Part shown: positions 1-64,000 of the stretch, one piece after another
Position numbering within the stretch: position 1 is the stretch's first letter
Layout: the number at the start of each line of letters is the position of its first letter
Assembly: GCA_949358305.1 (NCBI GenBank)
Contig: OX442320.1
Coordinates: 1,428,501-1,492,500, forward strand
Source of the DNA: Strigamia acuminata
Taxonomy: Eukaryota; Arthropoda; Chilopoda; Geophilomorpha; Linotaeniidae
Direction of reading: 5' to 3'
Length of the DNA stretch: 64,000 nucleotides
The notes under the pieces: model-generated
Database searches by the model: none
What the model was told of the DNA's origin: nothing
What the model saw: the letters and a program-made list of their open reading frames with translations, nothing else
Position numbers and translations under genes: made by a program

Positions 1-3000
1 TCTGAACATTCAGAGACATTGGTCTTGTGGTGTTTGTGCTAAGTCAACTGTGATGAGATCAAAAGTCTATTCTCCCAAATCATTGCTTGGATGTTTCTAA
101 AACTTACATTGGAGCCTTCTACTAAGGTTTAAACACTATTTCTGAACATTCAGAGACATTGATCTTGTGGTCTTTGTGCTAAGTCAACTGCAATGTGAAA
201 TAAGCTCAAAATTTTTTTTTCAAAATTTATTGCTTGGATGTTTCTAAAACTTACATTGGAGCCTTCTACTAAGGTTTAAACACTATTTCTGAACATTCAG
301 AGACATTGGTCTTGTGGTGTTTGTGCTAAGTCAACTGTGATGAGATCAAAAGTCTATTCTTCCAAATCATTGCTTGGATGTTTCTAAAACTTACATTGGA
401 GCCTTCTACTAAGGTTTAAACACTATTTCTGAACATTCAGAGACATTGATCTTGTGGTCTTTGTGCTAAGTCAACTGCAATGTGAAATAAGCTCAAAATT
501 TTTTTTTCAAAATTTATTGCTTGGATGTTGCTAAAACTTACATTGAAGGCTTCTACTAAGGTTTAAACACTATTTCTGAACATTCAGAGACATTGGTCTT
601 GTGGTGTTTGTGCTAAGTCAACTGTGATGAGATCAAAAGTCTATTCTCCCAAATCATTGCTTGGATGTTTCTAAAACTTACATTGGAGCCTTCTACTAAG
701 GTTTAAACACTATTTCTGACCATTCAGAGACATTGGTCTTGTGGTGTTTGTGCTAAGTCAACTATGATGAGATCAAAAGTCTATTCTCCCAAATGATTGC
801 TTGGATGTTTCTAAAACTTACATTGGAGCCTTCTACTAAGGTTTAAACACTATTTCTGAACATTCAGAGACATTGGTCTTGTGGTGTTTGTGCTAAGTTA
901 ACTGTGATGAGATCAAAAGTCTATTCTCGCAAATCATTGCTTGGATGTTGCTAAAACTTCCCTTGAAGTCTTCTACTAAGGTTTAAACACTATTTCTGAA
1001 CATTCAGAGACATTGGACTTGTGGTGTTTGTGCTAAGTCAACCGTGATGAGATCAAAAGTCTATTCTCCCAAATCATTGCTTGGATGTTTCTAAAACTTA
1101 CATTGGAGCCTTCTACTAAGGTTTAAACACTATTTCTGAACATTCAGAGACATTGGTCTTGTGGTGTTTGTGCTAAGTCAACTGTGATGAGATCAAAAGT
1201 CTATTCTCCCAAATCATTGCTTGGATGTTTCTAAAACTTACATTGGAGCCTTCTACTAAGGTTTAAACACTATTTCTGAACATTCAGAGACATTGGTCTT
1301 GTGGTGTTTGTGCTAAGTCAACTATGATGAGATCAAAAGTCTATTCTCCCAAATGATTGCTTGGATGTTTCTAAAACTTACATTGGAGCCTTCTACTAAG
1401 GTTTAAACACTATTTCTGAACATTCAGAGACATTGGTCTTGTGGTGTTTGTGCTAAGTCAACTGTGATGAGATCAAAAGTCTATTCTCCCAAATCATTGC
1501 TTGGATGTTTCTAAAACTTACATTGAAGCCTTCTACTAAGGTTTAAACACTATTTCTGAACATTCAGAGACATTGATCTTGTGGTCTTTGTGCTAAGTCA
1601 ACTGCAATGTGAAATAAGCTCAAAATTTTTTTTTCAAAATTTATTGCTTGGATGTTGCTAAAACTTACATTGAAGGCTTCTACTAAGGTTTAAACACTAT
1701 TTCTGAACATTCAGAGACATTGGTCTTGTGGTGTTTGTGCTAAGTCAACTGTGATGAGATCAAAAGTCTATTCTCCCAAATCATTGCTTGGATGTTTCTA
1801 AAACTTACATTGGAGCCTTCTACTAAGGTTTAAACACTATTTCTGAACATTCAGAGACATTGATCTTGTGGTCTTTGTGCTAAGTCAACTGCAATGTGAA
1901 ATAAGCTCAAAATTTTTTTTTCAAAATTTATTGCTTGGATGTTTCTAAAACTTACATTGGAGCCTTCTACTAAGGTTTAAACACTATTTCTGAATATTCA
2001 GAGACATTGGTCTTGTGGTGTTTGTGCTAAGTCAACTGTGATGAGATCAAAAGTCTATTCTCCCAAATCATTGCTTAGATGTTTCTAAAACTTACATTGG
2101 AGCCTTCTACTAAGGTTTAAACACTATTTCTGAACATTCAGAGACATTGGTCTTGTGGTGTTTGTGCTAAGTCAACTGTGATGAGATCAAAAGTCTATTC
2201 TCCCAAATCATTGCTTGGATGTTTCTAAAACTTACATTGGAGCCTTCTACTAAGGTTTAAACACTATTTCTGAACATTCAGAGACATTGGTCTTGTGGTG
2301 TTTGTGCTAAGTTAACTGTGATGAGATCAAAAGTCTATTCTCGCAAATCATTGCTTGGATGTTGCTAAAACTTCCCTTGAAGTCTTCTACTAAGGTTTAA
2401 ACACTATTTCTGAACATTCAGAGACATTGGACTTGTGGTGTTTGTGCTAAGTCAACCGTGATGAGATCAAAAGTCTATTCTCCCAAATCATTGCTTGGAT
2501 GTTTCTAAAACTTACATTGGAGCCTTCTACTAAGGTTTAAACACTATTTCTGAACATTCAGAGACATTGGTCTTGTGGTGTTTGTGCTAAGTCAACTGTG
2601 ATGAGATCAAAAGTCTATTCTCCCAAATCATTGCTTGGATGTTTCTAAAACTTACATTGGAGCCTTCTACTAAGGTTTAAACACTATTTCTGAACATTCA
2701 GAGACATTGGTCTTGTGGTGTTTGTGCTAAGTCAACTATGATGAGATCAAAAGTCTATTCTCCCAAATGATTGCTTGGATGTTTCTAAAACTTACATTGG
2801 AGCCTTCTACTAAGGTTTAAACACTATTTCTGAACATTCAGAGACATTGGTCTTGTGGTGTTTGTGCTAAGTCAACTGTGATGAGATCAAAAGTCTATTC
2901 TCCCAAATCATTGCTTGGATGTTTCTAAAACTTACATTGAAGCCTTCTACTAAGGTTTAAACACTATTTCTGAACATTCAGAGACATTGATCTTGTGGTC

Positions 3001-5233
3001 TTTGTGCTAAGTCAACTGCAATGTGAAATAAGCTCAAAATTTTTTTTTCAAAATTTATTGCTTGGATGTTGCTAAAACTTACATTGAAGGCTTCTACTAA
3101 GGTTTAAACACTATTTCTGAACATTCAGAGACATTGGTCTTGTGGTGTTTGTGCTAAGTCAACTGTGATGAGATCAAAAGTCTATTCTCCCAAATCATTG
3201 CTTGGATGTTTCTAAAACTTACATTGGAGCCTTCTACTAAGGTTTAAACACTATTTCTGAACATTCAGAGACATTGATCTTGTGGTCTTTGTGCTAAGTC
3301 AACTGCAATGTGAAATAAGCTCAAAATTTTTTTTTCAAAATTTATTGCTTGGATGTTTCTAAAACTTACATTGGAGCCTTCTACTAAGGTTTAAACACTA
3401 TTTCTGAATATTCAGAGACATTGGTCTTGTGGTGTTTGTGCTAAGTCAACTGTGATGAGATCAAAAGTCTATTCTCCCAAATCATTGCTTAGATGTTTCT
3501 AAAACTTACATTGGAGCCTTCTACTAAGGTTTAAACACTATTTCTGAACATTCAGAGACATTGGTCTTGTGGTGTTTGTGCTAAGTCAACTGTGATGAGA
3601 TCAAAAGTCTATTCTCCCAAATCATTGCTTGGATGTTTCTAAAACTTACATTGGAGCCTTCTACTAAGGTTTAAACACTATTTCTGAACATTCAGAGACA
3701 TTGATCTTGTGGTCTTTGTGCTAAGTCAACTGCAATGTGAAATAAGCTCAAAATTTTTTTTTCAAAATTTATTGCTTGGATGTTGCTAAAACTTACATTG
3801 AAGGCTTCTACTAAGGTTTAAACACTATTTCTGAACATTCAGAGACATTGGACTTGTGGTGTTTGTGCTAAGTCAACCGTGATGAGATCAAAAGTCTATT
3901 CTCCCAAATCATTGCTTGGATGTTTCTAAAACTTACATTGGAGCCTTCTACTAAGGTTTAAACACTATTTCTGAACATTCAGAGACATTGGTCTTGTGGT
4001 GTTTGTGCTAAGTCAACTGTGATGAGATCAAAAGTCTATTCTCCCAAATCATTGCTTGGATGTTTCTAAAACTTACATTGGAGCCTTCTACTAAGGTTTA
4101 AACACTATTTCTGAACATTCAGAGACATTGGTCTTGTGGTGTTTGTGCTAAGTCAACTATGATGAGATCAAAAGTCTATTCTCCCAAATGATTGCTTGGA
4201 TGTTTCTAAAACTTACATTGGAGCCTTCTACTAAGGTTTAAACACTATTTCTGAACATTCAGAGACATTGGTCTTGTGGTGTTTGTGCTAAGTCAACTGT
4301 GATGAGATCAAAAGTCTATTCTCCCAAATCATTGCTTGGATGTTTCTAAAACTTACATTGAAGCCTTCTACTAAGGTTTAAACACTATTTCTGAACATTC
4401 AGAGACATTGATCTTGTGGTCTTTGTGCTAAGTCAACTGCAATGTGAAATAAGCTCAAAATTTTTTTTTCAAAATTTATTGCTTGGATGTTGCTAAAACT
4501 TACATTGAAGGCTTCTACTAAGGTTTAAACACTATTTCTGAACATTCAGAGACATTGGTCTTGTGGTGTTTGTGCTAAGTCAACTGTGATGAGATCAAAA
4601 GTCTATTCTCCCAAATCATTGCTTGGATGTTTCTAAAACTTACATTGGAGCCTTCTACTAAGGTTTAAACACTATTTCTGAACATTCAGAGACATTGGTC
4701 TTGTGGTGTTTGTGCTAAGTCAACTGTGATGAGATCAAAAGTCTATTCTCCCAAATCATTGCTTGGATGTTTCTAAAACTTACATTGGAGCCTTCTACTA
4801 AGGTTTAAACACTATTTCTGAACATTTAGAGACATTGGTCTTGTGGTGTTTGTGCTAAGTCAACTGCAATGTGAAATAAGCTCAAAATTTTTTTTTCAAA
4901 ATTTATTGCTTGGATGTTGCTAAAACTTACATTGGAGCCTTCTACTAAGGTTTAAACACTATTTCTGAATATTCAGAGACATTGGTCTTGTGGTGTTTGT
5001 GCTAAGTCAACTGTGATGAGATCAAAAGTCTATTCTCCCAAATCATTGCTTGGATGTTTCTAAAACTTACATTGGAGCCTTCTACTAAGGTTTAAACACT
5101 ATTTCTGAACATTCAGAGACATTGGTCTTGTGGTGTTTGTGCTAAGTCAACTGTGATGAGATCAAAAGTCTATTCTCCCAAATCATTGCTTGGATGTTTC
5201 TAAAACTTACATTGGAGCCTTCTACTAAGGTTT
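1..5233. repeat. Satellite array, 140/147-bp monomers
   Basis: This is a tandem array of about 37 monomers. Each starts at TCTGAACATTCAGAGACATT and ends at GGTTTAAACACTATT. Two length classes alternate: a 140-bp form with GATGAGATCAAAAGTC in the middle, and a 147-bp form with CAATGTGAAATAAGC followed by a T8 tract. Point variants recur in a fixed order (ATGATGAG with AAATGATTGC; GTTAACTG with CTCGCAAATC; GGACTTG with CAACCG; GAATATTCAG), so the array has higher-order structure. No coding potential is seen. The unit is near nucleosome length, as in many centromeric satellites; a centromeric role is inference only. The array is cut at the GGTTT of the last monomer by the gypsy element. Confidence 0.97.
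855..3682. repeat. Two copies of a 1414-bp ten-monomer higher-order repeat
   Basis: Positions 855-2268 and 2269-3682 carry the same ordered set of ten monomer variants: eight of 140 bp and two of 147 bp, which sum to 1414 bp. Diagnostic variants recur exactly one period apart, for example GTTAACTG/CTCGCAAATC at about 897 and 2311, GGACTTG at about 1016 and 2430, and GCTTAGATG at about 2072 and 3486. The next ten monomers (3683 onward) follow a related order with the first variant swapped. Recent amplification of the whole block by unequal exchange is the simplest explanation. Confidence 0.9.
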
Positions 5234-5367
5234 TGTTGTGTTTATTAAAGACGGACAACGATGTGTATAGTACGCGTGTCGTTTATTCAATGCCGGCAAG
5301 GTCGTCCTGACGTAATCAGGTACATGTGACCTTGCCGGATAACTGTCGCCACCTAGCGACCACCACA
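5234..5367 (-). repeat. Gypsy 3' LTR (134 bp)
   Basis: This direct repeat of 9613-9746 shows no difference by eye. On the plus strand it begins TGTTGTGTTTATTAAAG and ends GCGACCACCACA. It is preceded by GGTTT, one half of the target duplication. Being downstream of pol on the minus strand, it is the 3' LTR. Confidence 0.95.
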
Positions 5368-5385
5368 CCTCCCTCTCCCCAAAGG
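5368..5385 (-). other. Polypurine tract of the gypsy element
   Basis: On the minus strand a purine run, GGGGAGAGGGAGG, lies directly against the inner edge of the 3' LTR. This is the expected place for the plus-strand DNA primer. Confidence 0.8.
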
Positions 5386-5510
5386 GGTAATACATAAAGG
5401 CAAAGAGCCCACTCAATACAACTCAAATTCGACAGCATAATTAAAACTCCAATAAACACTAAATGAGAACAACATAAAAATGATTCAATAATCTCGACAC
5501 ACACACGCCA

Positions 5511-8500
5511 TCACTGGCCCATTGTCTCTATCAGTCTTTGAGTCTTTTTGATGACCCGCCCATATCTCGTAGTAACCACTGGATTAGTCGGTCCCGGTTG
5601 TCCGCCATCTCCTTCCTTCCCCGTCCTCTCGACAACTGTGGTCGTCTCTGATCCTACCGTCCTCGGCTCTACGTCCCCCTGGTCGCCGATCTCCTCACTC
5701 TGGGTCGGCTGTGGTGGCTCCACCGTCCTCGGGACCAAATGGCTCGAATTTCTGCGCACCGTGCCGCGCGGCGTCTCCACGAGGTACGACCTCGGAGTTC
5801 CCGCAGGCCCCATAATCTCGCCAGACACTTTACTGTTGGTAATCCATACTTCCTCTCCCTCCTTCAAATCACGACGCTGGGTCGCGCGATGTCGTCTGTC
5901 ATAGTCGGCGCTCCGCCGCTCCTTCTCCGCCTCGTCGCGCCTCCTAAATTCGCGGTGGTCCGGCACCTTTGGCTGCAACCTTGCTGGCAAAATCGGGAGA
6001 CCTGTCCTCAACCGTCTCGACATTAACAGCTGCGCCGGGCTAAACCCTGTCGGTCCCGGAGTGTTGCGATAACACAAAAGCGCCCTATGTACGTTATCAT
6101 TCTTTTCGAGCATCTTTTTTACCGTCGCCACAAAGCGTTCCGCTTCTCCATTGCTTTGATGGTAATGTGGGCTACTCGTAATGACCCGGAAATCGTTCTC
6201 GCTGGCATACTTCGCAAACTCTATCGACATAAATTGTGTGCCCGAATCACTCACGATCTCCTCCGGAAAACCGTGCCTCGCAAAAACCGACTCCATGCGG
6301 TCAATTACCGCCGCTGACGTAATTCGCTCCAGTCGCTCCACCTCCACGAACCTCGAGTAGTAGTCCACCATCAACAGGTAATTCGCGTTTCGCCAAAAAA
6401 AAATATCGGTGCCGACCTTCTGCCACGGTCGCAGCGGCGTCTCGGTCGCCAACATCGGCTCCCGAGGCGGGATCTGATGCCGCTGACAAACCCGGCACTC
6501 GCCCACGACCTGAACCAACTGTTGACCAAGTCCCGGCCACCACACCGACTGTCTCGCGCGCGCCCTGCACCGGCCTATTCCTTGGTGGCCCTCGTGAATT
6601 TTTGCCACAATCTCAGCTCTCAATCCCCTGGGAATAAAGATTCTCTCGTTCTTCAAAATCAAGCCTTTACCGATCGTCAAATTCCCCTGATCACGCCAAA
6701 AAACACTCATTGACGTCGGGAGCCTCCGCTTATCTGGCCACCCTTCCCGTATGTACTTCATCAAGAGTTGGCTCTCCTCGTCCTCTTCCACAGCCTTCCG
6801 AATCTGTTCCAATCTAGCACTCGACGCCGGGAGTCCCGCCACCACCACCTCGACCTGAGCCTCGGCAGCCCGAACCAACTCTCCCATCCCCGTCGGCTTC
6901 CCCACCGGTGCCCGTGACAACGTATCGGCAATGATCAACTGTCGCCCCGGAACGTGCGATATTGTAAAACGGAACCACATGAGCCGCATCCTAAACCGCT
7001 GAATCCTAACGGGCATCGCGTCCAAACTCTTGTTGCCCAGTAGTGGCACCAATGGCTTATGGTCCGTATGGACGTGAAAATCCCGTCCCGTGAGATATTT
7101 CGCGAACTTCTCGCACGCCCATGTCACGGCAAGCGCCTCTTTCTCAATCTGGGCATACCGCTGTTCAGTCTCTGTCATCATCGACGACGCATACGCAATT
7201 GGACGCAAATTCCCTCCTTCCGTCCGCTGCAAGAGCACCGCCCCCAAGCCGAACGAAGACGCGTCCGCCGACACAATAACCTCGGCTCCCAAATCGTAGT
7301 GAGCCAACTCTACGTCCCTCGACAATGCCTCTTTGATAACCCTGAATGCCTCCTCTTGTGGCTGGCCCCAACACCACAGGAACTTTTTCTCGTCCTTCAA
7401 CAATTCCGAGATCGGTCGTATCTTTTCCGACAAATGAGGTACGAACTTCCCCAAATGATTAACTAGGCCCATTAGCCGACGCACCCCCGATACTGACTCT
7501 GGCGGCCCCATACCGACAATCGCCGCCACCTTCTCCGGATCCGGCCGCACGCCATGCTCGCCAATATACACACCCAAAAATCTAATACTGGCTCTACAAA
7601 ACTCACACTTGTCCCTGTTTAACCGAACGCCCGCTTCCCTCAGTCTCCGCAACACCACCGAAAGTCGTGCGTCGTGTTCCTGTCGCGTGCGCCCATGTAC
7701 CAAGATGTCATCTATTTGGCACTCACATCCCTCGCACCCTTCCAAAATTAAATTCATGCGCTGTTGAAAATATTCGGGCGCCGACGTTATTCCGAACGGC
7801 AATCTATTAAAACAAAACCTCCCGAACGGCGTTATGAATGTTGTCAACAGTCGGCTCCTCTCCGACAGCGCCACCTGCCAAAACCCGTGAAATGCGTCGA
7901 GCTTTGTGAAATACTTTGACCCCGCAATCGACGCCAACGTAGTATCGACGTCGGGCATTACGGTTCTCGGCCTCCGCACGCCACGATTCAGCGGAATCAA
8001 ATCCACGCAGATCCGAATGCCTCGCTCTCCCTTCTCGTCGGGCTTTCCCTTCTCGGCCGTAACCATACCCGCGCACCACTCCGTTGGGCCGTCCACTCGA
8101 CTAATTACGCCCTGCTCCAGCATTGAATCTAGTTGTTTTTTCACCCGCGGCAACAGCGGAATCGGGACCCGCCTCGGCACTGAAATAGAAAATGGTCTTG
8201 TATTCGGTTCCAACTCAATGTCATATTCGCCCTGCATAAGTCCGATGCCCTCAAACATCTCAGGATAATCGACCAAATACCGGCGGTCCTCCTCCGTCAC
8301 CTCCGACATACTTCCGATAAATTTCACCAAACCCAGTCGCACACTCGCATCTCGGCTCAACAGCGGCTCACTCAATCCGTCCACCACATACGTCCACTCG
8401 CACACCGCCATCTTCTCGTAGTGGATCTTGGCCAAGAACATGCCCACCACCGTCAATCGGCTCGACCCCGCGTGAAATAGTCCCTGGTCCGGCGGTTCCA

Positions 8501-8870
8501 GCAGCTTTGGTCGCCACTCGCTTGACGAAGGGATTGCCGTAACGTCCGCTCCCGTATCCACCTTAAAACGAACAAGTTTTTTTTCAATACGCAGACTCAC
8601 CCTCCACGGCGGCGAACGCGCCGCCCGTCCCGCCGTCACTCGTCCCAAAAACAGATCATCCGCGTGCGACTCCTCCATCGCCCGAACCTCGTGCGCCTTT
8701 GTACTCCTACACGTCCGTGCATAATGTCCTTTCATGTCGCACTTCCGGCATTTGGCATCACGCGCCGGGCACTCACCTCGATCGTGCCTTGGAAATCCAC
8801 AGTTGCGACAGCCAGGCCCCGATGCACGGCCGCCTGGACTCGACTTACCCGAACCCGACTGACCGCTCCA
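5511..8870 (-). CDS. pol: Gypsy Pol polyprotein (nucleocapsid, PR, RT, RNase H, integrase)
   Basis: The open frame runs from just after the TGA at 8871-8873 to a TGA at 5511-5513, about 1119 codons. It starts with two CX2CX4HX4C zinc knuckles (roughly 8830-8700). Numbering from the first Met at 8735: protease DTGA at 60-63; RT from about 190 to 400, with IDD (341-343) in place of the usual YVDD; RNase H with D491, E533 and D558; integrase zinc site H714, H717, C747, C750; catalytic D777, D830, E866 with D,D35E spacing. No internal stop or frameshift is visible, so the polyprotein looks intact. It is in the same frame as gag, so it would need readthrough, or the TGA is a nonsense mutation. Confidence 0.95.
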   Translation of the reverse strand, partial: WSGQSGSGKSSPGGRASGPGCRNCGFPRHDRGECPARDAKCRKCDMKGHYARTCRSTKAHEVRAMEESHADDLFLGRVTAGRAARSPPWRVSLRIEKKLVRFKVDTGADVTAIPSSSEWRPKLLEPPDQGLFHAGSSRLTVVGMFLAKIHYEKMAVCEWTYVVDGLSEPLLSRDASVRLGLVKFIGSMSEVTEEDRRYLVDYPEMFEGIGLMQGEYDIELEPNTRPFSISVPRRVPIPLLPRVKKQLDSMLEQGVISRVDGPTEWCAGMVTAEKGKPDEKGERGIRICVDLIPLNRGVRRPRTVMPDVDTTLASIAGSKYFTKLDAFHGFWQVALSERSRLLTTFITPFGRFCFNRLPFGITSAPEYFQQRMNLILEGCEGCECQIDDILVHGRTRQEHDARLSVVLRRLREAGVRLNRDKCEFCRASIRFLGVYIGEHGVRPDPEKVAAIVGMGPPESVSGVRRLMGLVNHLGKFVPHLSEKIRPISELLKDEKKFLWCWGQPQEEAFRVIKEALSRDVELAHYDLGAEVIVSADASSFGLGAVLLQRTEGGNLRPIAYASSMMTETEQRYAQIEKEALAVTWACEKFAKYLTGRDFHVHTDHKPLVPLLGNKSLDAMPVRIQRFRMRLMWFRFTISHVPGRQLIIADTLSRAPVGKPTGMGELVRAAEAQVEVVVAGLPASSARLEQIRKAVEEDEESQLLMKYIREGWPDKRRLPTSMSVFWRDQGNLTIGKGLILKNERIFIPRGLRAEIVAKIHEGHQGIGRCRARARQSVWWPGLGQQLVQVVGECRVCQRHQIPPREPMLATETPLRPWQKVGTDIFFWRNANYLLMVDYYSRFVEVERLERITSAAVIDRMESVFARHGFPEEIVSDSGTQFMSIEFAKYASENDFRVITSSPHYHQSNGEAERFVATVKKMLEKNDNVHRALLCYRNTPGPTGFSPAQLLMSRRLRTGLPILPARLQPKVPDHREFRRRDEAEKERRSADYDRRHRATQRRDLKEGEEVWITNSKVSGEIMGPAGTPRSYLVETPRGTVRRNSSHLVPRTVEPPQPTQSEEIGDQGDVEPRTVGSETTTVVERTGKEGDGGQPGPTNPVVTTRYGRVIKKTQRLIETMGQ

Positions 8871-9491
8871 TCAACCACTCTGCGCACCCCGCTCACCCTG
8901 CTCGCGACGATTTGATTTCACCTCTTCCACGGCTACGACGCTCGGCTCACCCGCACGAATAAAACTCTGCTGGCTCTTCACCACCTCCTTCATTCGTGCT
9001 TTCTCCACCGCCGTCTCTAATGTCAAGGCACTATCCAACTGCAGAGCCTCGGACACTTTTGCATCGAGAATCCCCACCACAAACCGATCCCGCACCAATT
9101 CGTCCTTCAAAGTTTTGTAATCACACGTCTCGATCAGCGCGTGCAGCGCCGTGAGGAACGAGTCCACCGTCTCGCCCGGCTCCTGTTTCCTCCTGTGGAA
9201 TTTAGCCCGCTCGAAAATCACATTGCGCTTACCGACAAAATAATCGTCGAACACCTTCTTCACGAGCGCATAGTCCTTCCTTTCCTTCGTTTTCAATGTC
9301 GCCGCCGCCAAAATGTCTTCCGCCTCGTCGCCGAGGCAGTAAATCAACGTCGTCACCTGCTTCGACTCCACCTGCTCCTCCAGGCCGGACGACTCACGGT
9401 ACCTCTCAAATCGCCGTATCCACCTTGGCCAACTCTCGGCGCATTTGAAGTCGAATGGCGCCGGCGGAATAAATTGAAAAGCGGCCGCCAT
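8871..9491 (-). CDS. gag: Gypsy Gag (capsid part, 206 aa)
   Basis: The likely start is the ATG at 9489-9491 in the context AAGATGGCGG; the frame stays open a little upstream through a GTG. The protein has the matrix/capsid pattern of Mag-like Gag (PPAPFDF, SWPRWIRRFERYR, TLIYCLGDEAEDIL, ETVDSFLTALHAL). It ends at a TGA at 8871-8873, before the zinc knuckles that normally close Gag. The knuckles follow in the same frame 3' of the stop. Either the stop is suppressed in a fraction of translations, or it is a recent mutation that removes the nucleocapsid from Gag and cuts off Pol. Confidence 0.9.
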   Translation of the reverse strand: MAAAFQFIPPAPFDFKCAESWPRWIRRFERYRESSGLEEQVESKQVTTLIYCLGDEAEDILAAATLKTKERKDYALVKKVFDDYFVGKRNVIFERAKFHRRKQEPGETVDSFLTALHALIETCDYKTLKDELVRDRFVVGILDAKVSEALQLDSALTLETAVEKARMKEVVKSQQSFIRAGEPSVVAVEEVKSNRREQGERGAQSG

Positions 9492-9597
9492 CTTGGCCGT
9501 CTCGCCCGCCACTTTCACTGTTCAAAACCTCACCAAACTCGTCCTCGCGTATCGCCACCACGGAATCACCTCTCTCGCCACGCAAATCCACCACCAA

Positions 9598-9612
9598 CCA
9601 CTTCTGACACCA
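9598..9612 (-). other. Primer binding site, tRNA-Leu type
   Basis: On the minus strand TGGTGTCAGAAGTGG lies directly after the 5' LTR. It complements the CCACTTCTGACACCA 3' end expected for a leucine tRNA. The assignment rests on remembered tRNA ends, not on a search. Confidence 0.75.
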
Positions 9613-9746
9613 TGTTGTGTTTATTAAAGACGGACAACGATGTGTATAGTACGCGTGTCGTTTATTCAATGCCGGCAAGGTCGTCCTGACGTAATCAGGT
9701 ACATGTGACCTTGCCGGATAACTGTCGCCACCTAGCGACCACCACA
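9613..9746 (-). repeat. Gypsy 5' LTR (134 bp)
   Basis: Same sequence as 5234-5367. It is followed on the plus strand by GGTTT (9747-9751), the second half of the target duplication, where the interrupted satellite monomer resumes exactly. An AATAAA-like sequence is not obvious in the sense direction; at 134 bp this LTR is unusually compact. Confidence 0.95.
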
Positions 9747-10186
9747 GGTTTAAACACTATTTCTGAACATTCAGAGACATTGATCTTGTGGTCTTTGTGC
9801 TAAGTCAACTGCAATGTGAAATAAGCTCAAAATCTTTTTTTCAAAATTTATTGCTTGGATGTTGCTAAAACTTACATTGAAGGCTTCTACTAAGGTTTAA
9901 ACACTATTTCTGAACATTCAGAGACATTGGTCTTGTGGTGTTTGTGCTAAGTCAACTGTGATGAGATCAAAAGTCTATTCTCCCAAATCATTGCTTGGAT
10001 GTTTCTAAAACTTACATTGGAGCCTTCTACTAAAGTTTAAACACTATTTCTGAACATTCAGAGACATTGGTCTTGTGGTGTTTGTGCTAAGTCAACTGTG
10101 ATGAGATCAAAAGTCTATTCTCCCAAATCATTGCTTGGATGTTTCTAAAACTTACATTGGAGCCTTCTACTAAGGTTTAAACACTA
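9747..10186. repeat. Satellite array segment
   Basis: The interrupted monomer resumes after the gypsy element, followed by one 147-bp and two 140-bp monomers. The first has AATCTTTTTTT instead of a T8 tract and the second ends CTAAAGTTT. The same pair of variants occurs at about 36950-37370, so this is a second copy of the same higher-order block. Confidence 0.95.
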
Positions 10187-11755
10187 GCTGCATTCCAAAA
10201 GTCGTGTTTTAAGTGTTTTAAGTGTTTGTGTTTTGGTTTGATGATGTCATTTCCTCAAATGTTTGTGTTTTTGGTCCAAAAAAATGCCAAAACACAAACA
10301 CTTCAAATGTAGTGTTTTAGTTGAGTGTTTAGGGAGGATTGTGTGTGTTTTGATGGCATTTGGACAGCAGAAATTTTGTAAACACAAATTCAAAACACTT
10401 CAAATAATCTGCATTCAAAATGTTGTGTTTTACATGTGTTCAGGTGTTTGTGTTTATATTTCATGATGTCACTTCCACTAGTGTTTGTGTTTATGGGCCT
10501 AAAACACACAAAAACACAAAAACTCAAAATGGAACGTTTTAGCAAATAAGTGTTTTAGTCAGATTTTGTGTTTTTCACCAGTCAACTGGCAGCCATTTTG
10601 TCCTCCATCTAATTTCAAACGGCGGCTTGCAGGTCTGTATTGTTTAATTTAATACCGATATTAACTTTTGTTGTGACTTTATAAGCAGAATCATACTCTC
10701 TGCATGACAATTAAACATAAAAATGAGATGCCACTTACATTTTAAACAATACCACCAACGTTGATAGTGCTTACGTTGATATCAATGTGAAGTGAATGAG
10801 TGTGAATGAGCGTGAATGAGCCTGATTGCGCATTTCAATTTCTTTAAATTTTGGATTGAATCTGTGAAATTCTTTTTCTAACTTAAAATTAAAATTAAAA
10901 TTTTATTTAATTTAATAATTATAAATTAATTTCATTTAATAATTATGAATAAATTCCATTTAATAATTATGAATAAATTCCATTTAATAATTATAAATTA
11001 ATTTGATTGAAATTATAAATTAATTTGATTGAAATTATAAATTAATTTGATTGAAATTATAAATTAATTTGATTGAAATTATAAATTAATTTGATTGAAA
11101 TTATAAATTAATTTGATTGAAATTATAAATTAATTTGATTGAAATTATAAATTAATTTGATTGAAATTATAAATTAATTTGATTGAAATTATAAATTAAT
11201 TTGATTGAAATTATAAATTAATTTGATTGAAATTATAAATTAATTTGATTGAAATTATAAATTAATTTGATTGAAATTATAAATTAATTTGATTGAAATT
11301 ATAAATTAATTTGATTGAAATTATAAATTAATTTGATTGAAATTATAAATTAATTTGATTGAAATTATAAATTAATTTGATTGAAATTATAAATTAATTT
11401 GATTGAAATTATAAATTAATTTGATTGAAATTATAAATTAATTTGATTGAAATTATAAATGTATTTAATTTAAATTATAATTCTAAATTTGTTGTGTGTG
11501 TATAATATTTGAATACTTATGGTACCAAACTAATGATTTATGAAGAATCTACCTTTTCCTGATTGGTCCTTCAATGTGGGTATCCATGTGGGTAACCATT
11601 TTGAAAAGGTAACCATGGCAAACTTCAAAACACTTGAAAAACACTTGCAAAACACAACAAAAACTCAACCACTCAAAAAGTCTGCTTCAAAACATACAAT
11701 TCAAAACACAATTCTAAAACATAAAAACTTAAAACATGACTTTTTGAATGCAGCT
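10187..11755. mobile_element. Non-autonomous TIR DNA transposon, 1.57 kb
   Basis: The left end reads GCTGCATTCCAAAAGTC and the right end, reversed, reads AGCTGCATTCAAAAAGTC, so the element has terminal inverted repeats of about 28 bp with few mismatches. The flanks duplicate ACTA (10183-10186 and 11756-11759); 3 bp (ACT) is possible if the outer A belongs to the TIR. The empty site exists in the matching satellite block at about 37365-37385. The terminal 220 bp is partly duplicated inside (about 10408-10620), and both ends are full of GTGTTTTAAGTG-like repeats. No transposase is present. A Harbinger-like 3-bp duplication is possible, but the family is not established. Confidence 0.8.
10990..11459. 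repeat. 22-bp AT-rich minisatellite inside the TIR element
   Basis: About 21 head-to-tail copies of TTGATTGAAATTATAAATTAAT occur with almost no variation. Related degenerate copies with ATTTAATAATTATGAATAAA precede it. The homogeneity suggests recent expansion by slippage or unequal exchange. Confidence 0.95.
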
Positions 11756-13591
11756 ACTATTTCTGAACATTCAGAGACATTGATCTTGTGGTCTTTGTGC
11801 TAAGTCAACTGCAATGTGAAATAAACTCAAAATTTTTTTTTCAAAATTTATTGCTTGGATGTTGCTAAAACTTACATTGAAGGCTTCTACTAAGGTTTAA
11901 ACACTATTTCTGAACATTCAGAGACATTGGACTTGTGGTGTTTGTGCTAAGTCAACCGTGATGAGATCAAAAGTCTATTCTCCCAAATCATTGCTTGGAT
12001 GTTTCTAAAACTTACATTGGAGCCTTCTACTAAGGTTTAAACACTATTTCTGAACATTCAGAGACATTGGTCTTGTGGTGTTTGTGCTAAGTCAACTGTG
12101 ATGAGATCAAAAGTCTATTCTCCCAAATCATTGCTTGGATGTTTCTAAAACTTACATTGGAGCCTTCTACTAAGGTTTAAACACTATTTCTGAACATTCA
12201 GAGACATTGGTCTTGTGGTGTTTGTGCTAAGTCAACTATGATGAGATCAAAAGTCTATTCTCCCAAATGATTGCTTGGATGTTTCTAAAACTTACATTGG
12301 AGCCTTCTACTAAGGTTTAAACACTATTTCTGAACATTCAGAGACATTGGTCTTGTGGTGTTTGTGCTAAGTCAACTGTGATGAGATCAAAAGTCTATTC
12401 TCCCAAATCATTGCTTGGATGTTTCTAAAACCTACATTGGAGCCTTCTACTAAGGTTTAAACACTATTTCTGAACATTCAGAGACATTGATCTTGTGGTC
12501 TTTGTGCTAAGTCAACTGCAATGTGAAATAAGCTCAAAATTTTTTTTTCAAAATTTATTGCTTGGATGTTGCTAAAACTTACATTGAAGGCTTCTACTAA
12601 GGTTTAAACACTATTTCTGAACATTCAGAGACATTGATCTTGTGGTCTTTGTGCTAAGTCAACTGCAATGTGAAATAAGCTCAAAATTTTTTTTTCAAAA
12701 TTTATTGCTTGGATGTTGCTAAAACTTACATTGAAGGCTTCTACTAAGGTTTAAACACTATTTCTGAACATTCAGAGACATTGGACTTGTGGTGTTTGTG
12801 CTAAGTCAACCGTGATGAGATCAAAAGTCTATTCTCCCAAATCATTGCTTGGATGTTTCTAAAACTTACATTGGAGCCTTCTACTAAGGTTTAAACACTA
12901 TTTCTGAACATTCAGAGACATTGGTCTTGTGGTGTTTGTGCTAAGTCAACTGTGATGAGATCAAAAGTCTATTCTCCCAAATCATTGCTTGGATGTTTCT
13001 AAAACTTACATTGGAGCCTTCTACTAAGGTTTAAACACTATTTCTGAACATTCAGAGACATTGGTCTTGTGGTGTTTGTGCTAAGTCAACTATGATGAGA
13101 TCAAAAGTCTATTCTCCCAAATGATTGCTTGGATGTTTCTAAAACTTACATTGGAGCCTTCTACTAAGGTTTAAACACTATTTCTGAACATTCAGAGACA
13201 TTGGTCTTGTGGTGTTTGTGCTAAGTCAACTGTGATGAGATCAAAAGTCTATTCTCCCAAATCATTGCTTGGATGTTTCTAAAACTTACATTGGAGCCTT
13301 CTACTAAGGTTTAAACACTATTTCTGAACATTCAGAGACATTGGTCTTGTGGTGTTTGTGCTAAGTCAACTGTGATGAGATCAAAAGTCTATTCTCCCAA
13401 ATCATTGCTTGGATGTTTCTAAAACTTACATTGAAAGCTTCTACTAAGGTTTAAACACTATTTCTGAACATTCAGAGACATTGGACTTGTGGTGTTTGTG
13501 CTAAGTCAACCGTGATGAGATCAAAAGTCTATTCTCCCAAATCATTGCTTGGATGTTTCTAAAACTTACATTGGAGCCTTCTACTAAGGTT
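11756..13591. repeat. Satellite array segment
   Basis: Thirteen monomers, including two adjacent 147-bp forms at about 12471-12764 and a monomer with the rare ending CATTGAAAGCTTC at about 13430. The last six to seven monomers are repeated in the same order at 33500-34428. The array stops at GGTT where the BEL LTR begins. Confidence 0.95.
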
Positions 13592-14028
13592 TGTTGCAAA
13601 CAACGTGGAAATATTTTAGAAATTGCATTTATTACTGTGTTTTATGTCATAATAATTATTCATAGTGTAGTGGAATTTTTGCCTAATATTTTCATTTATT
13701 GCTTTTCAGGTTTTATCTTATTAAAACATTTTCTAGTGTTTTCAGTATTTTTAGTGTCTTTTGTGTTGATATTGCATTTTAATTTACTGTTATTTAAAGT
13801 GTTTTCAAAGCTTTGTGTCATATCTCATTGATTTCTTATGCATTTTCTTGATTTTCGGCAATTTTAAGTACATTCGTCGAAGTGCAGTTCAGTTGCGTTA
13901 CACGCGTGACGTCACTTTTCATTTACTAGTCTCGTTTCGTTAGAACTTCTAGCGTTTCGTTCTCTACTTTCCGAGTTGTTAAGAATTCTATTTACAATTG
14001 CTTTCTACTAATTAAAGTCTGCTCTTTC
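13592..14028 (+). repeat. BEL 5' LTR, first part (interrupted)
   Basis: It begins TGTTGCAAACAACGTGG after GGTT and matches 34429-34865 of the solo LTR. It is interrupted at CTTTC (14024-14028) by copia-1 and continues at 20946. The open frame across this stretch is a chance frame in non-coding LTR and satellite; the same frame recurs in the solo LTR. Confidence 0.92.
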
Positions 14029-14494
14029 TGAAGAGTTGCAATGGCCTGTGCGCTGTCGAAATAACTCGTAAACATCATTTTGGCTGGGCGGATAAATCGG
14101 ACACGCGTCCGCCATCTTTTATTACAAAAGTAAGTGTGTAACATAAAAACCCGGTTCGAGGCTAATCGCCCTCGATCTCAAACACAATGAAATCATAGAA
14201 CAAATCATTGTTTCAATACACTGACTTGTTCTTTACAGAAAGACAAAACTAATGGATAAAACAAACAGAACAACATAAACAATAAGTGCTCATTTGAGCA
14301 GATGACAGGTTGTGTGTGTTGTCACGTAATAGGAGTCGGTTGCGGTACAAAACCAGCATTGGGATTAAAAAACAGAATCAACCGACTGCAATACGGGACA
14401 TCAACATGGCAACACACTGATTGCATTTATCCACAATATGCAATCCGATAATCTACGCGGATGCGAGGACAAACAGGAAAACGTCAACCTAACA
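14029..14494 (-). repeat. Copia-1 3' LTR (466 bp)
   Basis: Direct repeat of 20475-20940, no difference by eye. In sense orientation it has a TGCTCAAATGAGCA palindrome (14287-14300), a hairpin AGAACAAGTCA...TGATTTGTTCT (14197-14232), a second hairpin CGAGG...CCTCG (14157-14174) and AATAAAAGATGGCGG (14109-14123). The same modules in the same order occur in the other copia LTRs of the window. Confidence 0.95.
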
Positions 14495-14509
14495 AATCCC
14501 CCTTCGTTT
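14495..14509 (-). other. Copia-1 polypurine tract
   Basis: On the minus strand GAAGGGGGATT sits directly before the 3' LTR, the same motif as in copia-2. Confidence 0.85.
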
Positions 14510-14511
14510 AG

Positions 14512-17445
14512 CTATTTGTCAATTACAAAGATGTATTCGCATAGCGCGTTCAATCTGGATTTAGCTAACCATTTCGTCAGAATATCCGCGACATTTAATT
14601 CGCCGGAAACATGCTCGATCAAAAACGTTCCTTTCTCAAACCAATCTCTAACGAAATGGAGCTTCACGTCTATATGTTTATTTGCCCTGTTCTCGATCCT
14701 ATTCTTACAGTATTGGATAGCCGGCTGGCTATCCGCAAAAACACAGGGCGTATTTCGCTCGAGACAAAACATTATCTTCGCGTCGTAAAGGCGCTCGAGC
14801 CAAATAACTTCTTTCACCCCATCGACCACGGCGAGAAATTCGCTCTCCATGATCGACAGGGAGGTCATCGATTGTTTGTGGCAATTCCACGAGATGGGAA
14901 TGCCACCCATATAGACAATATGTCCCCCAAAGCTTCGTCGTCTGTCTTGATCTAGGGCAAACGACGCGTCGGTGTAAACTGTCAAATTCTCGTTTTTACA
15001 GTTCGATAAGTTAATCGAATAATTCGACGTGGTGGCCAAATATCGCAGGACCTGCAGTAACATATTGACATGGCGCGTCGAATGCGTCTCGTTATACTGG
15101 GAAAGCACTATTACTGAAAACAGTATGTCGGGTCTGGTTCGGCTGGCGATGAACAACAGACTTCCGACCAGAGATCTGTACGGGAATGAGGTGTCGGCTT
15201 TTTCCCCGGTTCTTACACCTTGAATCATGGTTCCCGGGGTTACTGGAACCTTTACTCGATGGCACGAGTCAATCCCGTACGCTTTACAAAGCTTTTCAAT
15301 ATATTTCCGTTGGTGGATTTTAATCATGCCCCCGGACCTATCAAACTCAATTCCTAAAAGTAAAGTTACGGGCCCCAGACTCACTACTTCAAACGATTCC
15401 CGTAACCACTTCAAAACGCATTGTTCCACATAGTCATCCTTGGAAAACAACACGATATCGTCCACGTAAAAGATGACTATTGCATCGTTGTCTAGGGCAT
15501 AGACACAGTTTAAACCCAACAACGGTTGAAAGCCCAATTCAAGTAGTCGTATGTGGAGGACCTGGTACCACATACGACCGGACTGGTGTAATCCATAAAG
15601 TGCTTTTAAAAGCATCCAGCATTTATGCTTATTATGGGCGGTACGATATCCCTTGGGGATCTCCATGTACTGTACCGTATCGAGGTCCCCGTAAAGGTAC
15701 GCGGCCTTGATATCCAGGTGTAAATCCCGCCATCCCTTGAGTATTACCAAAGTGCAAAAGAACACTATCACTAGCACGAAGTTGACGACGGGGGAGAACA
15801 CCTCCGTAAAGTCAACTCCGGACTTTTGCTTAAAGCCCTGTGCGACAAGTCGGGCTCGGTAGCGTTGGATAACACCCGTGTGGTCGCGCTTCATCTTGTA
15901 TATCCATTTCGATCCCAAGAGAGTCGTACCCTCGTCTAAAGTTGTTTTGTCAACTTCCTTGTAAACCGTTCTTTCATCGAACACATCAATTTCCTCTCTC
16001 ATGGCTTTTATCCAATCAGGACGCTTGATGTGGTACATGGCTTCTTCGTAGGTTTCTGGCTCGACGGCACAGAAACCTGCAAACCCTAACGGTTCACCGT
16101 CCTCCTCTAATGTCTTAAAGTCAAATAAGGTCGCATCATATGCGTACCCTTCTTCATCGCACCACCGTGCGATATCAACTCGACTTCTTATCTTGTCCTT
16201 TAGGGGCGTGATGTAAACAACATCTATTTGTCCCGCCGTCGCTCCGTCTTTACGGACGGATGCGCGTCGTTCCCATTCCGCCATATTTAACGGCAGTAGT
16301 TCCGGATGTAACATCACGTTCCCTTGCTTTTTCTTTGATCGTGATCCACGCCATGTTTGAATCCCAGGAGGAATTTCAGGTTCCCCATCATTGTCAGGAT
16401 AGATGTTGAAGTAATTCCCATCATCCCCCTTCGCCCCACCAATTTCTTCAACAGGCCCATCCCCTGTATCCCCGTCCCCAAGAATAGGGTTCCCCTCAAC
16501 GGGCATGAGTGGGGGTTGCTGAGCTGCCTGTTTAGCGACTGGCCTCAATTCAGGTCTCAGAGTAGGCTTTGGGGTCGTGGGCAATGCGGGTTTCACTTTC
16601 TGCTGCGGAGCAGGTTGTGGAACCTCCTGTATCGCAGGAGGGGGTTCCGGGATTTCCGCCGGAATTGGGTCACCGACAACACTGTCGTCGTCAGAAAATG
16701 ACCCATTGAACGAGTCCGAACTCGAAGTATCAAAGTCATTCTCCAATTCAGGCGACGTAACCGTCCCCAATTCAAACCAGAAATTGTTTTCAAAAATTTT
16801 GACGTGTTTAGACAAAAACACCTGATTTTTATTTGGATCCCAAATTCTGTAGCCGCGTGTAGAAGCGGCATATCCAATTAATGCCCCAGCCCATGCCCTG
16901 TCTTGTAATTTCCCACCCCGAGTCTGAGATGGGATATGGACATAAGTCAATGAGCCAATGCACTTGACATGGCGAAGGGACAATTTCTTATTGTAAAACA
17001 CAGAATAAGGTGTTTTTCCCCCAATTCCCGTATGTGGAAAACGGTTTTTCAGATATACAACTGAAACGGCAAGCTCTGCCCATAGAGTGGCGGGAAATTT
17101 ATTCTCAAAAAGAAGTGCCCGAGTACCATTAAGAATGGTACGGTTCGCCCGTTCGGCGACCGAATTCATTTCTGGGCTGTATGCATTAGTCCTCATACAC
17201 TTAAGCCCAATTGTTGCCACATAATCGTCCCATTGTCTAGATATGAACTCCCCTCCATTATCAGTTTTTATGGCCTTTACCTTCTTAGAGGTCGTTCGCT
17301 CAACTTCAAGTAGCCACCGCTTGAAATGTCCTAAAACGTCACTTTTCCGTTTCATGATAATTATCCACATAAAGCGGGAAAAATCATCGATGAGAATGAG
17401 ATAATAGTACGCCCCACCCAATGTTTGAACTGGCGCGGGGCCCAC
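14512..17445 (-). pseudogene. pol: Copia-1 Pol, integrase core to RNase H (frameshifted part)
   Basis: This open frame of 977 codons continues gag-pol after the frameshift; it has no ATG of its own at the start. In order: integrase core (TDNGGEF with D62, E98 in SVAERANR), GKLQDRAWAG region, an acidic/proline-rich linker (about 230-385), an MBD-like segment (about 390-443), RT (about 475-720, YVDD at 660-663) and RNase H (YTDAS, MESEF, FADSQPAIQY). It ends with TAG. The domains are otherwise complete, so the single frameshift is the only visible lesion. Confidence 0.93.
16117..16278 (-). other. MBD-like domain in copia-1 Pol
   Basis: Between the linker and RT the protein reads EWERRASVRKDGATAGQ, then IDVVYITPLKDKIRSR, then ARW and LFDF. 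This follows the methyl-CpG-binding domain pattern WxRxxxxRxSGxxAGKxDVYYxxPxGKKxRSKxxLxxYL...FDF. The two DNA-contacting arginine positions (the R of SVRKDG and the R of IRS) and the D of DV are kept. The tyrosine that contacts methyl-C in MeCP2/MBD2 is Val here. The fold assignment is inference from motif similarity. Confidence 0.7.
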
Positions 17446-19358
17446 ACGTCTAAGTGCACTATTTCCAAAATACTTTTTGTCGTAATTCCAATTATTGGGG
17501 GAAAACTAGCACGTGTACTCTTCGCCCTGGCGCAAAAGTCACACGTCGACAACTCCTTATTCGAGAGTTTCAGCCCAAAAACATCAGTTGACTTTTCTAA
17601 TCCCGCAATTCCCTTTGCATTTAAATGCCCTAGGCGGGAGTGCCAAATGTCCATCGTTTGAGCCTTATCTTTCTTGTCAAAAGTTTTAACCCCATTAGTA
17701 GAATTGTTCCCATTCTCTGCTTTGTCTGCTTTGTTCTGCACAATTGAACTTGCCTCCTTAGAGGCATTGGCAGTCTTTGCCTTGATTTTATTCGAAACAT
17801 TCGCTTGCGCATTAGTCGTAATGTTCGCAGGCGCGTTTTTTGCAACACTCGCTTGCCCTTTAATCGCTGGTGCAGGTTTCCCTGACTCACTCGAATTTTG
17901 GGTTAATGCGTCCTTAAAACTAGGGTATGTTAGTATCGAATTTACAACTTCATCGCCTTTTATAAGCGGTCTAGAAGACACTGTCGCAGCCTGTTGCGCA
18001 GGTAATGCGGCAGTGTTCACAGGGGAAATACGACAATTGACCTTATACATCCGATCACTCGTGCGTTCCGCAGTGATGGAAGGGTCATCAATTTTGTCGT
18101 TATAAATAACCATTTTGCCATTTTTAATCATGGTCGTTGCCCCAGCTTCATCCGTGCGACCCAACGAAATCAAATTCTTCCTAAAGTTGGGTGCATAAAA
18201 TACATTATGCAATGTAATTGCACGGGTGCGGGTTCCGTAAATCGATGTCAACGTCACATTTCCTATTCCTTCGATTCTCGACTTTCCTTCTCCCTGTTGC
18301 ACGTGGCCAGTTAATGGCTTGAAGTCGGAGAACCAGTCTTTGTTGAAGGAGAAATGGTCCGTCGCCCCTGTGTCGACGTACCATTGCGAATCATAATTCG
18401 CGTGAGACACGTGGGAAGCCGGCACAGGGGGTTGTTGTTGAAGCCAAATCGCCGCGGAGTAATAAGAGACTGGAGAGTCGCTGAATATGTCAGCCTGTGT
18501 GACAGCGGCCTTTTGCTGGCCCCTTCCACGTCCCTTGCCCCGTGGGTTGCCTCTAAATTGTCCAGTTTGGTTTCCTTTTGCTTGGAATTGCTGTTTCGGT
18601 GGAGTAGGGCATTCACGGGCGAAGTGGCCCGTCCCACCGCAAGTAAAACAGATGCGTGGGCCGCCGGGTGCATTTCCACCACGTCCGCGTTGTCTTCCGC
18701 CTTGGTTAAAGAAGGCACCAGTGTTCTCCAATGGCGCCTTGGAAGGCACGCCAAACTCGTCGGTTGTTACATGTAGGCGGTTGTATTCGCCTACCAGGCG
18801 TTCCTTGACCGCTGCTGCCGTGAACTCTGTGTCACCCCAGTGATAAACCGTCTGCTTGACCGGTTCGTATTGGGGTGGCAGCAGGTCAAGATATTGGAAG
18901 GCGTGAAACTCGTCCGTAATTTTAATTTTAACGTCGGCAAGTTGCACGACCTTTCGGTCAACTCGTGCGGTGAAAACAAACATCTCTTCGTTTTCATGCA
19001 ACCGCATGTCCAAAAATTCCCTGCGAAGACGGGCTTTGCGTGCCCGGGTCGTGGGCTGGTAGGCAGCTTTCAGTGCCTCCCACACTTCTTTAGCAGTGGC
19101 CTGGGCAACCGCCACGACCTGTTGGGCCTCGCCGCAAGCCAAACAAATGGTGGAGCGGGCCCTTTCTTCGCCTTTCTCAAAATCCCTTGTCTCTCGAAAC
19201 GGTGATCCGGCCGGCGGCTCTTTTGTCTTGCCGGTCACGTGGCCCCAAACACCGTACGATTGGAGGAGGAGCTGTACCTGTACGCTCCAGGTCGGATAGT
19301 TGGTTCCGTCCAACTTTTTCACGTCCTTGTAATCATCATGGCGGTCGTAAGACGCCAT
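17361..19358 (-). pseudogene. gag: Copia-1 Gag-protease-integrase N-terminus
   Basis: The likely start is the ATG at 19356-19358 (MASYDRHDDYKD); the frame also runs upstream through a GTG. In order: Gag (DGTNYPTWSVQVQLLL, AFQYLDLLPPQY), one CCHC knuckle (CFTCGGTGHFAREC, about 237-250), protease motif WYVDTGATDHFS (DTGA about 329-332), a low-complexity stretch rich in Ala, Asn and Lys, the HHCC zinc site (WHSRLGH ... CDFCARAK), and the first integrase Asp (HLDVW). Directly after, a one-base loss in a G run shifts the frame and about 27 out-of-frame residues follow before the stop. Confidence 0.93.
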
Positions 19359-20474
19359 TTCGGGAAATTTGCGACGAAATTTAGTGAAGAACCGAAGCAC
19401 AAGTCACACAAACCACGTAAATTCGTCGCACGGATGCAGAATTCCCCCAAAAGTGAAGGCGAATAATGCACACTACCCGGGGAATCTCAATAAGTGAGAT
19501 TGAAAAACCTTGACTAGCAATCCCCCAACTCTTCCGTTCGCGCCTCCTGGGGCCCGCGGGATGGTTGGGTGGCCGTGGATAAGCCTAGCCAAGAATACAG
19601 TGCTACGTGCCCGACTGGACGTAGGGTAGCACCGATTCTAACAAGGAAAAAAACAAAAACCTTAATTTCTAACAGAGTTTCACGACAGTAAATTATATTG
19701 CACTTTTTGATGTGAAGTTGGTAAAGTTGCGGCGAATTGCGGGTGCAAAGCGTCGCAATAACGTCCTTCGAGGACGAAACGTTGCTCCCACGTCGTCGTA
19801 CGCACGGAAAATGGGCTGTCGTGCCGTCCGCGTGCACACTTCCGTGCGATCGCGGGAAAATCAACGTCGCGCTCGTCCGCGCCTTCGTGAGACGGACTCC
19901 GGGGTTCGAAACACGGAAAATAACGCCTGCACACACGCTTAACGTGTGCAGGACTTCTCGGTGACCGCAGACTTCTCTGCGTGTTGCAAAAATCGTCGGT
20001 CGCGACGATTTATCCAAAAAGAAAATGGCCGCCGTCGCGAAAATCTTCGATGACGACGTCCAAACGTGCTTATTTCGCACGGAAATCGACAATAAATGTT
20101 CCTACCGTCGAAAAAGATCCTGTTGTGGGTGTAATTGACCACACAACACTGCTGAAAAATCCCACGAAGCGCTGGCACTTGCAGCCACTCGTAGAATACA
20201 CAAAACACAAATTTCGACCGTCGTTTATTTCCACGACGTCGAAACGACGAAAAATACCGATTTTCGTGACGAAAACGTATCCAAATGTTCCGCTGATGGC
20301 GAGGAATCCTCCGCACACGTTGTGGCGACGATTCCACGTAGAAATCCGCACCGAAAACTCGTTTTTACGACGAGCTGGGCGGGCGCACACTCGGCGACTT
20401 CTCGTAGTCGCAAAATGGCCGTTTCTTCTTCAAAAACGTCGTTGCCAGATCGTTTTTACCCTCTGCTACCACTT
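19359..20474 (-). other. Copia-1 leader (5' untranslated region)
   Basis: About 1.1 kb between the 5' LTR and the gag ATG. It is CG-rich compared with the flanks. It shares long stretches with the copia-2 leader, including the hairpin CCTGCACAC...GTGTGCAGG (19926-19952) and CGTGAAACTCTGTTA. Frames of up to 192 codons exist but differ from the copia-2 frames by indels, so I treat it as conserved RNA or untranslated sequence rather than as a gene. Confidence 0.7.
20461..20472 (-). other. Copia-1 primer binding site, tRNA-iMet type
   Basis: Minus strand TGGTAGCAGAGG starts three bases after the 5' LTR. TGGTAGCAGAG complements the CTCTGCTACCA 3' end of animal initiator Met tRNA. Confidence 0.8.
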
Positions 20475-20940
20475 TGAAGAGTTGCAATGGCCTGTGCGCT
20501 GTCGAAATAACTCGTAAACATCATTTTGGCTGGGCGGATAAATCGGACACGCGTCCGCCATCTTTTATTACAAAAGTAAGTGTGTAACATAAAAACCCGG
20601 TTCGAGGCTAATCGCCCTCGATCTCAAACACAATGAAATCATAGAACAAATCATTGTTTCAATACACTGACTTGTTCTTTACAGAAAGACAAAACTAATG
20701 GATAAAACAAACAGAACAACATAAACAATAAGTGCTCATTTGAGCAGATGACAGGTTGTGTGTGTTGTCACGTAATAGGAGTCGGTTGCGGTACAAAACC
20801 AGCATTGGGATTAAAAAACAGAATCAACCGACTGCAATACGGGACATCAACATGGCAACACACTGATTGCATTTATCCACAATATGCAATCCGATAATCT
20901 ACGCGGATGCGAGGACAAACAGGAAAACGTCAACCTAACA
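20475..20940 (-). repeat. Copia-1 5' LTR (466 bp)
   Basis: Partner of 14029-14494, offset 6446 bp. It is followed by the target duplication CTTTC (20941-20945), after which the BEL LTR resumes. Confidence 0.95.
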
Positions 20941-20945
20941 CTTTC

Positions 20946-22018
20946 GACTGGTGTGCTTTATTTTTGCCCAAGTGTTTTCGTTTCGTCAGTGCGAACGTTC
21001 GTTGTCGGCCACCGCATGGGCGCGGCCGATAATGTTCGGTTCGTGCGGTTTACGATCTATTTCAAAGTGTTGTGTTAAATAATACTGTGATTTTGTGCAG
21101 GAAATAACATTTCCTAATTCTATTTAACATTCCTATTGTGGTTTTTATTAACATTCTGTGTATCTAATTTCAAATGTACTGGTTTTACCGCCAACATGAC
21201 GTTCGAGGCCGCCATGTTGGAATTTATCGGTAATTCGTTTTTATTTCAATTTGTTTGCGATGTATATTGATTGAATTGATTATACTATTTGTTTACGATG
21301 TTTTTTAACCTGAATTCTTATGTTATTTTGTGTTTTAAAGCCATTTTAAATTCAAATCTTACGGTTATGTCATCGTATTGGCCTGTGATTGGCTGCCTTG
21401 ATCGTCTGCTTAACGATCGCAGTTTTCATCCTTTTTCGCATTGTTTAACGTCATTTCAGACATTGTTTCCATTTAACTTTTTGTTCTCTGTTTCTTTGTG
21501 CATCTTTTGATATATTTCAAACTGTAATCCGTGCTAATTTCACAATTTGTCAACTTTGCCTGTATTTCGTTTTCCTCCGTTGCCATGACAACGGAGAATT
21601 TTTTATCTGTATTTCGCCGCTAATCTGTTCGGCGCGTGCCGTTATCGGTATTGCGCATGTGCGGCTTCCTTGAGGGCCAATTACATTCGTGTATTTTATT
21701 CAGTTATCATCTAACCGTTCATTAAAGAAGTTGTTGAATTTTAGCTCGTGTTTAACATTATTTCCGCCATCTTTTCCAATGTGTCGGGAGTAGTTAATCT
21801 ATTTCCCCGCTGGCTTATGGATAAACAAGCACTGGGATACCTTGCAACAGTGCTCTCTAATGCTTTCTCCTCATGCAACAATGGATTCGGGAGTGAATAT
21901 TGTGGTTTCCAGCACGGTTTATGTACGTACTTTGCTATACGATCATCAAATCATATTGGCGGGAATTTCAAACCGCAAATGCCCATTTCTTCTATATTCG
22001 TGTTGACCGACCGCAACA
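20946..22018 (+). repeat. BEL 5' LTR, second part
   Basis: It matches 34866-35938 of the solo LTR with roughly ten base differences and ends ...GACCGCAACA. It contains CCGCCATCTTTT (about 21763), another YY1-like site, and CCGCCATGTTGG at about 21210. The moderate divergence from the solo LTR contrasts with the identical LTR pairs of the nested copia elements, so BEL is older. Confidence 0.92.
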
Positions 22019-22600
22019 TAGAATATCTAGTTTTGGTAGCCGTGACCAGGATTGCCGTTGCATTCTTTCTGTGTTTTCGTCGTGACGTCAGTGCAACGTC
22101 CGATCGTGCGTTTGGTGCGATCAACGGAATAATTTACGTTCGCGATTCGTCGTCTGCTACAAGTAGTGTCAACGTTCAACGTGACTTCAGCCACAACGAG
22201 GACAGGTACGGCGTCGAATTTGAACAATCGTGTGCAAGCAACGGGATCTTCCGGTCGCCATATTTAGATACACAACGCGCTGCGCTGGGATGACGATTTG
22301 CCCCTGGATTATTTGCATTTTCTTGTTTTTGGAGTTCTGTGTTTTCATTTTGGGGATTTTTATTGCATGAGGGTATTGTTTTGGGTATTCCATTGGTGTT
22401 TTTGTTGTTTCATTTGCTAGTTTTGGGGAAAATTTTAGTAAAAGTGTTTTCATATCAAATTTTGAAGTGTTTTTTCATTGCATGCTTAGTTCTCCATTAT
22501 AACCGCCATAAGCGGGGGAGATTAGATTTATTTCGAGTAGAACTGACTAGTTTCAAGTTGAATGAGCTGTCAGTAGAGTCAAAATTTAATGTTAGGAGTT

Positions 22601-22743
22601 ATTGGCGTGTTTTGTTGCAAAACGAACCGTCAATTGTTTTCAAAAGAGTTTATTGGCGTGCTTTGTTGCAAAACGAACCGTCAATTATTTTCAAGAGAGT
22701 TTTTTGGCGTGTTTTGTTGCAAAACGAACCGTCAATTGTTTCA
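22601..22743 (+). repeat. Three 51-bp tandem repeats in the BEL leader
   Basis: Each unit carries TTGGCGTG[T/C]TTTGTTGC followed by AAAACGAACCGTCAATT. Units differ by a few bases only. The third is cut short at about 22743. Confidence 0.9.
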
Positions 22744-22858
22744 AACTGTGCAGGGTATTGTGTCACGTTTTATTTACGTACACAAAACCGCTCAAATTTT
22801 TGGTCATCCTCGATTGGCCAAACATTTGATATTCTAAAATTCTCACGTGTCACCAAGG

Positions 22859-22996
22859 ACCGTGAAAATTGAGTGCTTTTTGGGGGATAAAATTAAAAAG
22901 TTTATTCTCTTTAAAGTTAAAACAAAAACCGTGAAAATTGAGAAATTTTTGGGGGATAAAATTACAAAGTTTATTCTCTTAAAAATTAAAACAAAG
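22859..22996 (+). repeat. Two 69-bp tandem repeats in the BEL leader
   Basis: Both units start ACCGTGAAAATTGAG and contain TTTTTGGGGGATAAAATTA and AAGTTTATTCTCTT. The second follows the first without a gap. Confidence 0.9.
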
Positions 22997-23072
22997 TTGA
23001 ATTGTCATGCCCGTTTTTATCTGTTCTTTCCAAATTTCACAGCCGAATTTTTTGTGAGAGAGGACAGAGAGA

Positions 23073-23298
23073 ATGGCGGAACCTACAATGAGAGATCTTC
23101 TAACTGAGGATCAAATCGAAGTGCAACAACAACGTTGGGAGTCGCAAGTCACTGCAATGAATCATTTGTTGTCTATATCGGAGAAGACAGCAGATCCAGG
23201 TGAACTGGAAGCGCTGGTGCAAACTGCGACCCCGAAAGAAACGAGAATAGTCGGTGCGCTGAATGATCTACAGGAATATTCGGACCACGGCTATTATC
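23073..23298 (+). pseudogene. gag: BEL Gag, N-terminal part (split by copia-2)
   Basis: The ATG is in a good context (GAGAATGGCGGAACC). Seventy-five codons are read before copia-2 interrupts within TTATC. The frame continues exactly at 30210 (226 nt read, one base of the split codon left), so apart from the insertion gag is uninterrupted. The N-terminus is predicted helical (LLTEDQIEVQQQRWESQV). The host frame being preserved shows the BEL gag was still intact when copia-2 arrived, or has decayed little since. Confidence 0.85.
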
Positions 23299-23758
23299 TG
23301 TTGGTTTGCGATGAATTATTTGCGATAATCATATTTGTTGTGCATTTCCGAGTAGGCACAATAAGCGCGTTACTTCTTGTATTGTTACGAATGGTCAGCC
23401 AATTGATTTGATTTTTATCTATAAGCTTGTTCTGTACCGCAATTGGCTGTGTCGACTTGATAACGTGCGTTCCCGTCGTCTGCTTGTTAAGCGACGATAC
23501 TTTAGTTATGTTTGGTATTGTTTATCCATTACTTTAGCCTATGTTTTATTGTAAAGAATAAATCTATTCAATTGTGATAATAGATTTGTTCTCCTTGTTG
23601 ATCTGTAATCAAGGTTGAGATTATATAGCCTCAACCCAGACCACTGTTTTATGTTCTCACGGTGAATAAAGATGGCGGTCGCGTGTTGCGAATTAACCGC
23701 ACTTTGTAATTGCGTTTCCACTGATTTCCGAGAGCCACAGGACCGTTTTACCTCATCA
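23299..23758 (+). repeat. Copia-2 5' LTR (460 bp)
   Basis: TGTTGGTTTGCGATG...TTTTACCTCATCA. It contains GTCGTCTGCTTG, a hairpin AGAATAAATCTATT...AATAGATTTGTTCT, a second hairpin GGTTGAG...CTCAACC and AATAAAGATGGCGG (23665-23678). Confidence 0.97.
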
Positions 23759-24891
23759 AATGGTAGCAGAGGATCGGCGACGATCAACGCCGACCAATTT
23801 CGGGGAATTGACGAGTGAAACGGCCATTTTCCGACTACGAGAAGTCGCGAAGTGCGCGCCCGCCCAATTCGTCGTGAAAACGAATTTTCGGTGCGGCAAA
23901 CGTCTGGAATACGTGTGCGGACGATTGCACGAAGGATTCGACACGGAACGGTGTAAGGAACATTTATTTCGAACGATTTAAACTGTATTTTTGCCGATAT
24001 AACCGAGTTTTCTCGGGCGGCGCCATTTTTGTTGAGCTTCGCTGCAGAATACGGCGGAGTTAGTGTGTCCACGCGTGTGTACGGACCGGCACACGTACGC
24101 CCGACGATTCTACAACGGAATACGTCGACAGGACGGTATTTTGGAGCACAGAAACGTCCCAAAACCGTCATTTTTTTCGAGAAATCACCGTGAATCGACG
24201 ATTTTGTTACGGCGGCCATTTTTCGTCAAAAATAGACGGAAAAACGACGATTTGATTCACCGAGAAGTCCTGCACACGATAAGCGTGTGTGTGGGCAATT
24301 GTTTCCGTATCTCGCACCAGGAAAGCGAGTACGAAGGCGCAGACGGGCGCTACGACGATTTTCTCCGCGCTTACACGGATGTGTGTACGCGGACTGCACG
24401 TCAGCCGATTCCGTGCGAAGACAACGTGAAGCCGACGTTTAATCCAGCGTGGGAACCAGTTACGACGCGTGGAACCCGTAACTGGCCAACTTCACACCAA
24501 AAACTGTATTTTTCGAATTTTTCTCGTGAAACTCTGTTATTTATTAAGGTTTTTGTGTCGGGTCACTTAGAATATTCTGTACCCTTCGGGCAGTCGCCCC
24601 AGTACAGTCTCATTCCAGTCTGGGCTTGTCCGTGGCCAACTAGTCGTCCCGCGTCCCCCAGGTGGGCCGGTCGGAAGCTAGTAGGGCGACCAGATTTGGG
24701 TTTTTCATCTCACTTATTGAGGTGCCCCTTGGGAAGTGTAAAATTATTTCGCCTTCAATTTTTGGGGGCAAATTGCTTCTCCGTGCGCCATATTCACGTG
24801 CATGGTGAATATTTGTGTTTTTCCTGCGGGAATTTGTGAAATTTTTTGTGAAAAGTGATTCGTGCTTCTGTTTTCGCCGAATTTTCTCAAC
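23759..24891 (+). other. Copia-2 primer site and leader
   Basis: TGGTAGCAGAGG (23761-23772) follows the LTR after two bases and matches the complement of an initiator Met tRNA 3' end. The remaining 1.1 kb has no recognisable protein. It shares a hairpin (CCTGCACACG...CGTGTGTGTGGG, 24269-24295) and several long stretches with the copia-1 leader. An open frame of 258 codons (24063-24839) lies here but does not keep its frame in copia-1. Confidence 0.75.
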
Positions 24892-27800
24892 ATGGCAAGT
24901 TGGGATCGTCGTGACGATTACAAGGATGTGGAAAAACTGAATGGGACTAATTATTCGACTTGGAGTGTCCAAATACAACTCCTTTTGCAGTCGTATGGAG
25001 TTTGGGGCCACGTGACTGGCAAGGAGAAAGCCTTGCCAGCCACGGCTTCTGCGAAAGAAATCAGGGAGTTTGACAAGCGCGAGGAGAAAGCGCGCTCCAC
25101 CATTTGTCTGGCTTGTGGAAAAGCCCAACAGGTAGTGGCTGTGGCACACGAAGGGGCCAAAGAGGTTTGGGAAGCGCTCAAAGCAGCTTACCAGCCCACT
25201 ACCAGGGCACGCAAAGCCCGGCTTCGTCGCGAATTTCTCATGTTGAAACTCCATGAGCAAGAAGAGATGATGGTCTTCTTGGCAAGAGTTGACAGGAAAG
25301 CCCTGGAGTTAAAGGACATCCAAGTGGACATTTCTGACGAATTCCTGGCTTTTCAGTACCTGGATCTGCTGCCACATCAATACGAAACGGTCAAGCAGAC
25401 TGTCTACCACTGGGGAGACCCAGAATTCACGTCCAAGGCCGTCAAAGAACGATTATTAGGCGAATATAATCGCCTTTATGAACAAACAGATGAGTTTGGG
25501 GTTCCTGCAGGCATGGTGGATAATGCAAGTGCCTATTTCACCAAAGGCAGATGGCAACGTGGCCGGGGTGGAAATGTCTCCGGTTCTCCACGTGTCTGCT
25601 TTAATTGTGGTGGAACCAACCACTTCGCCCGGGAATGCCCTTCTCCACCTAAACAGCAACAAGGTGCTGCGAGAGGAAACCCGATAGGACAGTTCAGCAG
25701 GGGAAGTCAACGAGGGAAAAATCGTGGAAAAGGCCAGCAGAAGGCCGCCGTCACACAAATGGACATTTTCAGCGATTCCCCCGTGTCTTACTTCTCTGCA
25801 GCGATTTGTCAGGAGCAACCTCCGGTTGCAGTGTCGTTATTATCACATGCGAACTACGATTCGCAATGGTACGTCGACACAGGTGCGACGGACCATTTTT
25901 CGTTTAACAAATCCTGGTTTTCGGACTTTAAACCATTAACTGGTTATTCTGTGCAACAAGGCGACGGAAAGTCGAAAATCGAGGGCATCGGAAATGTGAC
26001 ATTAATCTCGATTCATGGACAACGTACACGTGAACTGACGTTGAAGAACGTTTATTATGCACCCAACTTCAAAAAGAATTTAATTTCTTTAGGTCGCACG
26101 GACGAAGCTGGGGCTACGACAATGGTTAAAAATGGTAAAATGTTTATTTATGATGTGACAATTGATGATCCTTCTATCACTGCGATACGTACGAGTGATA
26201 GAATGTACAAGGTCAATTGTCGAATTAATCCTAAAAATTCTGTAAACACTGTTGCATTGTCTGCGCAACAGAGTGCAACAGTGGCATCTAGTCCACCTTT
26301 AAAGGGTGGAGAAATTGTTGATCCTTTACTAACCCATTTAAATTTTAAGACCGCATTAACCCAAAATTTGAGTAAATCAGGGAAACCTGTACCTGCGAAT
26401 AAGGGGCAAGCGAAAACTGCGAATAATGCGCCAGCGATCGTTGCAAACAATGCGAGTATGGAAATTTCGAATCAACAATCGAGTGTTTTAACCGACACAC
26501 AGACTAGCTTAGTGGCAAGCAAGGGCAATAAGCCCAAGAATGCGAAAATTTTGAAAACAATGGTGCAAAACAATTTAACAAATGGAAATGGGGTTGTAGA
26601 TGGAAAGGATGCTTCCATTAAACCAGACAAACCCCAAACGATGGACATCTGGCACTCTCGTATGGGACACCTTAATGCGAAGGGAATTGCATTATTGAAC
26701 AAATCTACCGAAGTATTTGGTTTAAAGTTGTCCAACACGGAATTGTCGAGTTGTGATGCTTGTTCGAGGGCGAAAAGCACACGTGCCAGTTTTCCCCCCA
26801 TTGCGAACATTTCGACCAAAGGGATTTTAGAAATCGTCCATTTAGACGTGTGGGGCCCTTCACCAGTTAAGAGCATAGGTGGGGCGTACTACTATTTGGT
26901 CATGGTCGATGACTTCTCACGATTAATGTGGATCGTGATTATGAAGAAAAAGAGCGAAGTTTTGGGCCATTTTAAGAAGTGGTTAACCGAAATTGAAAGA
27001 ACGACTTCTAGGAAAGTCAAGTCAATTAAAACTGACAATGGAGGGGAATTTGTATCCAAACAATGGGATGAATATGCCAGTAGCATTGGACTGAAGTGTA
27101 TGCGAACGAACGCATACAGCCCTGAGATGAACTCGGTCGCTGAAAGAACGAACCGGACCATTCTTGGTGGCATCAGAGCTTTAATGATTGAAAATAGTCT
27201 TCCTCCATCCCTGTGGGCAGAACTCGCAGTTTCTGTCGTTTATTTAAAGAACCGGTTTCCGCATGCGGGATTGGGTGGGAGGACACCTTATAATGTGTTT
27301 TTCAATAAGAAATTGTCTTTACGCCACGTCAAGTGCATTGGTGCATTGACTTATGTACATGTCCCTTCACAAACCAGAGCTGGAAAATTGCAAGAAAGAG
27401 CATGGGCGGGGGCTTTGATTGGATACGCCTCTACCACTCGTGGGTATCGGATTTGGGATCCGAATAGAAACCAAGTTTTCCTCTCTAAGCATGTTAAAAT
27501 TCTAGAACAGAATTTCTGGTATGAAAATCTCCAGAATCCCCAACTGACTCCCTCGCCTTTCACTGACGATTCAGACTCGTCGGGTGAGGATTCTTTTGAT
27601 GACTCTGTCTCGGAGACAGATAGTGTCCACGGCGACCCCATACCCGAATATCCTGAAGGAGAAGGGGAAGAAGACCCCGTTGAGGGTGGGGCACCTGAGG
27701 ATTTCAACTATGTTGATGCAATGCAATACATCATTGGGGATTTAAATGTTATAAATGATGACGAAATCGGTGGGGCGAAGGGGGATAATAGGGATTTCTT

Positions 27801-29727
27801 CAACATTTATCCCGACGACGAAGATGAAAGCGAGGAAGTTGAGGACCCGGACGCAAGTCCTCAGTTATCACCTCAATTGTCGCCTACACTCCCTCGTCGC
27901 AACCCGCCTAGAAAAGGGAAAGACACTGGCGAACGTACAGCTTCAACTAGTGAATTGTTGCCTTTAGACATGACTTTATGGCAAAGACGACAGACTGTAC
28001 GCCAAAGTGGGGCAACAGCTGGGAAAGTTGATGTTTGGTACATCACACCAAAGCACGAGAAGCTCCGCAGCCGTGTTGAGGTTGTTCGTTGGTGTAAAAC
28101 CGAGGGATACGAATACAGATCAGAATTGTTTAATTTCAAAGATGTCACTATTGGTTTTGCTGGTTGCTGCTCTGTCGAGCCAGACACGTATGAGGAGGCC
28201 GTAACGGGAGTTAGTAAACCAGATTGGGAAAACGCAATGGAGGACGAAATAAACATTTTCAAAGAACGTGAGGTTTATGTCGAAGTCGACAAAGACCAGG
28301 TTAAAGACAAAACCTTATTGGGATCAAAATGGATTTACAAGTTAAAAAGAGATCACACGGGTACGATTAGAAGATATCGTGCTCGTCTTGTTGCACAGGG
28401 CTTTAAGCAAAAGCCGGGCATTGACTTTACTGAGGTATTTTCCCCGGTAGTCAATTTTGTGTTAGTCATGATGTTCTTTTGTATCTTAGTGGTACTGAGG
28501 GGCTGGCGTGACGTACACCTCGACATCAAGGCCGCATATTTATATGGGGACCTCGACGAAGTGCAATATATCCATATTCCAAAGGGATATCGAACATCTG
28601 AAAACCAACACAAATGTTGGGAATTGAGAAAATCTCTTTACGGACTTCACCAGTCTGGTCGTATGTGGTACCAGCGACTCCACGACCAGCTGATTGAAAT
28701 TGGATTTGAACCGGTCTTGGGTCTCAATTGCGTGTATAGCTTGGGGACTGACGCTATACTTATTTTCTATGTCGATGACATTGTATTGTTTTCAAAAGAC
28801 AACATAGCAGAGGAGTGCGTTTTGGATTGGATTCAACAATCATTTGAGATTGTCAATTTGGGCCCCGTCACCCTTTTGTTAGGGATAGAGTTTTGTAGGG
28901 ACGGGGAGAATATCTTTATTCATCAACGCGCTTATATTGCGAAGTTGTGCAAGCAATATGGGATCGACTCTTGTCATCGTGTTAGAGTACCTGGCACCCC
29001 AGGCACCATGATCCAAAAGGTTCAAACGGGGGAACGTGTCAATTCGAGTTTTCCGTATCGGTCTCTTGTCGGCAGTTTGCTTTTCATCGCAAGTCGTACA
29101 AGACCCGATATTCTGTTTTCGGTGATAGTGTTGTCTCAATACAACGAGACTCACTCGACTCGACACGTGAATATGCTGCTCCAAATCTTGCGATACCTAG
29201 GGAATACGCCAAATTATTCCATCAATCTTGGAAACTGTCAAAGTGAAAACTTGACCGTTTATACGGATGCGTCCTTCGCATTAGACCAGGACAAACGTCG
29301 GAGCTTTGGTGGGCACATCATCTACCTGGGAGGCGTCCCGATCTCTTGGAACTGCCATAAGCAGACCATCACTGCACTTTCCATTATGGAGAGCGAATTC
29401 TTGGCGGTGGTAGACGGTGTGAAGGAAATAATTTGGTTAGAGCGCATATTTGGTGCTGACGTGATGATGGATGGGTTTAACCGGCAAATACCGTGTGTAT
29501 ACGCTGACTCAATGCCAGCGATCCAATATGCGAAGAATCGCATAGAGAATCGCGCAAACAAACACATAGATGTTAAACTACACTTCGTGCGCGACTGGTT
29601 TGAAAAGGGTGTCTTTCGAATCAGACACATCCCGGGAACCCTTAATGTGGCCGATCTTATGACCAAGTGGCTGTCTCGCGCAAAACTAGATGCATTGTGC
29701 GAGCATATTTTTGTAGCGGCAAAGTAG
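24892..29727 (+). CDS. gag-pol: Copia-2 Gag-Pol polyprotein (1611 aa), with MBD-like domain
   Basis: I start at the ATG 24892 (MASWDRRDDYKD); an upstream GTG in frame is less likely. Numbering from there: Gag to about 225; CCHC knuckle C236-C249; protease DTGA 329-332; Ala/Asn/Lys-rich spacer; integrase zinc site H588, H593, C621, C624; catalytic D652, D715, E751 (D,D35E); acidic linker 880-1020; MBD-like segment about 1030-1082; RT with YVDD 1293-1296; RNase H with YTDAS, MESEF and YADSMPAIQY motifs. It ends with TAG. A single frame without a visible slippage site suggests Gag is made from the same frame, perhaps by spliced mRNA or protease processing. Confidence 0.96.
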   Translation: MASWDRRDDYKDVEKLNGTNYSTWSVQIQLLLQSYGVWGHVTGKEKALPATASAKEIREFDKREEKARSTICLACGKAQQVVAVAHEGAKEVWEALKAAYQPTTRARKARLRREFLMLKLHEQEEMMVFLARVDRKALELKDIQVDISDEFLAFQYLDLLPHQYETVKQTVYHWGDPEFTSKAVKERLLGEYNRLYEQTDEFGVPAGMVDNASAYFTKGRWQRGRGGNVSGSPRVCFNCGGTNHFARECPSPPKQQQGAARGNPIGQFSRGSQRGKNRGKGQQKAAVTQMDIFSDSPVSYFSAAICQEQPPVAVSLLSHANYDSQWYVDTGATDHFSFNKSWFSDFKPLTGYSVQQGDGKSKIEGIGNVTLISIHGQRTRELTLKNVYYAPNFKKNLISLGRTDEAGATTMVKNGKMFIYDVTIDDPSITAIRTSDRMYKVNCRINPKNSVNTVALSAQQSATVASSPPLKGGEIVDPLLTHLNFKTALTQNLSKSGKPVPANKGQAKTANNAPAIVANNASMEISNQQSSVLTDTQTSLVASKGNKPKNAKILKTMVQNNLTNGNGVVDGKDASIKPDKPQTMDIWHSRMGHLNAKGIALLNKSTEVFGLKLSNTELSSCDACSRAKSTRASFPPIANISTKGILEIVHLDVWGPSPVKSIGGAYYYLVMVDDFSRLMWIVIMKKKSEVLGHFKKWLTEIERTTSRKVKSIKTDNGGEFVSKQWDEYASSIGLKCMRTNAYSPEMNSVAERTNRTILGGIRALMIENSLPPSLWAELAVSVVYLKNRFPHAGLGGRTPYNVFFNKKLSLRHVKCIGALTYVHVPSQTRAGKLQERAWAGALIGYASTTRGYRIWDPNRNQVFLSKHVKILEQNFWYENLQNPQLTPSPFTDDSDSSGEDSFDDSVSETDSVHGDPIPEYPEGEGEEDPVEGGAPEDFNYVDAMQYIIGDLNVINDDEIGGAKGDNRDFFNIYPDDEDESEEVEDPDASPQLSPQLSPTLPRRNPPRKGKDTGERTASTSELLPLDMTLWQRRQTVRQSGATAGKVDVWYITPKHEKLRSRVEVVRWCKTEGYEYRSELFNFKDVTIGFAGCCSVEPDTYEEAVTGVSKPDWENAMEDEINIFKEREVYVEVDKDQVKDKTLLGSKWIYKLKRDHTGTIRRYRARLVAQGFKQKPGIDFTEVFSPVVNFVLVMMFFCILVVLRGWRDVHLDIKAAYLYGDLDEVQYIHIPKGYRTSENQHKCWELRKSLYGLHQSGRMWYQRLHDQLIEIGFEPVLGLNCVYSLGTDAILIFYVDDIVLFSKDNIAEECVLDWIQQSFEIVNLGPVTLLLGIEFCRDGENIFIHQRAYIAKLCKQYGIDSCHRVRVPGTPGTMIQKVQTGERVNSSFPYRSLVGSLLFIASRTRPDILFSVIVLSQYNETHSTRHVNMLLQILRYLGNTPNYSINLGNCQSENLTVYTDASFALDQDKRRSFGGHIIYLGGVPISWNCHKQTITALSIMESEFLAVVDGVKEIIWLERIFGADVMMDGFNRQIPCVYADSMPAIQYAKNRIENRANKHIDVKLHFVRDWFEKGVFRIRHIPGTLNVADLMTKWLSRAKLDALCEHIFVAAK
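27979..28137 (+). other. MBD-like domain in copia-2 Pol
   Basis: The segment runs WQRRQTVRQSGATAGKVD, then VWYITPKHEKLRSR, then VVRWC and LFNF. It matches the methyl-CpG-binding domain signature at nearly every conserved position: RxSGxxAGKxDVxY, P, K, RS, the aromatic core and a closing F[D/N]F. Equivalents of MeCP2 R111, D121, R133 and S134 are R1037, D1047, R1059 and S1060. The methyl-contact tyrosine (Y123) is W1049, with Y1050 next to it. Copia Pol proteins normally have no folded DNA-binding domain here. Assignment by eye only. Confidence 0.75.
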
Positions 29728-29744
29728 TTCATCGAAGGGGGATT

Positions 29745-30204
29745 TGTTGGTTTGCGATGAATTATTTGCGATAATCATATTTGTTGTGCATTTCCGAGTA
29801 GGCACAATAAGCGCGTTACTTCTTGTATTGTTACGAATGGTCAGCCAATTGATTTGATTTTTATCTATAAGCTTGTTCTGTACCGCAATTGGCTGTGTCG
29901 ACTTGATAACGTGCGTTCCCGTCGTCTGCTTGTTAAGCGACGATACTTTAGTTATGTTTGGTATTGTTTATCCATTACTTTAGCCTATGTTTTATTGTAA
30001 AGAATAAATCTATTCAATTGTGATAATAGATTTGTTCTCCTTGTTGATCTGTAATCAAGGTTGAGATTATATAGCCTCAACCCAGACCACTGTTTTATGT
30101 TCTCACGGTGAATAAAGATGGCGGTCGCGTGTTGCGAATTAACCGCACTTTGTAATTGCGTTTCCACTGATTTCCGAGAGCCACAGGACCGTTTTACCTC
30201 ATCA
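29745..30204 (+). repeat. Copia-2 3' LTR (460 bp)
   Basis: Partner of 23299-23758. It is preceded by the polypurine tract GAAGGGGGATT (about 29734-29744) and followed by TTATC (30205-30209). Hairpins lie at 30001-30038 and 30059-30082, and AATAAAGATGGCGG at 30111-30124. Confidence 0.97.
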
Positions 30205-30209
30205 TTATC

Positions 30210-31400
30210 TAGAATGCATTGACAAGCTTGAGACTATGCAAGCAAGAGTAGATCTTCTTCGCACGAGATATGAAATTTCAAAGCGATCACTTCCAACTTT
30301 GGGAGGAAGATTAAATACGTCGACAAGCTCAAATCAGAATACAACCTTGAACGCGACAGCAACGTTTAGAAAAACTTCGAAGCTGCCCAAACTGGATTCC
30401 GTAAAATTCGACGGAGATATTTTGAAGTACAGAACATTCAAAAGCAACTTCGAGACCTCCGTACACAAGGATCCAGACCTGAGTAACATTGAGAAACTTC
30501 AGTATTTACAAACCATGTGTACTGGAGAAGCGGCGATTCTCATCTCCACTTTTCCCCTGATCGAGGAATCATATGACCCGGCCAGGGAAGAACTCGAAAG
30601 ACATTTTGGTGATGAGGATGCCCAACAAACTGCGTTAATAAAATCAATTCGAGAATTAAAATCTGTTACGAGTGTATATCCAACGAAAGCGATAAAAACG
30701 AATTTGACAAAGATTTCTGCGACTATTAGACTTCTCGAGCAACTTAAGATTCCAATTCAAACTTCCGGAGCTTTCTTATTGCCCGACATAATTAGCAAGT
30801 TTCCAACTTCAATGGCATTAAGATTTTACCAAGTTCACGGAATTCAAAATAAGAACATTGTTACGTTGCTCAATTTCTTTGTGAATGAAGTTGCGATGGC
30901 CGAACGAACTGAAAACGTTTCGGAAAAATCGAAAAAAGACAAGAATGAAAAATCGGACGTAGAGAAAACGAAAGTGAAAGGTTCAATGACCACGTGCGCA
31001 ACCACTCAAGAAGCCAAGCAGTCTACTAGTGCAAAAACGAAGAGTGAACCGAAATCTGAAAGCAAGAATACGCCTTTCAAGACAAACAAGTGCATTTTTT
31101 GTGATGATGAACATTTAAACGGCTCTTGTAAAAAGGATTTCGAAATTAACGCGAAAATCGAAATAGTTAAGAAAAACCGACTGTGTTTTAATTGTTTCAG
31201 AACTGGGCATAGAGTGGGAGACTGCAAGGTCAAATTCTCTTGTAAACATTGTGGTGGGCGACACCATTCCACAATATGCAAAAAATCCGAGGTGAAGAAT
31301 TCAACGAACGCTGCGGAGAAGCCGAAGGAGCCACAAGTAACAACACATGTTTCATGCGCAATCTCGACGACTCTACAACTAATGATCTTCACCGCGGACC
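30210..31400 (+). pseudogene. gag: BEL Gag, main part, with zinc knuckles
   Basis: This continues the split gag frame. It reads KLPKLDSVKFDGDILKYRTF, the typical Pao/BEL (DUF1759-type) Gag signature, then helical capsid-like sequence, a Lys/Ser-rich stretch and three zinc-binding motifs (numbering from Met 30236): C286-C298, C317-C330 and C336-C348. In intact relatives the protease follows. Here the frame runs out at about 31380-31486 because the protease and RT are deleted. Confidence 0.9.
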
Positions 31401-33467
31401 TCAAAACAAAAATTGAAAGAATTGAAAGTACAACGTTGGCTGCAGACTTATTCCGGTCAAGACATCACTTTAGAAGTTTTCTGTGACGCAAGCACAAAGG
31501 CATTTGGCTGTTCAATTTTTGTCGTCAATCTGGAGGACAAAAGAACTTTATTGTTGAGTAAATGTCGTATTGCACCGACGAAAAAAGTGACTCTTCCTCG
31601 ACTTGAATTAACTGCAGCAGTGGTTGGAGTGCGAATGACCAAGTACCTGTTAGAAAACTTTCTTCCCGGTTACCCGGTCACTGAAGTGCGATACTACTCG
31701 GACTCCACCATAACTCTAGCCTGGATAAATTCGGACAAGAACGTATTGAAGCCATATGTCTCAAACCGTGTTCAAGAAATTATTTCTTCAACCAAACCCG
31801 AACAATGGTCTCACGTACCAACGGAATTTAACCCAGCAGATTTATTGACTCGACCACATAACTCAAAAACATTGATGCAAAATAAACTTTGGTGGTTTGG
31901 GGTTGATGTCGCGAAACTGGAAAAAAGAGAAATTATACAAGAGGATCTTCCAGAAGAAGAACGAAAAATCGTTGTGATGACAATTCAAGTGACAGAAAGC
32001 TTTATTGGTCGATTCTTCAAACGATTCCGAAATTACAACCGACTTTTGAGAGTTTTCTCATACATTTTGCGATGGAAAAACAAACTTTTGCGCGGTGAGC
32101 CTCTCTCGCCACTCGAGTTAGAGGACAACCAATTGAAGATCCTGCAATTTTCCCAGAAACTACATTTTTCTGAGGAGATTGATGATGTGAAAAACAAAAG
32201 AGAACTGTCTAAACATTCCACCCTACGCAATTTCGAGCTCTTCATTGACGAGGACGGATTACTTCGACTTCGTAGCCGCTTGAAAAAATCTTTATTGACA
32301 TTTGATGAGGTTTATCCAATTATTTTGCATTATGACAGTTGGATAACAAGACTGTTAATTAAGAAAGTACATCTGGAGTTGCTTCACGGTGACATAAGCG
32401 AAACCTTGTATCACCTACGCGAACAATTTTGGATTATAAGAGGACGAAGAACTATACAAACAGTTATTCGAGAATGTGAGATTTGCAGACGAGGAAATCT
32501 TGCACGCAACAACCCTTCAACGGGTGACCTTCCTGCTGAACGTGTGACACCAGCGGCGCCATTCCAAAACACAGGAGTGGACCACTTGGGTCCCATTTAT
32601 GTCGGCAGCAACAAGAAGGAAAAGAAAAAAGTTTACATCTTGCTTTTCACGTGTATGGTGACCCGTTCCATACATTTAGAAGTATCAGAGGACCTTTCTG
32701 TGCCAAAGTTTTTGCTTGCAATGAGAAGATTTGGGGCACGCCACGGATACCCAGGGAAGATTTTCTCTGATAACAGTAAGACTTTTCAGCGCGGGAGCGT
32801 CGAATTACAATCATGGGGGAAACTCATCGGTCATTCAGATGTGCAAACATTCCTATCAGATAAGAGAGTGCTTTGGACTTTCATCCCACCGCTGTCTCCA
32901 TGGATGGGCGCAGCGTGGGAGCGCTTAGTCCGCTCAGTAAAAGATAAACTTCGAAAAACTTTGTTGCGCAGCACTGTAGACTTGGAAACTCTCCAAACAT
33001 TGGTCTTGGAAATAAGTTCAGTGCTAAATTCCCGACCCTTAAGTTACGTCCCAGACAGTGTAGATGGTGGTAGAATTTTGGCACCTGAAAACTTTCTAAC
33101 AGGAGGCATGCCAAAATACGTAATAAACAAACAACTGAGTGCAATTAAAAAATCAGATTTAAGAAAACTGGACATTAAACGACGCCAATTTATTTGGGAG
33201 TTCTGGAAAATTTGGAAAAAAGGTTACCTCATGCAATTGAGGAATTTTTATGAATCCAAAGGTGATAAGTTCTTCAAAAACCCTAAAATAGACCAAATAG
33301 TGCTTCTAGAAAAAATGGGTACTAACCCATATTTTTGGCCACTTGCCAGGATAAAAGAAATTTTTCCCGGTGAGGATGGTCAAATCCGTGTGATTAAAGT
33401 TGTGCTACCCGATGGACGTGAGTTAAAAAGGTCAGTCAAGCATGTGAGAGCCCTAGAACTTGAGTGA
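31401..33467 (+). pseudogene. pol: BEL Pol remnant: RNase H, integrase, DUF5641-like end
   Basis: The frame opens just downstream of the deletion junction and has no ATG of its own. Numbering from 31413: RNase H motifs FCDAS (D25), LPRLEL (E65), YYSDST (D97), NPADLLTR (D143); integrase zinc site H320, H325, C355, C358; catalytic D390, D453, E503 with the D,D49E spacing of Pao integrases; then the conserved C-terminal region (FWPLARI, GEDGQIRV, RSVKHVRALE). It ends with TGA. The frame differs from gag by one, as expected for a random deletion. It cannot yield an RT. Confidence 0.92.
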
Positions 33468-33498
33468 TTTTTCTTTTGTGAATTTTTTGCGTGGTTCT

Positions 33499-34428
33499 CC
33501 TGCAATGTGAAATAAGCTCAAAATTTTTTTTTCAAAATTTATTGCTTGGATGTTGCTAAAACTTACATTGAAGGCTTCTACTAAGGTTTAAACACTATTT
33601 CTGAACATTCAGAGACATTGGACTTGTGGTGTTTGTGCTAAGTCAACCGTGATGAGATCAAAAGTCTATTCTCCCAAATCATTGCTTGGATGTTTCTAAA
33701 ACTTACATTGGAGCCTTCTACTAAGGTTTAAACACTATTTCTGAACATTCAGAGACATTGGTCTTGTGGTGTTTGTGCTAAGTCAACTGTGATGAGATCA
33801 AAAGTCTATTCTCCCAAATCATTGCTTGGATGTTTCTAAAACTTACATTGGAGCCTTCTACTAAGGTTTAAACACTATTTCTGAACATTCAGAGACATTG
33901 GTCTTGTGGTGTTTGTGCTAAGTCAACTATGATGAGATCAAAAGTCTATTCTCCCAAATGATTGCTTGGATGTTTCTAAAACTTACATTGGAGCCTTCTA
34001 CTAAGGTTTAAACACTATTTCTGAACATTCAGAGACATTGGTCTTGTGGTGTTTGTGCTAAGTCAACTGTGATGAGATCAAAAGTCTATTCTCCCAAATC
34101 ATTGCTTGGATGTTTCTAAAACTTACATTGGAGCCTTCTACTAAGGTTTAAACACTATTTCTGAACATTCAGAGACATTGGTCTTGTGGTGTTTGTGCTA
34201 AGTCAACTGTGATGAGATCAAAAGTCTATTCTCCCAAATCATTGCTTGGATGTTTCTAAAACTTACATTGAAAGCTTCTACTAAGGTTTAAACACTATTT
34301 CTGAACATTCAGAGACATTGGACTTGTGGTGTTTGTGCTAAGTCAACCGTGATGAGATCAAAAGTCTATTCTCCCAAATCATTGCTTGGATGTTTCTAAA
34401 ACTTACATTGGAGCCTTCTACTAAGGTT
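33499..34428. repeat. Satellite array segment, duplicate of 12663-13591
   Basis: It starts in mid-monomer (TGCAATGTGAAATAAGC) immediately after BEL sequence. The following monomer variants repeat those at 12663-13591 in the same order, including the rare CATTGAAAGCTTC, and end at the same GGTT/LTR junction exactly 20837 bp downstream with no net indel. Confidence 0.93.
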
Positions 34429-35938
34429 TGTTGCAAACAACGTGGAAATATTTTAGAAATTGCATTTATTACTGTGTTTTATGTCATAATAATTATTCAT
34501 AGTGTAGTGGAATTTTTGCCTAATATTTTCATTTATTGCTTTTCAGGTTTTATCTTATTAAAACATTTTCTAGTGTTTTCAGTATTTTTAGTGTCTTTTG
34601 TGTTGATATTGCATTTTAATTTACTGTTATTTAAAGTGTTTTCAAAGCTTTGTGTCATATCTCATTGATTTCTTATGCATTTTCTTGATTTTCGGCAATT
34701 TTAAGTACATTCGTCGAAGTGCAGTTCAGTTGCGTTACACGCGTGACGTCACTTTTCATTTACTAGTCTCGTTTCGTTAGAACTTCTAGCGTTTCGTTCT
34801 CTACTTTCCGAGTTGTTAAGAATTCTATTTACAATTGCTTTCTACTAATTAAAGTCTGCTCTTTCGACTGGTGTGCTTTATTATTGCCCAAGTGTTTTCG
34901 TTTCATCTGTACGAACGTTCGTTGTCGGCCACCGCATGGGCGCGGCCGATAATGTTCGGTTCGTGCGGTTTACGATCCTTTTCAAAGTGTTGTGTTGAAT
35001 AATACTGTGATTTTGTGCAGGAAATAACATTTCCTAATTCTATTTAACATTCCTATTGTGGTTTTTATTAACATTCTGTGTATCTAATTTCAAATGTACT
35101 GGTTTTACCGCCAACATGACGTTCGAGGCCGCCATGTTGGAATTTATCGGTAATTCGTTTTTATTTCAATTTGTTTGCGATGTATATTGATTGAATTGAT
35201 TATACTATTTGTTTACGATGTTTTTTAACCTGAATTCTTATGTTATTTTGTGTTTTAAAGCCATTTTAAATTCAAATCTTACGGTTATGTCATCGTATTG
35301 GCCTGTGATTGGCTGCCTTGATCGTCTGCTTAACGATCGCAGTTTTCATCCTTTTTCGCATTGTTTAACGTCATTTCAGACATTGTTTCCATTTAACTTT
35401 TTGTTCTCTGTTTCTTTGTGCATCTTTTGATATATTTCAAACTGTAATCCGTGCTAATTTCACAATTTGTCAACTTTGCCTGTATTTCGTTTTCCTCCGT
35501 TGCCATGACAACGGAGAATTTTGTATCTGTATTTCGCCGCTAATCTGTTCGGCGCGTGCCGTTATCGGTATTGCGCATGTGCGGCTCCCTTGAGGGCCAA
35601 TTACATTCGTGTATTTTATTCAGTTATCATCTAACCGTTCATTAAAGAAGTTGTTGAATTTTAGCTCGTGTTTAACATTATTTCCGCCATCTTTTCCAAT
35701 GTGTCGGGAGTAGTTAATCTATTTCCCCGCTGGCTTATGGATAAACAAGCACTGGGATACCTTGCAACAGTGCTCTCTAATGCTTTCTCCTCATGCAACA
35801 ATGGATTCGGGAGTGAATATTGTGGTTTCCAGCACGGTTTATGTACGTACTTTGCTATACGATCATCAAATCATATTGGCGGGAATTTCAAACCGCAAAT
35901 GCCCATTTCTTCTATATTCGTGTTGACCGACCGCAACA
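34429..35938 (+). mobile_element. BEL solo LTR (1510 bp)
   Basis: TGTTGCAAAC...CCGACCGCAACA, flanked by GGTT (34425-34428 and 35939-35942). It matches the interrupted BEL 5' LTR with about ten differences and sits at the same satellite position. No internal sequence is present. Frames of 73-96 codons here are repeated in the other copy and have no coding signs. Confidence 0.93.
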
Positions 35939-38900
35939 GGTTTAAACACTATTTCTGAACATTCAGAGACATTGGTCTTGTGGTGTTTGTGCTAAGTCAA
36001 CTGTGATGAGATCAAAAGTCTATTCTCCCAAATCATTGCTTGGATGTTTCTAAAACTTACATTGGAGCCTTCTACTAAGGTTTAAACACTATTTCTGAAC
36101 ATTCAGAGACATTGGTCTTGTGGTGTTTGTGCTAAGTCAACTATGATGAGATCAAAAGTCTATTCTCCCAAATGATTGCTTGGATGTTTCTAAAACTTAC
36201 ATTGGAGCCTTCTACTAAGGTTTAAACACTATTTCTGAACATTCAGAGACATTGGTCTTGTGGTGTTTGTGCTAAGTTAACTGTGATGAGATCAAAAGTC
36301 TATTCTCGCAAATCATTGCTTGGATGTGGCTAAAACTTCTCTTGAAGTCTTCTACTAAGGTTTAAACACTATTTCTGAACATTCAGAGACATTGGTCTTG
36401 TGGTGTTTGTGCTAAGTCAACTGCGATGTAAAATAAGCTCAAAATTTTTTTTTCAAAATTTATTGCTTGGATGTTGCTAAAACTTACATTGGAGCCTTCT
36501 ACTAAGGTTTAAACACTATTTCTGAATATTCAGAGACATTGGTCTTGTGGTGTTTGTGCTAAGTCAACTGTGATGAGATCAAAAGTCTATTCTCCCAAAT
36601 CATTGCTTGGATGTTTCTAAAACTTACATTGGAGCCTTCTACTAAGGTTTAAACACTATTTCTGAACATTCAGAGACATTGGTCTTGTGGTGTTTGTGCT
36701 AAGTCAACTGTGATGAGATCAAAAGTCTATTCTCCCAAATCATTGCTTGGATGTTTCTAAAACTTACATTGGAGCCTTCTACTAAGGTTTAAACACTATT
36801 TCTGAACATTCAGAGACATTGGTCTTGTGGTGTTTGTGCTAAGTCAACTGTGATGAGATCAAAAGTCTATTCTCCCAAATCATTGCTTGGATGTTTCTAA
36901 AACTTACATTGGAGCCTTCTACTAAGGTTTAAACGCTATTTCTGAACATTCAGAGACATTGATCTTGTGGTCTTTGTGCTAAGTCAACTGCAATGTGAAA
37001 TAAGCTCAAAATCTTTTTTTCAAAATTTATTGCTTGGATGTTGCTAAAACTTACATTGAAGGCTTCTACTAAGGTTTAAACACTATTTCTGAACATTCAG
37101 AGACATTGGTCTTGTGGTGTTTGTGCTAAGTCAACTGTGATGAGATCAAAAGTCTATTCTCCCAAATCATTGCTTGGATGTTTCTAAAACTTACATTGGA
37201 GCCTTCTACTAAAGTTTAAACACTATTTCTGAACATTCAGAGACATTGGTCTTGTGGTGTTTGTGCTAAGTCAACTGTGATGAGATCAAAAGTCTATTCT
37301 CCCAAATCATTGCTTGGATGTTTCTAAAACTTACATTGGAGCCTTCTACTAAGGTTTAAACACTATTTCTGAACATTCAGAGACATTGATCTTGTGGTCT
37401 TTGTGCTAAGTCAACTGCAATGTGAAATAAACTCAAAATTTTTTTTTCAAAATTTATTGCTTGGATGTTGCTAAAACTTACATTGAAGGCTTCTACTAAG
37501 GTTTAAACACTATTTCTGAACATTCAGAGACATTGGACTTGTGGTGTTTGTGCTAAGTCAACCGTGATGAGATCAAAAGTCTATTCTCCCAAATCATTGC
37601 TTGGATGTTTCTAAAACTTACATTGGAGCCTTCTACTAAGGTTTAAACACTATTTCTGAACATTCAGAGACATTGGTCTTGTGGTGTTTGTGCTAAGTCA
37701 ACTGTGATGAGATCAAAAGTCTATTCTCCCAAATCATTGCTTGGATGTTTCTAAAACTTACATTGGAGCCTTCTACTAAGGTTTAAACACTATTTCTGAA
37801 CATTCAGAGACATTGGTCTTGTGGTGTTTGTGCTAAGTCAACTGTGATGAGATCAAAAGTCTATTCTCCCAAATCATTGCTTGGATGTTTCTAAAACTTA
37901 CATTGGAGCCTTCTACTAAGGTTTAAACACTATTTCTGAACATTCAGAGACATTGGTCTTGTGGTGTTTGTGCTAAGTCAACTGTGATGAGATCAAAAGT
38001 CTATTCTCCCAAATCATTGCTTGGATGTTTCTAAAACTTACATTGGAGCCTTCTACTAAGGTTTAAACACTATTTCTGAACATTCAGAGACATTGATCTT
38101 GTGGTCTTTGTGCTAAGTCAACTGCAATATGAAATAAGCTCAAAATTTTTTTTTCAAAATTTATTGCTTGGATGTTGCTAAAACTTACATTGAAGGCTTC
38201 TACTAAGGTTTAAACACTATTTCTGAACATTCAGAGACATTGGTCTTGTGGTGTTTGTGCTAAGTCAACTGTGATGAGATCAAAAGTCTATTCTCCCAAA
38301 TCATTGCTTGGATGTTTCTAAAACTTACATTGGAGCCTTCTACTAAAGTTTAAACACTATTTCTGAACATTCAGAGACATTGGTCTTGTGGTGTTTGTGC
38401 TAAGTCAACTGTGATGAGATCAAAAGTCTATTCTCCCAAATCATTGCTTGGATGTTTCTAAAACTTACATTGGAGCCTTCTACTAAGGTTTAAACACTAT
38501 TTCTGAACATTCAGAGACATTGATCTTGTGGTCTTTGTGCTAAGTCAACTGCAATGTGAAATAAACTCAAAATTTTTTTTTCAAAATTTATTGCTTGGAT
38601 GTTGCTAAAACTTACATTGAAGGCTTCTACTAAGGTTTAAACACTATTTCTGAACATTCAGAGACATTGGACTTGTGGTGTTTGTGCTAAGTCAACCGTG
38701 ATGAGATCAAAAGTCTATTCTCCCAAATCATTGCTTGGATGTTTCTAAAACTTACATTGGAGCCTTCTACTAAGGTTTAAACACTATTTCTGAACATTCA
38801 GAGACATTGGTCTTGTGGTGTTTGTGCTAAGTCAACTGTGATGAGATCAAAAGTCTATTCTCCCAAATCATTGCTTGGATGTTTCTAAAACTTACATTGG

Positions 38901-39801
38901 AGCCTTCTACTAAGGTTTAAACACTATTTCTGAACATTCAGAGACATTGGTCTTGTGGTGTTTGTGCTGAGTCAACTATGATGAGATCAAAAGTCTATTC
39001 TCCCAAATGATTGCTTGGATGTTTCTAAAACTTACATTGGAGCCTTCTACTAAGGTTTAAACACTATTTCTGAACATTCAGAGACATTGGTCTTGTGGTG
39101 TTTGTGCTGAGTCAACTGTGATGAGATCAAAAGTCTATTCTCCCAAATCATTGCTTGGATGTTTCTAAAACTTACATTGGAGCCTTCTACTAAGGTTTAA
39201 ACACTATTTCTGAACATTCAGAGACATTGATCTTGTGGTCTTTGTGCTAAGTCAACTGCAATGTGAAATAAACTCAAAATTTTTTTTTCAAAATTTATTG
39301 CTTGGATGTTGCTAAAACTTACATTGAAGGCTTCTACTAAGGTTTAAACACTATTTCTGAACATTCAGAGACATTGGACTTGTAGTGTTTGTGCTAAGTC
39401 AACCGTGATGAGATCAAAAGTCTATTCTCCCAAATCATTGCTTGGATGTTTCTAAAACTTACATTGGAGCCTTCTACTAAGGTTTAAACACTATTTCTGA
39501 ACATTCAGAGACATTGGTCTTGTGGTGTTTGTGCTAAGTCAACTGTGATGAGATCAAAAGTCTATTCTCCCAAATCATTGCTTGGATGTTTCTAAAACTT
39601 ACATTGGAGCCTTCTACTAAGGTTTAAACACTATTTCTGAACATTCAGAGACATTGGTCTTGTGGTGTTTGTGCTGAGTCAACTATGATGAGATCAAAAG
39701 TCTATTCTCCCAAATGATTGCTTGGATGTTTCTAAAACTTACATTGGAGCCTTCTACTAAGGTTTAAACACTATTTCTGAACATTCAGAGACATTGGTCT
39801 T
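35939..39801. repeat. Satellite array segment
   Basis: About 27 monomers of the 140/147-bp satellite. A sub-block (147-bp, 140-bp ending CTAAAGTTT, 140-bp, 147-bp with AAACTC, then GGACTTG type) occurs at about 36950 and again at about 38085, with related copies at 9747-12000. Monomers with GCTGAGTC appear from about 38960 on. The array is cut at GTCTT by a solo LTR. Confidence 0.95.
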
Positions 39802-40252
39802 TGTCAATCTATAAACCGTAGGTGAGTGCATGTGTGGAAGCAAACCAGCATCTTTACTTTTTGCAAAGCCATCTAACCATGGAGGCCGCCATCTTTAATG
39901 CCAAACAGTAAGTGACCAAGTGATACATGGGTTAGAGGCTAACTGCCAACCAACTAACAGTAGAACAAATCGTCCACACAGTGGTTGATTTGTTCTTTAC
40001 AAACAAAACATCAACTGAATACAATTCCAGTATTCACACTGGATAAAAACCGGGGCAAACTAATAGATAAACTAAAAACCCAAGCAGACGACAGTCCGGA
40101 TAACACTGTAAAACATGTGTTGATTGAATTTGCAAGACAATCAACACTCGACCTCGAGACATAACACAATGCTAAACAGACACGCGCCATTGCCGCACTA
40201 ATTCGGAAAGGTGCGACGTATCACACCATATGACGGATCCAAAATCCCAACA
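39802..40252 (-). mobile_element. Solo LTR of a copia-type element, copy 1 (451 bp)
   Basis: TGTCAATC...AATCCCAACA, with the 5-bp target duplication GTCTT (39797-39801 and 40253-40257). Read on the minus strand it carries the same modules as the copia LTRs: GTCGTCTGCTTG (near 40083), hairpin AGAACAAATC...GATTTGTTCT (39962-39996), a second hairpin with TTAGCCTC (39930-39951), and CATTAAAGATGGCGG (39887-39900). No internal element sequence accompanies it. The family differs from copia-1, -2 and -3 in sequence. Confidence 0.85.
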
Positions 40253-40363
40253 GTCTTGTGGTGTTTGTGCTAAGTTAACTGTGATGAGATCAAAAGTCTA
40301 TTCTCGCAAATCATTGCTTGGATGTTGCTAAAACTTCTCTTGAAGTCTTCTACTAAGGTTTAA

Positions 40364-40995
40364 CACTAGAACGGCCAGACCGGTCATTTTGACCGGAACA
40401 GCTGTTTAAACAGCTGCAGCAATAAACCCAATGGGTTTACGGTGCTGCTAATTTGTGACTTTAGCTGATTTATGATGCTTTATGTCATAAATCATCCAAA
40501 GTTGAATTTTTCTTAAGAAATAATAAAAAAAAAGTGAATTGACCTAGAACGGCCGAAACCGGTTAAAATGACCGGTTGAAATCACCTGAACAATACGTGC
40601 ACCAAACTGCACTAAACGTGCACCAAACGTGCACCAAACGTGCACAATATGTGCATACAACGTTTTGGCATCAAACTGATTCAGTAACACGCGAAACTTG
40701 CGAAGAAAATACCAAAACAAAAATTGATGGCTTTTATAAAATCTGATAAAATTAAAAACGGAAATTTAATTTTATCAGGTTTTATAATAACCATCAATTT
40801 TTGTTTTGGTATTTTCTTCGCGTATTTTGCGTGTTATTGAATCAATTTGATGCCAAAACGTTGTTTACACGTATTGTGCACGTATTGTAAAAGTATTTTG
40901 CACATTTGGTGCACGTACTGTTCACGTTATTGCAACCGGTCATTTTAACCGGTTTCGGCCGTTCTAGGTAGGCCGAAATTCCGGCCGTTCTAGTG
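40364..40995. mobile_element. piggyBac-type MITE (632 bp) with foldback core
   Basis: The ends are inverted: CACTAGAACGGCC left and its complement right, with TTAA duplicated on both sides (40360-40363 and 40996-40999), the hallmark of piggyBac transposition. The empty site is seen at the corresponding place after the second solo LTR (about 42016-42020). It has no coding capacity. Palindromes include CCGGTCATTTTGACCGG near the left end. Confidence 0.88.
40544..40967. repeat. Large inverted repeat inside the MITE
   Basis: About 200-bp arms, CTAGAACGGCCGAAACCGG on the left and its complement on the right, meet near 40755 at a short AT-rich loop. The left arm contains four CGTGCACCAAA-type repeats, answered on the right by GTGCACGT-type copies. 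The arms begin with the same CTAGAACGGCC as the outer termini, so this may be a second element nested in the first or a duplicated end. Confidence 0.85.
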
Positions 40996-41460
40996 TTAAA
41001 CACTATTTCTGAACATTCAGAGACATTGGTCTTGTGGTGTTTGTGCTAAGTCAACTGCGATGTGAAATGAGCTCAAAATTTTTTTTTCAAAATTTATTGC
41101 TTGGATGTTGCTAAAACTTACATTGGAGCCTTCTACTAAGGTTTAAACACTATTTCTGAATATTCAGAGACATTGGTCTTGTGGTGTTTGTGCTAAGTCA
41201 ACTGTGATGAGATCAAAAGTCTATTCTCCCAAATCATTGCTTGGATGTTTCTAAAACTTACATTGGAGCCTTCTACTAAGGTTTAAACACTATTTCTGAA
41301 CATTCAGAGACATTGGTCTTGTGGTGTTTGTGCTGAGTCAACTATGATGAGATCAAAAGTCTATTCTCCCAAATGATTGCTTGGATGTTTCTAAAACTTA
41401 CATTGGAGCCTTCTACTAAGGTTTAAACACTATTTCTGAACATTCAGAGACATTGGTCTT
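40996..41460. repeat. Satellite array segment
   Basis: Three monomers and the start of a fourth (147-bp GCGATGTG type, GAATATT type, GCTGAGTC type). With the following solo LTR they repeat the block before the first solo LTR. Confidence 0.95.
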
Positions 41461-41911
41461 TGTCAATCTATAAACCGTAGGTGAGTGCATGTGTGGAAGC
41501 AAACCAGCATCTTTACTTTTTGCAAAGCCATCTAACCATGGAGGCCGCCATCTTTAATGCCAAACAGTAAGTGACCAAGTGATACATGGGTTAGAGGCTA
41601 ACTGCCAACCAACTAACAGTAGAACAAATCGTCCACACAGTGGTTGATTTGTTCTTTACAAACAAAACATCAACTGAATACAATTCCAGTATTCACACTG
41701 GATAAAAACCGGGGCAAACTAATAGATAAACTAAAAACCCAAGCAGACGACAGTCCGGATAACACTGTAAAACATGTGTTGATTGAATTTGCAAGACAAT
41801 CAACACTCGACCTCGAGACATAACACAATGCTAAACAGACACGCGCCATTGCCGCACTAATTCGGAAAGGTGCGACGTATCACACCATATGACGGATCCA
41901 AAATCCCAACA
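41461..41911 (-). mobile_element. Solo LTR of a copia-type element, copy 2 (451 bp)
   Basis: Identical by eye to 39802-40252, in the same monomer position with the same GTCTT flanks. It is a duplicate made together with surrounding satellite, not an independent insertion. Confidence 0.9.
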
Positions 41912-43917
41912 GTCTTGTGGTGTTTGTGCTAAGTTAACTGTGATGAGATCAAAAGTCTATTCTCGCAAATCATTGCTTGGATGTTGCTAAAACTTCTCTT
42001 GAAGTCTTCTACTAAGGTTTAAACACTATTTCTGAACATTCAGAGACATTGGTCTTGTGGTGTTTGTGCTAAGTCAACTGCGATGTGAAATGAGCTCAAA
42101 ATTTTTTTTTCAAAATTTATTGCTTGGATGTTGCTAAAACTTACATTGGAGCCTTCTACTAAGGTTTAAACACTATTTCTGAATATTCAGAGACATTGGT
42201 CTTGTGGTGTTTGTGCTAAGTCAACTGTGATGAGATCAAAAGTCTATTCTCCCAAATCATTGCTTGGATGTTTCTAAAACTTACATTGGAGCCTTCTACT
42301 AAGGTTTAAACACTATTTCTGAACATTCAGAGACATTGGTCTTGTGGTGTTTGTGCTAAGTCAACTGTGATGAGATCAAAAGTCTATTCTCCCAAATCAT
42401 TGCTTGGATGTTTCTAAAACTTACATTGGAGCCTTCTACTAAGGTTTAAACACTATTTCTGAACATTCAGAGACATTGATCTTGTGGTCTTTGTGCTAAG
42501 TCAACTGCAATGTGAAATAAGCTCAAAATTTTTTTTTCAAAATTTATTGCTTGGATATTTCTAAAACTTACATTGGAGCCTTCTACTAAGGTTTAAACAC
42601 TATTTCTGAACATTCAGAGACATTGGTCTTGTGGTGTTTGTGCTAAGTCAACTGTGATGAGATCAAAAGTCTATTCTCCCAAATCATTGCTTGGATGTTT
42701 CTAAAACTTACATTGGAGCCTTCTACTAAGGTTTAAACACTATTTCTGAACATTCAGAGACATTGGTCTTGTGGTGTTTGTGCTGAGTCAACTATGATGA
42801 GATCAAAAGTCTATTCTCCCAAATGATTGCTTGGATGTTTCTAAAACTTACATTGGAGCCTTCTACTAAGGTTTAAACACTATTTCTGAACATTCAGAGA
42901 CATTGGTCTTGTGGTGTTTGTGCTAAGTTAACTGTGATGAGATCAAAAGTCTATTCTCGCAAATCATTGCTTGGATGTTGCTAAAACTTTCCTTGAAGTC
43001 TTCTACTAAGGTTTAAACACTATTTCTGAACATTCAGAGACATTGGTCTTGTGGTGTTTGTGCTAAGTCAACTGCGATGTGAAATAAGCTCAAAATTTTT
43101 TTTCCAAAATTTATTGCTTGGATGTTGCTAAAACTTTCATTGGAGCCTTTTACTAAGGTTTAAACACTATTTCTGAACATTCAGAGACATTGGTCTTGTG
43201 GTGTTTGTGCTAAGTCAACTGCGATGTGAAATAAGCTCAAAATTTTTTTTCCAAAATTTATTGCTTGGATGTTGCTAAAACTTCTCTTGAAGTCTTCTAC
43301 TAAGGTTTAAACACTATTTCTGAACATTCAGAGACATTGGTCTTGTGGTGTTTGTGCTAAGTCAACTGCGATGTGAAATGAGCTCAAAATTTTTTTTTCA
43401 AAATTTATTGCTTGGTTGTTGCTAAAACTTACATTGGAGCCTTCTACTAAGGTTTAAACACTATTTCTGAATATTCAGAGACATTGGTCTTGTGGTGTTT
43501 GTGCTAAGTCAACTGTGATGAGATCAAAAGTCTATTCTCCCAAATCATTGCTTGGATGTTTCTAAAACTTACATTGGAGCCTTCTACTAAGGTTTAAACA
43601 CTATTTCTGAACATTCAGAGACATTGGTCTTGTGGTGTTTGTGCTAAGTCAACTGTGATGAGATCAAAAGTCTATTCTCCCAAATCATTGCTTGGATGTT
43701 TCTAAAACTTACACTGGAGCCTTCTACTAAGGTTTAAACACTATTTCTGAACATTCAGAGACATTGATCTTGTGGTCTTTGTGCTAAGTCAACTGCAATG
43801 TGAAATAAGCTCAAATTTTTTTTTTCAAAATTTATTGCTTGGATGTTGCTAAAACTTACATTGAAGGCTTCTACTAAGGTTTAAACACTATTTCTGAACA
43901 TTCAGAGACATTGGTCT
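41912..43917. repeat. Satellite array segment
   Basis: About 14 monomers, several with TTTTTTTTCC or GGTTGTTGC variants not seen earlier. The array is cut at GTCT(T) by the pol-less LTR element, at the same monomer position as the solo LTRs. Confidence 0.95.
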
Positions 43918-43985
43918 TGTTGCGAATCAGTTCGAAACAGGAAATGCTTCTCGAAATAAAGGAAAACCTTGCATGCACTTTAAAG

Positions 43986-45228
43986 TTACTGAAGAAAGAA
44001 GGAAAATATATTAGGTATATTTTACTTACATCTCTTGGGTCAATCCGTTGACAATTGTGCAAATTCGAGGGAAATTCGTGTCGAATCCAATCCATAATCA
44101 TTGGCGAGTCCGATGATAGCTGAAAAGAAAAAACGGTGAAAGTTGAAATAGGTTCGAACTTTTCACTAAAGAAAGAAAGAAATAAATTAGTTAAATTTAT
44201 TTACCACTCAGAAGGCAATCAGTTGTCACTTAGTTGAACAGGCATCGTCTCGGGTTGTCGATCACATTGAAGTTCGAAGAGGTTCTGAAAAGGAGTTCGA
44301 GCTTTTAAATAATGGTTCATATCGGGAATTAATTGCTACGACTTATCTGACTTTGAAGAACTCCCCGGGTCGTGATAAAATCTCTGGATTCGAGTATGTC
44401 TGAAAGGAAAATACGTGTTAGTTAGAATCGTGGTTTACAGTGTTTCAATTGCGTTGATTTATCACTTACGGATAAATTAAGACGGTTCGCGGGATGGGGC
44501 AGGAGTCACAGATCTGCTTCAGATGAGGGAATGACTGTAAATAAAGAATGTTTAGGTTAAATATAATTACACTAATTGTTAAGTTATGTTTTAATTGATA
44601 ACCGCTCATTTGCTTACCTTAAGTTTACGAAATCCGGATGCAATTCAACTCGGGAGTTGCATGATGCTGTAAATAGATATTAAGTTTTATTTACACTTGT
44701 TATTTATTCAGATATTTATGTACCTTATAGTTATATCGTTGAAGAACATCTCACGCTGTTGTGAAATCGAGGAGACGGAAATCGTACGGCTTGGTTCGGG
44801 TGATGGACGCTGAAATGGCCAAAGGAAACGCTCGTTTAAGCTCAAAGACACAAGTAATATGTTGGAGGGAAATACATATGTGCTTACTTACCTGATCGGT
44901 AATTCATGGGATCGCGGGAGAGAAGTAATCCACAGCAAAAGGCGATCGTGAGCGAAGGCGTTGTATTTGGTCGGCCATTTTCAGTAGTTGAGACCCGGAT
45001 GAAGCGTGCGGTTGAATGTTTCTTCGATTATCTGTTAAAGTAAAGAGTAATTAGGTTTGGATGTATAATTAGACGAATTAGTTTAGGTCTTTTGTTCGTT
45101 TTCCTACCTGAACTCATTTCGACATGATTGTGGACGATTTGCGAGAGATAACAAGAAGCGATGGAGCAGTCATACTCGCAAATGACGTCATACACAGAGG
45201 AGTTGTATTTTTATCAATGTTTATATAA
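43986..45228 (-). other. Antisense multi-exon transcription unit in left terminal repeat
   Basis: On the minus strand a TATATAA box (45222-45228) is followed by predicted exons, in order: 1 to 45108; 45031-44892; 44809-44724; 44666-44618; 44534-44470; 44399-44347; 44284-44205; 44119-44030; and a last one from 43988. Acceptors are CAG after pyrimidine runs; donors are GTAAG or close, except exon 6 (CAG/ATAAGT). From ATGAGTTCAG in exon 1 all exons join in one frame ending at TAA (43988-43986), but five in-frame TGA codons occur (one each in exons 2 and 4, three in exon 7). It may be a decayed coding gene, a non-coding RNA, or use TGA readthrough. I do not recognise the product. Confidence 0.6.
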
Positions 45229-45590
45229 CTCAAGTTGTTGTTTGTTAGTTTAAAGCATGTTTTTATCTCGGATCGCTACTTTCTTTGTGATCTGAGAAGT
45301 GTATTTAAGTTTGATCATTTGTATTCAATCATTTACAATGTTAAATTATACACTTGTGTTAAAAGTGATGATTTTAGGCCAGAAAAGCGCCTGACAACTT
45401 CACCCCTGTTATCTTTAATTAGGAAACTTCATGTCTTCTATAAATGAAGTTTCTGAAATATAATTAAGACATTTTATTCAATGTTAGGCTTAAAACATAA
45501 ACCTTGTTGTGTGACACTTGATATTTAATTGTTGTCCATCTCGTGTCACGTCTCGTCTCATTGTTAAAAGGATTAAATTCCTCACTTGCG

Positions 45591-45598
45591 AATAAAAG
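45591..45598 (+). promoter_or_regulatory. TATA-like box of the sense promoter in the left terminal repeat
   Basis: AATAAAAG lies about 30 bp upstream of TCAACCATTCTCTCTC, a plausible start region, and about 50 bp upstream of the ATG at 45649. This places the transcript start within the last 170 bp of the repeat, as expected for R/U5 of an LTR. Confidence 0.45.
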
Positions 45599-45648
45599 AT
45601 CAGGTTGAGCAGTCAACCATTCTCTCTCTCTCTATCTCCTTGCAAAAA

Positions 45649-46242
45649 ATGCCTAAAAGCAGGCCGAATACAGAGAGTCGAAGCAACTCTGATCGGGCGA
45701 TTTGCACAAGGCAAATCAACGCTCCGTACCCGAATCCTAACCTCGAATCGCTGGCGTGGAAATTGACAGGCGATTCGAAAAAGTGGTGCCGTGGACCAAG
45801 ATGCGAGCCAGGGATGTGTGGGCCTAATTCGAATGGAGACGATTCGAAAGTGAAAATGGCAAACGTACAGCAAAAAGAATTGTTTCAAGTTGAAACAAGG
45901 ACGACTGTTCGCCAAGAGAGTAACGCTAAGAAGCTGGCGGTAAGACGTAACAAATATGAGAGAATTAATCGAGAAAAGGCACTGAAGATTGAGCATGCTG
46001 CACGCCTCGTGAAGTGGAAAATAGCCGCTCTTAATCGGAAGAAGTTAGGCCTGAAGATTGAACTAACATTCGAATGTACCGTTAAGAAGTTTACAGCAAT
46101 GGGGGCCATTTACGAAGACACAACGCAATGGAGATACGGATATGGTGTTGGAACGTCGGGACGACACGGAACGAGCTCAGTTCAAGACGGAGCCGATGAC
46201 GAAGCGAGCATCGAGATGAGAATCCATTACAAAGAGACTTAA
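45649..46242 (+). CDS. Hypothetical basic protein (197 aa) starting inside the terminal repeat
   Basis: ATG at 45649 (MPKSRPNTESRS), chosen because it follows the putative promoter and start region; the frame extends a little further upstream. The frame crosses the end of the repeat and the primer-site-like motif and continues 455 bp into unique internal sequence, ending with TAA. The protein is rich in Lys and Arg, with a central helical basic stretch (about residues 95-140; RRNKYERINREKALKIEHAA). No known domain is recognised. In the right repeat the same frame is cut by the satellite. It might be a Gag-like or accessory protein; this is speculative. Confidence 0.5.
   Translation: MPKSRPNTESRSNSDRAICTRQINAPYPNPNLESLAWKLTGDSKKWCRGPRCEPGMCGPNSNGDDSKVKMANVQQKELFQVETRTTVRQESNAKKLAVRRNKYERINREKALKIEHAARLVKWKIAALNRKKLGLKIELTFECTVKKFTAMGAIYEDTTQWRYGYGVGTSGRHGTSSVQDGADDEASIEMRIHYKET
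45784..45794 (+). other. Putative primer binding site, tRNA-His type
   Basis: TGGTGCCGTGG lies one base after the left terminal repeat. TGGTGCCGTG matches the complement of the CACGGCACCA end of animal histidine tRNA (10 bases). The match is short. Confidence 0.5.
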
Positions 46243-49200
46243 TTGAGAAGATCAAGACTTGTTGACTTGTTTTGTGTTATATTGAATTTCGTGTTTAATT
46301 GTGCAATAGTTTTAAGTATTTGATTTTTTGTTAGTCTTTAAGTTTTTGGATTCAACCACCGGTTACGAGAGATGGATTCACTGAATGAGTACATGGTTGG
46401 TGAACAACTTTTAGCATGTTTATTAGCATAAAGAGCTTTCGTTTAAGTTTGAGAAGTTTAACAGAGTTTGTCATAATTTGGTTTTGGCTTTAAGATAGCT
46501 TTAAGTTAGTCTAAGTGTGGCTTTCTCTACCCCCCCGGTATTTGCAAGAGAGAGTGGATCGCAAGTCGCTTTGTAAAAAGGGTTTTTTCGATTTTGCAAA
46601 GTAAGATTCATTGTGAAGTTGCAAGGAGAAGTTATCGTGGGGATTAATTTCTTAAATTGAATGAATCTTTGAGGAAAAACCTCTGCTATTAATGGATTGA
46701 GTCGCCAGTCCTATTCGGGGAATTCTTTTCTTAAAGCAGGGGTCAACAGTGGCCTTAAATAGATCGAGTTGAGTTTAGTATTTCGTGTTTGTTTTCGAGT
46801 TTCGTGATTCCATATTCTTTTGTTATCAAGGAAAATTATTCTTATTTTTATAGAAAATAACGAATTAATTTACGGGGCACATCAAGAAAACTTAAGAGAG
46901 TTTTAATGAAGTATACGAGTTTTAATCGATCAGCTCCCCGTGATCGAAAGAGAAGGAAATTCTTCTTGAATTTCAAGTGACTGTATCGAAGACTATTGTT
47001 TGAATAGTGATACACCCAGAGGATTTCAGCTTAAGGAAATCAATGGATAGTTTGAAAGTGAGGATCGAGTTTAGAGAATAAATAGATCGTTTCTTGCTAG
47101 GAAAAGGATGGAGGTTTTGTTTACTCGAGATATTCTTTTTAAAGGAGTGTTAACTCGTAACAAGTCATCGATTTTCGTGGTTAGTTCAATTCGATTTTAC
47201 GATTCGACGATATTTCGGTTTCTTTTTAGGCGAGGTTTCTTGATTTTTGGACGCAATTATTCGAGGAATGCAGACAACACTTTAATTTAGTTGACTTTAA
47301 GATGATTAAGGACATAATTCTTTGCTTCAAGATTATCCGGAGGATTAGCTACCCGTTCGTTTAGTCGAGTTTGTTTTGAATTTGATACGTCATTCGTCTC
47401 GAAAAGTTTTCTTACCTTCGATTGAGATTTATTTACTAGTTAGTCAATTCGTTCCGTCAAGATAGGCTGGTGTTAATTAAAGAATTAACAGAATTTTCTT
47501 TATAATCTGAGCGCTTTCGTGAACGATTCCGAGGTTATATTAGATTTTTCCCGACTTTGATCTGTCAGTCGGCCAATTACACAGTTATAGAGGACAGTTC
47601 ACATCCCATCCAGTTAATTGTTTTTCAGAAAATAATTAAATGATACAGCTTCCATTTGAGGGAAGTAAGAGAAGTGCACGGTTATCCTGATTAACCAGCT
47701 GCATATACACACCTTCTACAAAATAGAGAAAAAGAATTTAGTCTTTTTAGGGAATATCGAATTCCAGTTAGCTGTAGAAAATAGAAGAAGAGGATTCACT
47801 TTCCTGAAGGAATCCAATCAGATACAAGAGCTTTTTCAAAGGGAAATTTAACAAGAGGTTAATTTCAGTGATTAAGTTAAAAAAGCACATGTTTGAAAAA
47901 ACAAAATGAGTAGTTGTTAGAACAAAGAAACGTACACTATCGTGACTCTCTCTACAGAAACTTGCTACACATAAAGGATTTTTTTTGATCAACTTTTAGA
48001 GTTGAAAAGATAATCCAGCTCGGGAAGTTCACTCTCCTGAAAGGAAGTGTTCTTCAGTTATCCTTACTGACTCGCTCAATAGAAAAGGATACATAACAGG
48101 TGCTCAGTCACACACACACATATAGAATAAATAATCTCCCATCTTAGCTGTTTCGTGATATTCCTCCAATTGGTTTTACTCTATCGTTAGTTTAGTAATC
48201 CCATCACTTCCTTAAACTTATCTTGTGATGTTTAGACAACGCTCATGTTTTTGAGACAAAGCAGAATGGTAGATGACAATTGAGTGCTCGAATCATGTAC
48301 CAATTGCATTTGGGTTGCAATGTTTGGTAGATAGCTGGCACTTACATGCAGGTTGCAAAGAGCTATATCAGTAAACACATACAAATCCTCATACTTAAAA
48401 TACTAAATACTCTCTTTCATAAGCTACACTTACAAGGATAATTGCTAGTTCTTAATCTCCTTACCACTAATTGTTTCTACAAGTCAACACTACATAGATA
48501 CTTGAACGAATTTAACTCTAAGGGCAAAAGCATTGGCAGCCATAGAGGACAGCAGAAAATCCGGTGATTTCACAACTACTTTTCCGAAAGTAATGGATTG
48601 TGATATCAGAAACAGAAATAATAGCCAACAAGACGCTTTAGACTTAGGTCAGAATACTGCAGAAATTTTTGAATGAATTTTTGAGGGACGACAGTTGGGG
48701 CGATGGTTATTCTCCTTTTTGTCAATCTCAGATAATATACAGGTTTTTTAGTTAAGCAGTCTAAAATATCCAAAGGAACCTTCTCGGTTCGGATATAAGA
48801 TAGTTTCTAATTAATTCCACTTCTATAGTCACTTAACTTTTATATATCTTGGCAGTCAAGCGCTGTAGATCAAAGGATCACAGACAGGACGGGAGGTCAG
48901 AATGCGTTCGCCTCTCTCAGATTATGATAGTTGGGAGCTTGGAAACTTGGGATCTGGAGGATTGGACTTGGGAGAGCCGTTGTTCTTGCTAATCAAGATT
49001 ATTTTCTGTTGAATGAGCCAGTTCCCTTTAGGAGCGCTACTAGAAAAGGCGAAATGGGGGAATGGGGTTTGACAGGTCCACTTGATCTTCATATAGGAAA
49101 ATTTGTTCTGAATCGGTCTTTTAGCTTAAAGTAGGAAAATAGAATTCTAGCAATTAATAGAACCATCTCAGATGATAGATGAAAGTTAGATGAATTTTAA

Positions 49201-51323
49201 GTGAGTTTTCCTTGCAATATATGCACTGGGGATTCGGAGCGCAAAGTTTCATAACACCATTGCTCAAAATATTACCGCTCATGTATTTTAGTTTGAATTG
49301 AAGGAGGAATAGGGCAAATTTGGCTAATACAATCGAGTTTAAGATAGATTGTCGAGGCGGAATACGGTTGTCCAGGTTTTTTTCTTGGGAAGGTAAAAGC
49401 TAGGATTTTCCACATAAAGATGAGGTCTATCTTGGTCGAATGAATTTTGCTTTCCTAGGTGATTGGGGTCTCGTTCAAAGTAATCCCATTTGTCGACATC
49501 TTTTCAATAAACAAAATACTTAACTCTTACAGTCAAATAACCTTTACCCCTAACACACAATAACTTGAATGAGAACATAAAATGCAATTAACTTCAATAG
49601 TCTTGATTTGATTTAGAATTGCATCGATTTAACCTCATACCACGGTCAATGACAGGCTCTTTGTTCCAGCACCGTTCTGGTCATTGCAAAAGCATGTCAA
49701 CCATGTTTCAAATTCTGGCTCAGGCTTGTCAGAAAAAGGAAATTCTTCTCAGTTATCACAAGGATAATTGTGAGATTTCATGCTCAATTCGCAGACAGTT
49801 GAAACACAGACGGTTTTGTTTGACTATCTGTCAGACTAAACATTGTATAGGTCTCAAATAATAGCTGTCCGGATACAAAGAACAGGAGAATCTTTTCCGT
49901 GACTTTTAACCCGTCACTTTCTTGACTAGTTCTTAGAGTACAGTAATCTGCGCGTTTTCTGTTCAGTAACACCCTATTAACTTCGCAAAGGCGGATATAG
50001 GTGTTAATTAATAATTAGGTAAATCAGTTTCCTTTTTTATTAAACTCAGTTGATGTCATAACATACAGAATGTTTGGCCTTCAGGTCACTTCACTTCCTT
50101 TTTTGTTTGCCGGGAAGACCTCCTGAGAGGAGTGGAAAAGTCAACCTTTATAGGACATTGGGTAGAGTGAATTGAAATGGGAGACCAAATAATACAATCA
50201 GTGAAGAGAGAGAGAGTCACATAGTTAATTGAGATAGAAAATTACACCCTTAGTAGATATTCACGGGAAAAGTTTCGAAAATGTGGCAAAGGTCGAATAT
50301 TTGGATTTGAGTCACTGCATTTTTTCCTTCCTCGTGAATTAGAAGGTCCAAGTTCGGTCAACAGCTACCGACACCTAGCTTTCAGAAGTAATTGAGTCCA
50401 AATCGGGTCCATAGCTACCAGGATTTGTCTAAAAGAATAGAAGAGGTCCAAGTTCGGACAAGAGTGCCGACGCCTAGTCAGTAGAATGGAAGAGGTCCAA
50501 GTTCGGACAAAAGTGCCGACGCCTAGTCATTAGAGCAGAAGAGGTCCAAGTTCGGACAGAAGTGCCGACGCCTAGTCATTAGAGCAGAAAGGTTCAAGTT
50601 CAGAAATAGGGTTTTTTGACACCTAGCATAATTGAAGATTTGGAAGTTAAATAAACGGTTCAGGTCGTTATTAACACGAAAATTCCAAATAGAAAATTAA
50701 TTGAGGGTAACACACGTTATTTGAAACTCCCCTTATTAATTTAAATCAAATCAGATAGAGGAAAATGTGAGGAGACATTTTTAACAGCTAGATTTCCGCA
50801 TTAAATTACCTGAGAGGTTTTCAATTTAAAGGAAATAATCGGTATCGAGATTTGATCCGTTTGAAAAATGACAATGGGTCATTTAAGGTTAACGGTTCCA
50901 TAATCGGAGAAAATTTTGGAATTAAGGGAAAAGCTAAATTTCCACACGGTTTTCCAGAAATTGGCTTGTCAGGTTAATGTAAGGTTAACTTGAATTGTAC
51001 TTAGCTTTGAAGTTCTCTTGATCCATTCCATGACGAAGAGGATATCCACGTGGGTTGTCGAAGATTGAGGAATAAGGTCGATATTCGTCCCTGGGTATCA
51101 GAGTCAGATAATTAGTTGAGTCAAAAGAAAAATGTAAAGAAGAGAAATTGAATTCGAGAAAGACAATTTATCAAAGACATTTTTGAGATTCAGAAAAAGA
51201 AGGATTTTTATTTCCCACAAAAATAGAAATACAGTTCTTTAAGGAGAGAAAAGAGAAAAAACTATTATACAGTATAGTTTTAAACATAAGAAGGTGCAGT
51301 TCCTTTCGTTTCGGCGGGAGCGC
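46243..51323. other. Internal region of the pol-less element, no recognisable gene
   Basis: About 5.1 kb with stops in all frames; the longest frames are 60-80 codons and look random. Visible contents are a CACACACACACA microsatellite at about 48110, a run of 49-bp tandem repeats at 50343-50628, and purine-rich stretches (for example AAGGAGAGAAAAGAG near 51241) that could serve as a polypurine tract. Nothing else is identified. Confidence 0.7.
50343..50628. repeat. 49-bp tandem repeats
   Basis: About six units of AGAGGTCCAAGTTCGGACA followed by AGTGCCGACGCCTAGTC and a short AGAA-rich spacer. The outer units are diverged; the central three are nearly identical. Confidence 0.9.
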
Positions 51324-53188
51324 TGTTGCGAATCAGTTCGAAACAGGAAATGCTTCTCGAAATAAAGGAAAACCTTGCATGCACTTTAAAGTTACTGAAG
51401 AAAGAAGGAAAATATATTAGGTATATTTTACTTACATCTCTTGGGTCAATCCGTTGACAATTGTGCAAATTCGAGGGAAATTCGTGTCGAATCCAATCCA
51501 TAATCATTGGCGAGTCCGATGATAGCTGAAAAGAAAAAACGGTGAAAGTTGAAATAGGTTCGAACTTTTCACTAAAGAAAGAAAGAAATAAATTAGTTAA
51601 ATTTATTTACCACTCAGAAGGCAATCAGTTGTCACTTAGTTGAACAGGCATCGTCTCGGGTTGTCGATCACATTGAAGTTCGAAGAGGTTCTGAAAAGGA
51701 GTTCGAGCTTTTAAATAATGGTTCATATCGGGAATTAATTGCTACGACTTATCTGACTTTGAAGAACTCCCCGGGTCGTGATAAAATCTCTGGATTCGAG
51801 TATGTCTGAAAGGAAAATACGTGTTAGTTAGAATCGTGGTTTACAGTGTTTCAATTGCGTTGATTTATCACTTACGGATAAATTAAGACGGTTTGCGGGA
51901 TGGGGCAGGAGTCACAGATCTGCTTCAGATGAGGGAATGACTGTAAATAAAGAATGTTTAGGTTAAATATAATTACACTAATTGTTAAGTTATGTTTTAA
52001 TTGATAACCGCTCATTTGCTTACCTTAAGTTTACGAAATCCGGATGCAATTCAACTCGGGAGTTGCATGATGCTGTAAATAGATATTAAGTTTTATTTAC
52101 ACTTGTTATTTATTCGGATATTTATGTACCTTATAGTTATATCGTTGAAGAACATCTCACGCTGTTGTGAAATCGAGGAGACGGAAATCGTACGGCTTGG
52201 TTCGGGTGATGGACGCTGAAATGGCCAAAGGAAACGCTCGTTTAAGCTCAAAGACACAAGTAATATGTTGGAGGGAAATACATATGTGCTTACTTACCTG
52301 ATCGGTAATTCATGGGATCGCGGGAGAGAAGTAATCCACAGCAAAAGGCGATCGTGAGCGAAGGCGTTGTATTTGGTCGGCCATTTTCAGTAGTTGAGAC
52401 CCGGATGAAGCGTGCGGTTGAATGTTTCTTCGATTATCTGTTAAAGTAAAGAGTAATTAGGTTTGGATGTATAATTAGACGAATTAGTTTAGGTCTTTTG
52501 TTCGTTTTCCTACCTGAACTCATTTCGACATGATTGTGGGCGATTTGCGAGAGATAACAAGAAGCGATGGAGCAGTCATACTCGCAAATGACGTCATACA
52601 CAGAGGAGTTGTATTTTTATCAATGTTTATATAACTCAAGTTGTTGTTTGTTAGTTTAAAGCATGTTTTTATCTCAGATCGCTACTTTCTTTGTGATCTG
52701 AGAAGTGTATTTAAGTTTGATCATTTGTATTCAATCATTTACAATGTTAAATTATACACTTGTGTTAAAAGTGATGATTTTAGGCCAGAAAAGCGCCTGA
52801 CAACTTCACCCCTGTTATCTTTAATTAGGAAACTTCATGTCTTCTATAAATGAAGTTTCTGAAATATAATTAAGACATTTTATTCAATGTTAGGCTTAAA
52901 ACATAAACCTTGTTGTGTGACACTTGATATTTAATTGTTGTCCATCTCGTGTCACGTCTCGTCTCATTGTTAAAAGGATTAAATTCCTCACTTGCGAATA
53001 AAAGATCAGGTTGAGCAGTCAACCATTCTCTCTCTCTCTATCTCCTTGCAAAAAATGCCTAAAAGCAGGCCGAATACAGAGAGTCGAAGCGACTCTGATC
53101 GGGCGATTTGCACAAGGCAAATCAACGCTCCGTACCCGAATCCTAACCTCGAATCGCTGGCGTGGAAATTGACAGGCGATTCGAAAAA
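51324..53188 (+). repeat. Right terminal direct repeat (1865 bp)
   Basis: Partner of 43918-45782. It ends at GATTCGAAAAA, then GTCTTGTGG of the satellite. It keeps the sense TATA-like box and the ATG of the hypothetical protein, but that frame runs out into the satellite at 53267. Confidence 0.9.
51392..52634 (-). other. Antisense multi-exon transcription unit in right terminal repeat
   Basis: Same exons, splice sites and five in-frame TGA codons as in the left repeat (offset 7406). Two substitutions fall in exons: one in exon 1 and one CGA to CAA in exon 5. All splice sites are identical in both copies. The downstream exon would read into whatever lies left of the repeat, here the element's internal sequence. 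Confidence 0.58.
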
Positions 53189-53587
53189 GTCTTGTGGTGT
53201 TTGTGCTAAGTCAACTGTGATGAGATCAAAAGTCTATTCTCCCAAATCATTGCTTGGATGTTTCTAAAACTTACATTGGAGCCTTCTACTAAGGTTTAAA
53301 CACTATTTTTGAACATTCAGAGACATTGGTCTTGTGGTGTTTGTGCTAAGTCAACTGTGATGAGATCAAAAGTCTATTCTCCCAAATCATTGCTTGGATG
53401 TTTCTAAAACTTACATTGGAGCCTTCTACTAAGGTTTAAACACTATTTCTGAACATTCAGAGACATTGGTCTTGTGGTGTTTGTGCTAAGTCAACTATGA
53501 TGAGATCAAAAGTCTATTCTCCCAAATGATTGCTTGGATGTTTCTAAAACTTACATTGGAGCCTTCTACTAAGGTTTAAACACTATT

Positions 53588-55008
53588 TCTGAACATTCAG
53601 AGACATTGGTCTTGTGGTGTTTGTGCTAAGTTAACTGTGATGAGATCAAAAGTCTATTCTCGCAAATCATTGCTTGGATGTTGCTAAAACTTCCCTTGAA
53701 GTCTTCTACTAAGGTTTAAACACTATTTCTGAACATTCAGAGACATTGGTCTTGTGGTGTTTGTGCTAAGTCAACTGCGATGTGAAATGAGCTCAAAATT
53801 TTTTTTTCAAAATTTATTGCTTGGATGTTGCTAAAACTTTCATTGGAGCCTTCTACTAAGGTTTAAACACTATTTCTGAACATTCAGAGACATTGGTCTT
53901 GTGGTGTTTGTGCTAAGTCAACTGTGATGAGATCAAAAGTCTATTCTCCCAAATCATTGCTTGGATGTTTCTAAAACTTACATTGGAGCCTTCTACTAAG
54001 GTTTAAACACTATTTCTGAACATTCAGAGACATTGGTCTTGTGGTGTTTGTGCTAAGTTAACTATGATGAGATCAAAAGTCTATTCTCCCAAATGATTGC
54101 TTGGATGTTTCTAAAACTTACATTGGAGCCTTCTACTAAGGTTTAAACACTATTTCTGAACATTCAGAGACATTGGTCTTGTGGTGTTTGTGCTAAGTTA
54201 ACTGTGATGAGATCAAAAGTCTATTCTCGCAAATCATTGCTTGGATGTTGCTAAAACTTCCCTTGAAGTCTTCTACTAAGGTTTAAACACTATTTCTGAA
54301 CATTCAGAGACATTGGTCTTGTGGTGTTTGTGCTAAGTCAACTGCGATGTGAAATGAGCTCAAAATTTTTTTTTCAAAATTTATTGCTTGGATGTTGCTA
54401 AAACTTTCATTGGAGCCTTCTACTAAGGTTTAAACACTATTTCTGAACATTCAGAGACATTGGTCTTGTGGTGTTTGTGCTAAGTCAACTGTGATGAGAT
54501 CAAAAGTCTATTCTCCCAAATCATTGCTTGGATGTTTCTAAAACTTACATTGGAGCCTTCTACTAAGGTTTAAACACTATTTCTGAACATTCAGAGACAT
54601 TGGTCTTGTGGTGTTTGTGCTAAGTCAACTATGATGAGATCAAAAGTCTATTCTCCCAAATGATTGCTTGGATGTTTCTAAAACTTACATTGGAGCCTTC
54701 TACTAAGGTTTAAACACTATTTCTGAACATTCAGAGACATTGGTCTTGTGGTGTTTGTGCTAAGTTAACTGTGATGAGATCAAAAGTCTATTCTCGCAAA
54801 TCATTGCTTGGATGTTGCTAAAACTTCTCTTGAAGTCTTCTACTAAGGTTTAAACACTATTTCTGAACATTCAGAGACATTGGTCTTGTGGTGTTTGTGC
54901 TAAGTCAACTGCGATGTGAAATGAGCTCAAAATTTTTTTTTCAAAATTTATTGCTTGGATGTTGCTAAAACTTACATTGGAGCCTTCTACTAAGGTTTAA
55001 ACACTATT
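53588..55008. repeat. Four-monomer 567-bp higher-order repeat
   Basis: The order GTTAACTG/CTCGC type, 147-bp GCGATGTG type, standard type, ATGATGAG type recurs at 53588, 54155 and, in part, 54722. Three monomers of 140 bp plus one of 147 bp give 567 bp. The same four-mer underlies the solo-LTR duplication at 39.8-42 kb. Confidence 0.85.
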
Positions 55009-58000
55009 TCTGAATATTCAGAGACATTGGTCTTGTGGTGTTTGTGCTAAGTCAACTGTGATGAGATCAAAAGTCTATTCTCTCAAATCATTGCTTGGAT
55101 GTTTCTAAAACTTACATTGGAGCCTTCTACTAAGGTTTAAACACTATTTCTGAACATTCAGAGACATTGATCTTGTGGTCTTTGTGCTAAGTCAACTGCA
55201 ATGTGAAATAAGCTCAAAATTTTTTTTTCAAAACTTATTGCTTGGATGTTGCTAAAACTTACATTGAAGGCTTCTACTAAGGTTTAAACACTATTTCTGA
55301 ACATTCAGAGACATTGGTCTTGTGGTGTTTGTGCTAAGTCAACTGTGATGAGATCAAAAGTCTATTCTCCCAAATCATTGCTTGGATGTTTCTAAAACTT
55401 ACATTGGAGCCTTCTACTAAGGTTTAAACACTATTTCTGAACATTCAGAGACATTGGTCTTGTGGTGTTTGTGCTAAGTCAACTGTGATGAGATCAAAAG
55501 TCTATTCTCCCAAATCATTGCTTGGATGTTTCTAAAACTTACATTGGAGCCTTCTACTAAGGTTTAAACACTATTTCTGAACATTCAGAGACATTGGTCT
55601 TGTGGTGTTTGTGCTAAGTCAACTATGATGAGATCAAAAGTCTATTCTCCCAAATGATTGCTTGGATGTTTCTAAAACTTACATTGGAGCCTTCTACTAA
55701 GGTTTAAACACTATTTCTGAACATTCAGAGACATTGGTCTTGTGGTGTTTGTGCTAAGTCAACTGTGATGAGATCAAAAGTCTATTCTCGCAAATCATTG
55801 CTTGGATGTTGCTAAAACTTCTCTTGAAGTCTTCTACTAAGGTTTAAACACTATTTCTGAACATTCAGAGACATTGGTCTTGTGGTGTTTGTGCTAAGTT
55901 AACTGTGATGAGATCAAAAGTCTATTCTCGCAAATCATTGCTTGGATGTGGCTAAAACTTCTCTTGAAGTCTTCTACTAAGGTTTAAACACTATTTCTGA
56001 ACATTCAGAGACATTGATCTTGTGGTCTTTGTGCTAAGTCAACTGCAATGTGAAATAAGCTCAAAATTTTTTTTTCAAAATTTATTGCTTGGATGTTGCT
56101 AAAACTTTCATTGGAGCCTTCTACTAAGGTTTAAACACTATTTCTGAACATTCAGAGACATTGGTCTTGTGGTGTTTGTGCTAAGTCAACTGTGATGAGA
56201 TCAAAAGTCTATTCTCCCAAATCATTGCTTGGATGTTTCTAAAACTTACATTGGAGCCTTCTACTAAGGTTTAAACACTATTTCTGAACATTCAGAGATA
56301 TTGGTCTTGTGGTGTTTGTGCTAAGTCAACTATGATGAGATCAAAAGTCTATTCTCCCAAATGATTGCTTGGATGTTTCTAAAACTTACATTGGAGCCTT
56401 CTACTAAGGTTTAAACACTATTTCTGAACATTCAGAGATATTGGTCTTGTGGTGTTTGTGCTAAGTCAACTGTGATGAGATCAAAAGTCTATTCTCCCAA
56501 ATCATTGCTTGGATGTTTCTAAAACTTACATTGGAGCCTTCTACTAAGGTTTAAACACTATTTCTGAATATTCAGAGACATTGGTCTTGTGGTGTTTGTG
56601 CTAAGTCAACTGTGATGAGATCAAAAGTCTATTCTCTCAAATCATTGCTTGGATGTTTCTAAAACTTACATTGGAGCCTTCTACTAAGGTTTAAACACTA
56701 TTTCTGAACATTCAGAGACATTGATCTTGTGGTCTTTGTGCTAAGTCAACTGCAATGTGAAATAAGCTCAAAATTTTTTTTTCAAAACTTATTGCTTGGA
56801 TGTTGCTAAAACTTACATTGAAGGCTTCTACTAAGGTTTAAACACTATTTCTGAACATTCAGAGACATTGGTCTTGTGGTGTTTGTGCTAAGTCAACTGT
56901 GATGAGATCAAAAGTCTATTCTCCCAAATCATTGCTTGGATGTTTCTAAAACTTACATTGGAGCCTTCTACTAAGGTTTAAACACTATTTCTGAACATTC
57001 AGAGACATTGGTCTTGTGGTGTTTGTGCTAAGTCAACTGTGATGAGATCAAAAGTCTATTCTCCCAAATCATTGCTTGGATGTTTCTAAAACTTACATTG
57101 GAGCCTTCTACTAAGGTTTAAACACTATTTCTGAACATTCAGAGACATTGGTCTTGTGGTGTTTGTGCTAAGTCAACTATGATGAGATCAAAAGTCTATT
57201 CTCCCAAATGATTGCTTGGATGTTTCTAAAACTTACATTGGAGCCTTCTACTAAGGTTTAAACACTATTTCTGAACATTCAGAGACATTGGTCTTGTGGT
57301 GTTTGTGCTAAGTCAACTGTGATGAGATCAAAAGTCTATTCTCGCAAATCATTGCTTGGATGTTGCTAAAACTTCTCTTGAAGTCTTCTACTAAGGTTTA
57401 CACACTATTTCTGAACATTCAGAGACATTGGTCTTGTGGTGTTTGTGCTAAGTTAACTGTGATGAGATCAAAAGTCTATTCTCGCAAATCATTGCTTGGA
57501 TGTGGCTAAAACTTCTCTTGAAGTCTTCTACTAAGGTTTAAACACTATTTCTGAACATTCAGAGACATTGATCTTGTGGTCTTTGTGCTAAGTCAACTGC
57601 AATGTGAAATAAGCTCAAAATTTTTTTTTCAAAATTTATTGCTTGGATGTTGCTAAAACTTTCATTGGAGCCTTCTACTAAGGTTTAAACACTATTTCTG
57701 AACATTCAGAGACATTGGTCTTGTGGTGTTTGTGCTAAGTCAACTGTGATGAGATCAAAAGTCTATTCTCCCAAATCATTGCTTGGATGTTTCTAAAACT
57801 TACATTGGAGCCTTCTACTAAGGTTTAAACACTATTTCTGAACATTCAGAGATATTGGTCTTGTGGTGTTTGTGCTAAGTCAACTATGATGAGATCAAAA
57901 GTCTATTCTCCCAAATGATTGCTTGGATGTTTCTAAAACTTACATTGGAGCCTTCTACTAAGGTTTAAACACTATTTCTGAACATTCAGAGATATTGGTC

Positions 58001-58108
58001 TTGTGGTGTTTGTGCTAAGTCAACTGTGATGAGATCAAAAGTCTATTCTCCCAAATCATTGCTTGGATGTTTCTAAAACTTACATTGGAGCCTTCTACTA
58101 AGGTTTAA
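55009..58108. repeat. Eleven-monomer 1554-bp higher-order repeat
   Basis: Two copies start at 55009 and 56563 with the GAATATT/CTCTCAAATC monomer. Nine 140-bp and two 147-bp monomers follow in the same order, including AAAACTTATTG, ATGTGGCTAAAAC and AGATATTGG variants. The second copy is stopped by the piggyBac insertion. Confidence 0.85.
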
Positions 58109-58177
58109 CCCTAGCAGCCCCAACCTAAAAAAAAATCCCTACTCACCCAACCCGGGTCATTTTTGACCCCAACAAAG

Positions 58178-58775
58178 ATGGCCGCCGAAGCACACCGAAG
58201 CATGTAAGTGTCAAAATGCATTCGCTTCGTTTTCTATTTATTTCGTATCTGATATCATTCTTTTTGGTATTTTTAGGTTGCCTGTTATAAGATCATTAGA
58301 AATAGAGTTTGAAAATGAAGGGTAAGTGCTAAATTTAAGAAAAAATTGCGATCCAATGTTTTGTAATGTGATATTTCAGACTTACGGTGCCAAATGGTTT
58401 GATACACATTATTTTCCACGGGAATAAAACCACTAAAGATGAAGATGCAAGGAAAAAGATCTACAGGAGTTTATATTTTACCTTAAAGGTACTGTACAAT
58501 CGTTAAAATTTTTTTTTTTACTTATTTTAACCAATTTTTTAGTCGCAAAAGAAAATCACCGGTCAGGTTAGGTTTCCGCCGTGTATTTTGAGTGCAATAA
58601 GGCAATTGTTTCCTAATAATTGCCAGAAGTATGATGAACAATATACCAATGTAAGTAAATATTATTATTGTAACTTTATTATTAATTTCTCAAATTTCAA
58701 TTTTTATAGATTCGTGAAATCACATTGGAAGAAATGGCCGAAACAAAATGGACAAAATGTAAATGCAAACAGTAA
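58178..58775 (+). CDS. Five-exon accessory protein of the piggyBac element (117 aa, unknown)
   Basis: Exons 58178-58203, 58277-58321, 58380-58488, 58543-58650 and 58710-58775. All introns are short (54-73 bp) with GT donors (three GTAAGT) and TTTAG, TTCAG or ATAG acceptors. The frame stays open over all junctions, in phases 2, 2, 0, 0, from ATGGCCGCC to a TAA that overlaps AATAAA. It is too interrupted to appear as one long frame. The protein has a basic mid-part and ends KWTKCKCKQ. The part FPPCILSAIRQLFP resembles the LPSCxxxxIRxxFP motif of the P2X7 C-terminal domain; this is a weak clue. It may be an accessory transposition factor or a captured host gene. Confidence 0.8.
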
Positions 58776-58814
58776 ATAAAAGAAATCTAAATCAGACACT
58801 TGTTTTCCATGAAT

Positions 58815-59955
58815 TTACTCTTGACATACCTGACAAGTAACACTTTTTTCTGTTGTAGAATGCGCTTGACAAACAAATGCATTGCAAACCGAACACTTTT
58901 CAGAATATTTATTCTGATTTCTACACAGAACACATCTCCCTCGTCTTTGAATATTATTGTCGGAATTTCCTTTCTGATACGTTAAATTACAACCAGCTGC
59001 TTCAATAGCACGAACAATATGACCTTGATAACTTTTTCTTCCAGCCGCTTCAATTATCAGTTGTGACATTCCGACCAGATCCATTCCAAAAGTCAGTCAA
59101 CGTTTTTACGACACGTGTCCCTTGATTTTTCTCAGGAATATTATTTACTTTGCCACAATAAATTTCGAAATTGCAGCAGTAACTCGATTTTGCATCTGCC
59201 AAAACCCAAACTTTTATGCCATAACGTCCAGGTTTAGATTTTATATAAACCTTAAATCCACAACGCCCACGAAATGTGATTAATTGTTCGTCCACAGTGC
59301 CAAATGGTGATGCGATATACGAATTACGACAATTTTCGGCAAATATTTCTGAAATTTCAGAAATTGGAGCTAAACGGGACTGTTTATATCGCTCGACCCT
59401 TGTCAAGATATCATCAAATCGTAACACGGTAAAAATGTCAGTGAACCGATTTCTGCTCATTACAGCTGTATAAATTTGCCGACAAAATGCTACTTCTGTG
59501 TTCCAAAGGAAACGCAGAGCCTGTTTCGATTCCTTAAACGATCCCGCCAACAGTAAAATGCCAATTACAGCATTTATTTCGGTGGTATCAACCGCTTGCC
59601 AATTCCGTTTAGACTTTGGATCAAGTTTGTTTAGCTTCTGAATACGTCGTTCTCCTCGTTGATTTGTATATTTCACAACAATATTTATGATTTCCGGTGA
59701 AATAAACAAATGAAATGCATCTAGTATTGTTTCGCATTGCTCCGATTTATGAGTTAGGCCTTCGTGGTCGCGAATGATATTTTCAGCTCGTTCTTGGCGC
59801 TGAACAGGTGCGATTGTATTCCAGCTGCGCTCGGCATATTCAATGGTTTCCCCAACATTCGCTGGCGAACAAGGACGGCTATCAATTTCATTTTCAAATT
59901 CATCTTCCGAGTTGTTGTCGTCGCTGATGTATTCGTAATCTGAATCGTCGGCCAT
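58815..59955 (-). pseudogene. piggyBac transposase, internally deleted
   Basis: The likely start is the Met at 59953-59955 (MADDSDYEY), followed by an acidic N-terminus. The DDE fold begins with VDEQLITFRGR (first Asp) and NVTTDN (second Asp); there the frame stops at 59050. The second part, in another frame up to 59084, holds only the C-terminal cysteine-rich domain, with spacing C-X2-C-X9-C-X2-C-X4-C-X2-H-X8-C-X2-C, typical of piggyBac. About 190 residues including the third catalytic Asp are missing compared with the usual size near 590. The protein is inactive as a transposase but could still bind the ends. Confidence 0.9.
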
Positions 59956-60105
59956 TTCACGTTGGTTAGGAAAGCAAAACAATGTGGTGTGTCATCAGAA
60001 TATTTGTTTATATATTAGGGAGAAAACGTAAACATTACGTATCATGTTATGTAGTCTGTACGTTTAACCCCCCCAACGAACACTCCAAACTTTAAGTGCC
60101 ATGCC

Positions 60106-60185
60106 ACCCCAACCCGGGTCATTTTTGACCCCAATAAAAAACGACTTCAGACATGCCACCCCAACCCGGGTCATTTTTGACCCCA
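60106..60185. repeat. Subterminal palindromic repeats of the piggyBac element
   Basis: Two copies of ACCCCAACCCGGGTCATT plus TTTGACCCC lie 52 bp apart, a third lies at 58145-58171 and a degenerate inverted one at 60328-60355. They are likely binding sites for the transposase, by analogy with other piggyBac ends. Confidence 0.75.
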
Positions 60186-60363
60186 AACATCAAAAAACGA
60201 TTTTAATAAAAAAATTAGCGGTTTATATATTTTTTTTATTATTCTAAATGATGAAAAAATAAAATACAAAAAAAACCAGAAATAAAAACATTTATTTTAG
60301 CAGAAAAAAAAATAAAAAACACTTTTCGGGGTCAAAATTGACCCCAGGTTGGGGTGGGGAGGG

Positions 60364-61560
60364 TTAAACACTATTTCTGAACATTCAGAGACATTGGTCT
60401 TGTGGTGTTTGTGCTAAGTCAACTATGATGAGATCAAAAGTCTATTCTCCCAAATGATTGCTTGGATGTTTCTAAAACTTACATTGGAGCCTTCTACTAA
60501 GGTTTAAACACTATTTCTGAACATTCAGAGACATTGGTCTTGTGGTGTTTGTGCTAAGTTAACTGTGATGAGATCAAAAGTCTATTCTCGCAAATCATTG
60601 CTTGGATGTTGCTAAAACTTCTCTTGAAGTCTTCTACTAAGGTTTAAACACTATTTCTGAACATTCAGAGACATTGGTCTTGTGGTGTTTGTGCTAAGTC
60701 AACTGCGATGTGAAATGAGCTCAAAATTTTTTTTTCAAAATTTATTGCTTGGATGTTGCTAAAACTTACATTGGAGCCTTCTACTAAGGTTTAAACACTA
60801 TTTCTGAATATTCAGAGACATTGGTCTTGTGGTGTTTGTGCTAAGTCAACTGTGATGAGATCAAAAGTCTATTCTCCCAAATCATTGCTTGGATGTTTCT
60901 AAAACTTACATTGGAGCCTTCTACTAAGGTTTAAACACTATTTCTGAACATTCAGAGACATTGGTCTTGTGGTGTTTGTGCTAAGTCAACTGTGATGAGA
61001 TCAAAAGTCTATTCTCCCAAATCATTGCTTGGATGTTTCTAAAACTTACATTGGAGCCTTCTACTAAGGTTTAAACACTATTTCTGAACATTCAGAGACA
61101 TTGATCTTGTGGTCTTTGTGCTAAGTCAACTGCAATGTGAAATAAGCTCAAAATTTTTTTTTCAAAATTTATTGCTTGGATGTTGCTAAAACTTACATTG
61201 AAGGCTTCTACTAAGGTTTAAACACTATTTCTGAACATTCAGAGACATTGGTCTTGTGGTGTTTGTGCTAAGTCAACTGTGATGAGATCAAAAGTCTATT
61301 CTCCCAAATCATTGCTTGGATGTTTCTAAAACTTACATTGGAGCCTTCTACTAAGGTTTAAACACTATTTCTGAACATTCAGAGACATTGGTCTTGTGGT
61401 GTTTGTGCTAAGTCAACTGTGATGAGATCAAAAGTCTATTCTCCCAAATCATTGCTTGGATGTTTCTAAAACTTACATTGGAGCCTTCTACTAAGGTTTA
61501 AACACTATTTCTGAACATTCAGAGACATTGATCTTGTGGTCTTTGTGCTAAGTCGACTGG
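60364..61560. repeat. Satellite array segment
   Basis: About eight monomers. The last is a 147-bp type that passes into copia-3 at AGTCGACTGGGATGTGAGA (about 61552-61570), where satellite and element are similar over about 20 bp so the exact junction cannot be set. Confidence 0.93.
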
Positions 61561-61563
61561 GAT

Positions 61564-63312
61564 GTGAGACCATATATTAGACAAACGGGAAGAGATGCTG
61601 GGACAACCTATGCGCATTATGTAGCGCCAGACAAGAAAAGGCTCCGCAGCAGAATTGAGGCATTGCATTGGTGTCAAGCAAACGGATACGAGTTTGAGGC
61701 GAATCTGTTTGATTTTTCGGGGAAAACTCAAAATGAAGATCTTCCGAACCCATTTGCTGGTTGTTGTGCGCTTGAGCCCAACACCTACGAGGAGGCAATT
61801 AAAGGCGAACGAAAGTCTGAATGGGTTGACGCAATGCAAGAAGAAATTGATATATTTAACGAAAGGAAAGTCTACGAGGAAGTTGATTGTGAGAAAGACC
61901 AACAATTGCTAGGCAGCAAATGGATCTATAAGATCAAGAGAGATAATACCGGGGTTATAAGACGTCATCGAGCGAGACTGGTCGCCCAAGGTTTCAAACA
62001 GCGACCAGGTATAGATTTCACCGAGGTGTTTTCACCTGTGGTGAATTTTGTTGTTATCTTGGTGTTATTTTGCATGTTGGTTGTCCTCATGAACTGGAGA
62101 GACACACATGCGGATATAAAATCCGCATATCTCTATGGAGACTTGGACGAGGTCCAATATATGAGCATTCCAAAGGGGTTCCAAACGCAGCAGAATGTTG
62201 GAAAGTGTTGGAAGCTTTATAAAGCTTTATACGGCCTGCACCAGTCGGGCCGTATGTGGTTCGAAAGGTTGCACGACAGACTGTTGCACATAGGATTTAA
62301 ACCGGTCCCTGGTTTTAACTGCGTTTATTGTATGGACAGAGATGTAGTGTTAGTCGTGTATGTCGATGACTTAGTCATTTTTTCACGCAATGAGAAGATC
62401 GAAAAAGATGTCCTGTCCTGGATAACAAACCATTTCCAAATGGTAAACCTTGGGCCAGTGACCCTTTTACTAGGCATAGAATTTACGCGTGTGAATGGCA
62501 AGATCTTAGTCCATCAGCGCAAGTATATCGAGAGATTGTGTGCTCATTTCAAAATCGATGGGTCGCATAAAGTTCATTTACCTGGGGCGGTAGGTACTAT
62601 GATAATGGGGGTGAAGAAGGACGAACAAATTGACACCGTGTTCCCCTACAGATCGCTGGTTGGTAGTCTTCTGTTTTTGGCGTCGCGAACCAGACCAGAC
62701 ATACTATTTTCCACTATTGTGCTCTCCCAATACAACGAGCGACATTCTCAGAGACATATTAATATGTTATTGCAAGTACTCAGGTACTTGAAGAACACTG
62801 AGGATTATTGTATTGATCTCTCGAGATGCAAAAGCGCTTTGCTGACGGTATTTACCGATGCGTCATACGCTACTGATGTAGACCAACGAAGGAGTTTCGG
62901 AGGTCATGTAGTTTTCCTGGGCGGTGTTCCGGTTTCGTGGTCGTGTAGAAAGCAGAAGATGACCACGTTATCCGTGATGGAGTCGGAGTTTGTGGCCATT
63001 GTTGATGGCGTCAGGGAACTGATATGGCTTAAGAGGCTTTTCAACATGTCGGTGATGTTCGACTACTTTGGGAATTTGCAGCCCTGTGTCTTAGCTGATA
63101 GCACAGCGGCAATACAATATAGTAAGAACCGCGTAGAAAATAAAGCGAACAAACACATCGAGGTTCGCTTCCATTATTTACGCGATCTGTATGAAAGCAA
63201 GATCTTTGATATCCGGCACGTTCCTGGAAAACTGAACGTAGCCGATTTGTTAACCAAATGGTTGGCTCGCCCACGTCTGACCGAATTGTGTGAGCACATC
63301 TTTGACATGTGA
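61564..63312 (+). pseudogene. pol: Copia-3 Pol fragment: MBD-like segment, RT, RNase H
   Basis: The open frame of about 582 codons is entered from satellite sequence and has no start codon of its own. The first 50 residues are MBD-like (RQTGRDAGTT, HYVAPDKKRLRSR, LFDF). RT follows (LLGSKWIYKIKRD, DIKSAYLYGDLDEVQY, YVDD at about residues 263-266), then RNase H (FTDAS, MESEF, LADSTAAIQY, NKHIEV). It ends with TGA. There is no internal stop or shift, so the fragment is young or recently truncated. It differs from copia-1 and copia-2 throughout, hence a third family. Confidence 0.93.
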
Positions 63313-63333
63313 CAAAATTGCCCAGAGGGGGTG
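61564..63333 (+). mobile_element. Ty1/copia element (copia-3), 5'-truncated, internal part
   Basis: Only the part from the MBD-like segment to the 3' LTR remains; gag, protease and integrase are absent. No 5' LTR is found upstream, where the satellite begins directly. The truncation point lies at the same place in a 147-bp monomer as the BEL/satellite junction at 33499. The polypurine tract AGAGGGGGTG ends at 63333. Confidence 0.9.
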
Positions 63334-64000
63334 TGTAGAGTTTAGGGACAAATATTGTCACAGTTCCATTACTTCGTGCTTTTCTGAATTAGCGCGATTG
63401 TTGCGCGATTAGTTTATCATTGTATCATGTCCCGAAATTGCAAATCGGTTGTTATTGTTTTTATAAATTGCGTGTGTATGTACCACAACTGATTTACTTC
63501 TATATAATGATTGGTCTAATTGTCGCCTGCTCAAATGAGCATTTTATGTTTTAAGAGTTTGTTTTGACATTGTACAGGACAAATCAACTAAAACATAATA
63601 TTGATTTGTCCTTCCGATAATTTGTGAGGTAAAATAACCTCAAACCGTGTATGTCGTTTTTCTCACATGTTATGTTTTTCCACTGCAATAAAGATGGCGG
63701 CACAATTTGTGCTTGTAATGCAAAACACTGGAAATAGGATTGGACTCACTTTATTCGATATAATGGCCTACAGAATACACGTGCGTATTCCTTACGCACG
63801 GGTTCCTAAACGTCGACACGTCGTCGGCGACGTGTAGAACGAACGTTGACCGTTCGTAATGCGAAATGTTGGCGATGATCGTCGCGGCACTCGTACCTGG
63901 CGAAAAACACTCAAAAACTACGAATTCCGCCGTGAAATTAGTGCTGATTCGCTCAAAACACCTTGCACTGGTGTAAATAATAACTATAGTTACTTGGCAA
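63334..64000 (+). repeat. Copia-3 3' LTR and following sequence, right border not resolved
   Basis: The LTR should start at TGTAGAG after the polypurine tract. It contains a TATA box (CTATATAATG, 63500-63509), GTCGCCTGCTCAAATGAGCA (63522-63541), hairpin AGGACAAATCAA...TTGATTTGTCCT (63576-63612), hairpin TGAGG...CCTCA (63625-63642) and CAATAAAGATGGCGG (63686-63700). By comparison with the 460-bp LTR of copia-2 it would end near 63780, but no second copy exists here to fix the end. From about 63780 to 64000 I see only CG-rich sequence without a gene. Confidence 0.75.

What the first reader, a model, noticed from the sequence alone, without database searches (positions are those of the whole stretch)
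27979..28137. MBD-type (methyl-CpG-binding) domain inside a copia Pol, between integrase and RT
The segment RQSGATAGKVDVWYITP ... LRSR ... LFNF follows the MBD signature over about 53 residues, at the same relative spacing as MeCP2/MBD2. Chromodomains in chromoviral integrases are the known precedent for targeting chromatin; I do not recall an MBD in Ty1/copia Pol. The domain sits downstream of integrase, where it could tether the complex to methylated heterochromatin, in keeping with copia insertions in and around a satellite. Function is inference.
Basis: partly seen in the sequence, partly recalled or inferred. Interest (0 to 1): 0.92.

Follow-up and report, generated by a model that had tools for sequence, protein, structure and literature searches.

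The report
Methyl-CpG-binding-type domain in copia retrotransposon
A family of jumping genes carries, in the protein that pastes it into DNA, a domain of the kind cells use to read DNA methylation; the domain is real and kept by selection, but in this copy the residue needed to prefer methylated DNA has changed, so it probably binds CpG DNA in general.

Summary
Residues 1030-1082 of the copia polyprotein at 24892-29727 match Pfam MBD (PF01429) at 42 bits (cut-off 21), and a model has the MBD fold. All three copia copies in the window carry it, between integrase (SH3) and reverse transcriptase. It is not a generic copia linker: 0 of 10 other copia copies read from this genome have it. It marks one RT clade, has at least 149 matches here, and occurs in 22 of 120 listed relatives from other sources. 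Close lineages show purifying selection. Both CpG-contacting arginines are kept in 9 of 9 host representatives. The tyrosine for methyl selectivity is kept in 20 of 22 outside relatives but is W, V, I or H in the amplified clade of the window's copies. A methyl-specific heterochromatin tether is therefore unlikely for this element; an MBD3-like CpG-binding module is likelier. Copies cluster in megabase zones, unlike MBD-less copia or BEL, but gypsy does too. No local CpG preference was seen; satellite words were minor in 1 of 20 sampled flanks. Eight paper searches showed no MBD in copia.

The parts
23299..30204 (+). copia element A, complete, with 5-bp target-site duplication TTATC; next to a BEL-type ORF (named by eye)
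   Evidence: LTR pair 99.8% identical over 463 aligned bp (23296-23758 and 29742-30204), duplication read from sequence
24892..29727 (+). gag-pol ORF, 1611 aa: gag, zinc knuckle, beta-barrel (Pol_BBD), integrase, SH3, MBD, RT
   Evidence: Pfam hits in order
27979..28137 (+). MBD domain, residues 1030-1082 (W-type: tyrosine position is Trp)
   Evidence: Pfam 42.2 bits; fold; residues
28297..28992 (+). RVT_2 reverse transcriptase, residues 1136-1367; 52 residues lie between it and the MBD match
   Evidence: Pfam
14029..20940 (-). copia element B, duplication CTTTC, LTRs 100% identical over 466 bp; its frame changes between the overlapping ORFs 17361-19403 and 14512-17505
16036..16311 (-). MBD segment of element B (V-type) with its flanks as aligned
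   Evidence: Pfam 35.8 bits for the ORF; alignment
61552..63312 (+). copia element C, 3' part only, its open frame starting at the satellite junction, at the start of its MBD (H-type, D32 also lost)
   Evidence: Pfam 24 bits

Best explanation
The segment is a genuine MBD fixed in the linker between integrase and reverse transcriptase of one clade of Ty1/copia elements, found in this genome (an animal, probably an arthropod, by inference), in a spider protein and in unnamed sources. Most likely it is a DNA-binding module on the integrase tail (or the RT N-terminus; the protease site is not known) that holds the integration complex on host DNA at CpG sites through its two arginine fingers. In the clade of the window's copies the methyl-sensing tyrosine was replaced, so binding is probably weakly or not methyl-dependent, as in vertebrate MBD3; relatives that keep the tyrosine may read methyl-CpG. 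Shown: domain identity, place, clade restriction, conservation, loss of the tyrosine, zone bias. Inferred: DNA binding, tethering, methyl-independence.
For: Pfam, PDB-sequence and fold matches. R22, R44 and S45 kept in 9 of 9 host representatives; R22 in 21, R44 in 18 and S45 in 20 of 22 outside relatives. dN/dS 0.07-0.09 for the three closest lineage pairs, dS near 1. MBD-positive rows are one side of a 95/100 supported RT branch (14 against 16 rows). Same position as the Ty1 and Ty5 integrase targeting segments (passages of PMC9673352). Two arginines read CpG and a tyrosine gives methyl selectivity, with Phe in human MBD3 (passages of PMC5240623 and PMC9520026). Different chromosomal distribution from MBD-less copia: nearest-neighbour labels agree in 73.5% against 54.2% expected, 0 of 5000 permutations; 1-Mb bins rho -0.15.
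Against: No binding was measured. Zone bias is shared with gypsy (rho 0.43), of which the two loci read have no MBD and no chromodomain at E <= 10. The W lineage, that of element A, shows no zone bias in its few copies: 0 of 8 in V-rich bins; Tyr-type 1 of 6. CpG density of MBD flanks does not differ from random sites of the same zones (p 0.13), is not significantly higher near the junction (p 0.07), and the first 25 bp hold 31 CpG against 34.4 expected. The MBD changes faster than RT: its pN is higher in 14 of 15 lineage pairs. Ty1's integrase C-terminus also contacts RT (PMC9673352, passages), so a role inside the element is open.
Confidence: 0.55

Rival explanations
1. The MBD is a methyl-CpG-selective reader that tethers integration to methylated chromatin.
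For: Host has DNMT1-type genes; 20 of 22 outside relatives and 4 of 9 host representatives keep the selectivity tyrosine; zone bias.
Against: Tyrosine is W, V, I or H in the clade of all three window copies; satellite nearly CpG-free; flank CpG o/e about 1.2, so no sign of methylation decay there.
Confidence: 0.12
2. The MBD serves the element's own replication (binding its cDNA, bridging integrase and RT, or keeping the complex in the nucleus) and does not choose targets.
For: Position directly before RT; integrase C-terminus of Ty1 contacts RT (PMC9673352, passages); no local CpG preference at junctions; zone bias shared with gypsy.
Against: MBD-less copia of the same genome do without it and differ in distribution; the CpG-reading arginines are kept.
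Confidence: 0.27
3. The MBD is a captured relic without function; zone clustering is due to where insertions survive.
For: Loss of the methyl-selectivity residue; zones shared with gypsy; faster change than RT in 14 of 15 pairs.
Against: dN/dS 0.07-0.09 between close lineages and 0.21-0.46 in the five other pairs with a finite dS; 149 of 150 matches without stops; kept in divergent relatives.
Confidence: 0.05

Closest known systems
Chromodomain of chromoviral (Ty3/gypsy) integrases
   Same: Chromatin-reading module attached after the integrase core of an LTR retrotransposon (recalled; mentioned in passages of PMC9289625)
   Different: Other superfamily (gypsy), other fold, reads histone marks rather than CpG DNA (recalled); no chromodomain found in element A
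Ty1 and Ty5 integrase C-terminal targeting segments (AC40, Sir4)
   Same: Same superfamily (copia) and same place, the integrase tail before RT (PMC9673352, passages)
   Different: Short protein-binding stretches, not a folded DNA-binding domain (partly recalled)
Human MBD3 / invertebrate MBD2/3
   Same: MBD with both arginines kept and the selectivity tyrosine replaced (Phe in MBD3; PMC9520026, PMC5240623, passages)
   Different: Host NuRD subunit; here part of a retrotransposon polyprotein, with W, V, I or H at that place
DNMT-bearing retrotransposons of dinoflagellates and charophytes
   Same: Retrotransposons that took up a DNA-methylation protein (PMC5890265: start of abstract in the listing, term search)
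   Different: A writer, not a reader; the main text holds no 'MBD' and no 'methyl-CpG'
Non-canonical domains of plant LTR elements
   Same: Systematic screen for added domains (PMC9289625, passages)
   Different: All 15 atypical domains there were in gypsy; no domain gain seen in plant copia, apart from envelope-like genes reported earlier

Membership tests
MBD domain family (PF01429) | HMM match above Pfam's cut-off | tested here: met
   42.2 bits against 21
MBD domain family (PF01429) | MBD alpha/beta fold | tested here: met
MBD domain family (PF01429) | Two CpG-contacting arginines (R22 and R44 of MBD1) | tested here: met
   Both present; 9 of 9 host representatives
Methyl-selective MBD (MeCP2, MBD1, MBD2 type) | Tyrosine at MBD1 position 34 | tested here: not met
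   W in element A, V in B, H in C
Methyl-selective MBD (MeCP2, MBD1, MBD2 type) | Measured preference for mCpG | not testable with these tools
   needs a binding assay
Ty1/copia LTR retrotransposon | gag, integrase, then RVT_2 in one ORF | tested here: met
   Pfam order
Ty1/copia LTR retrotransposon | LTR pair with short target-site duplication | tested here: met
   A: 99.8%, TTATC; B: 100%, CTTTC
Chromovirus | Chromodomain after integrase | tested here: not met
   none at E <= 10 in element A's ORF
Generic copia RT extension | Present in all copia of the genome | tested here: not met
   0 of 10 MBD-less copia copies at E <= 10

The most novel reading that the evidence does not exclude
An old clade of animal copia elements uses an integrase-tail MBD as a DNA-methylation reader for choosing targets, and the lineage that lost the methyl-sensing tyrosine became methyl-independent and amplified, a switch from methyl-directed to general CpG-rich chromatin that is recorded in copies of both kinds in one genome.
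Probability: 0.25. Interest if true: 0.85.

Novelty: new variant of a known kind. Interest (0 to 1): 0.72.

Why it matters
Chromodomains are the known case of a chromatin reader built into a retrotransposon integrase (recalled), and a plant screen saw no domain gain in copia (PMC9289625, passages). A conserved MBD in copia would give a natural test of whether mobile elements read DNA methylation when they choose sites. Tyr-bearing and Tyr-less forms exist side by side, in a genome with DNMT1-type genes and with MBD-less copia as built-in controls.

Tried and rejected
Chance match: rejected. Generic copia linker: rejected. Satellite targeting: little support; of 20 flanks one (L059) has about 13% satellite 13-mers, and none is over 20%, as in the 20 MBD-less flanks and 40 random sites. 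Local CpG targeting: no support. MBD flanks are richer in GC and CpG than MBD-less copia flanks (CpG 5.79 against 3.36 per 100 bp, p 0.0017), but random sites in the same zones are not distinguishable (p 0.13), so the difference may belong to the zone. The zones were chosen by eye from the MBD copies, which is circular for them; the bin correlations and the cross-lineage test are less so. In one search lineages were assigned by score group, with only representatives sequenced. Not on the 11 large contigs, and so left out of the bins: 16 of 149 MBD matches, 3 of 150 MBD-less copia, 5 of 150 BEL, 8 of 150 gypsy. All four sets are the best-scoring 150 of 1068 to 4147 candidates, not all copies. 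A protein-database search with residues 985-1140 alone found nothing (569 candidates); the longer region did. The own HMM was seeded with two of the database proteins, so those two of the 22 hits are by construction; P0006 is marginal (E 0.005), and named spider protein P0033 has no Pfam MBD at E <= 1. Only 8 of 21 lineage pairs gave a finite dS for the MBD and none of 15 for RT. Eight paper searches aimed at an MBD in copia or other LTR elements showed none; I saw listings (in only the top rows), and only open PubMed Central text is searched. Searches were for background.

Full report
What is there. The window holds three copia copies. A (23299-30204, plus) is complete: LTRs 99.8% identical over 463 bp, 5-bp duplication TTATC, one open gag-pol frame of 1611 aa. 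B (14029-20940, minus) has identical 466-bp LTRs and duplication CTTTC, but its frame is broken. C is a 3' part from 61552, starting at a satellite junction. In A the Pfam order is gag, zinc knuckle, Pol_BBD barrel, gag-pre-integrase, integrase core, SH3, MBD (1030-1083), RVT_2 (1136-1367).

How many and how old. In the 237.5-Mb genome, 150 of 150 scored candidates (of 1092) pass the cut-off. One of the 150, at C3:20309085, is probably a host exon. The 49 loci that I read (30, 19) all have copia RT sequence after the MBD. Of the 149, 119 lie in open frames of 1500 aa or more, and scores repeat exactly over dozens of copies, so the families look young. LTR identities of A and B agree.

Not generic. 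None of the 150 best RVT_2 matches of the genome (of 2633 candidates) lies within 3 kb of the 150 MBD matches. In 10 of them searched with Pfam, SH3 and RVT_2 are found but no MBD at E <= 10. In an RT tree the 14 MBD-positive and 16 MBD-less rows fall on the two sides of one branch (support 95/100); several rows are near-copies and some positive rows are broken with long branches, so one origin is not excluded rather than proven.

Outside this genome. A search of public proteins with residues 985-1605 gave 857 relatives. Of the 120 listed, 7 carry PF01429 together with PF07727 in the database's own annotation, 22 match an HMM of the segment (two of them were in its seed), and 16 of 27 members of alignment A2, the query included, match Pfam MBD at E <= 0.01. 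Of the 22, 21 come from contigs under 7 kb without a named organism in the listing; one is named, from the spider Stegodyphus mimosarum (P0033), with a segment seen by the HMM but not by Pfam.

Key residues. MBDs read CpG with two arginines, and a tyrosine gives methyl selectivity; human MBD3 has Phe there and shows little or none (passages of PMC5240623 and PMC9520026). In MBD1 numbering (recalled; the spacing equals that of MBD2 in PMC9520026), R22 and R44 are kept in 9 of 9 host representatives; R22 in 21 and R44 in 18 of 22 outside relatives. The tyrosine is kept in 20 of 22 outside relatives (one F, one R), but in only 4 of 9 host representatives: A has W, B and another V, one I, C H. In the RT tree C and the W, V and I rows fall together (98/98), so the loss was probably a single step at the base of the amplified clade. 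The domain is still under constraint there: dN/dS 0.07-0.09 for three close pairs and 0.21-0.46 for five wider ones, although its amino-acid change exceeds that of RT in 14 of 15 pairs.

Where copies land. MBD copia and MBD-less copia keep apart: nearest neighbours share the label in 73.5% against 54.2% expected (0 of 5000 permutations; 67.5% against 54.0%, 1 of 5000, when neighbours under 100 kb are ignored). In 1-Mb bins MBD copia correlates with gypsy (rho 0.43), not with BEL (-0.03) and negatively with MBD-less copia (-0.15). Six zones chosen by eye, 8.7% of the 11 large contigs, hold 68 of 133 MBD copies, 8 of 147 MBD-less, 9 of 145 BEL and 41 of 142 gypsy. Bins rich in the V lineage (20 of 229) hold 12 of 33 I-type copies against 9 of 147 MBD-less (Fisher 2e-5), but 0 of 8 W-type and 1 of 6 Tyr-type. 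The two gypsy loci read have no chromodomain at E <= 10. So an MBD is not needed to land or survive in the zones. Fine-scale tests gave nothing clear: flank CpG is not distinguishable from random zone sites (p 0.13), the first 200 bp are somewhat richer than 600-900 bp away (7.25 against 5.67 per 100 bp, p 0.07, 18 of the 20 flanks, those with a mapped junction), and the first 25 bp are not (31 against 34.4).

Mechanism. The integrase tail is where Ty1 and Ty5 carry their targeting segments, and in Ty1 it also contacts RT (passages of PMC9673352). A folded CpG-DNA-binding domain there most simply anchors the integration complex to DNA. Methyl selectivity is unlikely for A. The satellite, which holds 35 CpG for about 617 expected, offers almost no CpG sites.

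Novelty. Eight paper searches aimed at this showed no MBD in copia in their listings. A plant screen found 15 atypical domains, all in gypsy (PMC9289625, passages); DNMT capture by retrotransposons is known (PMC5890265). I file this as a new variant of a known kind: an LTR retrotransposon with a chromatin/DNA reader added to the integrase-RT region.

Noticed in passing
L102-L106, L110, L114, L116 (linker between SH3 and RT): 8 of 16 MBD-less copia loci (three of them near-copies; a weak ninth is L108) carry AT-hook-like basic GRP motifs where the MBD sits in the other clade; 0 of 8 MBD-positive loci do. Different DNA-binding modules may fill the same slot. AT-hook is my reading; Pfam listed none in the ten loci.
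   Followed up: partly
1-5233, 11756-13592, 33541-34429, 35938-39801, 41912-43920, 53189-58108, 60360-61564: A 140-bp satellite almost without CpG (35 against about 617 expected) and with 1.4-fold TpG+CpA, as after methylation decay or from its founding unit.
   Followed up: partly
L031-L041 (G000 C1 and C3): 11 exon matches that look like four DNMT1-type genes and one DNMT2-type gene (typed by eye); one DNMT1-type exon checked against the PDB (E 2.9e-52).
   Followed up: partly
G000 C1 62-67, C3 0-6.7, C12 0-1.2 Mb and others: Young gypsy copies (1270- and 1327-aa frames) share zones with MBD copia; one locus of each read has no chromodomain; cause unknown.
   Followed up: partly
P0005, P0007, P0008, P0009: Relatives whose linker has a diverged segment (W...RP.G...F.F) at the MBD place that the HMM does not call, perhaps a decayed MBD.
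   Followed up: no
61552-61800: Copy C's MBD has lost both the tyrosine (H) and the aspartate (Y), the most altered of the nine host representatives at these places.
   Followed up: no
5511-9521 (-), 30143-33467 (+), 59050-59991 (-): A gypsy element, pieces of a BEL element next to A, and a piggyBac-like transposase; named by eye from the translations.
   Followed up: no
G000 C3:20309085-20309201: The weakest listed MBD match looks like an exon of a host gene rather than copia.
   Followed up: partly
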